A stretch of 64,000 nucleotides of DNA. Origin: Pannonibacter phragmitetus DSM 14782 (lineage in GTDB: Bacteria > Pseudomonadota > Alphaproteobacteria > Rhizobiales > Stappiaceae). Location: contig NZ_KB908220.1 in NCBI RefSeq assembly GCF_000382365.1, positions 62,001-126,000 on the forward strand, read 5' to 3'. The notes beneath the pieces were generated by a model. That model made no database searches. It saw only the letters and a list, made by a program, of their open reading frames with translations, and was not told the DNA's origin. The position numbers and the translations under genes are program-made. Shown here one piece after another: positions 1-64,000 of the stretch; position 1 is the stretch's first letter; each line of letters starts with the position of its first letter.

Positions 1-312
1 TTCCAGGATCGCCTCTGCCTCGTTGTCCGGCAGATCGATCTCGGGCTGCAGGGCCGGGCGCTCGTTGCGCTCTTCAATGGCCTTCTGGCTGGTTTCCTGA
101 ATCGTGTTGCTCAGGATCTCTGCCATGGCCTGACGGCCGTACATGCGCTTCAGATGCGCGGCCGGGACCTTGCCCGGACGGAAGCCATTGATGCGCACCT
201 TGGACTTCAGTTCGTCGAGGTACGTGTCAAGCTTGGCCGCCAGTTCGGTCGCCGGAATAACGACTTTCAGTTCGCGCTTGAGGCCCTCGGAAAGGGTTTC
301 GGTCACCTGCAT
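1..312 (-). CDS. tig: Trigger factor, N-terminal part (cut by window edge)
   Basis: First 104 residues of trigger factor, the ribosome-bound chaperone and peptidyl-prolyl isomerase that meets nascent chains at the exit tunnel. The gene reads leftwards and leaves the window, so only the N-terminal ribosome-binding domain is visible. The chosen ATG gives a protein beginning [15 protein letters not shown]. The family's ribosome-docking loop is present as GFRPGKVP at about residues 43-50. The domain then continues with the typical helix containing [11 protein letters not shown]. The isomerase and C-terminal chaperone domains lie outside and cannot be judged. The next gene upstream is tRNA-Leu on the same strand, about 170 bases away; nothing else was seen in that gap. 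Confidence 0.95.
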
Positions 313-481
313 GGTAGTATGCTTCGTCCTCGGTATGGAACCAGCGTTCCATCTTCGTGTTTTCGATCAGCCCATGACGGGCCTCTTTGAAAGGGGGGCC
401 GCTACGCTCTGGACCAGTTCATCTCTGGACCGGTTGCCCAGATCGGCTGCCTGCGGCCGGCACTCCTCAAGACCCATGACT

Positions 482-566
482 TGGTGCGGGCGGAGGGACT
501 TGAACCCCCACGGCTTACGCCACCAGAACCTAAATCTGGCGTGTCTACCAGTTCCACCACGCCCGC
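482..566 (-). tRNA. tRNA-Leu, anticodon UAG
   Basis: The complementary strand folds into a complete 85-base class II tRNA. The acceptor stem starts GCGGGCG and is closed by CGCCCGC followed by an encoded CCA. The anticodon stem CCAGA/TCTGG holds the loop TTTAGGT, so the anticodon is TAG (reads CUA and other CUN leucine codons). The T arm contains GTTCAAGTC, and a long variable arm typical of leucine tRNAs is present. No integrase gene or attachment-site duplication was seen beside it. Confidence 0.96.
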
Positions 567-766
567 GACGGCCCTGAACATGATGCAGTCAGGCCTTGCG
601 AGCCGGAACGGCAGGATCATGCCCGGGGCATTGAGTCTGGAACGCTTTCCGGACGGCAGGTCACTTCCCGCCGCAAAAAACGCTCAACAGCGCCCGTAGC
701 CAAGGCGGGGCCTCTATAGCACCCGTCCCTGCCGCATCAAAGCAAAAATGGCGGCAGCAGCCATTT

Positions 767-2308
767 CTACGCGGAAAGCTCCTGCACCACATCCTTCAGA
801 GCCGGCAAAAGGTCATCCGCGATCAGCCCGGCCCCGGCAATCTCCGCCGCGCGGCCGTGCATCCACACCCCCATGGCAGCCGCCTCGAAGGCAGGCAGGC
901 CTTGCGCCAGAAGCCCGGTCACGATCCCCGCCAGCACATCGCCAGAGCCTGCCGTCGCCAGCCAGGGCGTGCCATTGGCATTGATGGCCGCCCGCCCGTC
1001 CGGCGCGGCAATCACCGTATCGGCACCCTTGTATATAATGACAGAGCGGCTGCGCTGCGCTGCGGCACGGGCCGCATCCAGCTTGCCGAGGCCGGACACG
1101 GGCGGCGGCAGATCCGGGAAAAGACGGCCGAATTCACCCGCATGCGGCGTCAGAACCGGAGGCTGCGCACCGCCCCGCACCCTCTTTTCAATGGTAACGA
1201 AAAGAGGTGTCTCCGTTCCTGCAAAACTCGAAAGCGCATCGGCATCCAGCACCAGCCCCTTGCCGGAGGCCACAAGATCCAGCACCAGCGCCTGCGTCTC
1301 CGCCCCCAATCCGGCACCCGGCCCATAGACAAGCGCCGTGATACGGCTGTCCGGCAAAAGTCCGGCCAGCGCCTCTTCCCCGCGCAAGGGGTGCAGCATG
1401 ACGGTGGTCAGATGGCTCGCCAGAACCATCGTGGCGGAGGGCTCGCAGGCAACCGTCACCAGCCCCGCCCCGCTGCGCAGCGCCGCCATGGCCGACAGGC
1501 GTATGGCACCTGTGGCATGAGCCGGACCGGAGATGGCCACCGCATGACCGCGGGAGAACTTGTGCCCGTCCACCCGCGGCCTTGGCACAAAAGCATCCCA
1601 GACCTGCGGCCCGTTGCGCCAGCACCCCGGCCCGCCTGCCGCCTGAACCGTTTCATTGGCAATGCCGATATCGCAAACCTCGACCTTACCACACAGAACA
1701 CGGCCCGGCAGCAGCAGATGCCCCGGCTTCATCCGGCAGAAGGTGACAGTGCGCGCGGCCTTGACGGCAACGCCCCTCACCTCCCCCGTCGCACCATCAA
1801 GTCCGCTCGGCACATCAACGCTCAGCACCGCCAGGCCCGAAGCGTTGAGGCCGTTGACCAGTTCCAGTTCATATCCACTGACAGGACGGGAAAGCCCTGC
1901 GCCAAAAAGCGCATCAATCACCAGCGGAGCGCCTGTTCCCGTACTCTCCTGAAACGGATTGGCGCCTGCCTCCAGAAACCGGATGCCATCGGCCGCTTCT
2001 TCACCCATGCGCCGCCAGGCGCTCCAGGCATCCCCCGAAAGCTGCTCCGGCTGCCCGCACAGAAGCAGCATCACCGGCACGCCCTCAAGCGCCAGAAGCC
2101 GGGCGGCAACGAAGCCATCGCCGCCATTGTTGCCGGGCCCGCAGAGCACCAGCACCCCCTGCCCCGGCGCCAGCGTGGCCCGCGCAGCATTCGCCACACC
2201 ACGGCCTGCGCGCTCCATCAGCTCGATCCCCGGCGTTCCCGCCTCGATTGTCAGCGCATCTGCGCGGCGCATTTCCTGCGGAGTGAGCAATTCTACACCC
2301 GGCACCAT
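767..2308 (-). CDS. nnrD: Bifunctional NAD(P)H-hydrate epimerase / ADP-dependent NAD(P)H-hydrate dehydratase
   Basis: Predicted 513-residue metabolite-repair enzyme that restores hydrated NADH and NADPH. The N-terminal half (about 1-215) is a YjeF_N epimerase domain with the nucleotide loop GPGNNGGDGF. The C-terminal half (about 225-513) is a ribokinase-like dehydratase domain with the late motif GSGDVLAG. Two-domain fusion and length are usual for bacteria. An open frame continues about 200 codons upstream, but that stretch lies opposite glnB and its promoter and has no relatives in style. The ATG giving MVPGVELLTPQEMRRAD matches the family's N-terminus. The gene diverges from glnB. Confidence 0.93.
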   Translation of the reverse strand: MVPGVELLTPQEMRRADALTIEAGTPGIELMERAGRGVANAARATLAPGQGVLVLCGPGNNGGDGFVAARLLALEGVPVMLLLCGQPEQLSGDAWSAWRRMGEEAADGIRFLEAGANPFQESTGTGAPLVIDALFGAGLSRPVSGYELELVNGLNASGLAVLSVDVPSGLDGATGEVRGVAVKAARTVTFCRMKPGHLLLPGRVLCGKVEVCDIGIANETVQAAGGPGCWRNGPQVWDAFVPRPRVDGHKFSRGHAVAISGPAHATGAIRLSAMAALRSGAGLVTVACEPSATMVLASHLTTVMLHPLRGEEALAGLLPDSRITALVYGPGAGLGAETQALVLDLVASGKGLVLDADALSSFAGTETPLFVTIEKRVRGGAQPPVLTPHAGEFGRLFPDLPPPVSGLGKLDAARAAAQRSRSVIIYKGADTVIAAPDGRAAINANGTPWLATAGSGDVLAGIVTGLLAQGLPAFEAAAMGVWMHGRAAEIAGAGLIADDLLPALKDVVQELSA

Positions 2309-2433
2309 GACATATCCCCATCCGCCTTCTGAAACGGGCGTCAGAGTTGCCAATAGAAGCCGCACACGCAAGCCCCTTTGGCACCCGCCAATCAGCGCTT
2401 TTAAGCCCGGCAGGAGCCCCAAATGCAGACGAG

Positions 2434-2450
2434 TGCACAATAAGGCATCA
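2434..2450 (+). promoter_or_regulatory. Possible NtrC binding site upstream of glnB
   Basis: The sequence TGCACAATAAGGCATCA resembles the NtrC consensus TGCAC-N5-GGTGCA (left half exact, right half imperfect). It lies about 110 bases upstream of the sigma-54 promoter of glnB, a usual enhancer distance. The rest of the 2309-2671 gap between nnrD and glnB holds no gene that I can support. This site is a weak match and an inference. Confidence 0.35.
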
Positions 2451-2548
2451 CATTGAGCAAAAAACGGGCAGCTGACCGGCTTGGCGGAACCATCAGGATC
2501 GGCCACAGTGTCGGCAATGCCCCTTTTTTCGGCGCTTTCAGGTGATGA

Positions 2549-3010
<462 letters not shown>

Positions 3011-3142
3011 GGCCTTTCAATCCGTTTCGCGGGCATAGCCCGCTCCCGAGTTTCGCATCCGCAAGGCCGCTGCGCCACAGGCGCAGGCTCTGAAGCTGCG
3101 AGAATAGCCCACGTGAAAACAGAACACATAGGGAAGTGAATA

Positions 3143-4552
3143 ATGACCACCGCTGCTGATATCCTTAAGGAAATCAAGGACAAGGACATCAAGTTCGTCG
3201 ACCTGCGCTTCACCGACCCGCGCGGCAAGCTGCAGCACGTCACCATGGACGTTAGCCTCGTTGACGAAGACATGTTTGCCGAAGGCGTTGCCTTCGACGG
3301 CTCCTCCATCGCCGGCTGGAAGGCGATCGACGCCTCCGACATGACGCTGATCCTGGACCCGTCCTCGGCTCACATCGACCCGTTCTTCGCCCAGCCGACC
3401 CTCGTCATCCTGTGTGACATCGTCGACCCGCGCACCGGCGAGACCTACAACCGCGATCCGCGCTCCATCGCCAAGAAGGCAGAAGCCTACGTCAAGACCG
3501 GCGGCTTCGGCGACACCATCTTCTTCGGCCCGGAAGCTGAATTCTTCATCTTCGACGACGTGCGTTTCGCTTCCGAGCCGTACAACACGGGCTTCAAGCT
3601 GGACAGCAACGAGCTGCCGAGCAACCTCGACACCGAGTACGAAGCCGGCAACCTCGGCCACCGTCCGCGCGTCAAGGGCGGCTACTTCCCGGTCCCGCCG
3701 ATCGACAGCTGCCAGGACATGCGTTCCGAGATGCTGACCGTCATGGCCGAGATGGGCGTGTCCGTTGAGAAGCACCACCACGAAGTGGCTGCCGCACAGC
3801 ACGAGCTGGGTGTGAAGTTCAACACCATGACCGTCTGCGCTGACCACATGCAGATCTACAAGTATGTGGTTCACCAGGTCGCCAACGCTTACGGCAAGAC
3901 CGCAACCTTCATGCCGAAGCCGATCTTCGGTGACAACGGTTCGGGCATGCACTGCCACCAGTCGATCTGGCGCGATGGCAAGCCGCTGTTCGCCGGCAAC
4001 CTCTACGCTGACCTCAGCGAGATGTGCCTGTACTACATCGGCGGCATCCTGAAGCACGCCAAGGCCCTGAACGCCTTCACCAACCCGTCGACCAACTCCT
4101 ACAAGCGTCTGGTCCCGGGCTACGAAGCTCCGGTTCTGCTCGCCTATTCCTCGGGCAACCGTTCGGCCTCCTGCCGCATCCCGTACACCTCTTCGCCGAA
4201 GGCAAAGCGCATCGAAGTCCGCTTCCCGGACCCGACCGCGAACCCCTACCTCGCCTTCGCTGCGCAGCTGATGGCCGGTCTCGATGGCATCAAGAACAAG
4301 ATCCATCCGGGCGACGCCATGGACAAGAACCTGTACGACCTGCCGCCGGAAGAGCTGGCCGAGATCCCGACCGTCTGCGGCTCGCTGCGTGAAGCCCTGC
4401 AGTCGCTGGATGCCGACCGCGAGTTCCTCAAGGCTGGCGGCGTGTTCGACGACGACTTCATCGACAGCTACATCGAGCTGAAGATGGAAGAGAACATGCG
4501 CTACGAAATGACCCCGCATCCGGTCGAATACGACATGTACTACTCTGCATAA
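3143..4552 (+). CDS. glnA: Glutamine synthetase type I
   Basis: Predicted 469-residue GSI enzyme that makes glutamine from glutamate, ammonia and ATP as a dodecamer in the cytoplasm. Visible signatures include FDGSSIAGW near residue 51, the metal-ligand stretch GPEAEFF near 129, the ATP region [16 protein letters not shown] at about 259-274, and the active-site segment [17 protein letters not shown] at about 314-330. Tyr398 in the loop NLYDLPPEE is the expected adenylylation site for GlnE. The gene starts after GGGAAG and is co-oriented with glnB, so both probably share the sigma-54 promoter. A strong hairpin follows the stop codon. Confidence 0.98.
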
Positions 4553-4573
4553 GCCTTTCAGGCTGCAGATGCG

Positions 4574-4606
4574 GAAAGCCGGGCCTCGCGCCCGGCTTTC
4601 TTGTTT
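4574..4606 (+). terminator. Intrinsic terminator after glnA
   Basis: Perfect 11-base-pair stem, GAAAGCCGGGC and GCCCGGCTTTC, around a five-base loop, followed by TTGTTT. It separates glnA from the convergent gene to its right. Confidence 0.85.
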
Positions 4607-4638
4607 CAGGCCTTCCTGCACCTGTCATGCAGCCGCCA

Positions 4639-5175
4639 TCACGCGGCGCCCGGCACTCCCACCTGCCCGATCGAATTGATGCCGAAGCACCCGATCGGGA
4701 TCTGGGAAAGCCAGGCGATGCGGTTTGCCGGAATACCGAAGCCCGTCATCACGTTGATGGCATCCATATAGCCCTGATCCCAGGGCTGCGTGACCGCATA
4801 GGTGACCATCAGATCTTCCCAGGCAGGCAGGTTGTTGGGATTCTGCGTGATGGCCAGCCGCATCTGGTTGAGGTTTACCCCCGTTATCACGCCTGCATTG
4901 GCGTGGTACACAGAGGCGACCGGCGGATCATTCGGGTTGGCCGAAACCATCACCACCGAAGCGCATGTGATGAGCCCCATGGCAGCCGTTGACGACGGGT
5001 TCTGCGTCGCGTCAATCGTCTGGCGGCCAAGCTGGTTGACCCAAAGATAGTTCGGATTGGGGTTCGGATTGATGACGGGCGTTGGCCCGGCATTGCCCGC
5101 ATTGGCCTGCTGGATTACCTGACTGATGGACATGCTGGCAGTGCCAAGTGCGGCATTGATCTGATAGAGGGGCAT
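4639..5175 (-). CDS. Hypothetical protein with Cys/His pair (unrecognised family)
   Basis: Predicted 178-residue protein that I do not recognise. The start MPLYQINAALGTA is chosen because AAGGA lies seven bases before that ATG; an in-frame ATG 18 codons upstream has no such site. No clear signal peptide or membrane helix is present. The N-terminal part has an Asn/Pro-rich run (PTPVINPNPNPN, about 31-42). The centre holds a hydrophobic strand after Cys71 (GLITCASVVMVS) and a second strand ending VASVYHANAG with His91. A Cys on one strand and a His about 20 residues later is also seen in CheD/CNF1-type glutamine deamidases, but overall similarity cannot be tested here. It stands alone between glnA and tyrS, converging with glnA. 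Confidence 0.6.
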   Translation of the reverse strand: MPLYQINAALGTASMSISQVIQQANAGNAGPTPVINPNPNPNYLWVNQLGRQTIDATQNPSSTAAMGLITCASVVMVSANPNDPPVASVYHANAGVITGVNLNQMRLAITQNPNNLPAWEDLMVTYAVTQPWDQGYMDAINVMTGFGIPANRIAWLSQIPIGCFGINSIGQVGVPGAA

Positions 5176-5346
5176 CTCTTGTCCTTGGAATGAGGGAAAG
5201 GAACAAGAAGAGAGACGCCCGGCATTCAAATCCGTGACGCCGCACGTGCACGCCGCCTATGCCTGCCGATTTACAACGGCTGTCTGCCGGTATAGAGCCA
5301 GACACACCAACTCACCTCCCGAACATCCAGCGCGTGGAAACGTTAC

Positions 5347-6600
5347 ATGAGCGAGTACAAGTCCGGTTTTCTGAAGGTCCTCAACGAGCGCGGCTTCATT
5401 CACCAGATGTCCGACGCCGAGGGCCTCGACAAGCTGCTCTCGACCGAGACCGTGACCGCCTATATCGGCTTTGACTGCACGGCGCCCAGCCTTCATGCCG
5501 GTTCGCTCGTCACCATCATGATGCTCTACTGGCTGCAGCAGACCGGCCACCGGCCGATCGCGCTGATGGGGTCTGGCACCACACGCGTCGGCGACCCCAC
5601 CGGCAAGGACGAGAGCCGCAAGATCCTGTCCGATGACGACATCGAGACCAACAAGGCCGGCATCCGCAAGATCTTCGACAAGCTGCTTACCTTCGGTGAC
5701 GGCCCGAAGGATGCCATCATGCTGGACAATGCCGACTGGCTGATGAAGCTGAACTATGTGGAGTTCCTGCGCGATATCGGGCGCCATTTCTCGGTCAACC
5801 AGATGATCCAGCGCGACAGCGTGCGCCTGCGGCTGGAGCGCGAGCAGCACCTGTCCTTCCTGGAATTCAACTACATGCTGCTGCAGGGCTACGACTATCT
5901 GGAGATCTACCAGCAGACCGGCTGCCGCCTGCAGATGGGCGGTTCCGACCAGTGGTCCAACATTCTCTCAGGCGTCGATCTGGTTCGCCGCAAGGCAGGC
6001 GTGGAGGCCTTCGCCCTCACCGCACCCCTGCTGACCACCGCCTCCGGCGCCAAGATGGGAAAGACTGCCGCAGGTGCGGTCTGGCTCAATGCCGACCAGC
6101 TGTCGCCCTATGACTACTGGCAGTACTGGCGCAACACCGAGGACGCGGATGTGGAGCGCTTCATGAAGCTCTTCACCGTGCTGCCGCTGGACGAGATCGC
6201 CCGTCTTGCAGCGCTGCAGGGCGCGGAGATCAACGAAGCCAAGAAGATCCTCGCCACCGAAGCCACCGCCATGATCCATGGCCGCGAGGCTGCAGAGGCC
6301 GCTGCCGAAACCGCCCGCCGCGCCTTTGAGGAAGGCCAGACGGCCGAGGGTTTGCCGACCGTCGAGCTGCCGCAGGCAGAGCTGGAGGCCGGTCTCGGCG
6401 TTCTTGCGGCCTTCGTGCGTGCAGGCCTTTGTGCCTCCAACGGCGAAGCCCGCCGCAACATCACCGGCGGCGCGCTGAAGGTGAATGACGAGACCGTCAC
6501 CGACGACAAGCGCAGCCTGTCCATGGCGGACATCACCGGCGAGGGCGTGATCAAGCTTTCCATGGGCAAAAAGAAGCACGTGCTGCTGCGCCCGGCCTGA
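5347..6600 (+). CDS. tyrS: Tyrosyl-tRNA synthetase
   Basis: Predicted 417-residue class I synthetase that charges tRNA-Tyr. The HIGH-type motif appears in APSLHAGSL near residue 49. The KMSKS-type motif appears as KMGKT at 236-240. The tyrosine pocket contains GSDQWSNI, and the C-terminal S4 RNA-binding domain covers roughly 350-417. Length and motif order fit the standard bacterial TyrRS. The ATG opens [17 protein letters not shown]. The gene is flanked by the divergent orphan protein on the left and followed by its own terminator. Confidence 0.97.
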
Positions 6601-6624
6601 TCTGCCGTTGCACAAAAAATCAGC

Positions 6625-6657
6625 AAGGCCCGGCCCGCAAGGTCCGGGCCTTTTGTT
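6625..6657 (+). terminator. Intrinsic terminator after tyrS
   Basis: Nine-base-pair stem AAGGCCCGG / CCGGGCCTT followed by TTGTT. It lies just downstream of the tyrS stop codon. Confidence 0.8.
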
Positions 6658-6802
6658 CATATGCAGACGGTGTGCCGGAAACTGTCTGGCGGCAGGCTCT
6701 CATACCAAGGCTTTCGATGCTGACGCATCACGCCTTGAAAATGCTCAAGCGCCGCACGGGCTTAACCAATGCTCGAGAAGTCAAGCTCATCGAGCATTGG
6801 TA

Positions 6803-9800
6803 TCAGCGGAACTCGAACATCTTGCGGAAGATGCCCGGCGCAATGGCCGAGACCGGATTGACTGACAGCTGGGGCGCGCTGATCGGGCCGGCCAGACGGT
6901 AGGTCACCCCAAAAAGCCCTTCTTCCGAACCGCCGCCGAGGGCAAAGCCGAGCAGCGGTATCTTGCTGAACAGGTTGTTGAGCGCAAAGACCGGCACATA
7001 GGTTCCCGTCAGTGCCAGTGTCCGCTGGCCGAGATCGACCTCGCCCGTAACCGTGCCGCCGACGACAGCTCCCTGCATCAGGCCTTCCTCGACTGTGATG
7101 ATTTCGCCCTTGCGCGAGAAGCGCAGATCCAGCCGGTCAAACGAGGCTTCACCGGCCCGTACGGACTGGGTCACAACCACGGCGCCCGTTTCATTGCGCG
7201 CCGAAACGGGCAGCTCGGCCAGCTTCCGGATCGCCGGATCTTCCGTGATCGACAGATTGCGCACGCCGAATGTGCCGAACCATTGGGTTTCCTCCGGCAT
7301 GGAAATCAGCAAGGTGCCGGTACCCCCGCGCATGCGCGGATAGACATCCAGGAAACGCAGGACAGCGCCCGTATCGGCGAAATCGCCGCTGGCAGCGCGC
7401 GTATCGCCCTTCCCGCTGATCTCGAAACGGAAGGCACCACGGTTGTTCGTGGCGCCCTTCAGCTCCAGGGTGCCAATGCCCTCCGGGCCGCCGGTCACCT
7501 TGCCGTCCACATCCGTCGCCACAACGCCGTTGAAGCCCTGCAGCCGGCCAGCCTTGATGGCTATGTCATAGATCGTCTTGTCCTTGGCGTCAGAGCCGCC
7601 CTTCTTGTCGAGCAGGGCCTTTATCAGCCCGCGCGCGTCGAACTGTGCGCCGTTGAAAACCACCTTGTACTGGTTGCGGCGCTGCTGGGTGATCTTGAGC
7701 GAGGCCGAATCTCCGGGCCTGATCTGGAAGCCGGCGAAATCGGCCTCCCGGAAGCCGCCGTCCTTGCCAAGAACCACCTCGCCCCCGATGGCCACACCGT
7801 CGGAGGTCAGCTGAAACGCCTTCAGCCGCCGGGTGTCGCCCTGTTCACTCAAGATGAATCTGGCTTTCGCCGGCACACCCGGCCCCTTCTCCCAGCCAAT
7901 CTGCTCCAGCTTGACCGAGGTGTCCGTCAGGTCGATGTCAAAGGACTGGCCGCCCGGTGTTTCAGCCAGCTTCAGCACCATCTGCCCGCGGACCAGAGAC
8001 CCCAGATCTATGCCGCGCTTGCCGAGTTCTTCTGCGGAGACTTTCAGCTCCACATCCTGACGGCGCTCGCCCTGCCCGTCCTCCACCGGAACCAGCAGGT
8101 CAATGTTGGCCTCCAGCCCGTCGATGCGGCCCTTGCCCTTGACCGCCACCTCCCTTGGGTCGGCTTCAATGGCAACGTCGGCGCCGGAAATCTTGTGCCC
8201 GCGCACTGGCTGGGTGGAGGAAAATCCGCTCAGCCGGGCCGCAGCCGTCCAGTCCACATCGGCAACCGCAATGGACAGGCGCAGCGGAAAATGCGCCGTC
8301 ACATCGAGCTCTCCGGTGCCGCCGAAGGTTCCACCGCCCATCTGCGCCTTGTCGAGTGCGCGGAACGGCGGCCGGTTGATCAGGCTGCCGAGATCCTGTG
8401 CCTCACCTGCAAACTTCAATGAAATATCGGCCGGCTTGATGCTGCGCAGCGCCAGCTGCTGAATTGTGAAGGTCCCTTCCTGAACCGCAACAGGCTTGCC
8501 AACGCCCTCGACAATCCTGCCGTTCCGGCCGGACACGGTCAGGACCTCGTTGTCGATGGTGATCGTCCCGTCAAGCCCTGTGATGGGCGGCAAAGTGTCG
8601 AGCGGGGCCACATCCACGTCTTCGAACGCCAGGTCGAGCCGCACATCGTCAGTTCCCCAGCCCGGATCCGGATGGTGCTCGTCAAAGGCAGGGGGACGAA
8701 TCGAAACGTCGATGCTGGCCTCGCGGATGAGGCCAGACAGCATGTGCTTGCTGATCCAGGCCCGCGCCGGCGGCGTCAGGGTGATCGGCCAGATCTGCTT
8801 GAGCAGAGCCACCGGCATGGCGTTGACCTCAACCGCCAGCGCCAGATAGGGGCCATCATCCTTCAGGTCCACCGTGCCAACCGCGCTGAGGCTTGCCGGA
8901 CCCGATTGCACCTGCGCCCTGTCGATGTAGAGGCTGCGAGCAGCCGGATCATAATGCGCCTTCAGATGCACCCGCTCGGCCATGATCGGATCATCCTGCA
9001 CATCGGCAGAGCCGAAGACAGGATTGTCCGCGCCGATCAGGATCTTCCAGTCAGGCTGCCCGGCGGCAGGCGGCGTCACCACGCCGTCAAAGCTGATGCG
9101 CGTGTTGCCCCGAACCACATGGGACGGCATGACCTGAATGCGCGGATCCTCCCCCTCCCAGGCAAGGCCAACCGCCACTTCATCGTAGCGGATCGTCGTC
9201 GTGCCGATCTGGAACCACCCGTCCACCGCGCGGCCAACAAGGGTTGCCCGGTCGAACACCCCGTCCTTGTCCAGCCTCGCCCCGAACTGGAGCTCCAGCG
9301 GCAGGCCGAGCCCCCGGCCGGAGCGCACCTGCTCGTTCAGCGGAAAGAGCTCGGCCAGCGACACATCCTTGATGTAGAGCCCAAGCTCGCGGGCTCCGGT
9401 TTCAGCATCCGTACCGCGCCGCAAGGCCAGCTGCCAGGTGCCCATGCGCCCCTCGACCGTGCTTTCGGCATAGATGGCACCCGTTGCATCCCGCCCCAGC
9501 GATGCGTCGATGTTGTCGATAAGGCGCGGGGTCGGCCCGGAAATTTCCAGCCGCCCGTCGCGGACGCGGATCACATCGAGGCTGCGGCGGCTCAGTTCCT
9601 CGTCCACCAGAAGTGCAATCCGGTCAACGGCTTCCATCATCCTGCTCATTTCCGGCATCAAGGCAGGCCCGTCCCCGCCTTCCAGCGTGATGCGCGGGCG
9701 CTCGATATCGAGACTGCGGAATTTCACCTCGCCGGTGAGCAGCGGCGCGAACTGGAGAACGGCTTCGGTGCGCGGCAGGAGAATGCGGCTTTCAACATCG

Positions 9801-10039
9801 CCCCCGACCGTAACCCCCGCATCATCGATGACCACCTGCGGGCCGCTCGCTGCAAACAGGTCCAGCCTTACAGAACCGACCGACACATCGGCATTGACCA
9901 CGCGGGCGCGGGCTTCAACCAGTTCCCGTGCAAAAGGTATGGTGACCGGTCCCCAATAGAGCCGACCGATAATCCCTGCAGCGGCGGCGAGCACCAGAAT
10001 GCAGAGGAACCCGCAGGCGCGCGTGAGCTTCCGGCCCAA
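6803..10039 (-). CDS. Large AsmA-like / DUF3971 envelope protein (YhdP-type)
   Basis: Predicted protein of about 1078 residues with a single N-terminal membrane anchor (GFLCILVLAAAAGIIG, about 10-26) and a very long periplasmic part. It carries the features of AsmA-like proteins: an early DUF3971-type region rich in short beta strands, repeated phrases of the type 'G.GTF.G.GELDVTA' and 'LDLRFSRKGEIITVEEG', and a C-terminal AsmA_2-like segment with GGTVTGEVDLGQRTLALTGTYVP. YhdP/TamB-like relatives are bridge-like lipid-transfer proteins between inner and outer membranes; that role is inferred. The start is uncertain: the only usable early codon is a TTG, and the frame stays open and basic for about 20 codons before it. 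It diverges from bcp. Confidence 0.85.
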   Translation of the reverse strand: MGRKLTRACGFLCILVLAAAAGIIGRLYWGPVTIPFARELVEARARVVNADVSVGSVRLDLFAASGPQVVIDDAGVTVGGDVESRILLPRTEAVLQFAPLLTGEVKFRSLDIERPRITLEGGDGPALMPEMSRMMEAVDRIALLVDEELSRRSLDVIRVRDGRLEISGPTPRLIDNIDASLGRDATGAIYAESTVEGRMGTWQLALRRGTDAETGARELGLYIKDVSLAELFPLNEQVRSGRGLGLPLELQFGARLDKDGVFDRATLVGRAVDGWFQIGTTTIRYDEVAVGLAWEGEDPRIQVMPSHVVRGNTRISFDGVVTPPAAGQPDWKILIGADNPVFGSADVQDDPIMAERVHLKAHYDPAARSLYIDRAQVQSGPASLSAVGTVDLKDDGPYLALAVEVNAMPVALLKQIWPITLTPPARAWISKHMLSGLIREASIDVSIRPPAFDEHHPDPGWGTDDVRLDLAFEDVDVAPLDTLPPITGLDGTITIDNEVLTVSGRNGRIVEGVGKPVAVQEGTFTIQQLALRSIKPADISLKFAGEAQDLGSLINRPPFRALDKAQMGGGTFGGTGELDVTAHFPLRLSIAVADVDWTAAARLSGFSSTQPVRGHKISGADVAIEADPREVAVKGKGRIDGLEANIDLLVPVEDGQGERRQDVELKVSAEELGKRGIDLGSLVRGQMVLKLAETPGGQSFDIDLTDTSVKLEQIGWEKGPGVPAKARFILSEQGDTRRLKAFQLTSDGVAIGGEVVLGKDGGFREADFAGFQIRPGDSASLKITQQRRNQYKVVFNGAQFDARGLIKALLDKKGGSDAKDKTIYDIAIKAGRLQGFNGVVATDVDGKVTGGPEGIGTLELKGATNNRGAFRFEISGKGDTRAASGDFADTGAVLRFLDVYPRMRGGTGTLLISMPEETQWFGTFGVRNLSITEDPAIRKLAELPVSARNETGAVVVTQSVRAGEASFDRLDLRFSRKGEIITVEEGLMQGAVVGGTVTGEVDLGQRTLALTGTYVPVFALNNLFSKIPLLGFALGGGSEEGLFGVTYRLAGPISAPQLSVNPVSAIAPGIFRKMFEFR

Positions 10040-10259
10040 TCCAGACCGGCGCTCTTTCCGTATGACAGGAGCTTTCTGCGGTTCTTGCGGCGGAGACAGC
10101 GTTCAGAGCCTTTTCATTTTTTCGTCCCGGGACTGCGAATCCTCCGATCCGCTGTGATACTTCATTATGCAGCAAAGCCAGCCGCGAGGCGCGCCTCAAG
10201 CACGGACAACTGAATACCGTTCCGGATAAATCCACCGACTATGACAAGAGGAAGGCAGC

Positions 10260-10727
10260 ATGACCGATTTGACCATTTCAGCCCCCGCACCGGACGTTGA
10301 CCTGCTGCTCGGCGATGAAGAGAAAGTGAAGCTTTCCAGCCTGCAGGGCAGCCCCGTGGTGATCTATTTCTACCCCAAGGCTGACACGCCCGCCTGCACC
10401 GAAGAATGCATTGCCTTCAGCCAGGCCAAGGCGCAGTTCGAAGCGCTTGGTGCAAAGGTCATCGGCATTTCGCCGGACCCGGTTGCCAAGAACGCCAGGT
10501 TCAAGGGCAAGCACAGCCTCACCGTCGACATCGCTTCCGATCCGGACACCGCCGTCTGCCAGGCCTTTGGCGTGTGGGTGGAAAAGTCCATGTATGGCAA
10601 GACCTACATGGGTGTGGAGCGCAGCACCTTCCTTGTTGCAGCCGACGGCAAGATCGCCCAGATCTGGCGCAAGGTGAAGGTCAAGGGCCACGTCGACGCC
10701 GTGCTAGAGGCAGTGCGCGGACTCTGA
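10260..10727 (+). CDS. bcp: Thiol peroxidase Bcp (atypical 2-Cys peroxiredoxin)
   Basis: Predicted 155-residue cytoplasmic peroxiredoxin that reduces hydrogen peroxide and organic peroxides using thioredoxin. The active-site segment reads PKADTPACTEEC: Cys46 is the peroxidatic residue and Cys50 the usual partner of the BCP class, four residues later. The later signature GVERSTFLVAADGKI is also typical. The ATG follows GAGGAAGG at good spacing. It is followed after 68 bases by the ferritin-like gene in the same direction, so the two may share a transcript. Confidence 0.95.
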   Translation: MTDLTISAPAPDVDLLLGDEEKVKLSSLQGSPVVIYFYPKADTPACTEECIAFSQAKAQFEALGAKVIGISPDPVAKNARFKGKHSLTVDIASDPDTAVCQAFGVWVEKSMYGKTYMGVERSTFLVAADGKIAQIWRKVKVKGHVDAVLEAVRGL

Positions 10728-10795
10728 ACGCAAGGCGTGGGGGCGGCACATCCGGCGCCCCCGCGCCTTGCGGATGCTGAAGGGGCTTTTCGGGC

Positions 10796-11632
10796 ATGAG
10801 CGGCACATTTCCATCCCCGGCGCTGGACACGCTGGCCGGGCGCGCCAATGCCATCGTGCGCACGCCGGATCTTTCCGAAAAGGTCCGCCTTGCCTATGAG
10901 ACCGCCAAGCTCTGGTATGCCCGCAGCCTTGCCCTTGGCTCGCCATCCGCTTCAGCCCAGATGCCGGACCGGCCCGGCCGTCCGGAGCGTCCGGTGCTTC
11001 TGGCCCCGCGCGACATGCCCAAGCGCAGCATTGGCGGCGAAGCGGGCAGGATCGCCCTGCTTCACTCGCTGGCCCATATCGAACTCAATGCGGTGGACCT
11101 GACCTGGGACATCATCGGCCGCTTCGTGCATGTGCCGATGCCTCGCTCCTACTATGACGACTGGGTGCGCGTCGGGCTTGAGGAGGCCAAGCACTTCAGC
11201 ATGCTGGAGGAGCGGCTGCAGGAACTCGGCGCTGCCTATGGCGGCCTGCCCGCCCATGACGGCCTGTGGCAGGCAGCACAGGCCACCGGGCACGATCTGA
11301 CCGCGCGCCTGGCCGTGATACCGCTGGTGCTGGAGGCGCGCGGCCTCGACATCACCCCGCCGATGATCGAGAAGGCTGCCGCCCTCGGCGATCACGCAAC
11401 CGCCCGCATCCTCGGCATCATCTACAGGGACGAGAAGAATCACGTGGCTTTTGGTGCCAAGTGGTTCCGCTTCCTGTGCGACCGCCACGGCGAACGGCCA
11501 GAACCGCGCTTCCATGAACTGGTGCGCACCCATTTCAGAGGCCCGCTGAAGCCGCCCTTCAACGACCGGGCCCGCTCCGAAGCTGGTCTGACGCCGGGCT
11601 TTTACCGCCCCCTCGTCAAGCTCTCTCCTTGA
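10796..11632 (+). CDS. DUF455 ferritin-like domain protein
   Basis: Predicted 278-residue member of the DUF455 family, a ferritin-like fold of unknown biochemical role. Metal-ligand-style helices are visible: HSLAHIELNAVDLTWD, a second helix VGLEEAKHFSMLEERL and a third with IYRDEKNHVAFG. These supply the repeated E..H pattern expected of a di-iron four-helix bundle. The N-terminal part contains the family phrase RNIGGEAGRIALLH-like sequence (here SIGGEAGRIALLH). It lies between bcp and a cell-wall peptidase gene on the same strand. Function is not assigned; a link to oxidative stress or iron is only suggested by the fold and by bcp. Confidence 0.88.
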   Translation: MSGTFPSPALDTLAGRANAIVRTPDLSEKVRLAYETAKLWYARSLALGSPSASAQMPDRPGRPERPVLLAPRDMPKRSIGGEAGRIALLHSLAHIELNAVDLTWDIIGRFVHVPMPRSYYDDWVRVGLEEAKHFSMLEERLQELGAAYGGLPAHDGLWQAAQATGHDLTARLAVIPLVLEARGLDITPPMIEKAAALGDHATARILGIIYRDEKNHVAFGAKWFRFLCDRHGERPEPRFHELVRTHFRGPLKPPFNDRARSEAGLTPGFYRPLVKLSP

Positions 11633-11738
11633 GGAAAACTGTCCTGACGGCAAAGTATGAACGGCAGGAAAGGTGTTTGTTAACCTTAACCGTTTCTAAT
11701 GATTCCTGACCGGGGCAGAACTCGCCCCTTCCGGACGC

Positions 11739-13106
11739 ATGGAAAACGGCATGTCAGACTTTCCTTCAAGAGCCCGTCAGGGGTTCGGCAAGCGCAAGGC
11801 ACTGCATCAGGTCACCATCACGACCGGCGAACGCACCCGGACCTTCACCATCCGCCCCTGGCTCGCCGCCGGAAGCTGTCTGACCCTTGGCCTTTTCATC
11901 ACCGGCTATATGGCCGCCGCTGCCTATTTCGTGATGCGCGACGACCTGATCGAAAGCCGCCTGACCCAGCGCACCCAGGAAGCAGCCGTCTACGAGAACC
12001 GCATCGCCTATCTCCGTGCCGAAATCGACCGCCTGACCAGCAGCCAGATGTATGAGCGCCGCTCCGTCGAAGGCATGATCGACACATTGCTGCAGCGGCA
12101 GAACGAGCTTCTGGATCAGCACGGTAAGGTCGCAGCCATTCTCGACAAGGCCGCCCGCAGCGGGCTCGATGTGGTTTCCGGCCCGGCCATTCCTGCGGCC
12201 AAGCCCGAACAGCTTTCGGATGCCGGCGCCTCCGGCAGCCTTCTGGCCATTGGCGGCCCGGAAGCGCCGCTGGACAATCCCTTTGCGGCCCTTGGCCTGC
12301 GCGGCAGCAGCGACAACGTCCTGATGGACAGCCCCCTTTCCGCCTTTGCCCCCCTGCCCGCAGCACAGGACAGCCTGACGGCCAAGCCGCTGCCGGAAGT
12401 GGAAGCCCCGCGTGACGACCTTCTGGGCATCGGCGCCGCATTGGACAAGATCAGCGAAGAAAGCAACGCAGCGCTGGATGCCGTGACGCTTGCGGCCGAG
12501 CATGAAACCAGCCAGCTGGCCTCTGCCGTCCGCCCTCTGGGCTACCGCTTCAGCGATCTCGCAGGCAGCATGGAGGCCACAGGCGGTCCCTACGTGCCAC
12601 TTGCCGCAGCCACCCTGGACGACAAGATCGAGCGCGCCGAAGCCGCTCTGGATCTGCGCAACAAGGTCCGCAAGTCTGTCGGCGCCATTCCCCTTGCCCG
12701 CCCCATTTCTGCAGCTCAGATCACCAGTGATTTCGGCCCCCGCATCGATCCGTTCCTCGGCGGTCTTGCCATGCACACGGGCATCGATTTCCGCGCGCCT
12801 TACGGCACGCCCGTGCGCGCCACGGCTCAGGGCACGGTGGTCACCGCCTCCTATCAGGGCGGCTATGGCCGTCTGGTGGAAATCGAGCACCCTGACGGGC
12901 ACCTGACCCGCTACGCCCACATGAGTGCCATCACCGTCGCCGTGGGGGACGAAGTGCGCGCCGGCGATCAGGTCGGCCGCCTCGGCAACACCGGCCGCTC
13001 CACAGGCCCGCATCTCCATTACGAAGTGCGGCGGAACGATGAGGCTCTGGACCCGATGACCTTCGTCCGCACAGGAGACAGGGTCTCCGGTCTGCTGAAG
13101 CGCTGA
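11739..13106 (+). CDS. Membrane-anchored M23 (LytM) peptidase
   Basis: Predicted protein of about 455 residues with one membrane helix (about 42-65), a coiled-coil-like region (about 70-150), a Pro/Ala-rich linker, and a C-terminal LytM metallopeptidase domain. The zinc ligands are visible: H346 and D350 in MHTGIDFRAP, and H425/H427 in GPHLHYE. Such proteins either cut peptidoglycan cross-links or activate amidases. The full ligand set argues for an active enzyme. Two nearby ATG codons (MENG, or MSDF five codons later) are possible starts and neither has a strong ribosome site. A strong bidirectional terminator separates it from the convergent prfB. Confidence 0.92.
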   Translation: MENGMSDFPSRARQGFGKRKALHQVTITTGERTRTFTIRPWLAAGSCLTLGLFITGYMAAAAYFVMRDDLIESRLTQRTQEAAVYENRIAYLRAEIDRLTSSQMYERRSVEGMIDTLLQRQNELLDQHGKVAAILDKAARSGLDVVSGPAIPAAKPEQLSDAGASGSLLAIGGPEAPLDNPFAALGLRGSSDNVLMDSPLSAFAPLPAAQDSLTAKPLPEVEAPRDDLLGIGAALDKISEESNAALDAVTLAAEHETSQLASAVRPLGYRFSDLAGSMEATGGPYVPLAAATLDDKIERAEAALDLRNKVRKSVGAIPLARPISAAQITSDFGPRIDPFLGGLAMHTGIDFRAPYGTPVRATAQGTVVTASYQGGYGRLVEIEHPDGHLTRYAHMSAITVAVGDEVRAGDQVGRLGNTGRSTGPHLHYEVRRNDEALDPMTFVRTGDRVSGLLKR

Positions 13107-13130
13107 TCGCCATTCCCTTGAAATGCCAGC

Positions 13131-13164
13131 AAAAACCCCGCCGGAGCACTCCGGCGGGGTTTTT
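13131..13164. terminator. Bidirectional terminator between M23 peptidase and prfB
   Basis: A run of A, a GC-rich stem and a run of T form a near-perfect inverted repeat: arms AAAAACCCCGCCGGAG and CTCCGGCGGGGTTTTT. It can end transcripts from both sides, which fits the tail-to-tail arrangement. Confidence 0.9.
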
Positions 13165-13190
13165 CAGTCTTGCAGTCCGGATGGATCTGC

Positions 13191-14322
13191 TCAGTCGATG
13201 TCCGAAACCTCGGCATCCTTGCCGCCGAAGACGCGCTGCGCGAGGGCCGCTTCGATGTAATCATCGATCTTGCCGTCGAGCACATCCTGCGGCGAGGAGC
13301 TTTCCACGCCCGTGCGCAGGTCCTTCACCATCTGGTAGGGCTGCAGAACGTAGGAGCGGATCTGGTGGCCCCAGCCGATCGAGGTCTTGGAAGACGCCTC
13401 GGCGTTGGCCGCCTCTTCGCGCTTCTGCAGTTCGGCCTCATAGAGGCGCGCCTTCAGCATCGACCAGGCGGTTGCGCGGTTCTTGTGCTGGGAGCGGTCG
13501 TTCTGGCACTGCACGACGATACCGGTCGGGATATGCGTGATGCGCACGGCCGAGTCGGTGGTGTTGACGTGCTGGCCACCGGCACCGGAGGCGCGGTAGG
13601 TGTCGATGCGGCAATCGCTTTCGTTGACCTCGATATCGATCGAGTCATCGATCACCGGATAGACCCAGGCACTGGCAAAGCTCGTATGGCGGCGCGCCTG
13701 ACTGTCATAGGGCGAGATACGCACCAGACGGTGCACGCCCGATTCGGTCTTCAGCTTGCCATAGGCGTTCTCGCCCTTGATGAGCAGCGTCGCCGACTTG
13801 ATGCCCGCTTCTTCGCCATCATGGTATTCGAGAAGCTCGACCTTGAAGCCACTGCGCTCCGCCCAGCGGCGGTACATGCGCAGGAGCATGCTGGCCCAAT
13901 CCTGGCTTTCCGTGCCGCCGGCGCCCGAGTTGATTTCCAGATAGGCGTCGTTGCCATCGGCTTCACCGGACAGCAGTGATGCCATCTGCAGCTTCATCAC
14001 CTCGGCCTTGAGGCCGCGCATGGCCGTTTCGGCTTCCTCGACCACGTCCTTGTCGCCATCGGCGCTGCCAAGCTCGATCAGCTCGATGTTGTCGGCAAGA
14101 TCCGATTCGAGGCGGCGCACGCCGGTAATGCCATCTTCCAGCTGCTGCCGCTCACGCATGAGCTTCTGCGCCTTGGACGGGTCATTCCACATCGCAGGGT
14201 CTTCGGACAGGGCGTTCAGTTCGTCCAGACGGACCAGAGCGTGATCCCAGTCAAAGATGCCTCCTCAGCAGGCTTATGGCCTGCTTGATTTCGTCGACGA
14301 TGCCTTCCATCTCGGCGCGCAT
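13191..14322 (-). CDS. prfB: Peptide chain release factor 2 (programmed +1 frameshift)
   Basis: RF2, which ends translation at UGA and UAA. The gene is in two frames: 23 codons from the ATG at 14322 to an in-frame TGA at 14253-14251, then, after a +1 slip, 353 codons from the GAC at 14252 to the stop at 13191. The joined product has 376 residues. Key parts are the GGQ peptidyl-hydrolysis motif at 248-250 (GAGGQHVN) and the stop-codon recognition loop [15 protein letters not shown], with SPY where the Escherichia coli protein has SPF. The ATG follows GAGAGG. It is the last gene of the leftward order amiC-mrcA-prfB. Confidence 0.97.
14251..14265 (-). promoter_or_regulatory. RF2 autoregulatory +1 frameshift site
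   Basis: On the coding strand AGGAGG, CAT, CTT and TGA follow one another, with C after the stop. This is the classical prfB recoding site: an internal Shine-Dalgarno, a slippery CTT, and a UGA-C context. When RF2 is scarce the ribosome slips forward one base at CTT-T and makes full-length RF2; when abundant, it stops after 23 codons. Confidence 0.96.
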
Positions 14323-14461
14323 CGGATACCTCTCAAAGCTAGTTCAGGAATGTCGCGGCCACCGCCTCGTTGCCGGGGCAGTGGCCGCAAATCGTGGCGG
14401 AGACTAACGGCGCAGGCAGGTCCTGTAAACAGCTACCCGCGCAGGCAGATCTGCAGATGGT

Positions 14462-16912
14462 TCAATAAAGGCCGCCCGTGCCGGTCATCACGGCCGCGCC
14501 AGCTTCCGGCGAAACGGTGCGCGGCACGCCCATCTCGTCCTCGAAGCCGATGACCGAATAGGTGTCCGGCGGGGCGGTGCCCGGCTTGAAGGACTCCAGA
14601 ATGGTGCCTTCGGCCCCGGCGACGGCGCGCATGCCGGTGTGCCGGTTGATCGGGATCAGCTGCAGGCCCTTCGGCACACGGAACTCGACCGGCGGGCTGC
14701 CCGCCAGCGCTTCCTTCATGAACTCGGTGAAGATCGGCGCAGCGACAAGGCCGCCCGTCGCACCGCGTCCCATCGGCCGCGGCTGGTCGTAACCGATGAA
14801 GACGCCGACCGCGAGATCCGGCGTATAGCCGACGAACCAGGCGTCCTTTTCCTCGTTGGTGGTGCCGGTCTTGCCGGCAACCGGACGGCCAACCGCACGC
14901 ACGCTGGTGGCGGTGCCGCGCTGAACCACGCCTTCCATCATCGAGGTGATCTGATAGGCCGTCATCGGATCGAGCACCTGCTCACGCTCGTCGATCAGCT
15001 CCGGCTCGGCCTGACCGGTCCAGTCATTGGCATCGCAGGTCTCGCAGATACGGCTGTCATGCTTGTAGATGGTGCGGCCATAACGGTCCTGAATGCGGTC
15101 GATCAGCGTCGGCGTCACCTTGCGGCCGCCATTGGCGAGGATCGAATAGGCCGTGACCATGCGCAGCACTGTGGTCTCGCCTGCCCCCAGCGACATGGAG
15201 AGCACCGGCATCAAGTTGTCGTAGATGCCGAAACGCTTGGCATATTCGGCAACCAGCGGCATGCCCATATCCTGCGCAAGGCGGATGGTCATGAGGTTAC
15301 GCGACAGCTCGATGCCTGTGCGCAGCGTCGAGGGGCCATAGAACTTGCCGCCATAGTTCTGCGGACGCCAGGTCGCCTGCCCGGCCTGCGCCAGCTCGAT
15401 GGGCGCATCCAGAACCACACTGGATGGGGTGTAGCCATTGTCGAGTGCGGCCGCATAAACGAAGGGCTTGAAGGACGAGCCGGGCTGGCGCCACGCCTGT
15501 GTCGCACGGTTGAACTCGCTCTGGGCAAAGCTGAAGCCGCCAACCAGCGCCAGCACGCGGCCCGTGAACGGGTCCATCGCAACCATCGCACCGGACACGC
15601 GCGGGATCTGGCGCAGCTCGTAGCGGCCGCCGTTCTTCGGAATTTCGACGTAGACCACGTCACCCGGTTTGAGCACGTCGCTGGCGGAATTGGGAGCACG
15701 ACCGGAAACGCGTGCCCACTTCATGTCTTCCAGCTGCAGGGTGGCGGTTTCGCGCTCAGGCTCGAGCGCGCCGCTGACAAGCTTGCGCGGCTGCAGACCA
15801 ACCTGTGCCGTGTTCTGACCAGCCTCGAGCACGACTGCAAGACGCCACTCCGGCAGATCCGAGAACGCCTCCACCTTGCCAAGCTCGACGCCCCAGTCAC
15901 CCGCAACAGGGATCGTCGTCACCGGCCCGCGCCAGCCGCCGCCGCGCTTCTGATCGAAATCCAGAAGACCGTTCATCAGCACCTTGCGGGCTGTCGCCTG
16001 CATCTTCGGGTCGAGCGAGGACCGCACAGACAGACCGCCTTCGTAGAGGCTGTTTTCGCCGTAGATCGATGCAACCTGACGCCGGACCTCTTCCGTGAAG
16101 TACTCGGCAGCAAACAGCTGGGAGCCGGTTTCACGCGGCTTCACAGTCAGGGGCTTTGCCTTGGCAGCCTCGGCATCGGCCGCGCTGACGTAGCCGTTCT
16201 CGACCATACGGTCGATCACCCAGTTGCGGCGCTCGATGGCGCGATCGCGGCCACGGAAGGGATGGTAATTGTTCGGCGCCTTCGGCAGGGCCGCCAGATA
16301 GGCAGCTTCCTCAAGGGTCAGTTCATGCACCGACTTGTCGAAATAGACGAGCGAAGCCGCAGCCACACCATAGGCGCCGAGGCCAAGGTAGATCTCGTTG
16401 AGATAAAGCTCGAGAATCTCGTCCTTGGTATAGGCCTGCTCGATGCGCAGCGACAGGATCGCTTCCTTGATCTTGCGGTCGACCGAAAGCTCGTTGGTCA
16501 GCAGGAAGTTCTTGGCGACCTGCTGCGTGATCGTCGAGGCGCCTTCGGGGCGCCGGCCAGACCCGAAATTCTGCACAAAGCGCACCACGGCACGGGCAAT
16601 ACCCTCAGGGTCGATGCCGACGTGGCTGTAGAAATTCTTGTCTTCCGCCGAGATGTAGGCTTCCTTCAGGATGTCCGGCATGGCCTGGATCGGCAGGAAG
16701 AGACGCCGCTGCTTGGCGTATTCGGCCATCAGGCTGCCATCGGCGGCATGCACGCGGGTCATCACCGGCGGCTCGTAGTTCTTCAGCGCCGTATAGTCCG
16801 GCAGGTCCTCGCCCAGCTTCTCCAGATAGATCCAGACGCCGGCAGCGACCAGCAGTCCCAGCACCGCGCCGATGCCGAACAGATAACCGAAGAACTTGAT
16901 CAGAAATTTCAT
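14462..16912 (-). CDS. mrcA: Penicillin-binding protein 1A (glycosyltransferase/transpeptidase)
   Basis: Predicted 816-residue bifunctional class A PBP that polymerises and cross-links peptidoglycan on the periplasmic face. It has an N-terminal membrane helix (about 7-28), then a glycosyltransferase domain with catalytic Glu90 in SAEDKNFYSHVG and the later EGASTITQQVAKNFLL. The transpeptidase domain has the acyl-serine motif SSFK (Ser479, Lys482), a downstream SRN in ELSRNLMT, and KTGT at about 681-684. An OB-like insert typical of PBP1A lies between the domains. Length is usual. It follows amiC after about 170 bases on the same strand and precedes prfB, an order common in alphaproteobacteria. 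Confidence 0.96.
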   Translation of the reverse strand: MKFLIKFFGYLFGIGAVLGLLVAAGVWIYLEKLGEDLPDYTALKNYEPPVMTRVHAADGSLMAEYAKQRRLFLPIQAMPDILKEAYISAEDKNFYSHVGIDPEGIARAVVRFVQNFGSGRRPEGASTITQQVAKNFLLTNELSVDRKIKEAILSLRIEQAYTKDEILELYLNEIYLGLGAYGVAAASLVYFDKSVHELTLEEAAYLAALPKAPNNYHPFRGRDRAIERRNWVIDRMVENGYVSAADAEAAKAKPLTVKPRETGSQLFAAEYFTEEVRRQVASIYGENSLYEGGLSVRSSLDPKMQATARKVLMNGLLDFDQKRGGGWRGPVTTIPVAGDWGVELGKVEAFSDLPEWRLAVVLEAGQNTAQVGLQPRKLVSGALEPERETATLQLEDMKWARVSGRAPNSASDVLKPGDVVYVEIPKNGGRYELRQIPRVSGAMVAMDPFTGRVLALVGGFSFAQSEFNRATQAWRQPGSSFKPFVYAAALDNGYTPSSVVLDAPIELAQAGQATWRPQNYGGKFYGPSTLRTGIELSRNLMTIRLAQDMGMPLVAEYAKRFGIYDNLMPVLSMSLGAGETTVLRMVTAYSILANGGRKVTPTLIDRIQDRYGRTIYKHDSRICETCDANDWTGQAEPELIDEREQVLDPMTAYQITSMMEGVVQRGTATSVRAVGRPVAGKTGTTNEEKDAWFVGYTPDLAVGVFIGYDQPRPMGRGATGGLVAAPIFTEFMKEALAGSPPVEFRVPKGLQLIPINRHTGMRAVAGAEGTILESFKPGTAPPDTYSVIGFEDEMGVPRTVSPEAGAAVMTGTGGLY

Positions 16913-17083
16913 GCCTTGGGCTCGCTTCTTCCCGGCCAGAGTGCTGCTGCCGGTCCCCTACCATATTCCGGGCAGACTGGACACAGGAGCAGGCAGAAAT
17001 CCGGGTTTACCTCGGGACCTTAGTCGTCGAGCAATATGGCGATGCTGAGGCATCGGCAAGCACAGGCAGGCCCTGCGGCGCAA

Positions 17084-18478
17084 TTACTTGGCCGTTGTCC
17101 CCGCCGTTGTCGCCCGTGCAGCGCCCTTGTCCATCGCAAAGCGCGGCTGGAAGAAGGCTTCGATCGCATCCGCGACGGCTGTTGCCGTACGCTCACGCCA
17201 CTCCGGCGAAATCAGCAGCTTCTCGTCCTGCTCGTTGGAGAGATAGCCAAGCTCCACCAGCACGGACGGCACATCATGGGCCCTGAGCACCATGAAACCG
17301 GCGGAACGCTGCGGATTGTTGATCAGCTTCACCGCACTTCGCAGCTCTTCCACAAGGATCTTTGAGAAATGGCTTGAAAAGATCTTTGCTTCCCGCCGGG
17401 CGAGATCGACCAGAATATCAGCGACTTCAGCCGGTTCTTCGCTCAGCTCCACCCCGGCCAGCACATCCGAATGGTTTTCCGAGGCTGCAATCTGGGCAGC
17501 GAGCGTATCCGACGCCTTTTCGGAAAGTGTGTAGACAGTGGCGCCACGCACCTCTTCCTTGTAACTGCGCACCGAGTCCGCATGGATCGAGACGAAGAGA
17601 TCGGCGTTGTGGCCGCGGGCAAACTGCACCCGCTTGCGCAGCGGCACGAAGGTGTCGTCATCACGGGTCATGAAGACCGTATAATGGCCAGTGTCTTCCA
17701 GCTTCTTTTTCAGAACTTGCGCAAAACTGAGAACCACTGCCTTTTCAAGCGTCCCGTGCACGCCGATGGCGCCCGTATCAATGCCGCCATGGCCAGGGTC
17801 CAGCACAACGACAGGCTTGGTCTTGCCCGCAGACGAGGTCAGCTTGTTCGCCTTGGGCGCGGCCTGCTGGCCATCCGTCACAAGGGCGCTGAGCGGCTGA
17901 TGGGTGCGCTCGGCCTCGGCGAGAAATTCCTCACGGCTGGTCTTCACAAGATCGACAACAAGCCGGGCCGGCTGGTCTTCAATGGCTTCCAGAACGAAGC
18001 TCTTGTCCACCTTGGCTGGCTCGGTGAGGTCCAGCACGATCCGCGCCTTTCCCTTGGCAAACACGCCGTAGCGCCAGCTCCGGATCAGACCGCGCCCGTC
18101 CGTGCCCGAGCCCTCGGGCAGCTTGAACTCCATGGAAGGCAGATCAATGATGACGCGGTAGGGATCGGCGAGATTTGAAACGATGAAAGGCACCTGCCCC
18201 TGCAGGTCCAGAACGAATCGGGTCCGGGCCTCGTCCCCGGCAATACGGGCATCCGTGGCAGCGGAAGACTGGTCCGAGGCAACGGGCAAGGTCTCAGCCT
18301 GAACCGGAGCGGTGCCGGTCATGGCAGGCACCGCCAGAGCGGCCGCAAGCATCACCCTCGCCGCCGCACGGCGCAGCGCAGGCAAGACAAGATCGCGCAA
18401 ACCTCTGCGGGCCACGGGCGCGTTCCGCTCGCAGCCTGGCAGAAAGACAGGCAAACTCTGCTGCAATCTGACTGGCAA
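17084..18478 (-). CDS. amiC: N-acetylmuramoyl-L-alanine amidase (AmiC-type, AMIN + Amidase_3)
   Basis: Predicted periplasmic amidase that cuts stem peptides from glycan strands, usually at division. An N-terminal signal region (LAAALAVPAM...APVQA) is followed by an AMIN localisation domain (about 75-185) and a C-terminal Amidase_3 domain. That domain starts VVLDPGHGGIDTGAIG, where His is a zinc ligand, and includes SIHADS and the late catalytic segment VLVELGYLSNEQDE. The start chosen is a TTG preceded by GGAG at eight bases, giving 464 residues. A GTG 21 codons later would also leave a complete signal peptide. It lies upstream of mrcA and diverges from rne. Confidence 0.93.
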   Translation of the reverse strand: MPVRLQQSLPVFLPGCERNAPVARRGLRDLVLPALRRAAARVMLAAALAVPAMTGTAPVQAETLPVASDQSSAATDARIAGDEARTRFVLDLQGQVPFIVSNLADPYRVIIDLPSMEFKLPEGSGTDGRGLIRSWRYGVFAKGKARIVLDLTEPAKVDKSFVLEAIEDQPARLVVDLVKTSREEFLAEAERTHQPLSALVTDGQQAAPKANKLTSSAGKTKPVVVLDPGHGGIDTGAIGVHGTLEKAVVLSFAQVLKKKLEDTGHYTVFMTRDDDTFVPLRKRVQFARGHNADLFVSIHADSVRSYKEEVRGATVYTLSEKASDTLAAQIAASENHSDVLAGVELSEEPAEVADILVDLARREAKIFSSHFSKILVEELRSAVKLINNPQRSAGFMVLRAHDVPSVLVELGYLSNEQDEKLLISPEWRERTATAVADAIEAFFQPRFAMDKGAARATTAGTTAK

Positions 18479-19294
18479 TACTCTACTCCGGTCCTGTTCG
18501 CGGGCTCGGATGCGGCACCTGCCGCGCTCTTTAAACCCTCCGGTGGCGTGCCGTCAAAGGACGGATCCTGGTGCAATGACCCTGCCGGTGGATGGTTAAC
18601 TCCGTGCTAACGGGCCTTGCCTGTGCTTGCAAGCTGGCAGAGATGATTTCCATTGCTTGCCAAGGCGCTTGCTGACCCGTAAAAGAAGAATACGGATTTC
18701 GGTTTGCAGCCGATACTGCCTCAGATGATGGGAAGAACGGTCTTTCCACATGTCTTGGCGGCTTTGCCGGACGCGCGGAGCGGAGTGGAGGCCATTTGCC
18801 CCGGCCGCGGCGCCCGGCGTTAAGAGACGGCGAAGCATTGGGCGGTATTAGATGTGACGGGTGCGGGCTGTCCCTGGACAGTCTGGAATTGGCCGGACCA
18901 GAAGGCAGTGAGCAGGCTTCAATCCTGCACGCTCCGCCCGAAGGGTGACCAGAGTGACCTGTCATGGTGTCAGGCCCCAAGGCTTGGCTGCATGCCCCAT
19001 CCGTGAAAACAGAAGCGCCTCGCAGGCGGCCATCGGGCCTCTTGCGGCAGCACTTCGCGGTGACAACAGTTTAATCAAGGGCAGGCGTTGCCTTGAAGCA
19101 CAGCGCGATGCAGGCGGAAATGACACAAACGGTGTCCCCGGTTTTGCGGGACAGCCGGTCCGCAGGCATAGACGCGCGCGCGCCAGCTCTTTCGTCTTTC
19201 CATCCAAGTGACAAGAAAACGGTCTGCCGGACCTTCAGCCACGGAGCGCGTCAGCCGCGCCCCGGGCGTCCGGCTGCCGTGGAGACCTTCATCA
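18479..19294. other. Gene-free region between amiC and rne
   Basis: About 0.8 kb without a gene I can support. It must hold the divergent promoters of amiC and rne. A TTGCTG / TACGGA pair (near 18668-18695) with a 16-base spacer is a possible rightward promoter but is weak. If used, rne would have a leader of nearly 600 bases. Long leaders that mediate RNase E autoregulation are established in enterobacteria; whether this is one cannot be told by eye. Confidence 0.5.
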
Positions 19295-21958
19295 ATGGCA
19301 AACAAGATGCTGATCGACGCGGCGCACCCGGAGGAAACCCGGGTCGTCGTGGTGCGCGGCAATCGAGTTGAAGAATTCGACTTCGAGGCAGCTAACCGGA
19401 AGCAACTGCGCGGCAATATCTATCTGGCGAAGGTGACGCGGGTCGAACCCTCTCTCCAGGCCGCATTCGTGGAATACGGCGGAAACCGGCATGGTTTCCT
19501 CGCTTTCAGCGAAATCCATCCCGACTATTACCAGATCCCCGCCGCTGACAGGCTGGCGCTGATCGAAGACGAGCGTCACGAGGAAGAGCGGCGCGAAGCC
19601 GCTGAAAACGCCCGTCATGCCGCCCGCGAGGCTGCGGCCTCCGAAACTGCAAAGGACGGAGACGACAGCGACGACGACGATGATCACGAGGATTCGGACA
19701 AGTCGTCCTCCGACGGCGACGATGATGCCGACCATGTTGAATCGGTCGGCGCCGAAGATGCCATGGAAGAGGTGCCGGAGCGCCGCACCCGCCAGCGCAA
19801 GCAGTACAAGATCCAGGAAGTCATCAAGCGCCGCCAGGTGCTGCTGGTTCAGGTCGTCAAGGAAGAGCGCGGCAACAAGGGCGCTGCCCTGACCACCTAT
19901 CTGTCGCTTGCAGGCCGTTACTCGGTGCTGATGCCGAACACGGGCCGTGGCGGCGGCATTTCCCGCAAGATCACCCAGCCTGTCGACCGCAAGCGCCTGA
20001 AGAAGATCGCCTCCGAGCTGGACGTGCCGGAGGGCATGGGCGTCATCCTGCGCACGGCCGGTGCCAGCCGCACCAAGGCCGAGATCAAGCGCGACTTCGA
20101 ATATCTGATGCGCCTGTGGGAGAACGTGCGCGACCTGACGCTGAAGTCCAGCGCGCCCTGCCTCGTCTATGAGGAAGGCAGCCTGATCAAGCGCTCGATC
20201 CGCGATCTCTACAACAAGGACATCGACGAGGTTCTCGTCGCCGGCGAAGACGGCTACCGCGAGGCCAAGGACTTCATGCGCATGCTCATGCCGAGCCATG
20301 CCAAGAACGTCCAGCCCTACCGCGAGGCCTCGCCGATCTTCACCCGTTTCGGGGTGGAGCCGCAGCTCGATGCCATGTTCTCCCCGCAGGTCACCCTGCG
20401 CTCGGGCGGCTACATCGTCATCAACCAGACGGAAGCTCTGGTCTCCATCGACGTGAACTCGGGCAAATCCACCCGCGAGCACAATATCGAGGACACCGCC
20501 CTCCAGACGAACCTTGAAGCCGCCGAGGAAGTTTCGCGCCAGCTGCGCCTGCGCGATCTGGCCGGCCTCATCGTCATCGACTTCATCGATATGGAGGAGA
20601 ACAAGAACAACCGGACGGTCGAGCGCAAGCTCAAGGACTGCCTGAAGAACGACCGCGCACGCATCCAGGTTGGCCGGATCTCGCATTTCGGCCTCATGGA
20701 AATGTCGCGCCAGCGCATCCGCACCGGCGTTCTGGAAAGTTCCACCACGCCCTGCCCGCATTGCCATGGCTCGGGCATGATCCGCTCGGTCGAATCGGTT
20801 GCCTTGCATGTGCTGCGCTCGCTGGAAGACTTCCTGCTGAAGGGTGTCACCCACAATCTGATCGTTCGCACCAATACCTCCGTGGCGCTCTACATCCTCA
20901 ACCAGAAGCGCCGCAACCTGGGTGACCTTGAGGCCCGTTTCGGCCTCGAGATTGCCGTGGTGGCGGATGAGGTGGGCCATGGCCAGCATTATGTGCTGGA
21001 ACGCTCGTCCCTGATCGACCGCGACAAGATCCCCCTCCCTGCTCCGCCGCAGATCCAGCCGCATATGGTCGAGATCGAAGAGATCGACGATATCGTCGAG
21101 CCGGAGGAAGAGGACGAGGATGACGTTGAGGAGGAACTGGAAGCAGCCTCGGCACATCCCTCTGCCCGCGAGCAGTCCGAAGACAGCGAGCGCCGCAAGC
21201 GCCGCCGCCGCAAGCGCCGCCGCAGCCCGGAAGCAGGCGGTGACCGCCAGGCCGGCCCGCGCCAGAACGAAGACGGTTCGGACGCTGATGCTGGCGATGA
21301 CGCAGAAGGCAGCGAAGGCGAAGACGGTGAAGCGTCTCAGGGCGAAGGCGCCCAGGGCGACGGTTCCGACGAGCCCAAGCGCAAGCGCCGCCGTGGCCGC
21401 CGTGGCGGCCGCCGCGGCCGCCGCAATGGCGAGCGCGAGGACGGTGAAGAGGGCAGCGACGGCGACGAGGATGCGTCCGGTGAGGATACAGACGCAGACG
21501 CAAATGCAGCCGCAGCTTCGGAAGATCTGACCGGTGCAGTTGAAGGGGACGAAGCCGCAAACGGCGGCTCCTTTCCCGAAGCAGCCGAAGCCCCCGCTGC
21601 TGCAGAGGCTGACGCAGACGCTCCTGCCCGGGTGGAAGCAGCTCCGGCAGTGGCCGAAACGGCTGAAGAAGCCGTAACGGCCGCTCCCGAGGCACCGCAG
21701 GAAGCCCCGGCGGCTGAAACTCCGGCAGCAGAGGCCCCGGTTCTGGAAACCGTTGCCGCTGAAGCTCCGGCCGAAGCCGCCGCAGAGGTTGCCCCGGCGG
21801 CTGAAGTTGAAGCGCCCGCAGAACCGGCAGCCCCGGCCCGCCCGAAGGCACCGGCAACGCCGGTCGTCACCAGCCAGACCGCCGGTGACGGGGAAGGCCC
21901 GGATGACGAAGGCAAGCCCAAGCGTTCCGGCTGGTGGCAGCGCCGCTCCTTCTTCTGA
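19295..21958 (+). CDS. rne: Ribonuclease E
   Basis: Predicted 887-residue endoribonuclease and degradosome scaffold. The start MANKMLIDAAHPEETRVVVV follows GGAG. The N-terminal S1/RNase-H half contains the Zn-link CPHC at about 487-490 and the DNase-I-like catalytic region with VSIDVNSG. An acidic insert of about 65 residues, almost all Asp, Glu, Ser and Lys (about 115-165), interrupts the S1 part; such inserts are known in alphaproteobacterial enzymes. The C-terminal third is low-complexity: an Arg-rich patch (RRKRRRRSPEAGG and KRKRRRGRRGGRRGRR) typical for RNA binding, then a long Ala/Glu/Pro tail. The extreme C-terminus SGWWQRRSFF is a conserved-looking short motif. Confidence 0.96.
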   Translation: MANKMLIDAAHPEETRVVVVRGNRVEEFDFEAANRKQLRGNIYLAKVTRVEPSLQAAFVEYGGNRHGFLAFSEIHPDYYQIPAADRLALIEDERHEEERREAAENARHAAREAAASETAKDGDDSDDDDDHEDSDKSSSDGDDDADHVESVGAEDAMEEVPERRTRQRKQYKIQEVIKRRQVLLVQVVKEERGNKGAALTTYLSLAGRYSVLMPNTGRGGGISRKITQPVDRKRLKKIASELDVPEGMGVILRTAGASRTKAEIKRDFEYLMRLWENVRDLTLKSSAPCLVYEEGSLIKRSIRDLYNKDIDEVLVAGEDGYREAKDFMRMLMPSHAKNVQPYREASPIFTRFGVEPQLDAMFSPQVTLRSGGYIVINQTEALVSIDVNSGKSTREHNIEDTALQTNLEAAEEVSRQLRLRDLAGLIVIDFIDMEENKNNRTVERKLKDCLKNDRARIQVGRISHFGLMEMSRQRIRTGVLESSTTPCPHCHGSGMIRSVESVALHVLRSLEDFLLKGVTHNLIVRTNTSVALYILNQKRRNLGDLEARFGLEIAVVADEVGHGQHYVLERSSLIDRDKIPLPAPPQIQPHMVEIEEIDDIVEPEEEDEDDVEEELEAASAHPSAREQSEDSERRKRRRRKRRRSPEAGGDRQAGPRQNEDGSDADAGDDAEGSEGEDGEASQGEGAQGDGSDEPKRKRRRGRRGGRRGRRNGEREDGEEGSDGDEDASGEDTDADANAAAASEDLTGAVEGDEAANGGSFPEAAEAPAAAEADADAPARVEAAPAVAETAEEAVTAAPEAPQEAPAAETPAAEAPVLETVAAEAPAEAAAEVAPAAEVEAPAEPAAPARPKAPATPVVTSQTAGDGEGPDDEGKPKRSGWWQRRSFF

Positions 21959-21984
21959 TCCCCTGATCAGAGGCTAAAAAAGAC

Positions 21985-22022
21985 CCCCTCCGGAAGGCTG
22001 CTTCCGGAGGGGTTTTCTTTTC
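21985..22022. terminator. Terminator between rne and the convergent aminotransferase
   Basis: Twelve-base-pair stem, CCCCTCCGGAAG and CTTCCGGAGGGG, with loop GCTG, followed by TTTTCTTTT and preceded by an A run on the other side. It can therefore serve both convergent genes. Confidence 0.9.
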
Positions 22023-22048
22023 TCTCTCTTCGACGGTGTACCGCGCTC

Positions 22049-23218
22049 TCAGCGCCCCTTCAGCCATCCGTCCAGACGCCGCACGGCCTCTGCAATATCC
22101 TCACCGGACCCGGCGAAGGAAAAGCGGGTGTAGCTGGCGCCGTGAACGGGGTCGAAATCCGCTCCGGGCGTCGCCGCAACACCGGCCTCTTGCAGCATGG
22201 CGCGGGTGAAATCGAGAGAGCTTGCGGCAAAACGGCTGGTGTCGGCATAGACATAGAAGGCACCATCCACCGGCAGCAGCCGGTCGAAACCGATCTTCGG
22301 CAGGGCCTCCAGCAGCAGTGCCCGGTTGGCGGCATAGCCAGCCTTGATCACCTCCAGCTCTTCTGTGGCATCAAAGGCGGCGGCGGCGGCGATCTGTGAA
22401 AGTTCCGGCGCGGAGATGTAGAGGCTCTGGGCGATGCGCTCGGCCGGCCGCACAAGGCTTTCCGGCAGCACCATCCAGCCGATGCGCCAGCCCGTCATGC
22501 AGTAATATTTGGAGAAGCTGTTGATGATGATCGCGTTCTGGGAGGTCTCCAGCGCTGAGGCCTGCTGCCCGTCATAGACGAGCCCATGATAGATCTCGTC
22601 AGAGATGAACCAGATGCCCGCATCGTCACAAAAACGGGCAAGATCCGCGAGGGCTGCGGGCGTCATCATCGTGCCGGTCGGGTTGGCGGGGCTCGCCACC
22701 AGAACACCCTTGACCGGGCCATCCTTCAAGGCATTTGCGATATGCTCCGGCGTGAGGCTCCAGCGGGTCTGCGGCCCCACCTCGATTTCCACCGGCACCA
22801 GCCCCAGCGCCTTGATGATGTTGCGGTAGGCCGGATAACCGGGCGCCGTCAGAACGATACGGTCACCCGGATCGAAGGCGGCAAGGAACGACAGGTTGAA
22901 GCCCGCTGAAGAGCCGGTCGTCACCATGATCCGGCTTTCAGGCACCTCGACGCCATAGGCATCGCGGTAGTGGCGGGCAATGCGCTGGCGCAAGGGTGCG
23001 ATACCGCGCGCCTCCGTGTAGCCAATACGCCCAATCTCCAGCGCCTGCCGGGCGGCGGCAAGAACGGTGGAGGGGGCCGGTGCGCCGGGCTGGCCCACTT
23101 CCATGTGGATGAGATGCCGCCCCTCCGCCTCCAGCGCACGCGCCGCCGACAGAACATCCATGGCCAGGAACGGGTCCACGGCACTGCGGGCGGAAGGGAT
23201 GGTCTTCTGGCTGGTCAC
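22049..23218 (-). CDS. Class I/II PLP-dependent aminotransferase
   Basis: Predicted 389-residue fold-type I aminotransferase of the aspartate/aromatic group. The cofactor lysine is Lys237 in NSFSKYYCMTGWRIGW. Other PLP contacts are SPANPTG near 176-182 and SDEIYHGL at 206-213. The start is a GTG preceded by TGAGGA at about nine bases. The open frame continues further upstream but runs opposite the start of the M48 gene, so I reject the longer version. Substrate cannot be fixed from sequence; aspartate, alanine or aromatic amino acids are all possible. It stands alone, diverging from the M48 peptidase. Confidence 0.9.
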   Translation of the reverse strand: MTSQKTIPSARSAVDPFLAMDVLSAARALEAEGRHLIHMEVGQPGAPAPSTVLAAARQALEIGRIGYTEARGIAPLRQRIARHYRDAYGVEVPESRIMVTTGSSAGFNLSFLAAFDPGDRIVLTAPGYPAYRNIIKALGLVPVEIEVGPQTRWSLTPEHIANALKDGPVKGVLVASPANPTGTMMTPAALADLARFCDDAGIWFISDEIYHGLVYDGQQASALETSQNAIIINSFSKYYCMTGWRIGWMVLPESLVRPAERIAQSLYISAPELSQIAAAAAFDATEELEVIKAGYAANRALLLEALPKIGFDRLLPVDGAFYVYADTSRFAASSLDFTRAMLQEAGVAATPGADFDPVHGASYTRFSFAGSGEDIAEAVRRLDGWLKGR

Positions 23219-23407
23219 GGCGCAAATCCTCACGATGGCTGTTGCCACGCGGTTTACAGCGTTGCCCTGCCTTATGCCAGCCGCCGCTTTGGCGGGGCAC
23301 GAAAGCGCAGCACACCTGAGCGTGACCGGATGCGGCGGACGGGCCTGTTGACCTGCCCCGGATGCCTCCCCTACCTTCTCCGGCAACACGCTAAAGAGGA
23401 AGCACCC

Positions 23408-24841
23408 GTGCGACACATTTCCACCGTTCAGGAACCCGGCAGCGGCAAGGCAGCCGCCCCTGTCCTTGGCCGGATTCTGCGCAAGGCCGGCACCCTGTTC
23501 ATGGCAGCAGCGATTGCCCTGCCGTCATTGACCGCACCATCGGCGGCTCAGGGCCGGAAGATTCCGGTCGTGCGCGATGCGGAGACCGAGGAACTGCTGC
23601 GCGACTACGCGGCACCGATCTTCAAGGCTGCCGGCCTGCCGCAGGGACAGGTGGAAATCATCCTCGTCAACGAAAGCACCTTCAACGCATTCGTTCCCGA
23701 TGCGCGCCGCATGTTCATCAATGTGGGTGTGCTGATCGAAGCCGAGACACCGGGCGAGGTCATCGGCGTGATCGCGCATGAAGCCGGCCATATCGCGGGC
23801 CGCCATCTGGTGCGCCTGCGCACCGCGCTTGCCAATGCGCAGATCATGACCGTTGTCGGCATGGTGCTGGGTGCCGGTGCCATGGCGGCAGGCGTCTCCA
23901 GCAATTCCTCCGGAGCAGCAGGGGGCGGTGCAGCCATTGCCATGGGTGCGCCGGGCATCGGCCAGCGCTCGCTGCTGGCCTATCAGCGCGGCGAGGAAGC
24001 CGCTGCCGACAAGGCCGCCCTGCGCTATCTGGAAATGACCGGCCAGAGCGCCAAAGGCATGCTGCGCACCTTCGAGCGCTTTGCCGACCAGCAGCTGTTT
24101 TCGGCCAAATACACCGATCCTTATGCCCAGAGCCACCCGATGGCGCGTGAGCGTTACAACTCGCTTGAGGAGCAGGCCCGCAAGAGCAAGTATTTCGACA
24201 AGCCCGCCCCGCCGGCTCTTCAGGCGCGCCATGACATGGTGCGGGCCAAGCTGACTGCCTTCACCAATCATCCCAATGCCGTCGCCCGGCTCTATCCGCG
24301 CTCGGACACCAGCATGCCGGCACAATATGCCCGCGCAGTTGCGGCCATGCGCAGCAGCGGCAGGGCAGCGGTGAAGGACATTGACGCGCTGATTGCCAAG
24401 CAGCCCGACAACCCGCATTTCCATGAGCTGAAGGGCCAGGCCCTGCTGGAATCAGGAAACCCGAAGGCGGCCATCCCCTCCTTCCAGCGCGCCGTGCAGC
24501 TGCGGCCGAACGAAGGCCAGTTTCTGATCTGGCTCGGCTATGCCATGGTCGGTGCCAACGAGCCCTCACTGCTGGCCGAGGCGGAGCGCATCCTGAAGAA
24601 CGGCATCCAGCGCGACCCCAATTCCGGCATCGCCTTCAGCCAGCTGGCCATTGCGCAAGGGCGCCAGGGCAAGCAGGCAGAGGCGGATGTCTCGACAGCC
24701 CAGGGCATGATGATGGCGGGTGACTTCCAGGCGGCGAAACGATATGCCGCACGTGCTCAAAAGAATTTGAAGCCCGGAACGCCTGCATGGATCCAGGCAG
24801 ATGATATCCTGACCTACAAACCGCCGGCCCTGAATCGCTGA
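23408..24841 (+). CDS. Periplasmic M48 metalloprotease with TPR region (BepA-like)
   Basis: Predicted 477-residue exported zinc protease. The GTG start follows GAGGA at seven bases, and a signal peptide ends near SAAQG (about 31-49). The HEXXH motif is HEAGH at 124-128 and the third ligand segment is EAAAD (197-201). A glycine/alanine-rich loop (about 150-182) lies between them. The C-terminal half (about 330-470) looks like TPR repeats, with phrases such as NPHFHELKGQALLESGN. BepA/YfgC-like proteins repair outer-membrane assembly; that role is inferred. It is followed by a DsbA-like gene after 53 bases, and both act in the periplasm. Confidence 0.93.
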   Translation: MRHISTVQEPGSGKAAAPVLGRILRKAGTLFMAAAIALPSLTAPSAAQGRKIPVVRDAETEELLRDYAAPIFKAAGLPQGQVEIILVNESTFNAFVPDARRMFINVGVLIEAETPGEVIGVIAHEAGHIAGRHLVRLRTALANAQIMTVVGMVLGAGAMAAGVSSNSSGAAGGGAAIAMGAPGIGQRSLLAYQRGEEAAADKAALRYLEMTGQSAKGMLRTFERFADQQLFSAKYTDPYAQSHPMARERYNSLEEQARKSKYFDKPAPPALQARHDMVRAKLTAFTNHPNAVARLYPRSDTSMPAQYARAVAAMRSSGRAAVKDIDALIAKQPDNPHFHELKGQALLESGNPKAAIPSFQRAVQLRPNEGQFLIWLGYAMVGANEPSLLAEAERILKNGIQRDPNSGIAFSQLAIAQGRQGKQAEADVSTAQGMMMAGDFQAAKRYAARAQKNLKPGTPAWIQADDILTYKPPALNR

Positions 24842-24894
24842 GCTGCAGCAATCTGTTTCCGCACCACGCGCTGAATGCGCGCAGGAGTTTTTGA

Positions 24895-25662
24895 ATGAAC
24901 CGCATTTTCCGCAGTCTCGCTGCGCCCGTGCTGGCGCTTGCCCTTGGCACCCTGGCCCCCGTGACGGCTTTGGCCCAGTCCCCCGCCCTCGACAAGGCGC
25001 AGGTCGAGCAGATCGTGAAGGACTATCTGCTGCAGAACCCCGAAGTCATCCGTGACGCCCTTGTCGAACTGGACCGCCGCGACAAGGAGGCCGAAGCCAC
25101 CCGCGTCAGCGCCATGGTCTCCGACAAGGACGGCATCCTGCTCAATTCCCGCCATCAGGTGGTGCTGGGCAATCCGGATGGCGATGTCACCATGGTCGAG
25201 TTCTTCGACTACAACTGCGGCTACTGCAAGCGCGCCATGGCAGACATGGAACGCCTGCTGGATGAGGACCCGAACCTGCGCGTCGTGCTGAAGGAATATC
25301 CGGTTCTGGGCCAGCCCTCCTTCGAAGCCGCACAGATTGCCATTGCGGTGAATGCACTGGCGCCGGACAGATACCGGGAGTTCCACGTCGCCATGCTGAG
25401 CCTGCGCGGCAAGGCCGATCAGGCCAGCACGCTGAAGGTCGCAGAGGCGATGGGCCTTGCCCGTGACGATCTCGCCCGTGCGGTCACCAAGGAGGATGTG
25501 CGTGCCAATGTGGAAGAAGTCTACGATCTGGCAGACCAGCTCGGCATTTCCGGCACGCCGTCCTATGTGATCGGCGATGCGGTGATCAAGGGCGCCTATG
25601 GCTACGACACGCTGAAGGCCGCCATTGAATCCGTGCGCAAATGCGGCAAGGCGACCTGCTGA
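24895..25662 (+). CDS. DsbA-family thioredoxin-like protein (Com1/DsbG-type)
   Basis: Predicted 255-residue exported thiol-disulfide protein. A signal peptide ends at TALAQ (about 28). The thioredoxin domain has the CxxC motif CGYC at 108-111 in FFDYNCGYCKRA and the cis-proline segment SGTPSYVIGD. A helical N-terminal stretch (about 30-85) precedes the fold, as in the Com1 subgroup. Two more cysteines sit at the extreme C-terminus (KCGKATC), which could form a second disulfide. The gene sits between the M48 peptidase and aroQ and is probably co-transcribed with the former. Confidence 0.92.
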   Translation: MNRIFRSLAAPVLALALGTLAPVTALAQSPALDKAQVEQIVKDYLLQNPEVIRDALVELDRRDKEAEATRVSAMVSDKDGILLNSRHQVVLGNPDGDVTMVEFFDYNCGYCKRAMADMERLLDEDPNLRVVLKEYPVLGQPSFEAAQIAIAVNALAPDRYREFHVAMLSLRGKADQASTLKVAEAMGLARDDLARAVTKEDVRANVEEVYDLADQLGISGTPSYVIGDAVIKGAYGYDTLKAAIESVRKCGKATC

Positions 25663-25800
25663 CCGGATACGGCAGGCCACGGGCATCCCCGTGATTTTCA
25701 CCAAGACCCTGGGGGCGGCCATGGCGCTGCCCCAATCAGGGCTTTTCCTCCCGCACGCAAATCCCTATAAGGATGCGGAAATCGCGGCGACGGAGAAGGA

Positions 25801-26244
25801 ATGCCCGCCACCTTTTTCATTTTGAACGGCCCCAATCTCAACCGGCTCGGCAAGCGCGAGCCGGAGACCTATGGCCGTACGACCCTCGCCGATATCGAGG
25901 CCCAGGCACGCGCAACTGCCGCGCGGCTCGGCTACGACATCGTCTTCCGCCAGACCAACAGCGAAGGGACGCTGGTGGACTGGATTCACGAAGCTGCCGA
26001 CACCGGCGCTGTGGGGATCATCATCAATCCTGCCGCCTACACGCACACATCCGTCGCCATTCATGACGCGATCCGTGCCGTGGCGCTCCCTACGGTGGAA
26101 GTCCATCTGTCCAACGTCCATGCACGTGAGGCCTTCCGCCACCACTCCTATGTCTCACCGGTTGCGGCCGGCGTGATCTGCGGCTTCGGCGCCAAGGGCT
26201 ATGACCTGGCGATCGAGGCCTTGGCCCACAAGCTCGGCGCCTGA
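25801..26244 (+). CDS. aroQ: 3-dehydroquinate dehydratase, type II
   Basis: Predicted 147-residue type II dehydroquinase of the shikimate pathway, which removes water from 3-dehydroquinate. The sequence begins with the family signature [17 protein letters not shown], in which Tyr24 is the catalytic base. The loop [19 protein letters not shown] contains the catalytic histidine region. Standard length. The ATG follows GGAGAAGG. It is 23 bases upstream of accB; the aroQ-accB-accC order is common in alphaproteobacteria. Confidence 0.97.
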
Positions 26245-26267
26245 ACGACTACAGAAAGCACTTTGAG

Positions 26268-26732
26268 ATGACCAAAGAAAACAACGGTTTCGACAAAAAC
26301 CTGATCCGTGAGCTGGCGCTCCTGCTCGATGAGACCAACCTGTCCGAGATCGAGCTGGAGCAGAAGGATTTCCGCATCCGCGTTGCCCGCGAGCTGACGA
26401 TCCAGGCTTCCGTTGCCTCTCATTATGCTCCGGCTCCGGCCGCCGCCCCCGTGGCAGCAGCTGCCCCTGCCGCAGCACCGGCAGAGCCCGCAAAGCATCC
26501 GGGCATGGTGCCCTCGCCGATGGTCGGCACCGCCTATCTTTCGCCCGAGCCGGGCGCCCGCGCCTTCGTGGAAGTCGGCGCTGCCGTGAAGGAAGGCCAG
26601 ACGGTTCTGATCGTCGAGGCCATGAAGACCATGAACCAGATCCCCGCTCCGCGCAGCGGCGTGCTGAAGCAGGTGCTGGTCACCGACGCGCAGCCGGTGG
26701 AATACGGCGAACCGCTCTTCATCATCGAATAA
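26268..26732 (+). CDS. accB: Biotin carboxyl carrier protein of acetyl-CoA carboxylase
   Basis: Predicted 154-residue BCCP that carries the carboxyl group between the carboxylase and transferase partners in fatty acid synthesis. An N-terminal helix region (1-45) is joined by an Ala/Pro linker (about 52-75) to the C-terminal biotinyl domain. The biotinylated residue is Lys120 in VEAMKTMN. The typical 'thumb' sequence [15 protein letters not shown] is present. It is 11 bases upstream of accC, so the two are surely co-transcribed. Confidence 0.97.
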
Positions 26733-26743
26733 GGGGCGGCCCG

Positions 26744-28090
26744 ATGTTCACCAAGATCCTGATCGCAAACCGCGGCGAAATTGCCCTCCGGGTGCTGCGG
26801 GCCTGCAAGGAGCTCGGCATTTCCACCGTGGCGGTGCATTCCACCGCCGACGCGGATGCCATGCACGTGCGCCTTGCCGATGAAAGCGTCTGCATCGGTC
26901 CGGCTCCGGCCCGTGACAGCTACCTCAACATTCCCGCCCTCATGGCCGCCTGTGAAATCACCGGCGCCGATGCGGTGCATCCGGGCTACGGCTTCCTGTC
27001 CGAGAACGCCCGCTTTGCGGAAATTCTCGAGGCTCACAACATCACCTTCATCGGCCCCACGTCGGAACATATCCGCATCATGGGTGACAAGATCGAGGCC
27101 AAGCAGACCGCCAAGCGCCTCGGCATTCCGGTGGTGCCGGGCTCTGACGGCGCCGTGACGCCGAAGGACGATGCCCACGCCATTGCCCGCGAGATCGGCT
27201 ATCCGGTTCTCGTCAAGGCGGCAGCGGGCGGCGGCGGACGCGGCATGAAGGTGGCGCTGACCGAGGCCGACCTCGACAACGCCCTCTCCACGGCCCGTTC
27301 CGAAGCCAAGGCCGCCTTCGGTGATGATGCTCTCTACATGGAGAAGTATCTCGCCAAGCCGCGCCACATCGAAATCCAGGTTCTGGGTGACGGTCAGGGC
27401 AACGCCATTCATCTGGGCGAACGCGACTGCTCGCTGCAGCGCCGCCACCAGAAGGTGCTCGAAGAGGCTCCCTCCCCGGCGCTCAATGCCAGCCAGCGGG
27501 CGGAAATCGGCGAGATCGTGGCCGATGCCATGCGCAAGCTGAAGTACCGCGGTGTCGGCACGGTCGAGTTCCTCTACGAGGACGGCGAGTTCTACTTCAT
27601 CGAGATGAACACCCGACTGCAGGTGGAGCATCCGGTGACGGAAATGGTCACCGGCATCGACCTGGTGAACGAGCAGATCCGCATTGCAGCGGGTGGCACG
27701 CTCAGCCTCAAGCAGGAAGACGTGCTGTTCGAGGGCCATGCCATCGAGTGCCGCATCAACGCGGAAAACCCGCGCACCTTCGCCCCCTCGCCCGGCACGA
27801 TCACCTATTACCACCCGCCCGGCGGCCTTGGTGTGCGCGTCGATTCCGGTGTGTATCAGGGCTACAAGATCCCGCCGCACTACGACAGCCTCATCGGCAA
27901 GCTCATCGTCCATGGCCGCAACCGCGTGGAATGCATGATGCGCCTGCGCCGTTGCCTGGACGAATTCGTCGTCGACGGCATCCAGTCCACCATTCCGCTG
28001 TTCCGCGATCTGGTGGACAATCAGGACATTGCCAACGGCCAGTACGACATTCACTGGCTGGAAAAGTATCTGTCTGCGAAAGATCAGTAA
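26744..28090 (+). CDS. accC: Biotin carboxylase of acetyl-CoA carboxylase
   Basis: Predicted 448-residue biotin carboxylase, which uses ATP and bicarbonate to carboxylate the biotin on AccB. Visible signatures are [17 protein letters not shown] at the start, the glycine-rich ATP loop [11 protein letters not shown] (about 160-170), the [10 protein letters not shown] segment, and the catalytic stretch [16 protein letters not shown] (about 286-301). Length is normal for a free-standing subunit. A hairpin lies directly after its stop, and aat follows on the same strand. Confidence 0.98.
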
Positions 28091-28105
28091 GATACGGGAT
28101 AAAGC

Positions 28106-28133
28106 GTCTCCGCCCGCATGGCCGGGCGGAGAC
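28106..28133 (+). terminator. Hairpin after accC (terminator- or attenuator-like)
   Basis: Perfect 11-base-pair stem, arms GTCTCCGCCCG and CGGGCGGAGAC, around the six-base loop CATGGC, 15 bases after the accC stop. No T run follows, so termination may be partial or Rho-aided. An ATG inside the loop is an unlikely start for aat. Confidence 0.6.
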
Positions 28134-28180
28134 TGCATCTGATCAGATCCGGCGAAAGACCGGACGGTACAGGCCTCGGG

Positions 28181-28870
28181 ATGGCACGCAAGAACAACGA
28201 CGACGCCGTTCTGGAAATCACGCCGCAGCTTTTGCTGAAGGCCTATGCCTGCGGCATCTTCCCCATGTCGGAATCGGCGGACGACCCGCATCTGTTCTGG
28301 ATCGAGCCGGAGCATCGCGGCATCCTGCCCCTCGACGGCTTCCACCTGCCCCGCCGCCTCGCCCGCACCGTGCGTTCGGACCATTTCGAGATCCGGGTGG
28401 ACAGCGATTTTGAGGGCGTCATCAGCGGCTGCGCCGAACCGGCACCGGGCCGGGACAACACCTGGATCAACACGGAAATCCGCCGCCTCTATGGCGAGTT
28501 GTTCGAGCTCGGCCACTGCCACACGGTGGAGGCCTGGCGCGAGGGCAAGCTGGTGGGCGGACTCTATGGAGTCAGCATCGGGGGCGCCTTCTTCGGCGAA
28601 AGCATGTTCGCCCGTGAGCGCGACGCCTCCAAGGTCTGCCTCACCCATCTGGTGGCCCGGCTGATTGCGGGCGGCTACCGTCTGCTCGACACCCAGTTCA
28701 CCACCAGCCATCTGGAACGCTTCGGCACCATCGAAGTGCCCAAGGCCGACTACAGCCTGCTCCTCGAAGACGCCATGCGCTGTGACGCCAGCTACTTCAC
28801 CCTCCCCCCCGATGCCACCGGCGAAATGGCACTGGCCGTGCTGGAGAGGCCGGGAACACGGAAGGCGTGA
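28181..28870 (+). CDS. aat: Leucyl/phenylalanyl-tRNA--protein transferase
   Basis: Predicted 229-residue transferase that adds leucine or phenylalanine to N-terminal Arg or Lys of proteins, marking them for ClpAP through the N-end rule. Family hallmarks are the early FPMSES...[14 protein letters not shown] and the central segment [18 protein letters not shown], then [15 protein letters not shown]. The chosen ATG gives [15 protein letters not shown]; an in-frame ATG 21 codons upstream lies in the loop of the preceding hairpin and adds residues that do not look like the family. Ribosome sites are weak for both. Confidence 0.94.
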
Positions 28871-28960
28871 GGGGCGCGGATTAGCGAGCTCCGGGCGCCG
28901 GGATTGCGAAAGACTCCCCATCTTCCTAAAGACGTTCCACCGCCGCAAAGTCTCTCCACC

Positions 28961-29104
28961 TTCGTCATGCCATGACTTGATCATGGCATCCATGCCGATC
29001 CTGCACAAAGCTTGAGGCGGTTAAGATCACTCAAGCAAATCAACGCCCTGAGCGAGCGGAGAAGCAATGGAATGGATGCCATGATCAAGTCATGGCATGA
29101 CGGA
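28961..29104. repeat. Palindromic element with 30-bp inverted arms
   Basis: A perfect 30-base inverted repeat, arms at 28963-28992 and 29073-29102, encloses about 80 bases. Each arm is itself nearly palindromic (ATGCCATGA and TCATGGCAT around a short centre). No open frame is inside. The unit resembles the intergenic 'CGTCATG...' palindromes scattered through many alphaproteobacterial genomes; that comparison is from memory. It occupies most of the 350-base gap between aat and the fucose genes; nothing else was found there except the terminator at 29161-29194. Confidence 0.85.
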
Positions 29105-29160
29105 ATTTCGATATTTTCGCAAAAATAACCAGCTCCACGATGTTCCCGCAGCTTCAAGAC

Positions 29161-29194
29161 CAAAAAAGCCGGAAACTGATCCCCAGTTCCCGGC
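29161..29194 (-). terminator. Terminator of the leftward fucose gene set
   Basis: Read leftwards, the stem GCCGGGAACTG / CAGTTTCCGGC (one mismatch) is followed by TTTTTT. It lies just downstream of the last gene of the set. Confidence 0.85.
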
Positions 29195-29220
29195 CTCTTT
29201 CTTTCAACGCTCCAGATCCC

Positions 29221-31273
<2,053 letters not shown>

Positions 31274-31277
<4 letters not shown>

Positions 31278-32128
31278 GCCCGCACCACCTTCTGGGTCTG
31301 CTCGCCGAGGCCAGCAATGCCGAGGCGGATGGTCTCGCCGCCCTTGAGGAACACCGGCGGCTTCTGGCCGAGGCCAACGCCCGGAGGCGTACCGGTGGAG
31401 ATGACATCACCCGGCTGCAGCGACATGAAGCGGCTGAGGTAGGAGACGATATGGGCGACGCCGAAGATCATCGTGGCGGTGGAGCCGTCCTGATAGCGCT
31501 TGCCATCGACCTCCAGCCACATGTGCAGGTTGCCCGTATCGGCAATCTCGTCGCGGGTCACCAGCCAGGGGCCGATCGGGCCGAAGGTATCGCAGCCCTT
31601 GCCCTTGTCCCAGGTGCCGCCGCGCTCGATCTGGAATTCGCGTTCGGACACATCGTTGACAACGCAATAGCCGGCCACATGGTCCAGCGCGTCCTTTTCC
31701 TCGATGTACTTGCCGCCCTTGCCGATGACGATGCCGAGTTCGACTTCCCAGTCGGTCTTCTGCGAGCCACGCGGGATTTCGATGGCATCATCCGGGCCGG
31801 AGATGGCCGAGGTCCACTTGTTGAAGACCACCGGCTCTTTCGGGATGTCGGCCCCGGTTTCGGCGGCATGGTCGGCGTAGTTGAGACCGATGCAGATGAA
31901 CTTGCCGACGCGGCCAACGCAGGCGCCAAGGCGCAGGTCCTGCTGCGGGGTGCCCGGCACCACCGGCAGCGAAGCCGGGTCGATGGCGGCAAGGCGCGCA
32001 AGGCCTTCCGGCGTCAGGTGGCTGCCCGCAACGTCATCAATGACGCCGGACAGATCACGCACCTTGCCGTCCTTGTCGAGAAGGCCCGGCTTTTCCTGGC
32101 CATTCGGGCCGTAACGCAGCAACTTCAT
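31274..32128 (-). CDS. FAH-family hydrolase, probable 2,4-diketo-3-deoxy-L-fuconate hydrolase
   Basis: Predicted 284-residue fumarylacetoacetate-hydrolase-fold enzyme. The core motifs are FICIGLNYADHAAE (about 96-109), EVVFNKWTSAISGP-like text (here EPVVFNKWTSAISGP), and the metal region WEVELGIVIGKGG. The end motif is PGDVISTGTPPGVG. In the known non-phosphorylating fucose and rhamnose routes this enzyme splits the 2,4-diketo acid to pyruvate and L-lactate. The ATG is preceded by GGAG; an upstream extension of 24 codons is not supported. It overlaps fucD by four bases (ATGA). Confidence 0.87.
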
Positions 32129-32150
32129 GTCAGTCTCCGTGGGTATGAAA

Positions 32151-32175
32151 GGGACCGGGCAGTCTGCCCGGCCCC
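32151..32175 (-). other. Intercistronic hairpin downstream of the binding-protein gene
   Basis: Stem CCGGGCA / TGCCCGG with a three-base loop, extended by GGG and CCC outside a mismatch. It lies in the 131-base gap between the sugar-binding protein gene and the hydrolase gene, with no T run. Such hairpins often stabilise the upstream binding-protein mRNA; that role is inferred. Confidence 0.5.
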
Positions 32176-32259
32176 GGATGTCAAAGCTGGATTTCCTCAA
32201 GCCCGTGCGGCGCTTGGGCCTTCCAGGACGTGATGCACAAGCATCCCGGCGCCTTGAAA

Positions 32260-33210
32260 TTAGTCGTAGAGAACGGCAGTAATTTCCGGCGCGTCGATGT
32301 TCGACTTGTCGTAATAGTAGAAGCCGGTGTCGATGTTCGGCACCACCGGCTCACCCTTGGCAGCGGCAACAGCGGCCTTGACGGTTTCATAGCCGATGCC
32401 GACCGGGTTCTGGGTGATGGCGCCCGCCATCAGGCCGTCGCGGACCGCCTGCTTCTGGGCAGCGCCCGAGTCATAACCGATGATGACCACCTGACGGCCC
32501 ATCTCGCGTGCGCCGTTGACGACACCGATGGCAGAACCTTCATTGGCACCGAAAATGCCCTTCAGGTTCGGGTTCGCCTGCAGGATGGCCTTGGTGATTT
32601 CGGTGGACTTGAGCTGGTCGCCGCCGCCGTATTCGATGGCAACGACCTGGATCTTCGGCTTGTTCATGGCCAGCCATTCGACGAATCCGTCGCGGCGGTC
32701 GATGCCGGTGCGGCTGGTCTGGTCATGCACCACCAGCGCCACGTCGCCTTCATCACCGATCAGCTCGGCCATCTTCTCGGCGGCAAGGGCAGCAGCGGCC
32801 TTGTTGTCGGTCGCGGCCGTCGAAAGCGGGATGGAGCTGTCCACGCCGCTGTCAAAGGCGATGACCGGGATATTGGCGGCTTCGGCCTGACGCAGCAGTG
32901 GAATGGCAGCCTGGCTGTCCAGCGCGGCAAAGCCGATGGCGGACGGCTTCTTGGCAAGGGCTGCAGACAGCATGTCGATCTGCCGGTCGACCATGGTCTC
33001 GTTGTCCGGGCCTTCGAAGGTCACTTCCACGTTGAACTCGGCGGCGGCCTTGTCGGCGCCTGCCTTCACGGCCTGCCAGAACTGATGCTGGAAGCCCTTC
33101 GAGATCATCGGGATATACATCTTCTCCTGTGCCATCGGCATGGAAGCCGAGGCAACAAGGACGGCGGCACTGAGCGTGCCCAGCAGCATACGGCGTGTAA
33201 TCATTTCCAT
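32260..33210 (-). CDS. Sugar ABC transporter substrate-binding protein (RbsB type)
   Basis: Predicted 316-residue periplasmic binding protein of the pentose/6-deoxyhexose class. A signal region (MLLGTLSAAVLVASASMPMAQ) is followed by the typical start of mature sugar binders, MYIPMISKGFQHQFWQAVKAGADKAA in pieces, and the fold ends near FYYYDKSNID. The aromatic and charged residues usual in the binding cleft (KGFQHQFW, DQTSRTGIDRRDG, ANEGSA) are present. Placed among fucose catabolic genes and next to its permease and ATPase, it is predicted to bind L-fucose. The gap to the permease gene is 59 bases. Confidence 0.9.
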   Translation of the reverse strand: MEMITRRMLLGTLSAAVLVASASMPMAQEKMYIPMISKGFQHQFWQAVKAGADKAAAEFNVEVTFEGPDNETMVDRQIDMLSAALAKKPSAIGFAALDSQAAIPLLRQAEAANIPVIAFDSGVDSSIPLSTAATDNKAAAALAAEKMAELIGDEGDVALVVHDQTSRTGIDRRDGFVEWLAMNKPKIQVVAIEYGGGDQLKSTEITKAILQANPNLKGIFGANEGSAIGVVNGAREMGRQVVIIGYDSGAAQKQAVRDGLMAGAITQNPVGIGYETVKAAVAAAKGEPVVPNIDTGFYYYDKSNIDAPEITAVLYD

Positions 33211-33269
33211 TCCTCCACTTTCAAGGTTTCAAAGATACGGGGGCATTTGCGCCCTCTTCTTTCCTGACC

Positions 33270-34277
33270 TCAGCTGCGCTCCCTCCGCAGTTGATCGGCA
33301 TAGACGGCAAGGATGATGATCCCGCCGGTCACAACGGTCTGCCACTCGGGCGCGACCGAAAGAATGCGCAGGCCGTTGGTGAGCACGGCCATGATCAGCG
33401 CGCCGATCAGCGTGCCGAGCACCGTGCCCCTGCCACCTGCCAGCGACGTGCCGCCAATGACGACGGCAGCGATGGCGTCCAGCTCGTAGCCAAGGCCAAG
33501 GGCCGGCTGCGCCGAGTTGAGACGCGAGGAAATGAGAATGCCCGCGATGCCGCAGATGGCGCCAGCCAGCGCATAGACGGCCATTTTCCAGGCGCGGGTG
33601 TTGACGCCGGACAGGCGCACCGCCTCCTCGTTGGAGCCGAGTGCATAGGTGTAGCGGCCAAGCACGGTGCGCGACAGCACCCAAGCCATGCCGCCGGCTA
33701 CGGCGAAGAGCACGAGCACACCATTGGGGATCGGCAATGCCGGGATCACCATGCCGATCAGCGAGCCCTGCGAGATGTCCGTGTAGCCCGGCGTGTCGTT
33801 GAAATAGATCGGGCGCGCCCCGGTAATCAGCAGCGACAGCCCCTTCAGCATCAGCATCATGCCCAGAGTGGCAATGAAGGGCGGGATCTTCATCTGCGCC
33901 ACGAAGGTGCCCGAGGCGAGGCCGCAGAGCGCGCCCGTGCCGATGGCCGCCAGAATGCCCAGCGGCAGCGGCATGCCGCCCCATGTCAGCACCACGCCGG
34001 TGATGACGGCGCAGAAGGTCATCAGCATGCCGATGGACAGGTCGATGCCCCCCGTCAGGATGATGACCGTTGCCGCCACGGCCAGCACGCCATTGACGGA
34101 CGTGGCCTGCAGGATGGCCATGATGTTGCTCACCTGAAAGAAATTCGGTGAGGCAAGGCTGAAGCCGATGACGAGAATGATCAGGCTGGCAAAGGCCAGA
34201 AGCTTCTGCTGGGCAGATGCGGATTGCTGCACGAAGCTTGCGCCTGCTGCGGCCTTGGACTTGTCTTGTGCTGTCAC
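33270..34277 (-). CDS. Sugar ABC transporter permease (RbsC type)
   Basis: Predicted 335-residue inner-membrane permease with about eight to ten hydrophobic segments. It has the family phrase [20 protein letters not shown] near the first third and the late [23 protein letters not shown], both typical of BPD_transp_2 (RbsC) permeases. The start is a GTG preceded by GGAGG; it overlaps the ATPase gene by four bases (GTGA), which argues for coupled translation. A longer upstream frame would lie inside the ATPase gene and is rejected. With the ATPase and binding protein it forms a complete importer. Confidence 0.92.
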
Positions 34278-35794
34278 GCGGGTTCCTCCTGACGCGTGGC
34301 TTGCCGGGCAGTGGCAAGATGCATGATGTCTTCCTGGGTGGTGCCTGCCCCGCCGGGCAGCGTGCCGGTCAGCCGGCCTTCGCACATGACGGCGATGCGG
34401 TGCGACACACGCAGGATTTCCGGCAGTTCCGAACTGATGACGATGATGGCCTTGCCCTCCGCAGCAAGGTCCGCCAGCAGTTTGTAGATTTCAGACTTGG
34501 CGCCAATGTCGATGCCGCGCGTCGGCTCATCGAAGATGAGGATATCGCAATTGCGCAGCAGCCATTTGGCAATGACGACCTTCTGCTGGTTGCCACCGGA
34601 CAGAAGCCGCACTTCCTGCCGCTCGGACGGGGTGCGGATGCCAAGGCTCTTGATGAAATCCCGCGCTGTCTTGCGCATGGCTTCATCGTTCAGTTGTCCC
34701 GCACCGCCGGTGAAGCGGTGCATGCTGGCCAGCGCCACGTTGTCGGCAACGTCCATGCCAAGGGCGAGGCCGAAGTGCTTGCGGTCCTCCGACAGATAGC
34801 CGATCCCGGCCCGCACAGCGTCCACCGGGGAGCGGATCTCGACCTTGCGGCCATGCACGGTGATTTCGCCGCTGTCCCGCGGATCGGCACCGAAGATGGC
34901 GCGGGCGACTTCCGTGCGCCCGGCCCCCATGAGACCGGCAAAGCCAAGCACTTCGCCCTTCTTCAGCGAGAAACTGACATCGCGGATTTCACGCCCCCGG
35001 TTCAGGCCCTTCACTTCGAGAGCCACTTCTGAGCCGGTCAGATCGGGGATCGAGACCACCTCATCCGTCAGCGTGCGCCCGACCATCATGGAGATGATCT
35101 GCGAGATCGGCGTTTCCTTCGCGCCCACCGTGCCGACATATTCGCCGTCACGCATCACGGTCACCCGGTCGGAAATACGGCGGATCTCGTCCATCTTGTG
35201 GCTGATGTAGACGATGCCCACGCCATCGGCCTTCAGCCGGGCGATCATGGCAAAAAGCTCGTTGATCTCGCTCTCGGTGAGCGCCGCCGTCGGCTCGTCC
35301 ATGATCAGCACGCGCGAGCGCGCCGACAGGGCCTTGGCGATTTCCACCATCTGCTGGCGGGCGATGGACAGGCCATCCACCTTGCGGCGCGGATCGATGT
35401 TGATGTTGAGGACACGGAACAGTGCCTCGGCATCGCGGATCATCTTTGCATCATCGACCCGGCCGAAGGACAGGCGCGGCTCGCGGCCGATGAAGATGTT
35501 CTGCGCGACCGTCAGATCCTTCATCAGGGCGAGTTCCTGATGGATGATGCCGATGCCCTGATCCTGTGCGGCGCGCGGGCTGGGCAAGGTCACTTCCCGG
35601 CCCTCCACCAGAATACGGCCCGAGTCCGGCTGATAGACGCCGGAGAGGATCTTCATGAGGGTGGATTTGCCTGCGCCATTTTCCCCCATCAGCGCATGAA
35701 CCTCGCCCTCCTGAAGGTCGAAGCTCACGCCCTTCAGGGCATGGACGCCGGGAAAGCGCTTGTCGATGCGGTGCATTTCCACGAGGATCTTCAT
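34274..35794 (-). CDS. Sugar ABC transporter ATPase with two nucleotide-binding domains (RbsA type)
   Basis: Predicted 506-residue tandem ATPase that powers the importer. The first domain has Walker [10 protein letters not shown] (about 38-46), signature [15 protein letters not shown] and Walker [12 protein letters not shown]. The second domain has the degenerate Walker [10 protein letters not shown], signature [16 protein letters not shown] and Walker [13 protein letters not shown]. This asymmetry is normal for RbsA/MglA/XylG proteins. Overlaps of four bases at both ends with the permease gene and with the lactonase gene place it in the middle of the operon. Confidence 0.95.
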
Positions 35795-36651
35795 GCGCGC
35801 CCCTCCCCGAGCCCGTAGAAACGGATGGCAGTGCCGCCAAGCAAGGCAGCGCGCTCATCAGAGGACAGACCACCGGTCAGCCGTTCCGTCACCTCTTCCC
35901 AGAAGCCGTGCGTGCCGGCCAGCGTCAGCACCGGCCAGTCCGATCCCCACATCAGCCGCTGCGGGCCGAACCAGTGCAGCAGATGATCCATCACCGGCTG
36001 CAACAGGGCCACCGCAGCTTCCACATCCTGCGGGCAGGACGGGCTGATTTCGGTGAGAAGGCCGGACAGCTTGCAGACGATGCGCGTGTCCGCCGCCAGC
36101 GCCTTCATGTGGTGCTTCCAGTGGGCGCTCAGGCCTTCCGCCACCGTAGGCTTGGCAGCGTGATCAATGACCAGCGGAAGATCAGGATGAGCAGCCGCGA
36201 AACGGGTGATGGCGGCAAGCTGAGGTTCCTTCACCAGTGCATCGAAGCGCAGGCCAAGGCGCACCATGGCTGCAATCACGCAATCCTCGGGAGCTGTAAG
36301 GATCCAGTCCGGATCGGCAATGTCCTGCAGCATCGGGCGGATGCCCTTGAGGCGCTTGTCCGCCGCCATGTGCTCCAGCCGGACTTCCGCCAGCGGATCG
36401 GTCAGATCAACCCAGCCGACCACACCGGCAATCTGCGGCGCAGCCTTGGCAAGCTCCAGCAGAAACAGGGTTTCCGCCTCGGACGGGGCAGCCTGCACCA
36501 CGACAACGCGGCGGTTGCCGTTGAGGCTGGCGAGATCGGCAGGCAGGAAGTCACGGCGCAGCGGATCAAGAGCGGGACCGCCCTCCTCCAGCCAGCCATA
36601 ATCTCCGCGCGCCGGGCGCCAGAAATGGCAATGAGCATCAATTCGTTCCAT
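35791..36651 (-). CDS. Amidohydrolase-2 family, probable L-fuconolactonase
   Basis: Predicted 286-residue TIM-barrel amidohydrolase. The N-terminus [20 protein letters not shown] contains the HxH metal motif (His7, His9) with the phrase DAHCHFW typical of the fucono-/rhamnono-lactonase subgroup. His in VIDHAAKP (about 163) and Asp in MWGSDWPV (about 250) complete the site. It should open L-fuconolactone, the second step of the pathway. The gene overlaps the ABC ATPase gene by four bases and is 55 bases after the SDR gene, a gap that holds a hairpin. Confidence 0.88.
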
Positions 36652-36680
36652 CCGGCGGCCTCCCGTCCGCGTGTGATGGC

Positions 36681-36702
36681 TGCGGGCCTCGACCGGCCCG
36701 CA
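36681..36702 (-). other. Hairpin between lactonase and SDR genes
   Basis: Perfect eight-base-pair stem TGCGGGCC / GGCCCGCA with loop TCGACC, just after the stop of the first gene of the operon. No T run follows. It may act as an mRNA stabiliser or a weak terminator. Confidence 0.45.
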
Positions 36703-36706
36703 AGGC

Positions 36707-37444
36707 TCAGATCGTGACGCCGCCGTCCACCAGAACGGCCTGACCGGTCATGAAGCGGCTTTCGTCGCTCAGAAGATAGAGCACCAGCGGCGTGATATCG
36801 TCCACCGTTGCCAGACGGCCCATGGGCTGGCGGGCGATGAAGTCCTTCTCCGCCTGCACCGGGTCGGCAGCAGAGGCGATGCGGCCGCGCAGCGAGGGCG
36901 TGTCCACCGTGCCGGGGCACAGGGCGTTGCAGCGGATGCCCTGCTTCACATAATCGGCCGCAACGGCCTTGGTCAGGCCGATCACCGCCGCCTTGGTGGT
37001 GCCATAGGCGGTGCGGTTGACAAATCCCTTGATGGAAGAGGCCATCGAGGCCATGTTGAGAATGGATGCAGAGCCGGTCTTGCCGGCCCGTTCCAGCATC
37101 CCCGGCAGGAAAGCCCGGATCATGCGCATCATGGAGGTTACATTGACCGCCAGTGCCTGTTCCCAGTCCTCGTCAGTGATGTCGAGCACCGCACCGTTGT
37201 GCACCATGCCCGCGCAGTTGAAGAGCCCGTCCAGCGGGCCAACGTCCCGCGCCAGCGCATCGATGGCAGCCCGGTCCGTCACATCCAGCTTCAGCGTTTC
37301 AAGGCCAGTGAGCCCGGCCAGCAGAGTGGCATCCCGGTCCGTGGCAATCACCCGTGCGCCTTCTGCCGCCAATGCCAGAGCCGAAGCGCGGCCCATGCCC
37401 TGACCGGCTGCCGTCACGAGAATAGTCTTGCCTGCAAGGCGCAT
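36707..37444 (-). CDS. SDR oxidoreductase, probable 2-keto-3-deoxy-L-fuconate dehydrogenase
   Basis: Predicted 245-residue short-chain dehydrogenase. The cofactor loop is TAAGQGMG (11-18), and Asp36 after the second strand (IATDRD) indicates NAD. Catalytic Tyr147 and Lys151 lie in TAYGTTK. The phrases NMASMASSIKG and NALCPGTVDTPSL are typical of the DHRS6/BDH2-like group, to which bacterial 3-deoxy-fuconate dehydrogenases belong. The ATG follows GGGAGGA; an upstream in-frame start would run into the operator region and is rejected. As the first gene after the operators it leads the leftward operon. Confidence 0.87.
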   Translation of the reverse strand: MRLAGKTILVTAAGQGMGRASALALAAEGARVIATDRDATLLAGLTGLETLKLDVTDRAAIDALARDVGPLDGLFNCAGMVHNGAVLDITDEDWEQALAVNVTSMMRMIRAFLPGMLERAGKTGSASILNMASMASSIKGFVNRTAYGTTKAAVIGLTKAVAADYVKQGIRCNALCPGTVDTPSLRGRIASAADPVQAEKDFIARQPMGRLATVDDITPLVLYLLSDESRFMTGQAVLVDGGVTI

Positions 37445-37517
37445 CGCAGTCCTCCCGGATACCGGCTCCACCTCAGGGCCACCGGCCTTTCCTCCACCAG
37501 CCGCTCTTGATGACAGC

Positions 37518-37550
37518 TGTTCATATACGAACACCCTATTCACAAATGAA
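37518..37550. promoter_or_regulatory. Paired palindromic operators between the fucose operon and its IclR gene
   Basis: Two related palindromes lie in the 183-base divergent gap. The first, TGTTCATATACGAACA, has arms TGTTC and GAACA. The second, TTCACAAATGAA, has arms TTCA and TGAA and on the other strand reads GTTCATTTGTGAAT. Their centres are 19 bases apart, about two helical turns. IclR-family dimers bind such sites, so they are the probable targets of the adjacent regulator. Confidence 0.7.
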
Positions 37551-37627
37551 CTGATATGCAACACTGCAGATCAAGAGAACAAAACACCCCCGCGTGAAAT
37601 TTGCGAGGGGACCGGGAGGAATGAACC

Positions 37628-38392
37628 ATGAGTGATGCAGAGAGCGGGTCAGAGCGCTACCGCGCCCCTGCGCTGGACAAGGGGCTCGATATTCTCGAAT
37701 TGCTGTCGGAACAGTCTGCCGGCATGACGCGTGCGGAAATCGTCAAGGCCATGGGCCGCAGCCCCTCGGAAATCTACCGCATGCTGGAGCGGCTGGTGGC
37801 GCGCGACTATGTGGTGCGCTCCTTTGGCGGCGACCGCTACGCCCTGTCGATGAAGCTGTTCGTGCTGGCCAACCGGCACCCGCCGGTGCGCCGCCTTGTG
37901 GCGCAGGCAACGCCGAAGCTGGATCTGTTCGCCCGTGACAGCCGCCAGTCGTGCCATCTCGCCGTGCCTGAGCGCGCTGCCGCCGTTGTCGTGGCGCAGG
38001 CAAGCCCGATGGACAGTTGGGAATTCCGCGTGCGCGTCGGCGCAAGACTGGACCTGCTGGACACCGGCTCAGGCATTGCGCTGCTGGCCTTCCAGAACCC
38101 GGAACGCCGCGCCGAAACCCTGGCCACCTGGGGCAGCAGCGCCCAGACCGCGCGCCTGCATGAGGTGGAAGAAGAGCTCGAACGGGTGCGGGCGGCCGGT
38201 TACCGCATTGCCGAAAGCGGCCAGCTTCTCGGCGTGCAGGATATTTCCGTGCCCGTGCTGGCCCCGGACGGCGACGCCATCGCCGTCCTCACCTGCCCCT
38301 ACCTCGGCCGCCCCGCCAGCGCCCCTTGCGCCAGCATCAGCGAGGTTCTGGACCGGTTGAAGGGTCTGGCGGGGGAACTCTCCCTCGCCTGA
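37628..38392 (+). CDS. IclR-family transcriptional regulator (probable fucose regulator)
   Basis: Predicted 254-residue regulator. The N-terminal winged helix-turn-helix (about 12-75) contains ALDKGLDILELLSEQSAGMTRAEIV in pieces and the recognition helix region GRSPSEIYRMLERLVARDYV. The effector domain (about 85-250) is the usual IclR GAF-like part. The ATG follows GGGAGGA. It diverges from the eight-gene fucose operon across the paired palindromes and converges tail-to-tail with fucU, 13 bases away. An intermediate of fucose breakdown is the likely effector; this is inferred. Confidence 0.9.
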   Translation: MSDAESGSERYRAPALDKGLDILELLSEQSAGMTRAEIVKAMGRSPSEIYRMLERLVARDYVVRSFGGDRYALSMKLFVLANRHPPVRRLVAQATPKLDLFARDSRQSCHLAVPERAAAVVVAQASPMDSWEFRVRVGARLDLLDTGSGIALLAFQNPERRAETLATWGSSAQTARLHEVEEELERVRAAGYRIAESGQLLGVQDISVPVLAPDGDAIAVLTCPYLGRPASAPCASISEVLDRLKGLAGELSLA

Positions 38393-38405
38393 TCCTCACT
38401 TCACA

Positions 38406-38840
38406 TCACCCGAAGATCACGCCCTTGCGGATGATGAAATTGCCATAGGCGCGCAGTTCGGTGGTCAGGACCACAGCATAGCACTCCTTGGCACGGGCGT
38501 AGAAATCATAGCGCTCCAGCGAGGCCATGGACGCTTTTTCCGCGTCGAACAGGGGCTTGGCCTCGGCCACCACCGGCGGAATGGCCGCAGCATCGCCCAC
38601 CACCTGCATGGTGAAAACCGGATCGCCATCGAAGGTGTCCACCGGCAGCAGAGTGAGAATGGCCTCCACCGCTTTCACTGCCGGGCAATCCATGCGCAGC
38701 GGCACCCCATGCACCGTGTGGCGAGCGGTCGATTCGGCCGGAAAATTGGCATCGACGATGGCAATCTCGTCCCCATGCCCCATGGCGGCCAGAACCATCA
38801 GCAGTTCCGGGCTGATGAGCGGATGAATCCCCTTGAGCAT
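38406..38840 (-). CDS. fucU: L-fucose mutarotase (RbsD/FucU family)
   Basis: Predicted 144-residue RbsD/FucU-fold protein that speeds the exchange of alpha- and beta-fucopyranose. The start MLKGIHPLISPELL is very close to the enterobacterial protein. The active-site residues known from FucU, His22 and Asp30, are present in GHGDEIAIVDANFP, and the C-terminal YxxF-like part reads RAYGNFIIRKGV. It supports L-fucose rather than L-rhamnose as substrate of the neighbouring pathway. The gene is read leftwards, converging with the IclR gene, and therefore has its own promoter. Confidence 0.94.
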   Translation of the reverse strand: MLKGIHPLISPELLMVLAAMGHGDEIAIVDANFPAESTARHTVHGVPLRMDCPAVKAVEAILTLLPVDTFDGDPVFTMQVVGDAAAIPPVVAEAKPLFDAEKASMASLERYDFYARAKECYAVVLTTELRAYGNFIIRKGVIFG

Positions 38841-38996
38841 GACGGAAGTCCTCCCTGCCCGCAGAATTGGAATCTCTGAACAGCTGCGCGGGCGGGCGGC
38901 AGATTAGCGGGCTGAGGGATGAGGTCAACGGGGACGCGGAGCAAGACTACAAGCGACTGTCGGAGGATCTGCAAGGCCTTGCGTCCACTCCGCGCC

Positions 38997-39127
38997 GCCC
39001 CGGCCTTGCGCCGGGGCCTGTAAGGCTGCCGCTGCCTTTGCAGAATTGGACAAGGCTTCCGCTCTGCATTTGTCACAGAAAAGCAACCGCCCTGCGTCCC
39101 TGACGGGTCCCCGCACAAGGCGGGGAC
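38997..39127. repeat. Pair of REP-like hairpins
   Basis: Two perfect eight-base-pair hairpins lie 90 bases apart: GCCCCGGC-CTTGC-GCCGGGGC at 38997-39017 and, in roughly the opposite sense, GTCCCCGC and GCGGGGAC around ACAAG at 39107-39127. Their loops CTTGC and ACAAG are nearly complementary. Paired, opposed REP-type palindromes are typical of BIME-like elements. They fill much of the 364-base gap between fucU and the Gfo/Idh/MocA gene; no other feature was seen there. Confidence 0.7.
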
Positions 39128-39204
39128 GGCGCGGTGTTTGCGTCTTCCTCCTGGGCAGAGCAGGATCGCCTCTGCTTTCCAGAAACAAACCACCGCCGGG
39201 GAAT

Positions 39205-40314
39205 TCACCCCGGCGTGTAGGCCAGGCTTGCAATGTCCACGGCCTTGCCGGTCATGGCGGATTGCTGGGCGGCGAGGCCCATGGCGACGGCCCACCAGCC
39301 GTCATTCAGAGCCACTTCCACCGGCGCACCGGCGGTGACGGCTTTCTGGAAGCGCTGGTGCTGATAGAAGGTGGAGCCATTGTGGTCGCCGGCATCCAGC
39401 AGCTGCGGATCGACCGGCACTTCCAGCACCACGGGCCCCTGCGGCTGGCGCGGCGAGACGATGACCTGCGGCACCGGCGGCTCACCCAGATGCTCCGGCC
39501 AGAAACGGCCCGGTCCCGGAACGAGGCATTCGATCTTGCCCTTTGGCCCGACAGCGGAAATCTCCTCCTGATAGCGCGAGCCTTCCGCGAACATGCAGAG
39601 CTCCAGCATGGCGCGGGCGCCGGAGGCGAAATCGACGATCACATAGGCATGGTCCCAGATATCGGAGCGCTCGCCTGCGTAAACCTCGTCCAGATGGTTC
39701 ACCGCCTGCCCGCCGGACGCCATAACCCGCACCGGATCGGACTTGAGGATGTGGCGCATGAGGTCGAAAAAATGGCAGCATTTTTCCACCAGTGTGCCGC
39801 CGGTGTTGCGGTTGAAGCGGTTCCAGTCGCCGACCTTCTCGAGAAACGGAAAGCGGTGCTCGCGGATAGTCAGCATGCGGATGCCGCCGGTCACGTTGTC
39901 CGCTTCCTCGATCATCTTTGCGACCGGGGGCATGTAGCGGTATTCCATCGCCACCCAGATGGGCGCAGGATAGGCAGCGCGCAGGGCGGCAAGGCGCGGG
40001 GCATCTTCGGGCGCTGTGAACAGCGGCTTTTCCACGATCACCGGCAGTGGCCGGACGGAGGCAATTTCCTCGAGCTGGCTGAGATGCAGGAAATTGGGGC
40101 TGGCGATCAGCAGACAGTTGATCTGGGCCACCTCCAGAAGATCGGCGACCGAGTCCACCATCCGGGCGCCGGGCACGGCTGCGGCGGCACGGGCGCGCAT
40201 GTCTGCATCGGGCTCGTAGATTGCTGCAACAGACGCCCCCTCCAGCAGGGCAATGTTGCGCAGATGCTCCTGCCCCATCATGCCGCAGCCGATGATTCCA
40301 TACGTCAGGCTCAA
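39205..40314 (-). CDS. Gfo/Idh/MocA oxidoreductase, candidate NAD-dependent sulfoquinovosidase (GH188-like)
   Basis: Predicted 369-residue Gfo/Idh/MocA protein. The N-terminal Rossmann fold has GIIGCGMMG (6-14) and the family motif EKP at 95-97. The second domain holds GGTLVEKCCHFFDL, with the His and Asp typical of the catalytic helix. Most relatives are sugar dehydrogenases. However, family GH188 contains Gfo/Idh/MocA-fold, NAD-dependent sulfoquinovosidases found beside sulfoquinovose monooxygenase genes, which is exactly the neighbourhood here. I therefore propose this role as an inference; a dehydrogenase of another sugar is the main alternative. It follows the GntR gene after 11 bases, so both share a leftward transcript. 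Confidence 0.6.
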   Translation of the reverse strand: MSLTYGIIGCGMMGQEHLRNIALLEGASVAAIYEPDADMRARAAAAVPGARMVDSVADLLEVAQINCLLIASPNFLHLSQLEEIASVRPLPVIVEKPLFTAPEDAPRLAALRAAYPAPIWVAMEYRYMPPVAKMIEEADNVTGGIRMLTIREHRFPFLEKVGDWNRFNRNTGGTLVEKCCHFFDLMRHILKSDPVRVMASGGQAVNHLDEVYAGERSDIWDHAYVIVDFASGARAMLELCMFAEGSRYQEEISAVGPKGKIECLVPGPGRFWPEHLGEPPVPQVIVSPRQPQGPVVLEVPVDPQLLDAGDHNGSTFYQHQRFQKAVTAGAPVEVALNDGWWAVAMGLAAQQSAMTGKAVDIASLAYTPG

Positions 40315-40325
40315 GGTATTTCCCC

Positions 40326-41030
40326 CTATTTCAGACGCGCCACGTAGCGCGCCACGTTATGATCGAACCAGGTGCGGGAAACCTCCGCCCGCTGCCCGTC
40401 CTGTCCATGACTGATGCGAAGGATGTGCGGCACCGGCGCACCCGGCGCGTGGCAGAAATTGGCAGGCGCCCAGTCCGGCACATGATCCAGCCCCACCTGA
40501 TCCTCGGCCTTGACGATCCACAGGCCGAGCCGGGTGCGGTAGAAGAGATAGAGCGACTCTGACAGCTCTTCTGCCGTCACATGCTGCACATAGGAGCCGT
40601 CGAGCCAGATCTCCTCGACAGCTGCAATCTGCCCCGAAAGACGGCGCAGGCGGCGGATGCGGTGGCCTTCGCTGCCATGCCCGAAAGGCGGCAGGTAATC
40701 CGGCTTGGCCAGCCGGGTGACGGACAGAACCTCCGCTGTTGGCAGGCCGCCGCCCTTGATCAGCTCCAGCCGGAACATGGCGTAGAGGCTCTTCGGGTCA
40801 CTCATCGCCCGGATGTAGTTCCCCGAGCCCTGAACACGCTCCAGCAGCCCGCGATTCTGCAACTCTGCCAAGGCCTTGCGCAGGGTTCCGACAGCAATGC
40901 CCATCTCCGCTGCCATGTCCCGTTCCGGCGGCAGGCGCATGCCGTCGATCAGCCGTCCAGCAGCAATATCGCGCACCAGCAATTCGGCGATCTGCATGTA
41001 GATCGGCAGGCTGCCCTTGCTCTGTGTCAT
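40326..41030 (-). CDS. GntR/HutC-family regulator with UTRA domain
   Basis: Predicted 234-residue regulator. The N-terminal GntR helix-turn-helix (about 5-72) contains LPIYMQIAELLVRDIAAG, RLPPERDMAAEMGIAVGTLRKAL in pieces, and the wing RVQGSGNYI. The C-terminal UTRA ligand-binding domain (about 90-230) is of the HutC type that often binds sugars or sugar phosphates. The ATG chosen follows CGGAG; a GTG 14 codons upstream has no ribosome site. It diverges from the monooxygenase operon and leads the transcript with the Gfo/Idh/MocA gene, so it is the expected local regulator of both. Confidence 0.88.
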   Translation of the reverse strand: MTQSKGSLPIYMQIAELLVRDIAAGRLIDGMRLPPERDMAAEMGIAVGTLRKALAELQNRGLLERVQGSGNYIRAMSDPKSLYAMFRLELIKGGGLPTAEVLSVTRLAKPDYLPPFGHGSEGHRIRRLRRLSGQIAAVEEIWLDGSYVQHVTAEELSESLYLFYRTRLGLWIVKAEDQVGLDHVPDWAPANFCHAPGAPVPHILRISHGQDGQRAEVSRTWFDHNVARYVARLK

Positions 41031-41089
41031 CACGCTCCGGCCGTGGAATGAGGTGTTCGAGGAGTGGGTCACAAGAAAATTGATACACT

Positions 41090-41105
41090 ATTGATTTACA
41101 TCAAT
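41090..41105. promoter_or_regulatory. Palindromic operator candidate between the GntR gene and the monooxygenase operon
   Basis: ATTGATTTACATCAAT is a perfect inverted repeat of ATTGAT with a four-base centre, and another TTGAT half-site occurs at 41080-41084. It lies in the 120-base AT-rich divergent gap, where it could control both directions. Binding by the adjacent GntR-type protein is inferred from position. Confidence 0.6.
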
Positions 41106-41150
41106 GCAGGTGTTACGCAAGTGGAAACTGCGGCTCAAAAGGGGAGTATG

Positions 41151-42308
41151 ATGACCGTTGTTCCCGTGACCTCCGCCGATCTCGACGCATCCGAAGTGTC
41201 CTGGTTTGCGGCTCTGTGCTCCGACGACTACGCCTATCTCGGCGTGCCGGACGGCAGCCTGCGCTCCAGCTGGGAGCACTGCTCCTCGATCGTGCAGAAG
41301 GCGGAAAGCCTTGGCTTCCGCAACATCCTGTGCCCCTCGTCCTATCAGGTGGGGCAGGACACGCTGAGCTTCGTGGCCGGCTGCGCGCCCATCACGGAGC
41401 ACATCAACATGCTGGCGGCCATCCGCTGCGGCGAGATGCAGCCGATCATGCTGGCCCGCACGGTGGCAACGCTCGATCACATGCTGAAGGGCCGCCTGAC
41501 GCTCAACGTCATCAGCTCCGACTTCCCCGGTGAAGTTGCTGACAGCACCTACCGCTACAAGCGCAGCCACGAGGTCGTTCAGATCCTGCGGCAGGCCTGG
41601 ACGCGCGAGACCATCGATCATGAGGGCGAGGTCTATCAGTTCAAGGGCGTTTCGACAGAACCGGCGCGTCCCTATCAGCAGAACGGCGGCCCCCTGCTCT
41701 ATTTCGGCGGATACTCGCCGGATGCGCTGGAACTGTGCGGCGCCCAGTGCGACGTCTATCTGATGTGGCCCGAGACAAAAGACCAGTTGGCAGAGCGGAT
41801 GAAGGCCGTGCATGAACGCGCCGCCGCCCATGGCCGCACCCTCGACTATGGCCTGCGCGTCCACATGATCGTCCGCGACACGGAAGCCGAAGCGCGCGAA
41901 TATGCCGAGCATCTCGTCTCGAAGCTCGATGACGAATACGGCAAGCTGATCCGCGACCGCGCCCACGACTCCATCTCGCTGGGCGTTGCCCATCAGGCCC
42001 GCGCCCGCGAACTGGCGGACAAGTTCGGTTATATCGAGCCGCATCTGTGGACCGGCATTGGCCGGGCGCGCTCAGGCTGCGGGGCGGCGCTCGTCGGCTC
42101 CACCGATCAGGTGCTGTCGGAAATCGAATCCTACCGGAAGATGGGCATCCGCGCCTTCATCTTCTCCGGCTATCCGCATCTGGAGGAAGCCGGTCACTTC
42201 GGAACCAAGGTCCTGCCGCAGCTCAAGACCTGTTCCCTGCCCCATGAATATGGCCGTGTGCCAAGCGAAACGCCAGCCACTCCGCTGGGCGTGGGAGAAC
42301 GCCGCTGA
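41151..42308 (+). CDS. SsuD-like FMNH2-dependent monooxygenase, candidate sulfoquinovose monooxygenase
   Basis: Predicted 385-residue luciferase-like monooxygenase of the alkanesulfonate monooxygenase type. It uses reduced flavin and oxygen to split C-S bonds, releasing sulfite. Residues equivalent to the SsuD active site are all visible: Arg236 and His238 in GLRVHMIV, Arg307 in GIGRARSG, Tyr341 and His343 in SGYPHLEEA; Trp206 lies in YLMWPETK. With the next two genes (aldo/keto reductase, flavin reductase) it reproduces the sulfo-SMO set, where SmoC desulfonates sulfoquinovose to 6-oxo-glucose. Use of another sulfonate cannot be excluded. The second of two adjacent ATG codons is chosen because GGGGAG is better spaced. 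It overlaps the next gene by one base. Confidence 0.8.
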   Translation: MTVVPVTSADLDASEVSWFAALCSDDYAYLGVPDGSLRSSWEHCSSIVQKAESLGFRNILCPSSYQVGQDTLSFVAGCAPITEHINMLAAIRCGEMQPIMLARTVATLDHMLKGRLTLNVISSDFPGEVADSTYRYKRSHEVVQILRQAWTRETIDHEGEVYQFKGVSTEPARPYQQNGGPLLYFGGYSPDALELCGAQCDVYLMWPETKDQLAERMKAVHERAAAHGRTLDYGLRVHMIVRDTEAEAREYAEHLVSKLDDEYGKLIRDRAHDSISLGVAHQARARELADKFGYIEPHLWTGIGRARSGCGAALVGSTDQVLSEIESYRKMGIRAFIFSGYPHLEEAGHFGTKVLPQLKTCSLPHEYGRVPSETPATPLGVGERR

Positions 42309-43201
42309 TGAACCGCATTGATCTCACCAAAGACCTGAGCCTCAGCCGCATCGTCTATGGCATGTGGCGCATCGGTGATGACAGCAACACCAGCCCGGCG
42401 CATGTTCAGGCCAAGATCGAAAGCTGTCTGGCGCAGGGCATCACCACGCTGGATCAAGCCGACATTTACGGCGGCTACACCGCCGAGGCGATCCTGGGCG
42501 GTGCGCTGAAGGCATCGCCGCAGCTGCGCGACAAGGTGGAACTCGTCACCAAGTGCGGCATCGTCGCCCCGGCCGGCCGCTATGCGGACCGGCGCGTGAA
42601 GTACTACGACACCACCGAAGGACACATCACGGCCTCGGTCGAAGCCTCCTTGCGCGACATGGGCACGGACCGGATCGACCTGCTGCTGATCCACCGCCCC
42701 GATCCGCTGATCGACCACGAGGAAACCGGCAAGGCGCTGGATGGCCTCGTCGCGTCGGGCAAAGTGCGCAGCGTCGGCGTCTCCAACTTCCGCCCCTGGG
42801 ATTTCTCGCTGCTGCAGTCGGCGATGAGCGGCAAGCTCGTCACCAACCAGATCGAGATCAGCCTTGTGGCAACCGAATGCTTCGTCAACGGCGATCTGGC
42901 CTATCTGCAGGAAAGGGCGATTGCGCCGATGGCCTGGTCGCCGCTGGGCGGCGGCTCGCTCTTCGGCGAGGACAACCGCCAGCTTCTGGCCGCACTGGAG
43001 CGGACCGGCGCGGCGCAGGGCGTTGATGCAACTGCAGTCGCAGTCGCCTGGCTGCTGCGCCATCCGGGGCGGATCATCCCGGTGATGGGCACCAACAACA
43101 TCGAGCGGATCGGCAAGATCGGCGAGGCAGCCAAGGTGGAGATGGACCGGCAGACCTGGTTCGAGCTTTATACTCTGGCCATTGGCAAGGACGTGCCGTG
43201 A
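42308..43201 (+). CDS. Aldo/keto reductase, candidate 6-oxo-glucose reductase (SmoB-like)
   Basis: Predicted 297-residue aldo/keto reductase, a TIM barrel using NADPH. The catalytic tetrad is Asp49, Tyr54 (DQADIYGGY), Lys82 (LVTKCG) and His129 (LLIHRPDP). The C-terminal cofactor segment reads PGRIIPVMGTNNIERI. Its start overlaps the stop of the monooxygenase gene by one base, so translation is coupled. In the sulfo-SMO pathway an enzyme of this superfamily reduces the aldehyde product to glucose, which would feed central metabolism; that function is inferred from context. Confidence 0.78.
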   Translation: MNRIDLTKDLSLSRIVYGMWRIGDDSNTSPAHVQAKIESCLAQGITTLDQADIYGGYTAEAILGGALKASPQLRDKVELVTKCGIVAPAGRYADRRVKYYDTTEGHITASVEASLRDMGTDRIDLLLIHRPDPLIDHEETGKALDGLVASGKVRSVGVSNFRPWDFSLLQSAMSGKLVTNQIEISLVATECFVNGDLAYLQERAIAPMAWSPLGGGSLFGEDNRQLLAALERTGAAQGVDATAVAVAWLLRHPGRIIPVMGTNNIERIGKIGEAAKVEMDRQTWFELYTLAIGKDVP

Positions 43202-43731
43202 TGATGGCAGCGAACGAACACCTCTCCGGACGGGATGAGCGGCTGTTCGTGCCGGGCACGGAAACATCGCGCGAGTTCCGCACTGCGCTGGGCACCTTTG
43301 CCACGGGCGTAACTGTGGTGACGGCCATGGGCGATCAGGGCCCCATGGGCATGACGGCCAACAGCTTCACCTCGCTGTCGCTGGATCCGCCACTGGTGCT
43401 CTGGTCGCCGGCAAAGAACTCATCCAAGCATGGCGGCTTCACCACCGCCACGCATTTCGCCATCCATGTGCTGGGCGAGGAGCAGGACGGGCTCAGCGCC
43501 AGCTTCACCCGGGGCGGCACCGCCTTTGACGGGCTGGCGTGGGAGATCAATGCGGAAGGCGCGCCGGTCATCCCTGGCACGCTCGCCCGCTTCGAGTGTG
43601 CCCTGCATGCCGTGCACGACGGCGGGGACCATTCCATTGTCATCGGACGGGTGCTACGCGTAGCACAGCGCGATGGCGCACCGCTTTGCTTCTCGCAGGG
43701 CGCTTTCGGACGGTTTGCCAGAATGACCTGA
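43201..43731 (+). CDS. FMN reductase, partner of the monooxygenase (SmoA-like)
   Basis: Predicted 176-residue flavin reductase of the FlaRed/HpaC type, which supplies reduced FMN to the two-component monooxygenase. Family sequence is clear: FRTALGTFATGVTVVTA, GMTANSFTSLSLDPPLVLWS in pieces, HFAIHVLGEEQ and the late DHSIVIGRVLRV. The start overlaps the preceding stop (TGATG); a GTG one codon earlier is an alternative. The tight packing of monooxygenase, aldo/keto reductase and flavin reductase shows that they act together. A hairpin (stem CAGCCGCG/CGCGGCTG at 43755-43779) separates it from the transporter genes. Confidence 0.88.
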   Translation: MMAANEHLSGRDERLFVPGTETSREFRTALGTFATGVTVVTAMGDQGPMGMTANSFTSLSLDPPLVLWSPAKNSSKHGGFTTATHFAIHVLGEEQDGLSASFTRGGTAFDGLAWEINAEGAPVIPGTLARFECALHAVHDGGDHSIVIGRVLRVAQRDGAPLCFSQGAFGRFARMT

Positions 43732-43793
43732 GATACCGGGCCATTCGGGTTTGGCAGCCGCGCCGGGAGACCGCGGCTGGTGGGAGGAAAATG

Positions 43794-44384
43794 ATGGGTT
43801 TCATTCTGGCAACCGCCAGATATCTGGGCCTTGTCAACGGCGCGGCGCTGGCCGCCGGCCGCTGGATCGGGGCAGGCTGCGTCGGGCTGATGGTCATCAT
43901 CATCCTGATCCAGGTGTTTTTCCGCTACGTGCTCAACGACGCTCCGGCCTGGACGGAGGAAGCCGCCCGCTTTCTCATGCTCTGGATGACCGGCCTGATG
44001 GTGCCCACGGCCTTCCGCCGGGGCGGCTTTGTCGGCATCGACATGCTGGTGATCCTGCTGCCGCGCCTTGTGGCCGGAGTGCTCAATCTCGTTCTGCTCA
44101 TCCTGATTGCCGGCCTCCTGTTCTACGCCACACGGCTGGGCTGGAAGGAAGTCACCGGCATTGGCGGCCGTTTTGCGATGGCCGCGATTTCCGTGCCCGT
44201 GTCGCTGGACTTCTCCGCCTGGATGAAGGTCCCCCGCGCCTGGATGATGGCCTCGCTCGCGGTTGGCTGTACGGCGATGCTCGCCGTCTGCATCGAACTG
44301 ATCCTGCGCAGCCTCATCACGCTCATGGGCGGTGAGCGCCAGCTTGCACCGGTTACCGAAACTCAGTCTCTGGGAGCGGAGTGA
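43794..44384 (+). CDS. TRAP transporter small permease (DctQ)
   Basis: Predicted 196-residue membrane protein with four hydrophobic segments, the DctQ subunit of a TRAP uptake system. Typical sequence includes VFFRYVLNDAPAWTEEAARFLMLW in pieces, near the first to second helix, and RGGFVGIDML. The second of two tandem ATG codons is favoured by spacing from GGGAGG. It overlaps the large permease gene by one base, as usual for TRAP genes. Being co-transcribed with the desulfonation enzymes, it probably serves import of their substrate. Confidence 0.9.
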   Translation: MGFILATARYLGLVNGAALAAGRWIGAGCVGLMVIIILIQVFFRYVLNDAPAWTEEAARFLMLWMTGLMVPTAFRRGGFVGIDMLVILLPRLVAGVLNLVLLILIAGLLFYATRLGWKEVTGIGGRFAMAAISVPVSLDFSAWMKVPRAWMMASLAVGCTAMLAVCIELILRSLITLMGGERQLAPVTETQSLGAE

Positions 44385-45673
44385 TGCTCAGTCTTTTCCT
44401 GCCGCTCTTCCTCCTGCTGCTGTTCCTCGGCCTGCCCGTGGTCTTCGGCCTCATCATGGCCCCAGCCGCCCTGCTCTGGGCCAATGGCCAGGAGCGTGAG
44501 ATCGCCCTGCTCTACCGCAATGTCTACAACGGCATGGACAGCTTCCCGCTGATGGCGATTCCTTTCTTCATGCTCGCGGGCGAACTGATGAACCGGGCCG
44601 GCATCACCATGCGCCTCGTCGAATTTGCACAGGCCATGATCGGCCATCTGCGCGGTGGTCTGGCGCACGTGAACATCATGTCCTCCATGCTCTTTGCCGG
44701 ATTGTCCGGCTCGGCGGTGGCGGATGTGTCGGCGCTGGGCTCCATGCTGATCCCGGCCATGGAGAAGCAGGGGTACACCCGCCGTTTTGCCGCCGCCGTG
44801 ACCGCCGCCTCCTCCATCATCGGCCCGATCATCCCGCCCTCCGGCATCATGATCATCTATGCCTATGTGATGAACCAGAGTGTTGCCGCCCTGTTCCTTG
44901 CGGGCATCGTGCCGGGCATTCTCATTGGCCTCAGTCTGATGGTCATCGTCTGGCTGCAGGCGGACCGGGAAAACCTGCCCGCCGCTACCGCCCGCGCCTC
45001 GTGGGGAGACAGAGGCAAGGCCAGCCTCTCGGCCTTCTGGCCACTGCTGACGCCGGCGATCATCCTCGGCGGCATTCTTGGCGGTGTCTTCACCCCGACG
45101 GAAGCTTCCGCCATCGCCGTGGGCTACTCGTTCTTCATCGGCCTCTTTGTCATGCGCACCCTCAAGGTGCGCGAGATCCCGGACGTGCTGACCCGCGCCG
45201 GCATGACCTCCGCCGTGGTGCTGCTGCTGGTGGGTGCTGCCATGGCCTTCAAGACGGTGGCCAGCCTTGCCCACACGCCGGAACTGCTGGCCGATATCAT
45301 CCTCGGCCTCAGCAACAATCCGCTGGTGCTGCTGTTCCTGATCAACATCCTGCTGTTCATCGTCGGCATGTTCCTCGATGCAGGGCCCGCCATCATCATC
45401 CTGGGGCCGATCCTCGGACCGATCTTCACCTCCATGGGCGTGGATCCGATCCATTTTGCCATCATCATGGCGGTGAACCTGACCGTTGGCCTGCTCACCC
45501 CGCCCATGGGCCTCGTGCTGTTCGTCACCTCGTCCGTCTCGGGCCTGAGGGTGGAGACCATTGCCCGGGCAACGCTGCCGTTCCTGGCGGCGGAAGTGGC
45601 CGTGATCTTCCTGATCACCTACTTCCCCGCCATCTGCCTCACCGTCCCCCGCCTTCTGGGGTTCGTGAACTGA
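44384..45673 (+). CDS. TRAP transporter large permease (DctM)
   Basis: Predicted 429-residue membrane protein with about twelve helices, the sodium-coupled DctM subunit. Family signatures include MAIPFFMLAGELMNRAGI, the SxSG-type loop LFAGLSGSAVADVSALG and the late NLTVGLLTPPMGLVLFV. Its ATG overlaps the DctQ stop. No break or truncation is seen. Together with DctQ and the DctP protein downstream it makes a complete high-affinity importer. Confidence 0.95.
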   Translation: MLSLFLPLFLLLLFLGLPVVFGLIMAPAALLWANGQEREIALLYRNVYNGMDSFPLMAIPFFMLAGELMNRAGITMRLVEFAQAMIGHLRGGLAHVNIMSSMLFAGLSGSAVADVSALGSMLIPAMEKQGYTRRFAAAVTAASSIIGPIIPPSGIMIIYAYVMNQSVAALFLAGIVPGILIGLSLMVIVWLQADRENLPAATARASWGDRGKASLSAFWPLLTPAIILGGILGGVFTPTEASAIAVGYSFFIGLFVMRTLKVREIPDVLTRAGMTSAVVLLLVGAAMAFKTVASLAHTPELLADIILGLSNNPLVLLFLINILLFIVGMFLDAGPAIIILGPILGPIFTSMGVDPIHFAIIMAVNLTVGLLTPPMGLVLFVTSSVSGLRVETIARATLPFLAAEVAVIFLITYFPAICLTVPRLLGFVN

Positions 45674-45697
45674 CTTGAGTGAAAGGGAGGAACTGGA

Positions 45698-46756
45698 ATG
45701 CTCAAGGCACTTCTGAAGACCGTGCTGCTGGCCAGCACGCTGTCCATGGCCACCATGGCGCAGGCGGCAGACATCACCCTGCGCGCCACCGCCAATTCCA
45801 ACGAGAATGACGAGGATTATGACGGCCTCGTCGTCTTCAAGAACTACGTGGAGAATGCCTCGAACGGCGCGATTGCCGTTGAGCTGTTCATCGGCACCCA
45901 GCTCTGCGCCACCGGCGAGGAATGCCTTCAGGGCGTCGCCGACGGCAACATCGATATCTACATCTCCACCTCCGGCGGTGCGGCGGGCCTCTTCCCCTAT
46001 ATCCAGGTGCTGGACCTGCCCTATCTGATGAGCGACGACCGGGTGGCCGAAGCCGTGCTGACCGGCCCCTTCACCCGCGAATTGCGCGCCAAGGCTCTGG
46101 CTGACAGCGGCAACGCCATCCGCCTGATGACCATCGGCAACACCGGCGGCTGGCGCAACTATGCCAACACCAAGGGCACGGTGAAGACCCCGGCAGACCT
46201 CAAGGGCCTGAAGATGCGCACCGTGCCGGCCGACCTGCCGCAGCAGGTGGCCACCGCCGTCGGCGCGTCGCCCACGCCCGTTCCGTGGCCGGAACTCTTC
46301 ACCGCCCTGCAGACCGGCGTTGTCGAAGGCACGGCCAACGGCATCACCGACATCATGAACATGAAGTTCACCGATGCAGGCGTGAAATACATCACTCTGG
46401 ATGGCCACTCCTACATGGGTGCCTTCTGGTGGATGTCGAACCAGCGCTTCCTGTCGCTGACGCCGGAACAGCGCAAGGTGGTGGCCGATGGCTTCGCCGC
46501 CCTGCAGCAGGCCACCTTCGCCAGCCCCAAGCGCAAGGAAATCGCCGCCTATCAGGACTTCCTGAAAGCCGGCGGCGAGATCTACGTGCCGACGGCTGAA
46601 GAAAAGGCAGCCTTCAAGGAGGCCGTCGCCCCGGTGTTCGACTGGTTCAAGACCAAGGTCACGGGTGGCGAGGAAGTCTTCGCCATGTTCACCACCGCCG
46701 TGGCTGAAGCCGAGGAAATCGTCAACGCCGAGCGCGCCGCCGAAACGGCCGACTGA
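45698..46756 (+). CDS. TRAP transporter substrate-binding protein (DctP)
   Basis: Predicted 352-residue periplasmic binding protein. A signal peptide ends at MAQA (about 23). The conserved arginine that pairs with the anionic group of TRAP ligands is Arg174 in LKGLKMRTVP. Two nearby cysteines, Cys70 and Cys76 in GTQLCATGEECLQG, could form a disulfide in the periplasm. The ligand is not known from sequence. Co-transcription with sulfonate-cleaving enzymes suggests sulfoquinovose, its glycerol glycoside or another anionic sugar. The gene follows GGGAGG and ends just before a strong terminator. Confidence 0.9.
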   Translation: MLKALLKTVLLASTLSMATMAQAADITLRATANSNENDEDYDGLVVFKNYVENASNGAIAVELFIGTQLCATGEECLQGVADGNIDIYISTSGGAAGLFPYIQVLDLPYLMSDDRVAEAVLTGPFTRELRAKALADSGNAIRLMTIGNTGGWRNYANTKGTVKTPADLKGLKMRTVPADLPQQVATAVGASPTPVPWPELFTALQTGVVEGTANGITDIMNMKFTDAGVKYITLDGHSYMGAFWWMSNQRFLSLTPEQRKVVADGFAALQQATFASPKRKEIAAYQDFLKAGGEIYVPTAEEKAAFKEAVAPVFDWFKTKVTGGEEVFAMFTTAVAEAEEIVNAERAAETAD

Positions 46757-46766
46757 CATTGACCCT

Positions 46767-46797
46767 GCAGGACGGGGCCCGCTCCGTCCTGCTTTTT
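46767..46797 (+). terminator. Terminator of the monooxygenase-TRAP operon
   Basis: Perfect nine-base-pair stem GCAGGACGG / CCGTCCTGC followed by TTTTT, ten bases after the DctP stop. It makes the following exporter gene a separate transcription unit. Confidence 0.92.
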
Positions 46798-46840
46798 GGG
46801 GGAGCTCGGATATGGCCGGGGTGGCCTTTCCTCCATCGTG

Positions 46841-47084
46841 GAGCAGTATTTACAACGGACGCATGGCGGGGGAACGCGCCCTCCTTTGGCCGCAGCCCCC
46901 TCTCCCCCCTTGAGGGGGAGATGTCTGCGTCAGCAGACAGAGGGGGGTGGCAGCGCCTCAGTACGGCAGGATCTCTCTCATAAACGGACAGTCCGTTACC
47001 CCCCTCTGCCCCCTACCGGGGGCATCTCCCCCTCAAGGGGGGAGAGGAATTGGTGCCTGACTGGCTGTCCGTTGTAAACGTTGC
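46841..47084. repeat. Intergenic palindromic element, copy 1
   Basis: About 244 bases bounded by imperfect inverted ends: GAGCAGTATTTACAACGGAC at the left and, complemented, GCAACGTTTACAACGGAC at the right. Inside are inverted C-rich/G-rich blocks (TCTCCCCCCTTGAGGGGGAG and its counterpart) and small hairpins GTCTGC/GCAGAC, ACGGAC/GTCCGT and GCCCCC/GGGGGC. No coding frame. A second copy lies at 51925-52140. It resembles a non-autonomous MITE-like or BIME-like unit. The remaining gap up to the exporter gene holds nothing else that I can support. Confidence 0.85.
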
Positions 47085-47260
47085 GCCACAAGAGGAAGGG
47101 AGGCTGAAAAGCCTTGCCCCACAACCCCAAACAGGCCCAGACCTGATATCCTTTCATCTGCCCTGAAACAAAACTGCTTACCCGAAAAACAACGGCTCTC
47201 AAGACAGGCACCGGGGCATCCGGTGCGTCTCTTTTGCGCCCCATCCTGAAGGTTCACGCC

Positions 47261-48316
47261 ATGGCCACTCCAGATCAGGCCTTTCCAGCCGAAAAGGACG
47301 GAGAGACTTCGCTTGCCGCACGCATGCGCCTGCGTTTCCCCGGCCTTTCCATCGCCGTGCTGATCGCACTCGCCTCCGCCTTCCTTTCGGAGCATTACGG
47401 CGCGCCGGCCATGCTGCTGGCGATCCTGATCGGACTGGCGCTGCATTTCCTCTCAGATGATCCGCGCATGCTGCCGGGGCTGGAGTTTGCAGCGAAAAGC
47501 CTCCTGCGCGCCGGGATCACGCTACTCGGCCTCAGGATCAGCCTCGGCATGTTTGCCGATCTCGGGCTACCGATGCTTCTGGTGCTGGCAAGCGCCGTTG
47601 CCTTGACCATCGGCTTCGGTATGGCCGTCTCGCGCCTCTTCGGGCAGGAAAGCCGCTTCGGACTGCTCACGGGCGGCGCCGTCGCCATCTGCGGGGCGTC
47701 TGCCGCCATGGCCATCGCCGCCGTGCTGCCGCGCAAGTCTGCCCATGAGGCAGAGCGGGACATGGTGTTCGCCGTCTTTGGCGTCACCATGATGTCCACA
47801 CTCGCCATGATCGGCTACCCCATCCTCGCCTCTGCTCTGGGCATGAGCGATCAGGTCACCGGCGTCTTCCTCGGCGCAACGATCCATGACGTGGCGCAGG
47901 TGGTCGGCGCAGGTTTCTCCGTTTCCGAGACAACTGGCGACATGGCCGTGCTGGTGAAGCTGATCCGCGTCACCATGCTGGCCCCCGTGGTGCTGCTGAT
48001 CGCCCTCGCCTTCCGCCGCTCCGTGCCCTCCGATGCCAAGCGTCCGCCGCTGGTGCCGCTGTTCGTTCTTGGCTTTCTGGCGCTGGCCATCCTCAATTCC
48101 CTCATCGAAATCCCGGCATTCGTCGCAGAAGGCGCCAATGCAGCCTCCCGCTGGGCGCTGCTGGCAGCCATCGGCGCGGTCGGCGTCAAGACCTCCCTGC
48201 CCAACATCATGAGCGTCGGCCGCCGCGCCATTGCGCTGCTGGTTGCCGAAACCGTGTTCCTCGCAGGCTTCATCCTGATCTGCGTCGAGTTCCTGCCACT
48301 CGACCGGCTGCATTAA
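47261..48316 (+). CDS. YeiH/TauZ-family putative sulfate or sulfite exporter
   Basis: Predicted 351-residue membrane protein with about ten helices, of the COG2855 (YeiH, UPF0324) family. Typical sequence: LRAGITLLGLRISLG, LTGGAVAICGASAAMAIAAVLP in pieces, GATIHDVAQVVGAGFSVS, and the late AIGAVGVKTSLPNI. TauZ of taurine-degrading Paracoccus belongs to this family and is thought to export the inorganic sulfur released. Placed just after a desulfonation operon it is a plausible sulfite/sulfate exporter. A terminator and a repeat element lie between, so it is not in the same operon. The ATG follows AAGG; an upstream TTG is less likely. Confidence 0.85.
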   Translation: MATPDQAFPAEKDGETSLAARMRLRFPGLSIAVLIALASAFLSEHYGAPAMLLAILIGLALHFLSDDPRMLPGLEFAAKSLLRAGITLLGLRISLGMFADLGLPMLLVLASAVALTIGFGMAVSRLFGQESRFGLLTGGAVAICGASAAMAIAAVLPRKSAHEAERDMVFAVFGVTMMSTLAMIGYPILASALGMSDQVTGVFLGATIHDVAQVVGAGFSVSETTGDMAVLVKLIRVTMLAPVVLLIALAFRRSVPSDAKRPPLVPLFVLGFLALAILNSLIEIPAFVAEGANAASRWALLAAIGAVGVKTSLPNIMSVGRRAIALLVAETVFLAGFILICVEFLPLDRLH

Positions 48317-48420
48317 GGCTCTCCACACTTGCCCTTGCCTGCCAGTTTTGCGAGGGTCGGACACTGCTGCTTCATGGGGTGCGAACAAGACGCCGCAAGC
48401 AGGCAGCATGGGAGGGGAGA

Positions 48421-49828
48421 ATGAACACCAGCACGGCACTGGCCAGCGCTGCGCCGAAGACAGGCTTTGATGAGGCGCTGGGAGAGGCCTCGATCCTCGT
48501 CATCGATGACGAGCCGGGCATGCGCAACTTCCTTGACCGGACGCTGCGCCCGCGCTGCCGGCATCTGGATCTGGCCGCCAGCGTCGAAGAGGCCACTGGC
48601 CTGCTGGATGCAGCGCATTTCGATATCGTCATCCTCGACAATATCATGGGCGGCCAGCGCGGCGTCGACTGGCTGGCCGAACAGCGCGACACCGGCTTTC
48701 TGCCCGCCGCCATCCTGATCACCGCCTATGCCGACCTTGAGACGGCCATTCAGGCACTGCAGGCGGGTGCGGCGGATTTCGTGCTGAAGCCCTTCCGCTC
48801 CAACCAGATCCTCAATGCCGTGGCCCGCTGCCTCGACCGGATGCAGCTGCAGCGGGAGAACACGGTGCTGCGGCATGAGCTGAAGGCAAGCTCTGACCTT
48901 ATCCTCCTGCGCGACAAGCTGATCGGCGCCTCCCCCGCCATCGAGGACATCCGCGCCACCATCGCCCGCGTTGCCCCGCTCCCCTCCTCCGTGCTGCTGA
49001 CCGGCCAGTCCGGCACCGGCAAGGAGGTGGCAGCGCGCATGATCCATGAGCTGTCCGACCGGGCGGCCAAGCCCTTCGTGCCGGTCAACTGCGCCGCCAT
49101 GCCGTCCGACATGGTGGAGAGCGAGCTTTTCGGCCATGTGAAGGGCGCCTTCACCGGCGCGCAGAATGGGCGCGAGGGCCTGTTCCTGCATGCCCGCGGC
49201 GGCACGCTGTTTCTGGACGAGATTGGCGACCTGCCCCTTCAGACCCAGGGCAAGCTGCTGCGCGTGCTGGAAGACCGCAAGGTGCGCCCCGTCGGCGCCG
49301 AGCGCGAGCTGCCCGTCGATCTGCGCTTCGTCTTTGCCACCAATGTGGATCTGGAGAAAGCGGTGGCCGAGGGGCGCTTCCGGGCCGACCTCTTCTTCCG
49401 CATCAACATCGTCAGCCTGCACATGCCGCCGCTGAAGGAGCGCGGGCGCGATGCGCTCGATCTGGCGGACCTGTTCATGCAGAAGCTGTCGCTGCAGCTC
49501 GGCACCCCGCCGCTGCCGCTCACCGAAGAGGTGCGCCGGGCGATTGCCGCCTATGACTGGCCGGGCAATGTGCGCGAGCTGCGCAACTTCATCGAGCGCA
49601 GCCTGATCCTTGGCCGCTTTCCGCCGGATTTCCTGCGCACCGCGCAAACGCCCGGTACTGGCGGGCAAGCCAGCGCGGCACCGCAGGCCGATGGCACGCT
49701 GACGCTGGCCGATATGGAGCGCAACCATATTCTGGGCACGCTGGAGAGCTGCGGCGGCAACCGGGATGCGGCCGCAAACCTTCTCGGCATTTCCCGCAAG
49801 ACCATCGACCGGCGGCTCAGGGACTGGA

Positions 49829-49836
<8 letters not shown>
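48421..49836 (+). CDS. NtrC-family sigma-54-dependent response regulator
   Basis: Predicted 471-residue activator. The receiver domain (about 22-140) has VIDDEPGM and the phosphorylation site Asp73 in VILDNIMGG. The AAA+ domain (about 165-400) has Walker A GQSGTGKE, the sigma-54 contact loop GAFTGA (242-247) and Walker B GGTLFLDEIG. A C-terminal Fis-type helix-turn-helix reads NRDAAANLLGISRKTIDRRL. It is intact and should activate sigma-54 promoters after phosphorylation. It overlaps the histidine kinase gene by eight bases. A sigma-54 promoter lies upstream of the transporter gene that follows, its likely target. Confidence 0.95.
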
Positions 49837-51907
<2,071 letters not shown>

Positions 51908-51924
51908 GGGGGAAGGCAAAGGTA

Positions 51925-52140
51925 GGAATGCGCCCTCCTTTTGCCGCAGCATTCCTCTCCCCCCTTGAGGGGGAGATGTCTGCGCCAGCAGACAGAGGGG
52001 GGTTGCAGCGCCTCAGCACGGCAGGATCTCTCTCATAAACGGACAGTCCATTACCCCCTCTGCCCCCTGTCGGGGGCATCTCCCCCTCAAGGGGGGAGAG
52101 GAGTTGGCGCCTGCCTGACGGCCTGTTGTGAACACTGCTC
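51925..52140. repeat. Intergenic palindromic element, copy 2
   Basis: Second copy of the element at 46841-47084, with about 200 bases of high similarity in the same orientation, including the C-rich/G-rich inverted blocks and the small hairpins. Its right end GCCTGTTGTGAACACTGCTC is the complement-type match of copy 1's left end. The left terminal repeat is missing, where the kinase gene ends. The remaining 52141-52380 region shows only an inverted repeat CCGGACAA / TTGTCCGG (52223-52259) and no gene. Confidence 0.85.
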
Positions 52141-52390
52141 TAAAAAGCGAAAAAGGCACAAGGGTCAGCGGAAGAACCGTCCTGTTTTCTGTAAGCCCCC
52201 CAGCCCCCCAAAGACCCTCTGTCCGGACAAGCTGTCCCTGAGCCTCCCAAGTTGTCCGGCATGAAGGGCGAATGCTGCGGATGAAGAACCAGCGGGGGCT
52301 GGAGAGCAAGGTGCGCAGCCCTCGTGCCGGCACATTCTGACGGATCGCCCCACAGCATCACCCGAGTAAATTAGTCCTATTTTTCAAATT

Positions 52391-52414
52391 GGTAAGCGGA
52401 TTTCCCCGCAAACC
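52391..52414. promoter_or_regulatory. Possible activator binding site upstream of the OFA promoter
   Basis: Imperfect palindrome with outer arms GGTNNGCGG (52391-52399) and CCGCNNACC (52406-52414) around six bases. It lies about 65-90 bases upstream of the sigma-54 promoter, a normal enhancer distance. It is a candidate target of the NtrC-family regulator encoded just upstream; only position and symmetry support it. Confidence 0.45.
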
Positions 52415-52478
52415 GCTGGCGCAGCTGCACCTGATGCACACCCCGCCTGCCCTTCAATTCCCTCCATGCCCCGGCAAC

Positions 52479-52494
52479 TGGCACGCTTCTGGCT
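52479..52494 (+). promoter_or_regulatory. Sigma-54 promoter of the OFA transporter gene
   Basis: TGGCACGCTTCTGGCT shows GG (52480-52481) and GC (52492-52493) ten bases apart and an exact -24 block TGGCACG; the -12 block is TGGCT against TTGCT/A. A start near 52504 would give a leader of about 130 bases. The gene encoding a GAFTGA-type activator lies directly upstream. Confidence 0.8.
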
Positions 52495-52634
52495 AAGTAA
52501 TTTGCCGGGGAGAGGCGGCCTTCGGGAGGAACGGGGCTGAGGTCCGGAGAATGGCTTGCAGAAGCCGCCGGTCCGCCGTGCGAAGGCGCCCTCCAAGGTT
52601 CCCCTGTGCAAGGGGCTCTCGGGAGGAGACAGGA

Positions 52635-54293
52635 ATGACCACAACCACCGGCGTCGAGGGCGGGTACTCCGAAGGAGGACTGCTCGACCGGGAACGCATC
52701 ATTGCAAAACCCGGATTCAACCGCTGGCTCGTGCCGCCAGCAGCGCTTGCCATCCATCTGTGCATCGGCATGGCCTATGGCTTCAGCGTGTTCTGGCTGC
52801 CGCTGTCGCGCGCCATCGGCATCCAGCAATCCGTCACCTGCGAGGGCATGAGCCTCGTCACCGCGCTCTTCACCGCCTCCTGCGACTGGCGCGTCGCGGA
52901 TCTGGGCTGGATCTACACCCTCTTCTTCGTCTTCCTCGGCTGCTCGGCGGCCATCTGGGGCGGCTGGCTGGAAAAGGCCGGGCCGCGCAAGGCGGGCGTC
53001 GTCTCCACCTTCTGCTGGTGCGGCGGCATTGCCGTGGCGGCGGTGGGCGTGATGACGCATCAGCTCTGGCTCATGTGGCTGGGCGCGGGCGTCATCGGCG
53101 GCATCGGTCTTGGGCTGGGCTACATCTCGCCCGTTTCCACCCTGATCAAGTGGTTCCCGGACCGGCGCGGCATGGCGACGGGCATGGCCATCATGGGCTT
53201 CGGCGGCGGCGCCATGATCGGCGCACCGCTGGCTGACCGCTTGATGCGCTATTTCGCAACGCCGGAAAGCGTTGGCGTGTGGGAGACCTTCCTCGTCATG
53301 GCGGCGATCTACTTCGTCTTCATGCTGGGCGGCGCCTTCGGCTACCGTCTGCCGCCGGCAGGCTGGCGTCCGGAGGGCTGGACCCCGCCGCAGTCGAAGG
53401 CCACCACCATGATCACCCAGCACCATGTGCATCTGAACAACGCGCACAAGACGCCGCAGTTCTGGATGATCTGGATCGTGCTCTGCATGAACGTCTCGGC
53501 GGGTATCGGTGTGATCGGCATGGCCTCGCCCATGCTGCAGGAGATCTTCTCCGGCAAGCTGATCGGCCTGCCCGAACTCACCTTCACCGATCTGTCGGGC
53601 GAACAGAAGGCCGCCATCGCGGCGATTGCCGCAGGCTTCACCGGCCTCCTGTCCCTGTTCAACATCGCGGGCCGCTTCTTCTGGGCCTCCCTGTCGGACC
53701 GGATCGGGCGGAAGAACACCTATTTCACCTTCTTCCTGCTCGGCATCGTGCTCTATGCGCTGGCCCCGACGGCGGCGCAGCTTGGCAACCAGCTGCTGTT
53801 CGTCGCCATCTTCGCGGTGATCCTGTCCATGTATGGCGGCGGCTTCGCCACAGTACCGGCCTATCTCGCCGACATCTTCGGCACCCAGTTCGTCGGGGCC
53901 ATCCATGGCCGCCTGCTGACGGCCTGGGCAACGGCCGGCATCCTCGGCCCCGTGGTGGTGAACTACATCCGTGAGGCGCAGATCAATGCCGGCATCCCCC
54001 GGGCGCAGGTCTATGACTTCACCATGTACATCCTCTGCGGCATGCTGCTGATCGGCCTCATTGCCAATGCGCTCGTCCGGCCGCTGGACAAGAAATGGTA
54101 CATGTCCGAGGCGGAAGTTGCGGCCCTGCAGGCCAAGGCCCGCACGGCGGATTCCAGCATTACCCATGGCTCCTTCGGCATCGGCAAGGGCGGGCTCGAC
54201 GGCAAGGCGGCGCTCGCCTGGGCCGTGATGATCATCCCGATCCTCTGGGGTGTCTGGATCACGCTGGAAAAGACCGCCGCCCTCTTCGGCTGA
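52635..54293 (+). CDS. OFA-family MFS transporter (oxalate/formate antiporter type)
   Basis: Predicted 552-residue transporter of the major facilitator superfamily with twelve expected helices. OFA features include the early AIHLCIGMAYGFSVFWLPLSR in pieces, the loop FPDRRGMATGMAIMGFGGGAMIGAPL in pieces, and LSDRIGRKNTYF in the second half. It is longer than the roughly 400-residue prototype: an extra loop after helix 2-3 containing cysteines, and a C-terminal tail with one more helix (AWAVMIIPILWGVWITLEK). Neighbouring formate dehydrogenase genes suggest formate or oxalate as substrate. The ATG follows GGGAGGAGACAGGA, and a sigma-54 promoter precedes it. Confidence 0.9.
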   Translation: MTTTTGVEGGYSEGGLLDRERIIAKPGFNRWLVPPAALAIHLCIGMAYGFSVFWLPLSRAIGIQQSVTCEGMSLVTALFTASCDWRVADLGWIYTLFFVFLGCSAAIWGGWLEKAGPRKAGVVSTFCWCGGIAVAAVGVMTHQLWLMWLGAGVIGGIGLGLGYISPVSTLIKWFPDRRGMATGMAIMGFGGGAMIGAPLADRLMRYFATPESVGVWETFLVMAAIYFVFMLGGAFGYRLPPAGWRPEGWTPPQSKATTMITQHHVHLNNAHKTPQFWMIWIVLCMNVSAGIGVIGMASPMLQEIFSGKLIGLPELTFTDLSGEQKAAIAAIAAGFTGLLSLFNIAGRFFWASLSDRIGRKNTYFTFFLLGIVLYALAPTAAQLGNQLLFVAIFAVILSMYGGGFATVPAYLADIFGTQFVGAIHGRLLTAWATAGILGPVVVNYIREAQINAGIPRAQVYDFTMYILCGMLLIGLIANALVRPLDKKWYMSEAEVAALQAKARTADSSITHGSFGIGKGGLDGKAALAWAVMIIPILWGVWITLEKTAALFG

Positions 54294-54315
54294 GGCTTTT
54301 TCCTGCTAGAACAGG

Positions 54316-54342
54316 CCGGCCGGGCACTTTCCGCCCGGCCGG
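54316..54342 (+). terminator. Hairpin after the OFA transporter gene
   Basis: Perfect ten-base-pair stem CCGGCCGGGC / GCCCGGCCGG with a seven-base loop. No T run follows, so it may stop only part of the transcription into the LysR gene. Confidence 0.6.
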
Positions 54343-54385
54343 TTCCCAGAAATGGAACTGCAGTGACCCTGCCGGTAGCGGACCC

Positions 54386-55330
54386 ATGATCGACAAGCTG
54401 GAAATGTTCATCGCCCTTGCCAACGAGCAGCACTTTGGCCGCGCCGCCGAAGTGATCGGCGTGACGCAGCCAACCCTTTCATCTGCCATGAAGCAGCTGG
54501 AAGATCAGCTGGGCGTTCAGCTTATCCATCGTGGTTCCCGGTATCAGGGACTGACACCGGAAGGCGAAAAGGCATTGGAATGGGCGCTGCGCATCGTCGC
54601 CGATGCAAGGGCGCTGAAGGCCGACATGCGGCAAGCGCGATCGGCACTGTCGGGCAATCTGCGCATTGGCGTCATCCCTACGGCCCTGCCGATGGTGACG
54701 GACCTTTCCGTGCCCTTCACCGAGCGCCACCCCAATGTGCGCGTCTCCATCCTGTCGCGCACCTCCGCCGAAATCCTCGAACAGCTGGAGCGGCTGGAGC
54801 TGGATGCCGGCATCACCTATCTCGACCCGCCGCCCGCCCGCCGCCTGACGGTGACGCCGCTTTACCGGGAGACTTACCGTCTGCTGTGCCGCGCCAACTC
54901 AGAGGTAGCACGCAGGGGCTCGCTGACGTGGGCGGAAGTCGGCACCCTGCCCCTCTGCCTGCTGTCAGGCGACATGCAGAACCGGCGCATCGTCGACCGC
55001 TATCTGCAGGAAGCAGGCATCAGCTCCATGCCGATGGTGGAATCTAATTCCATCATCGTGCTGGCCTCGCATGTGATGACCGGGCGCTGGGTCTCGGTGG
55101 TGCCGGAAAAGCTCGCCGTGCATTTTCTGGACCGCAAGGATCTGGCCGCCGTGCCCATCACCGCAGACCTGCCAGAGGACAAGATGCCGGGACAGGATGT
55201 CGGCCTCGTCATCGCGCACCGCGAGCCGCTGACGCCGATGCTGACCGCATTGCTCGACCTTGCCCGCAAGTTCAACGCCGCCCTGGAGGAGGGCCGCAAC
55301 GATAGAAGGTTTCAATCAGCTGACGAATAG
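54386..55330 (+). CDS. LysR-family regulator, probable regulator of formate dehydrogenase
   Basis: Predicted 314-residue LysR protein. The N-terminal helix-turn-helix (about 2-60) reads LEMFIALANEQHFGRAAEVIGVTQPTLSSAMKQLEDQLG in pieces and RGSRYQGLTPEGE; the effector domain (about 88-295) is of the periplasmic-binding-protein fold. The ATG at the start of MIDKLEMF is chosen; the longer frame lies in the transporter gene's end. It lies 56 bases upstream of fdsG on the same strand, and that gap contains a palindrome of LysR type. Comparable LysR genes adjoin fds operons in other alphaproteobacteria. Confidence 0.9.
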   Translation: MIDKLEMFIALANEQHFGRAAEVIGVTQPTLSSAMKQLEDQLGVQLIHRGSRYQGLTPEGEKALEWALRIVADARALKADMRQARSALSGNLRIGVIPTALPMVTDLSVPFTERHPNVRVSILSRTSAEILEQLERLELDAGITYLDPPPARRLTVTPLYRETYRLLCRANSEVARRGSLTWAEVGTLPLCLLSGDMQNRRIVDRYLQEAGISSMPMVESNSIIVLASHVMTGRWVSVVPEKLAVHFLDRKDLAAVPITADLPEDKMPGQDVGLVIAHREPLTPMLTALLDLARKFNAALEEGRNDRRFQSADE

Positions 55331-55349
55331 CCGGAATTGAAGTGGGAGA

Positions 55350-55372
55350 AATTCCGCCTAACATGCGGAATT
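55350..55372. promoter_or_regulatory. LysR-type operator upstream of fdsG
   Basis: Perfect inverted repeat AATTCCGC / GCGGAATT with a seven-base centre, which includes the T-N11-A pattern usual for LysR boxes. A further half-site CCGGAATT lies at 55331-55338. It sits between the LysR gene and fdsG, 14 bases before the fdsG start codon, so it may also overlap the promoter. Confidence 0.7.
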
Positions 55373-55386
55373 GAGAGGAAAAACAC

Positions 55387-55866
55387 ATGACGGCACATCT
55401 GTCTGCCGCCACGATTCGCTCCCTGACGCAGGAGATCGTGACGGCCCATTCGGCTCTGGAAGGGCCGCTTTTGCCCATTCTCCATGCTGTTCAGGAGGCC
55501 TTCGGCTACGTGCCGCAGGATGCCCTGCCCGTGATCGCAGACGGTCTCAATCTGTCGCGTGCGGAAGTTCACGGCGTGATGAGCTTCTACCACGACTTCC
55601 GCCCGGAGCCTGCGGGCCGCCACGTGCTGAAGGTCTGCCGGGCTGAAGCCTGCCAGTCCATGGGCACGGATGCGCTGGCCGAAAGGCTGAAAGCAAGGCT
55701 CGGAATCGACTGGCACGGCACCACGAAGGACGGCGATGTGACGCTGGAACCGGTCTATTGCCTCGGCCTCTGCGCCCAGAGCCCTGCCGCCATGCTGGAT
55801 GGCGAGCTTTACGCCCGGCTGGATGACGAAGGCATCGACGAAATGCTGGGAGGGATCGGCAAATGA
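55387..55866 (+). CDS. fdsG: NAD-dependent formate dehydrogenase, gamma subunit
   Basis: Predicted 159-residue thioredoxin-like [2Fe-2S] subunit related to NuoE of complex I. The cluster ligands are Cys84, Cys89, Cys125 and Cys129, in KVCRAEACQSMG and YCLGLCAQSP. The helical N-terminal part contains VHGVMSFYHDFR, typical of the family. The ATG follows GAGAGG. It overlaps fdsB by four bases. It passes electrons between the beta subunit and the iron-sulfur chain of the alpha subunit. Confidence 0.95.
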   Translation: MTAHLSAATIRSLTQEIVTAHSALEGPLLPILHAVQEAFGYVPQDALPVIADGLNLSRAEVHGVMSFYHDFRPEPAGRHVLKVCRAEACQSMGTDALAERLKARLGIDWHGTTKDGDVTLEPVYCLGLCAQSPAAMLDGELYARLDDEGIDEMLGGIGK

Positions 55867-57407
55867 CCGTGACCGTTTTCGTCCCCCGCGATGCAGCCGC
55901 ACTGGCCGTTGGCGCGGACAAGGTGGCCGCCGCCATTGCGCGGGAAGCCTCTGCCCGAAATCTCGATGTAAAGATCATCCGCAACGGCTCACGCGGCATG
56001 CTTTGGCTGGAGGTGCTGGTCGAGGTGCGGACCCCGCAAGGCCGCGTTGCCTATGGCCCGGTGAAGGCCTCGGATGTGCCTTCCCTGTTCGATGCCGGGT
56101 TCCTGACCGGCGGTGCACACCGGCTCGCCCATGGTCTCACCTCGGAAATTCCTTTCCTCAAGGGCCAGACGCGCCTCACTTTCGCCCGCTGCGGCGTCAC
56201 TGATCCGCTGTCGCTGGAGGACTACCGCCACTACAAGGGCATGCGCGGCCTTGAAGCAGCGGTTGCCATGTCGCCAGCCGATATCGTGAAGCAGGTCACC
56301 GACAGCGGCCTGCGCGGACGCGGCGGCGCAGGTTTTCCGACCGGAATCAAGTGGAAGACCGTCGCTGACGCCAAGGCGGACCAGAAATACATCGTCTGCA
56401 ACGCCGATGAAGGCGACAGCGGCACCTTCGCCGACCGGATGATCATGGAGGGTGATCCCTTTGTGCTGATCGAGGGCATGGCCATCGCCGCCATCGCCGT
56501 GGGCGCCGCAAAGGGCTACATCTATACCCGCTCCGAATATCCGCACGCCATCGCGGTGATGCAGGAGGCGATCGAGATTGCCCGGCGTGAGGGCATTCTC
56601 GGCGCATCGGTGCTGGGCTCGCCGCATGCCTTCGACATGGAAGTGCGCGTCGGTGCGGGCGCTTATGTCTGCGGTGAGGAAACCTCGCTTCTGAACAGTC
56701 TGGAAGGCAAGCGCGGCATCGTGCGCGCCAAGCCGCCCCTGCCCGCGCTGGAAGGCCTTTTCGGCAAGCCGACAGTCGTCAACAACGTCATGTCGCTGGC
56801 CTCCATCCCGGTCATCATGGACCGCGGGGCCCAGTTCTACCGCGACTTCGGCCTTGGCCGCTCCCGTGGCACCATCCCGATCCAGCTGGCTGGCAACCTG
56901 AAGCACGGCGGCCTTTACGAGACCGCCTTCGGCCTGACGCTTGGCGAACTGGTGAATGATATCGGCGGCGGCACGATCACCGGCCGACCGGTGAAGGCGG
57001 TTCAGGTGGGCGGGCCGCTCGGCGCCTACTTCCCGCAGGCACTCTTCGATACCATTTTCGACTACGAGGCCTTTGCCGCTGCCGGCGGGCTCATCGGCCA
57101 TGCGGGCATCGTCGTCTTCGATGACACGGTGGACATGCTGGCGCAGGCGCGCTTTGCCATGGAATTCTGCGCCATCGAATCCTGCGGCAAGTGCACCCCC
57201 TGCCGCATCGGCGCGGTGCGCGGCGTGGAGACGGTGGACCGGATCGCCCGGGGCGATGCCGCCGCCATTCCGCTGCTCGAAAGCCTGTGCAGCACCATGA
57301 AGGCCGGATCGCTCTGCGCCCTGGGCGGCTTCACGCCCTACCCGGTCATGAGCGCCCTGACCCATTTCCCGCAAGATTTTGACAGGATGAAGGAGGCCGC
57401 GGAATGA
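55863..57407 (+). CDS. fdsB: NAD-dependent formate dehydrogenase, beta subunit
   Basis: Predicted 514-residue diaphorase subunit that carries FMN, a [4Fe-4S] cluster and the NAD site, related to NuoF. An N-terminal extension (about 1-110) resembles the extra domain of FdsB proteins. FMN/NAD-binding text is visible: GLRGRGGAGFPTGIKWK, CNADEGDSGTF and GAGAYVCGEETSLLNSLEG. The cluster motif is ESCGKCTPCRIG, with a further Cys near the C-terminus (LESLCSTM). Start and stop overlap the neighbouring fds genes by four bases each, which shows tight coupling. Confidence 0.96.
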   Translation: MTVTVFVPRDAAALAVGADKVAAAIAREASARNLDVKIIRNGSRGMLWLEVLVEVRTPQGRVAYGPVKASDVPSLFDAGFLTGGAHRLAHGLTSEIPFLKGQTRLTFARCGVTDPLSLEDYRHYKGMRGLEAAVAMSPADIVKQVTDSGLRGRGGAGFPTGIKWKTVADAKADQKYIVCNADEGDSGTFADRMIMEGDPFVLIEGMAIAAIAVGAAKGYIYTRSEYPHAIAVMQEAIEIARREGILGASVLGSPHAFDMEVRVGAGAYVCGEETSLLNSLEGKRGIVRAKPPLPALEGLFGKPTVVNNVMSLASIPVIMDRGAQFYRDFGLGRSRGTIPIQLAGNLKHGGLYETAFGLTLGELVNDIGGGTITGRPVKAVQVGGPLGAYFPQALFDTIFDYEAFAAAGGLIGHAGIVVFDDTVDMLAQARFAMEFCAIESCGKCTPCRIGAVRGVETVDRIARGDAAAIPLLESLCSTMKAGSLCALGGFTPYPVMSALTHFPQDFDRMKEAAE

Positions 57408-60283
57408 AGGACTCCCGTTTGCTCGACCGTGACTTCGGCACCCCCGCCGCCCGGTCCGAAAAGATGATCGCCCTGACCGTCGATGGCTTCGAGGTCAGCG
57501 TGCCGGAAGGCACCTCCGTCATGCGTGCCGCATCCGAAGCGGGCATTTCCGTGCCCAAGCTCTGCGCCACCGACATGCTGGATGCCTTCGGCTCCTGCCG
57601 CCTCTGCCTTGTGGAGATCGAAGGCCGCGCCGGAACGCCAGCCTCCTGCACCACACCGGTGGCGCCGGGTATGGTGGTCCACACCCAGACCGGCAAGCTG
57701 AAGGACCTGCGCAAGGGGGTGATGGAGCTTTACATCTCCGACCATCCGCTGGACTGCCTGACGTGCGCTGCCAATGGCGATTGCGAGTTGCAGGACATGG
57801 CTGGTGCCGTGGGCCTGCGCGATGTGCGTTACGAGGCCGTTGACACCCACTTCCGCGCCCGCAATGCCGGGGGCGATGTCAATCCGCAATGGCTGGCGAA
57901 GGACGAGAGCAACCCCTATTTCACCTATGATCCGTCCAAGTGCATCGTCTGCTCCCGCTGCGTGCGGGCCTGTGAGGAAGTTCAGGGCACCTTCGCGCTG
58001 ACCATCGAGGGCCGTGGCTTTGACAGCCGCGTCTCGGCGGGCATGATGAGCGACACGTTCCTCTCTTCCGACTGCGTCTCCTGCGGTGCCTGCGTTCAGG
58101 CCTGCCCGACGGCGACGCTGCAGGAAAAAAGCGTGATCGAGATCGGCACGCCCGAGCGGGCCGTGGTCACCACCTGCGCCTATTGCGGCGTCGGCTGTTC
58201 CTTCAAGGCGGAAATGCGCGGCGACGAGCTGGTGCGCATGGTGCCCTACAAGGATGGCAAGGCCAACCGTGGGCACAGCTGCGTCAAGGGCCGCTTTGCC
58301 TGGGGTTACGCCCAGCATCAGGACCGGATCCTGAAGCCGATGATCCGCGAGGCGATCACCGATCCCTGGCGGGAAGTCTCCTGGGACGAGGCGCTGGGAT
58401 TTGCCGCAGCCCGCATGAAGGCCATTCAGGAAAAGCATGGCCGCCAGTCTGTCGGCGTCATCACCTCCTCCCGCTGCACCAATGAGGAAACCTATCTGGT
58501 GCAGAAGCTGACGCGCGCCGTGTTCCGCAACAACAACACGGACACCTGCGCCCGCGTCTGCCACTCGCCCACCGGTTACGGCCTCGGCCAGACCTTCGGA
58601 ACGTCTGCGGGCACGCAGGACTTCGACAGCGTCGAGCACACGGATGTTGTCATCGTCATGGGTGCCAACCCGACGGACGGCCACCCGGTCTTCGCCAGCC
58701 GCCTGAAGAAGCGCCTGCGCAAGGGGGCCAAGCTGATCGTCATCGATCCGCGCCGCATCGATCTGGTGAAGTCGCCGCATATCAAGGCAGCCCATCACCT
58801 GCAGCTGAAGCCCGGCACGAACGTGGCCGTGGTTTCCGCCATCGCCCACACCATCGTCACCGAAGGCCTGTTCGACGAAGCCTTCATCCGCGAGCGCTGC
58901 GACTGGGACGAGTTCCAGGACTATGCCGAATTCATCTCCGATCCACGGCACAGCCCGGAGGCGACGGCGGCGCTGACCGGCGTTCCGGCGGAGGAGCTGC
59001 GCGCTGCCGCAAGGCTTTATGCCCGCGGCGGCAACGGGGCGATCTATTACGGCCTCGGCGTCACCGAACACTCGCAGGGCTCCACCACGGTCATCGGCAT
59101 CGCCAACCTTGCGATGATGACCGGCAACATCGGCCGCAAGGGCGTGGGCGTGAACCCACTGCGCGGGCAGAACAATGTGCAGGGCTCCTGTGACATGGGC
59201 TCCTTCCCGCATGAGCTGCCCGGCTACCGCCATGTGAAGAACGACCACGTGCGGGAGATCTTCGAAAGCCTGTGGGGCGTGGAGCTGGACAAAGAGCCGG
59301 GCTTGCGCATTCCCAACATGCTGGACGCCGCCGTCGATGGCACGTTCAAGGGCCTTTACTGCCAGGGCGAGGACATTCTCCAGTCCGATCCGGACACCAA
59401 GCACGTGGCAGCCGGGCTTGCCGCCATGGACTGCGTGATCGTGCATGACCTGTTCCTCAACGAAACGGCCAATTACGCCCATGTGTTCCTGCCCGGCTCA
59501 ACGTTCCTGGAGAAGGACGGCACCTTCACCAATGCCGAGCGCCGCATCAACCGCGTGCGCAAGGTGATGGCCCCGAAGAACGGCTATGCCGACTGGGAGA
59601 TCACCCAGATGCTGGCCAATGCCATGGGCGCCAACTGGACCTACACCCACCCCTCGCAGATCATGGCGGAAATCTCGCTGACGACGCCGTCCTTTGCCGG
59701 TATCAGCTACGAGAGGCTGGAGGAGCTGGGTTCGGTGCAGTGGCCCTGCAACGAGAAGAACCCGGAAGGCACGCCCTTGATGCATATCGACGGCTTCGTG
59801 CGCGGCAAGGGCAAGTTCATCCGCACCGAATATGTGGCAACGGACGAGCGCACCGGCCCGCGCTTCCCGCTGCTGCTGACCACGGGCCGCATTCTCAGCC
59901 AGTATAACGTGGGTGCCCAGACCCGGCGCACCGCCAATACGGTCTGGCATGCGGAGGATCTGCTGGAAATCCACCCGCATGATGCGGAAAACCGGGGCCT
60001 CAAGGATGGCGACTGGGTGCGCCTTGCCAGCCGCTCGGGCGAGACGACCCTGCGCGCCAAGGTCACCGACCGGGTGTCGCCGGGTGTGGTTTACACCACG
60101 TTCCACCATCCGGACACGCAGGCCAACGTCATCACCACCGACTTCTCGGACTGGGCCACCAACTGCCCGGAATACAAGGTCACAGCGGTGCAGATCAGCC
60201 CGTCCAACGGCCCCTCCACCTGGCAGGAAGACTATGCCGCGCAGGCAGCCCAGTCCCGCCGCATTCTTCCGGCGGCGGAATGA
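57404..60283 (+). CDS. fdsA: NAD-dependent formate dehydrogenase, catalytic alpha subunit
   Basis: Predicted 959-residue molybdenum subunit that oxidises formate to carbon dioxide. An N-terminal NuoG-like part holds a [2Fe-2S] set (Cys54, 65, 68, 82), a His/Cys [4Fe-4S] set (His114, Cys118, 121, 127), and a ferredoxin-like pair (Cys180/183/186/190 and Cys224/227/230/234). A further cluster is made by Cys258, 261, 265 and 293 in AYCGVGCSF. The molybdenum ligand is Cys386, followed by His387, in CARVCHSPTGYG, the same numbering as in Rhodobacter capsulatus FdsA. There is cysteine, not selenocysteine. The bis-molybdopterin domains fill the rest. The complete set of ligands indicates an active enzyme. 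Confidence 0.97.
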   Translation: MKDSRLLDRDFGTPAARSEKMIALTVDGFEVSVPEGTSVMRAASEAGISVPKLCATDMLDAFGSCRLCLVEIEGRAGTPASCTTPVAPGMVVHTQTGKLKDLRKGVMELYISDHPLDCLTCAANGDCELQDMAGAVGLRDVRYEAVDTHFRARNAGGDVNPQWLAKDESNPYFTYDPSKCIVCSRCVRACEEVQGTFALTIEGRGFDSRVSAGMMSDTFLSSDCVSCGACVQACPTATLQEKSVIEIGTPERAVVTTCAYCGVGCSFKAEMRGDELVRMVPYKDGKANRGHSCVKGRFAWGYAQHQDRILKPMIREAITDPWREVSWDEALGFAAARMKAIQEKHGRQSVGVITSSRCTNEETYLVQKLTRAVFRNNNTDTCARVCHSPTGYGLGQTFGTSAGTQDFDSVEHTDVVIVMGANPTDGHPVFASRLKKRLRKGAKLIVIDPRRIDLVKSPHIKAAHHLQLKPGTNVAVVSAIAHTIVTEGLFDEAFIRERCDWDEFQDYAEFISDPRHSPEATAALTGVPAEELRAAARLYARGGNGAIYYGLGVTEHSQGSTTVIGIANLAMMTGNIGRKGVGVNPLRGQNNVQGSCDMGSFPHELPGYRHVKNDHVREIFESLWGVELDKEPGLRIPNMLDAAVDGTFKGLYCQGEDILQSDPDTKHVAAGLAAMDCVIVHDLFLNETANYAHVFLPGSTFLEKDGTFTNAERRINRVRKVMAPKNGYADWEITQMLANAMGANWTYTHPSQIMAEISLTTPSFAGISYERLEELGSVQWPCNEKNPEGTPLMHIDGFVRGKGKFIRTEYVATDERTGPRFPLLLTTGRILSQYNVGAQTRRTANTVWHAEDLLEIHPHDAENRGLKDGDWVRLASRSGETTLRAKVTDRVSPGVVYTTFHHPDTQANVITTDFSDWATNCPEYKVTAVQISPSNGPSTWQEDYAAQAAQSRRILPAAE

Positions 60284-61098
60284 GCAAGACCAGCGCCAGC
60301 ATCCCGCGGCTGCGCATTTCGCGCGGCCGCAGCGGCAAGGGAGAGCGCAGGCTGCCGGCGGAAGTGCCGGTGGCCCTGTCCTACAATGGCTCCACCCATG
60401 CGGTGATGATGGCAACCCCGGCGGATCTGGAAGACTTCGCCTATGGCTTTTCGCTGAATGAAGGCATCGCGGAACCGGACGAGATCCGCGAGCTTGAAGT
60501 TGCGGAAACGGAAGACGGCATCGACCTGCGCATCTGGTTGAGCGAGAGCGCAGGCAACCGCCACAATGACCGGCGGCGCACGGTCACCGGGCCGGTGGGC
60601 TGCGGGCTCTGCGGGCTCGACAGCCTGAAGGCGGCCCGCCGCCCCCTGCCCCCGGTGCCGGATACGGGCTTTGCCATGAGCGAAGCGGAGGTGCTTGCCG
60701 CCGCCGCGAGCCTTACCGCCCATCAGCCGCTGCAAGACGAAACCCGCGCCGTACATGCCGCCGCCTTCTGGCAGGGCGGACAGATCATCGCTGCGCGTGA
60801 GGACGTTGGCCGCCACAATGCACTGGACAAGCTGACCGGCGCGCTGCTGCGGCAGGATGCAGGCCAGAGCCGCGCCGGAGCCTTCATCATCACCTCGCGC
60901 ATTTCCATCGACATGGTGCAGAAATGCGCGAGCTTCGGCGCGCCCGTGCTCATCGCCGTCTCCGCCCCGACGCTGGCCGCAGTGGACCTTGCGGAAGACT
61001 GCGGCATCACACTGGCGGCACTGGTGCGTGCGGACAGTTTCGAAATTTTCACCCATCCCGACCGGATCAAGCTGCAAGAGGACGCCCATGTCGCCTGA
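60280..61098 (+). CDS. fdhD: Formate dehydrogenase sulfurtransferase FdhD
   Basis: Predicted 272-residue accessory protein (also called FdsC) that passes sulfur to the molybdenum cofactor before insertion into the formate dehydrogenase. The essential CxxC is CGLC at 108-111 in GPVGCGLCG. Other family phrases are PADLEDFAYGFSLNEGI (about 47-63), AREDVGRHNALDKL and TSRISIDMVQKCA. Its start overlaps the fdsA stop by four bases, and its end overlaps fdsD by eleven, so production is coupled to the subunits. Confidence 0.95.
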   Translation: MSKTSASIPRLRISRGRSGKGERRLPAEVPVALSYNGSTHAVMMATPADLEDFAYGFSLNEGIAEPDEIRELEVAETEDGIDLRIWLSESAGNRHNDRRRTVTGPVGCGLCGLDSLKAARRPLPPVPDTGFAMSEAEVLAAAASLTAHQPLQDETRAVHAAAFWQGGQIIAAREDVGRHNALDKLTGALLRQDAGQSRAGAFIITSRISIDMVQKCASFGAPVLIAVSAPTLAAVDLAEDCGITLAALVRADSFEIFTHPDRIKLQEDAHVA

Positions 61099-61303
61099 CA
61101 AGCTCGTCTACATGGCCAACCAGATCGCCAAATTCATGGAAACCAAGCCCCACGCCGAAGGCGTCGAGGGCGTTGCGTCCCATATCAACGACTTCTGGGA
61201 ACCGCGCATGCGCCGCCAGTTCTTCGAAATCATCGACACCGGCGGCCAAGGCCTGCGCCCGCTGGTGCTGGAAGCTTCAGAAAAAATCAGAAGGCCGCAG
61301 TAG
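61088..61303 (+). CDS. fdsD: NAD-dependent formate dehydrogenase, delta subunit
   Basis: Predicted 71-residue small subunit of the soluble formate dehydrogenase. The sequence MSPDKLVYMANQIAKFM and the core HINDFWEPRMRRQ are the hallmarks of the FdsD family, thought to help assembly or stability of the oligomer. It has no cysteine or cofactor motif. The start lies within the end of fdhD. It closes the operon fdsG-fdsB-fdsA-fdhD-fdsD. A seven-base-pair hairpin (GTGCTGC / GCAGCAC at 61304-61325) begins right after its stop codon. Confidence 0.95.
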   Translation: MSPDKLVYMANQIAKFMETKPHAEGVEGVASHINDFWEPRMRRQFFEIIDTGGQGLRPLVLEASEKIRRPQ

Positions 61304-61562
61304 GTGCTGCATTCCCCAGCAGCACGCGCATGCAACTCAGGACAGCAGCAGCACCCCGGTTTATTTGCCGGATACACCTCTCCCCTGAAGTTGAAATCAA
61401 AATACAACTTTTCAGACAAGCTCGAAAGGACATAACTCTTCAGACAAATCAGGAGATAGATATAAATCTAAAAATATACAACAGGCACAAAAAACTCTTC
61501 TGCAGCAAGATATAGCGTAATGTAATTTTGTTACAAAAAGTATTCAAGTCAAACCACAAGGA
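61304..61562. other. AT-rich spacer between the formate dehydrogenase operon and phosphatase gene
   Basis: About 260 bases, clearly richer in A and T than the rest of the window, with no gene. It holds the hairpin after fdsD and an inverted repeat TGTAA / TTACA with centre TTTTG (61521-61535). The latter may be a regulator site or part of the phosphatase promoter region; nothing more can be said by eye. Confidence 0.6.
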
Positions 61563-61580
61563 CTGTTATATCAACGTCAT
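61563..61580 (+). promoter_or_regulatory. Pho box upstream of the alkaline phosphatase gene
   Basis: Two seven-base direct repeats with a four-base spacer, CTGTTAT-ATCA-ACGTCAT, match the PhoB consensus CTGTCAT-N4-CTGTCAT at six and five of seven positions. It ends 36 bases before the phosphatase ATG, a usual place for a PhoB-activated promoter. Control by phosphate starvation is inferred. Confidence 0.7.
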
Positions 61581-61616
61581 ACTGGGGGCTTATGCGGATC
61601 AACGTTAGATCTGCTC

Positions 61617-63383
61617 ATGAGGCTCTCCATGCGTAAACTTCTTCTTGCTCTTGCATCTGCCACCATGCTGGCGGGGACGGCAAATGCCGCCACCGTATAT
61701 CCGATCGACCGCGCCACCGTGCTGGCGGGCTCCCCGTTTGATTTCAAGGTCGAGTTCAACTCGGTCATCAAGCCGGAGGACGTGAAGGTCACCGTCAACG
61801 GCAAGGCCTATGATGCCGTATTCGGCAAGAAGGCTGACTTCGTGGCCGAGGAAAAGGGCAAGGAAGACAAGATCCTTGGCTCCGCCCTCATCCTGCGTGA
61901 CCTGACCATTGCCGCTCCCGGCGCCTACACCGTTGAAGTGACTGCCGGCGGCGAGACCAGGTCCGTCACCTGGGACGTCTACGGCACCAGCGCGACGCCC
62001 AAGGCCAAGAACATCATCTTCCTGATTGCCGACGGCCTGTCTGTCGGTCATCGCACCGCTGCCCGCATCATGTCCAAGGGCATGACCGAGGGCAAGGCAG
62101 ACGGCCGTCTTGCCATGGATGACATTCCGCTGGCCGCGTTCATCGGCACGTCCTCGACCCATTCCATCGCAACCGACAGCGCCAACACGATGTCGGCCTA
62201 CATGACCGGCCACAAGGCCCGCGTGAACGCGCTCGGCGTCTATGCCGACCGCACCCCGGCCACGCTGGACGACCCCAAGGTCGAGACCATTGCCGAAGCC
62301 CTGCGCCGCACCACGAAGAAATCGATCGGCATCGTTTCCACTGCTGAAGTGGAAGACGCGACGCCCGCCGCAGTGGTCGCCCATACCCGCAGCCGAGGTG
62401 ACAAGGCTGCCATCGTTGGCATGCTCTATGGCGTTCAGCCTGAAGTCCTGCTGGGTGGCGGTTCTGCCTATTTCCTCAGCAAGGACGTTCCCGGCTCCAA
62501 GCGGAAGGATGACAAGGACTACATCGCCATGTTCAAGGATGCCGGCTACACGCTGGCAACCGACAAGACGGAACTGACCGCTGCTTCCGGCAGCAACAGC
62601 GGCAAGCTGCTCGGCCTGTTCCACACCGGCAACATGGACGTGACGCTGGACCGAGACTTCCTCAAGAAGGGCACGGTTGAAAAGTTCCCGAACCAGCCCG
62701 GTCTCGTGGAGATGACGCAGGTTGCTCTCGACCAGCTGTCGAAGAACCCGGAAGGCTTCTTCCTGATGGTAGAATCCGGTTCGGTCGACAAGATGAGCCA
62801 TCCGCTGGACTGGGATCGGGCCATCATCGAAACCATTGAGTTCGACAAGGCCGTCGCCGTTGCCCGTGAATTTGCAACAAAGAACCCGGACACGCTGATC
62901 ATTGTCACCGGCGACCACACCCATGGCGTCGGCATCATCGGCACCGTGGATGACAACAAGCCGGGTGAGGAAATGCGCGAAAAGGTCGGCACCTATGACG
63001 ATGCCGGCTTCCCGAACTACGAAGACAAGAACGGTGACGGTTATCCGGACAGCGTTGACGTGTCGCGCCGCCTGTTCATGGCGGCAAACAACGGCCCGGA
63101 CCATTACGAAACCTTCCGTCCGAAGCTCGACGGCCCGTTCGTTCCCGCCATCAAGAACGAAAAGGGCGAATACGTCGCCAACGAAGCCTACAAGGACGTT
63201 CCGGGTGCGGTCTTCGTGCAGGGTAACATCCCGAAAGACGGCGACTCGGGCGTGCATGCCGTGGACGATGTGGTGCTGCAGGCCACTGGCCCCGGCTCCG
63301 AGGGCTTCCGTGGCTACATGGAGCAGAGCGACGTCTACAAGGTCCTGGCGGACACCTTCGCCCTGGGCGCTGCGGCCAAGTAA
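61617..63383 (+). CDS. Secreted alkaline phosphatase (PhoA superfamily) with N-terminal beta domain
   Basis: Predicted 588-residue exported phosphatase. A signal peptide ends at ANA (about 24). An added beta-rich domain (about 25-118) precedes the alkaline phosphatase fold. Metal and catalytic text: FLIADGL (Asp), ATDSANTMSAYMTGHK (Ser nucleophile after Asp), MVESGSVDKMSHPLD, VTGDHTHG and the late HAVDDV. The nucleophile motif DSANT differs from the DSAAT of E. coli PhoA. It is a zinc/magnesium type rather than PhoX. A second ATG four codons on could also serve; no clear ribosome site precedes either. A Pho box lies upstream. Confidence 0.93.
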   Translation: MRLSMRKLLLALASATMLAGTANAATVYPIDRATVLAGSPFDFKVEFNSVIKPEDVKVTVNGKAYDAVFGKKADFVAEEKGKEDKILGSALILRDLTIAAPGAYTVEVTAGGETRSVTWDVYGTSATPKAKNIIFLIADGLSVGHRTAARIMSKGMTEGKADGRLAMDDIPLAAFIGTSSTHSIATDSANTMSAYMTGHKARVNALGVYADRTPATLDDPKVETIAEALRRTTKKSIGIVSTAEVEDATPAAVVAHTRSRGDKAAIVGMLYGVQPEVLLGGGSAYFLSKDVPGSKRKDDKDYIAMFKDAGYTLATDKTELTAASGSNSGKLLGLFHTGNMDVTLDRDFLKKGTVEKFPNQPGLVEMTQVALDQLSKNPEGFFLMVESGSVDKMSHPLDWDRAIIETIEFDKAVAVAREFATKNPDTLIIVTGDHTHGVGIIGTVDDNKPGEEMREKVGTYDDAGFPNYEDKNGDGYPDSVDVSRRLFMAANNGPDHYETFRPKLDGPFVPAIKNEKGEYVANEAYKDVPGAVFVQGNIPKDGDSGVHAVDDVVLQATGPGSEGFRGYMEQSDVYKVLADTFALGAAAK

Positions 63384-63405
63384 TCCGGCCTGAAACTGGA
63401 AAACG

Positions 63406-63437
63406 GGACAGGCGGCGAAACGCTGCCTGTCCTCTTG
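63406..63437 (+). terminator. Hairpin terminator after the alkaline phosphatase gene
   Basis: Twelve-base-pair stem with one G-T pair, GGACAGGCGGCG and CGCTGCCTGTCC, around AAA, followed by TCTTGC. It lies before the start of the next gene. Confidence 0.7.
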
Positions 63438-63467
63438 CACTTGAGACAAGGACACAGGAGCCTGACC

Positions 63468-63932
63468 GTGACCTCAATACCCCGTGGCCTGATCACACGC
63501 CGTCAGATGCTCGGCAGCCTTGCAGCGTTGCCCTTTCTGGGAAGCGCGTTTCCCGCAAATGCCAGCGAGACTCTGACTTTCAACGAGCTTTACAAAAGCT
63601 TTGGGGTGTTGGGTTTGCAGTTTTCGGACAAGGTGATCCGGCTGAAAGGCAGCGCGGTCTCGATCAGCGGCTTCATGGCACCACCCCTCAAGGCGGAAGC
63701 CAACTTCTTCGTCCTGACAGAAATTCCCATGTCGCTCTGCCCCTTCTGCTCCTCCGATGCAGACTGGCCGGACAACATCATGGTCGTTTATCTGGCCCGC
63801 AAGCAAACCTTCGTGCAGTTCAACAAGCCGATCATGGCCACCGGTGAACTGGAAAACGGTTCCTGGACGGATCCGGACACCGGCTTCGTCAGCCAGCTGC
63901 GCCTGCGCAATGCCTCCTTCGAGACGGTCTGA
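63468..63932 (+). CDS. Tat-exported protein of unknown function (CPFC motif)
   Basis: Predicted 154-residue exported protein. The GTG start follows ACAGGAG. The N-terminus contains ITRRQMLGSLAALPFLGSAF, which looks like a Tat signal (twin arginine followed by a hydrophobic core), ending near ANA. The mature part is beta-rich and has one striking motif, SLCPFCSSDADWPDN, with two cysteines in CPFC. The fold resembles small OB-like exported proteins found beside LolCDE-like ABC genes, but I cannot name a family with confidence. The following gene appears to encode an ABC ATPase and starts four bases after the stop. Confidence 0.75.
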   Translation: MTSIPRGLITRRQMLGSLAALPFLGSAFPANASETLTFNELYKSFGVLGLQFSDKVIRLKGSAVSISGFMAPPLKAEANFFVLTEIPMSLCPFCSSDADWPDNIMVVYLARKQTFVQFNKPIMATGELENGSWTDPDTGFVSQLRLRNASFETV

Positions 63933-63936
63933 TCAG

Positions 63937-64000
63937 ATGCTTTCACTTGATATTTCTCAGCTGGAGATGCGGTTCGCGGGTCTCACCGAACCGGTTCTCG
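63937..64000 (+). CDS. Probable ABC transporter ATPase, first codons only (cut by window edge)
   Basis: An ATG four bases after the preceding stop opens MLSLDISQLEMRFAGLTEPVL before the window ends. The first residues look like the start of an ABC ATPase of the LolD/MacB group (a short strand, then MRF and the usual pre-Walker segment), but Walker A is outside the window. Confidence in a coding start is fair, in the product low. It is probably co-transcribed with the Tat-exported protein gene. Confidence 0.5.
   Translation, partial: MLSLDISQLEMRFAGLTEPVL

Follow-up and report, generated by a model that had tools for sequence, protein, structure and literature searches.

Sulfoquinovose (SQ), the sugar of plant and algal sulfolipids, is produced in amounts of about 10 billion tons annually (PMC10755693), and ABC transporters are described as a frequent means of its import (PMC12133307). 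The sulfo-SMO (sulfo-ASMO) system of Agrobacterium tumefaciens combines a GH31 sulfoquinovosidase (SQase) with ABC importer genes. In Roseobacter, the NAD+-dependent sulfoquinovosidase SqgA, for which eight SQ-contacting residues are named, is reported to be near-universal in sulfo-SMO clusters (PMC10755693); the main text of that article, taken apart from its figures and supplements, makes no mention of TRAP, ABC, transporter or importer. The texts of the papers searched describe no TRAP importer for SQ. Within the window, by which we mean the whole 64,000-nucleotide stretch analysed here, Pannonibacter phragmitetus DSM 14782 carries a cluster in the order gntR-sqgA <> smoCBA-dctQMP -> YeiH-type exporter. 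It resembles the Agrobacterium system in the order of SmoC, SmoB and SmoA, in the divergent GntR gene and in the operator core, but has a GH188 SqgA instead of the GH31 enzyme, a TRAP DctQMP instead of the ABC importer, and a YeiH-type exporter gene behind.

Gene positions in the initial annotation were all borne out, as were its gene families, by Pfam; the start positions of gntR (by homology), smoC and dctQ are our own choice and are given as approximate. The genes for the luciferase-like monooxygenase SmoC (~41148..42308, + strand), the aldo/keto reductase SmoB, a 6-dehydroglucose reductase (42308..43201, +), and the flavin reductase SmoA (43198..43731, +; Pfam Flavin_Reduct), which would supply reduced flavin to SmoC, do overlap one another as had been proposed, smoC and smoB by 1 base and smoB and smoA by 4 bases. 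SmoC aligns with the solved enzyme 7olf at 345 of 384 identical residues (90%) and scores 810 and 793 bits to 7olf and 7oh2, which we take to be SmoC structures although their PDB names are silent on it, versus about 209 bits to SsuD (1nqk); the only second SmoC match in the host genome is 35% identical. The monooxygenase therefore groups away from true alkanesulfonate enzymes, and we ruled out SsuD-type alkanesulfonate scavenging because SsuD is far more distant than 7olf in the alignment. The initial annotation had also credited the protein with all SsuD active-site equivalents: by eye, the Arg/His, Tyr/His and Arg motifs do align, but the SsuD cysteine, presumably Cys54, does not. Synteny with Agrobacterium smo clusters backs the identity of SmoC. 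SmoB is closest to 7bby, presumably a SmoB structure (517 bits, 7bby/7bc0), and SmoA is mostly 59-69% identical to the third smo-operon gene in those Agrobacterium and Rhizobium loci that have it. With a SmoC-type monooxygenase, SmoB and SmoA all present in one operon, the gene set is, as judged from sequence, that of the oxidative, C-S-cleaving sulfo-SMO pathway with a TRAP system in the place of Agrobacterium's ABC importer, and the candidate oxidative SQ-degradation cluster of the initial annotation is upheld, with a GH188 SqgA added.

That SqgA is the product of the Gfo/Idh/MocA gene (39205..40314, - strand), which diverges from the smo operon together with the regulator gene, as had been noted. 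Pfam confirms the fold family, but the gene is no generic oxidoreductase: its scores are 382 bits to the SqgA structure 8qc3, 381 bits to 8qc2 and 532 bits to 8zn9, and alignment to 8qc2 shows all eight SQ-contacting residues listed in PMC10755693 to be kept (K107, Y136, R166, L170, K172, E189, H193 and H321; tallied by eye, with residue numbers shifted by 13), on which grounds we rejected the generic reading. The same residues bear on the suggestion that the cluster serves a related sulfosugar such as sulfofucose. An L-fucose oxidation cluster does adjoin at 29224-38840, and IclR and FucU genes lie beside SMO genes in other Pannonibacter loci as well (L032-L034). However, SmoC, SmoB and SqgA are all near SQ enzymes, the Rhizobium, Ruegeria and Paracoccus stretches examined hold no fucose genes, and the sulfofucose route described in PMC12421959 relies on different enzymes and on an ABC system. 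We rejected a sulfofucose cluster on the closeness to SQ enzymes, the SqgA residues and the fucose-free loci of the relatives, and consider it extremely improbable.

The GntR-family regulator (~40326..41030, - strand; HTH plus UTRA by Pfam) is likely SQ-responsive; almost all of the compared loci have a relative of 56-97% identity at this position. Between gntR and smoC lies the element AAATTGATACACTATTGATTTA (41077..41098, unstranded), a conserved operator/promoter element with the direct repeat ATTGAT-N5-ATTGAT and the sole match in the 64-kb window, where 0 are expected; its core pattern, with up to two mismatches allowed, has a single match in the whole host genome. The core is present in 77 of the best 80 SmoC loci, TRAP- and ABC-type alike. 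At the other end of the cluster, the YeiH/PF03601-family putative sulfate exporter (47234..48316, +) scores 125.6 bits against TIGR00698, below the cut-off of 232.6. A relative of at least 45% identity follows dctP in 14 of the 20 TRAP-type loci among the best 80 SmoC loci, and also in Rhizobium sp. SL42. The protein likely serves to dispose of released sulfur. The GH188 SQase, the YeiH-type exporter and an operator common to ABC-type Agrobacterium clusters all go beyond the content of the initial annotation.

As had been described, dctQ (~43836..44384, +; Pfam DctQ), dctM (44381..45673, +; Pfam DctM, TIGR00786 above cut-off) and dctP (45698..46756, +; Pfam DctP) follow the flavin reductase gene, an order borne out by positions and Pfam, and they encode a complete TRAP set with the conserved arginine and the binding-protein fold. 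DctP, the proposed binder of SQ and sulfoquinovosyl glycerol, has a signal-peptide-like start, and its AlphaFold model (pLDDT 93.7) is nearest in fold to 4p47, the isethionate-binding 8t9t and the sugar-acid-binding 7bbr. Of the 50 DctP matches in the host's family, 40 share a strand with SmoC and are no more than 7 kb from it. A DctP within that distance is found in 40 of the 45 genomes with SmoC; among the five exceptions without an adjacent dctP, one contig ends after dctQ (G059), one genome has dctP about 65 kb from SmoC (G048), and in three dctP is absent from the fetched stretch. Genes in the fetched loci were called with a simple script and pathway labels are our own. The recurrence of the gene order across several genera indicates that the cluster is more than chance. 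Across the best 80 SmoC loci, 20 are of the TRAP type, 23 carry a SmoF-type ABC system and 37 another or no recognised importer, so the sulfo-SMO pathway does not depend on TRAP.

The DctP system is the only importer candidate inside the cluster, and a search of the host genome for an orthologue of the ABC binding protein SmoF returned none (best match 26% identity, E 4e-12). SqgA needs NAD+ and, by eye, has no signal peptide, as its ORF begins directly at the Rossmann motif; cytosolic action is therefore expected, and the glycoside must be imported. These points argue against a TRAP system that imports free SQ only, with SQ-glycerol entering otherwise or being cut outside. The usual TRAP ligands are small acids, which would suit such a restriction, and the ligand size of the clade has no informative structure because the best 50 fold matches of DctP are all at most 29% identical; we regard this narrower role as unlikely.

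We then turn to relatives of DctP beside other SQ pathways, using 63 fetched stretches with marker cut-offs of our own: every non-family match but G1153, those family matches that have no SmoC next to them, and two that do (G053 and G030). At 60% DctP identity or more, an SQ marker is present in 26 of 32 stretches (20 with markers from the window and Agrobacterium only), and the six marker-less stretches all come from genomes that encode SqgA and/or SmoC at another site. Between 40 and 60% identity, the figure is 20 of 31, or 17 of 31 with independent markers; it stood at 18 of 31 before the later addition of a kinase marker, which brings in L151 and L153, and PhyH markers are left out of the final count. 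The isomerase, aldolase, kinase and two GH31 markers were drawn from L113, L114 and L123, which makes a match in these loci inevitable. Two genomes in this lower range with no marker (G248 and G825) lack both SqgA and SmoC under the cut-offs applied, and in one genus DctP paralogues occur without SQ genes nearby; below 60% identity the link to SQ is looser. As a control, we took stretches with the 29 further TRAP binding proteins that the host genome encodes; none held an SQ marker (0 of 27).

The pathways concerned are diverse. DctP relatives lie beside a TauD-family dioxygenase with SqgA and SmoB (L149), beside isomerase-kinase-aldolase sets with SqgA (L113, L119, L132, L136 and L139) and beside YihS with sulfolactaldehyde reductase sets (L151 and L210). 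Others accompany a PhyH dioxygenase that gave no sign of action on SQ (L116 and L117), and one of the marker-less loci of 40-60% identity (L150) includes an L-arabinonate dehydratase above cut-off, which fits a pentose pathway as much as sulfo-ED and leaves the sulfo-ED label doubtful. In a single genome (G053), two dctQMP copies share 2,938 bp at 99.97% identity, one in a sulfo-SMO and one in a sulfo-EMP-like cluster. A DctP tree of the 'quick' kind, with long-branch warnings, requires 12 pathway changes over six labels and places the window's DctP in the SQ-linked clade; its input was 103 extracted sequences minus 13 (11 near-duplicates, one unrelated at 25% and one partial), plus the window's DctP. 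The hallmark Arg174 is present in all 61 SQ-linked DctPs and in all 13 own paralogues compared, and 18 residues invariant in the 61 occur in none of the 13; residue roles rest on this conservation, and tree and comparison alike include 13 of the 29 own paralogues.

These data also bear on whether the enzymes degrade SQ while the TRAP, as a mere neighbour, imports another compound such as an organic or sugar acid, sulfolactate, DHPS or isethionate. The literature describes TRAP proteins as specific mainly for carboxylates (PMC4646407), proteins that bind isethionate or sugar acids are among the nearest solved folds, and some DctPs of 40-60% identity have no SQ genes nearby. Moreover, Taurinivorans has a TRAP next to suyAB that is regarded as a putative importer of sulfolactate (PMC10507020), and L113 and L120 carry a gene that we labelled by eye as SuyB-like (sulfolactate-lyase-like), the L113 copy having only a weak galactarate dehydratase match in NCBIfam. 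However, the compound common to C-S-cleaving and C-C-cleaving clusters is SQ or its glycoside, sulfo-SMO intermediates exclude sulfolactate and DHPS, near-identical dctQMP copies serve both cluster kinds in G053, and the control stretches lack SQ markers. We therefore judge a neighbour with another substrate very unlikely. The conserved linkage, the same DctP clade beside other SQ pathways and the G053 duplication support, at the sequence level, the TRAP-fed variant that the initial annotation had put forward.

Gene identities, residue conservation, linkage, duplication and the conserved operator thus make up the sequence case, from which we infer ligand, transport direction, energy source, regulation and the exporter's role. 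DctP would capture sulfoquinovosyl glycerol and/or free SQ in the periplasm, its conserved arginine holding the sulfonate where a carboxylate sits in most TRAP proteins, and DctQM would carry the ligand inward. Cytosolic NAD+-dependent SqgA would split the glycoside into SQ and glycerol, SmoC with O2 and SmoA-supplied FMNH2 would convert SQ to sulfite and 6-dehydroglucose, and SmoB would reduce the latter to glucose. The YeiH-type protein may export sulfite or sulfate, and the GntR protein, at the conserved divergent operator, may control both arms. The dctPQM set would be a member of an SQ importer family combined with several SQ pathways. In our assessment it is highly likely that the cluster is sulfo-SMO, that SQ and its glycerol glycoside enter through DctPQM, and that this importer is one of a family for SQ that is not tied to one pathway. 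More broadly, the clade is probably a general SQ/sulfoquinovosyl-glycerol TRAP family, a cassette exchanged among sulfo-SMO, sulfo-SDO and sulfo-EMP types, the last either including or lacking a sulfolactate-lyase branch. Its range would cover Alphaproteobacteria and, at the least, some Gammaproteobacteria (Photobacterium), and it would give many marine and root-associated bacteria a main entry route for SQ. In Vibrionaceae, the clade's TRAP is probably part of the ten-gene cluster known to go up over 20-fold on SQ.

If this holds, a sulfonated sugar and its glycoside would be served by a TRAP system, and sulfosugars and their glycosides would join the ligands of proteins regarded as mostly carboxylate-specific. 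The family could serve as a pathway-independent marker for SQ uptake, generic 'DctP' annotations could be made specific, and SQ-glycerol import by GH188-only bacteria would become a directly testable question. Among known systems, the Roseobacter GH188 clusters are alike in having SqgA together with sulfo-SMO genes (PMC10755693). The isethionate protein IseP (8t9t), a sulfonate TRAP component, shares with the window's DctP the fold, the conserved arginine and, as proposed here, a sulfonate ligand, but the two are 26% identical, and a C6 sulfosugar, besides being larger, is a different ligand. The ABC SQ-glycerol importer SmoEFGH, whose SmoF has no orthologue in the Pannonibacter genome, has the same proposed job and belongs to an unrelated transporter type.

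Open reading frames were found at the gene positions claimed in the initial annotation, and the families assigned there agree with those found for these frames. Two divergent units are separated by an intergenic gap of 117 bases, with gntR and then sqgA running leftward and smoC, smoB, smoA, dctQ, dctM and dctP running rightward in that order, followed by a YeiH-family exporter about 480 bases past dctP. SmoC scored 810 bits against structure 7olf and 793 bits against 7oh2, versus 209 bits against SsuD (1nqk), and shares 345 of 384 residues with 7olf; the second SmoC match in this genome of about 4.78 Mb is only 35% identical, and the closest named record among the matches listed is SmoC of Pannonibacter indicus (99% identical). 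The PDB names 7olf, 7oh2 and 7bby as methanesulfonate sulfonatase, alkanesulfonate monooxygenase and aryl-alcohol dehydrogenase; we take the first two to be SmoC and the third SmoB. The identification of SmoC and SmoB is supported independently of these structure assignments, because Agrobacterium loci show a matching gene order (GH31, ABC importer, GntR, SmoC, SmoB, SmoA) and SmoC identities of 87-91%, and this order agrees with the A. tumefaciens pathway as described in passages of PMC9594981. The Gfo/Idh/MocA gene had been placed in its correct family, but its identity as the GH188 sulfoquinovosidase SqgA had been missed: it matches GH188 SqgA structures and is identical at 8/8 of the residues surrounding sulfoquinovose (SQ) named in passages of PMC10755693, which makes the SQ reading of the cluster much firmer.

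An L-fucose oxidation cluster (29224-38840) directly adjoins the SQ cluster, in which the L-fucose dehydrogenase passes its cut-off, the fuconolactonase-like, keto-deoxy-sugar hydrolase-like and FucU-like proteins fall short of theirs, and a sugar ABC transporter and IclR were assigned by eye. Downstream of the exporter (48379-61095) lie a sigma-54 response regulator with an apparent cognate histidine kinase, a lactate-type MFS carrier that narrowly misses its cut-off, and a formate dehydrogenase set whose alpha subunit passes its own.

We then compared the best 80 of 581 SmoC loci, and found a TRAP binding protein (DctP) of at least 60% identity in 20, a SmoF-type ABC importer in 23, and neither of these in 37, where the stretch examined holds a different importer or none that was recognised. 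SqgA accompanies TRAP in 19 of the 20 TRAP-type loci, the sole exception (L068) having its contig cut at that point, and GH31 accompanies SmoF-ABC in 22 of 23. Within the window's family, a close SmoC occurs in 45 of 87 genomes and a DctP match in 49 of 87, and 40 of the 50 family DctP matches adjoin SmoC (median gap 3.4 kb). The pattern ATTGAT-N5-ATTGAT-YTA is common to all 18 gntR-smoC gaps aligned; the longer operator pattern occurs once in the window, where none is expected, and the core pattern once in the whole genome. As the core is present in 77 of these best 80 of 581 SmoC loci (all but L081, L104 and L106), in both TRAP- and ABC-type clusters, the two types seem to share one regulator-operator pair. 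At two loci from two genomes (L124, L126) the exporter directly follows smoA with no dctQMP between, a layout suggestive of a TRAP cassette that was either lost or never acquired. An apparent MFS carrier, recognised by eye, lies near SqgA/SmoCBA clusters that have neither TRAP nor SmoF (L096:5698-6936, L099:5663-6895), and may represent a third type of SQ importer.

Relatives of DctP are also found in places that lack SmoC. Linkage to SQ genes was examined in 63 DctP stretches, comprising all non-family matches except that of genome G1153, the family matches located away from SmoC, and two that adjoin it. At DctP identities of at least 60%, an SQ marker is present in 26 of 32 stretches (20 of 32 using independent markers only), and the genomes of all six marker-less stretches (L116, L117, L134 on a 3.2-kb contig, L140, L178, L179) carry SqgA and/or SmoC elsewhere. 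At 40-60% identity, markers are present in 20 of 31 stretches (18 by the first marker set, 17 by independent markers); among the marker-less genomes tested here, G110 has SqgA elsewhere, and G248 and G825 have neither SqgA nor SmoC at the cut-offs used. As a control, SQ markers occur in 0/27 stretches holding the window genome's other 29 TRAP binding proteins. Seven loci from one genus of family f44 (L163, L165, L167, L168, L170, L174, L176) hold DctPs that share 46-49% identity with the window's DctP and have no SQ marker in their vicinity, and six of the seven genomes also carry an SQ-linked copy; these DctPs are either orphan transporters or have changed ligand.

In a quick maximum-likelihood tree of 91 DctPs, one branch (support 100) parts 78 wider-clade proteins from 13 of the genome's own paralogues. 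The tree requires 12 changes of pathway label, and sulfo-SMO rows are mixed among sulfo-EMP rows; of the 78 rows, 15 carry no SQ label and two a PhyH label, and fine placement is unsure because long branches were flagged. Arg174, which aligns with the hallmark arginine of TRAP proteins described in passages of PMC4646407, is invariant in the 61 SQ-linked DctPs (including L150, whose pathway label is doubtful) and is also present in 13/13 own paralogues. Eighteen further residues are invariant in the 61 and absent from the 13, among them C70, C76, T91, D114, R115, E118, R130, R142, N148, W152 and D218. The folds nearest to the DctP structure model (pLDDT 93.7) are 4p47, the isethionate binder 8t9t and the sugar-acid binder 7bbr, which share 24-28% identity with it; none of the best 50 fold matches is above 29%.

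Related transporters also stand beside other SQ pathways. At locus L113, dctQMP is surrounded by SqgA, a LacD-type aldolase, a kinase of the ribokinase family, an aldose-epimerase-like protein, two dehydrogenases (succinate-semialdehyde-type and Ldh2-family), a gene that by eye resembles SuyB, a YeiH relative and an isomerase whose best NCBIfam match is SftI-like SQ isomerase (256 bits, below the cut-off of 700); on paper, this set would convert SQ-glycerol into sulfolactate, which might then be broken down to pyruvate and sulfite. In the L149 stretch, dctQMP is accompanied by SqgA, SmoB, a TauD-family dioxygenase and a GntR-like gene, and SmoC is absent. This is the content expected of a sulfo-SDO cluster, in which the dioxygenase depends on iron and 2-oxoglutarate according to passages of PMC12890257. 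L151 combines dctPQM with a YihS scoring 703 bits against the sulfoquinovose isomerase 7ag4, a sulfolactaldehyde reductase over the cut-off, a class II aldolase, a ribokinase-family kinase and TauE, and Photobacterium sp. DA100 (L210) carries the same set, its reductase likewise over the cut-off. Within a single genome (G053), a 2,938-bp segment that takes in almost the whole of dctQ and runs through to the dctP end occurs in two clusters at 99.97% identity. One is a sulfo-SMO cluster (L121), the other an isomerase-aldolase cluster that includes a SuyB-like gene (L120), and their DctPs show no difference across 352 residues. The compound common to these pathways is SQ or its glycoside. Counting against a shared SQ substrate, passages of PMC10507020 describe the Taurinivorans TRAP beside suyAB as a putative sulfolactate importer; however, sulfolactate is not part of sulfo-SMO.

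Three further arrangements were observed around such transporters. A PhyH-family dioxygenase and a regulator (AraC in L117) adjoin dctPQM at L116:7890-8666 and L117:13255-13977, with DctPs 66-69% identical to the window's in genomes that have SqgA elsewhere and no close SmoC, and this dioxygenase is a candidate for another SQ oxygenase. Two genes at L118:4853-6702, by eye split transketolase halves, lie upstream of a DctM/DctP set of 52% identity in a genome with no close SqgA or SmoC; because sulfo-TK has split transketolase as its key enzyme in passages of PMC12890257, the locus may encode a related pathway. A di-haem cytochrome c peroxidase (MauG type) repeatedly adjoins SQ-type dctP in differing clusters (L113:10493-12223, L209:11121-12350, L211:10567-11850).

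SQ induction of a related TRAP has likely already been measured in Vibrio mediterranei AbY-1905, in which, per passages of PMC13372026, a cluster of ten genes (tags 00105 to 00150) goes up by more than 20-fold on SQ, its SQ isomerase being tag 00125. The matching cluster in L151 and L210 likewise has ten genes, with the isomerase fifth counting from dctP, so that, should tag numbers go up in steps of five, the TRAP genes would be 00105-00115; the word "transporter" is absent from that paper's main text.

Within the literature searched, "sulfoquinovose" and "TRAP transporter" occur together in a single paper, where the TRAP is assigned to taurine and sulfolactate. The transporter passages of eight papers (PMC10755693, PMC12890257, PMC9594981, PMC12421959, PMC13372026, PMC12133307, PMC11659671, PMC13219744) mention ABC systems, other systems or no system at all, and no TRAP for SQ; it is quite possible that figures, supplements or further central papers have drawn these genes as TRAP before. 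The pathway and its enzymes are already known, and on this limited view of the literature the transporter variant appears to be new, as does its use across pathways.
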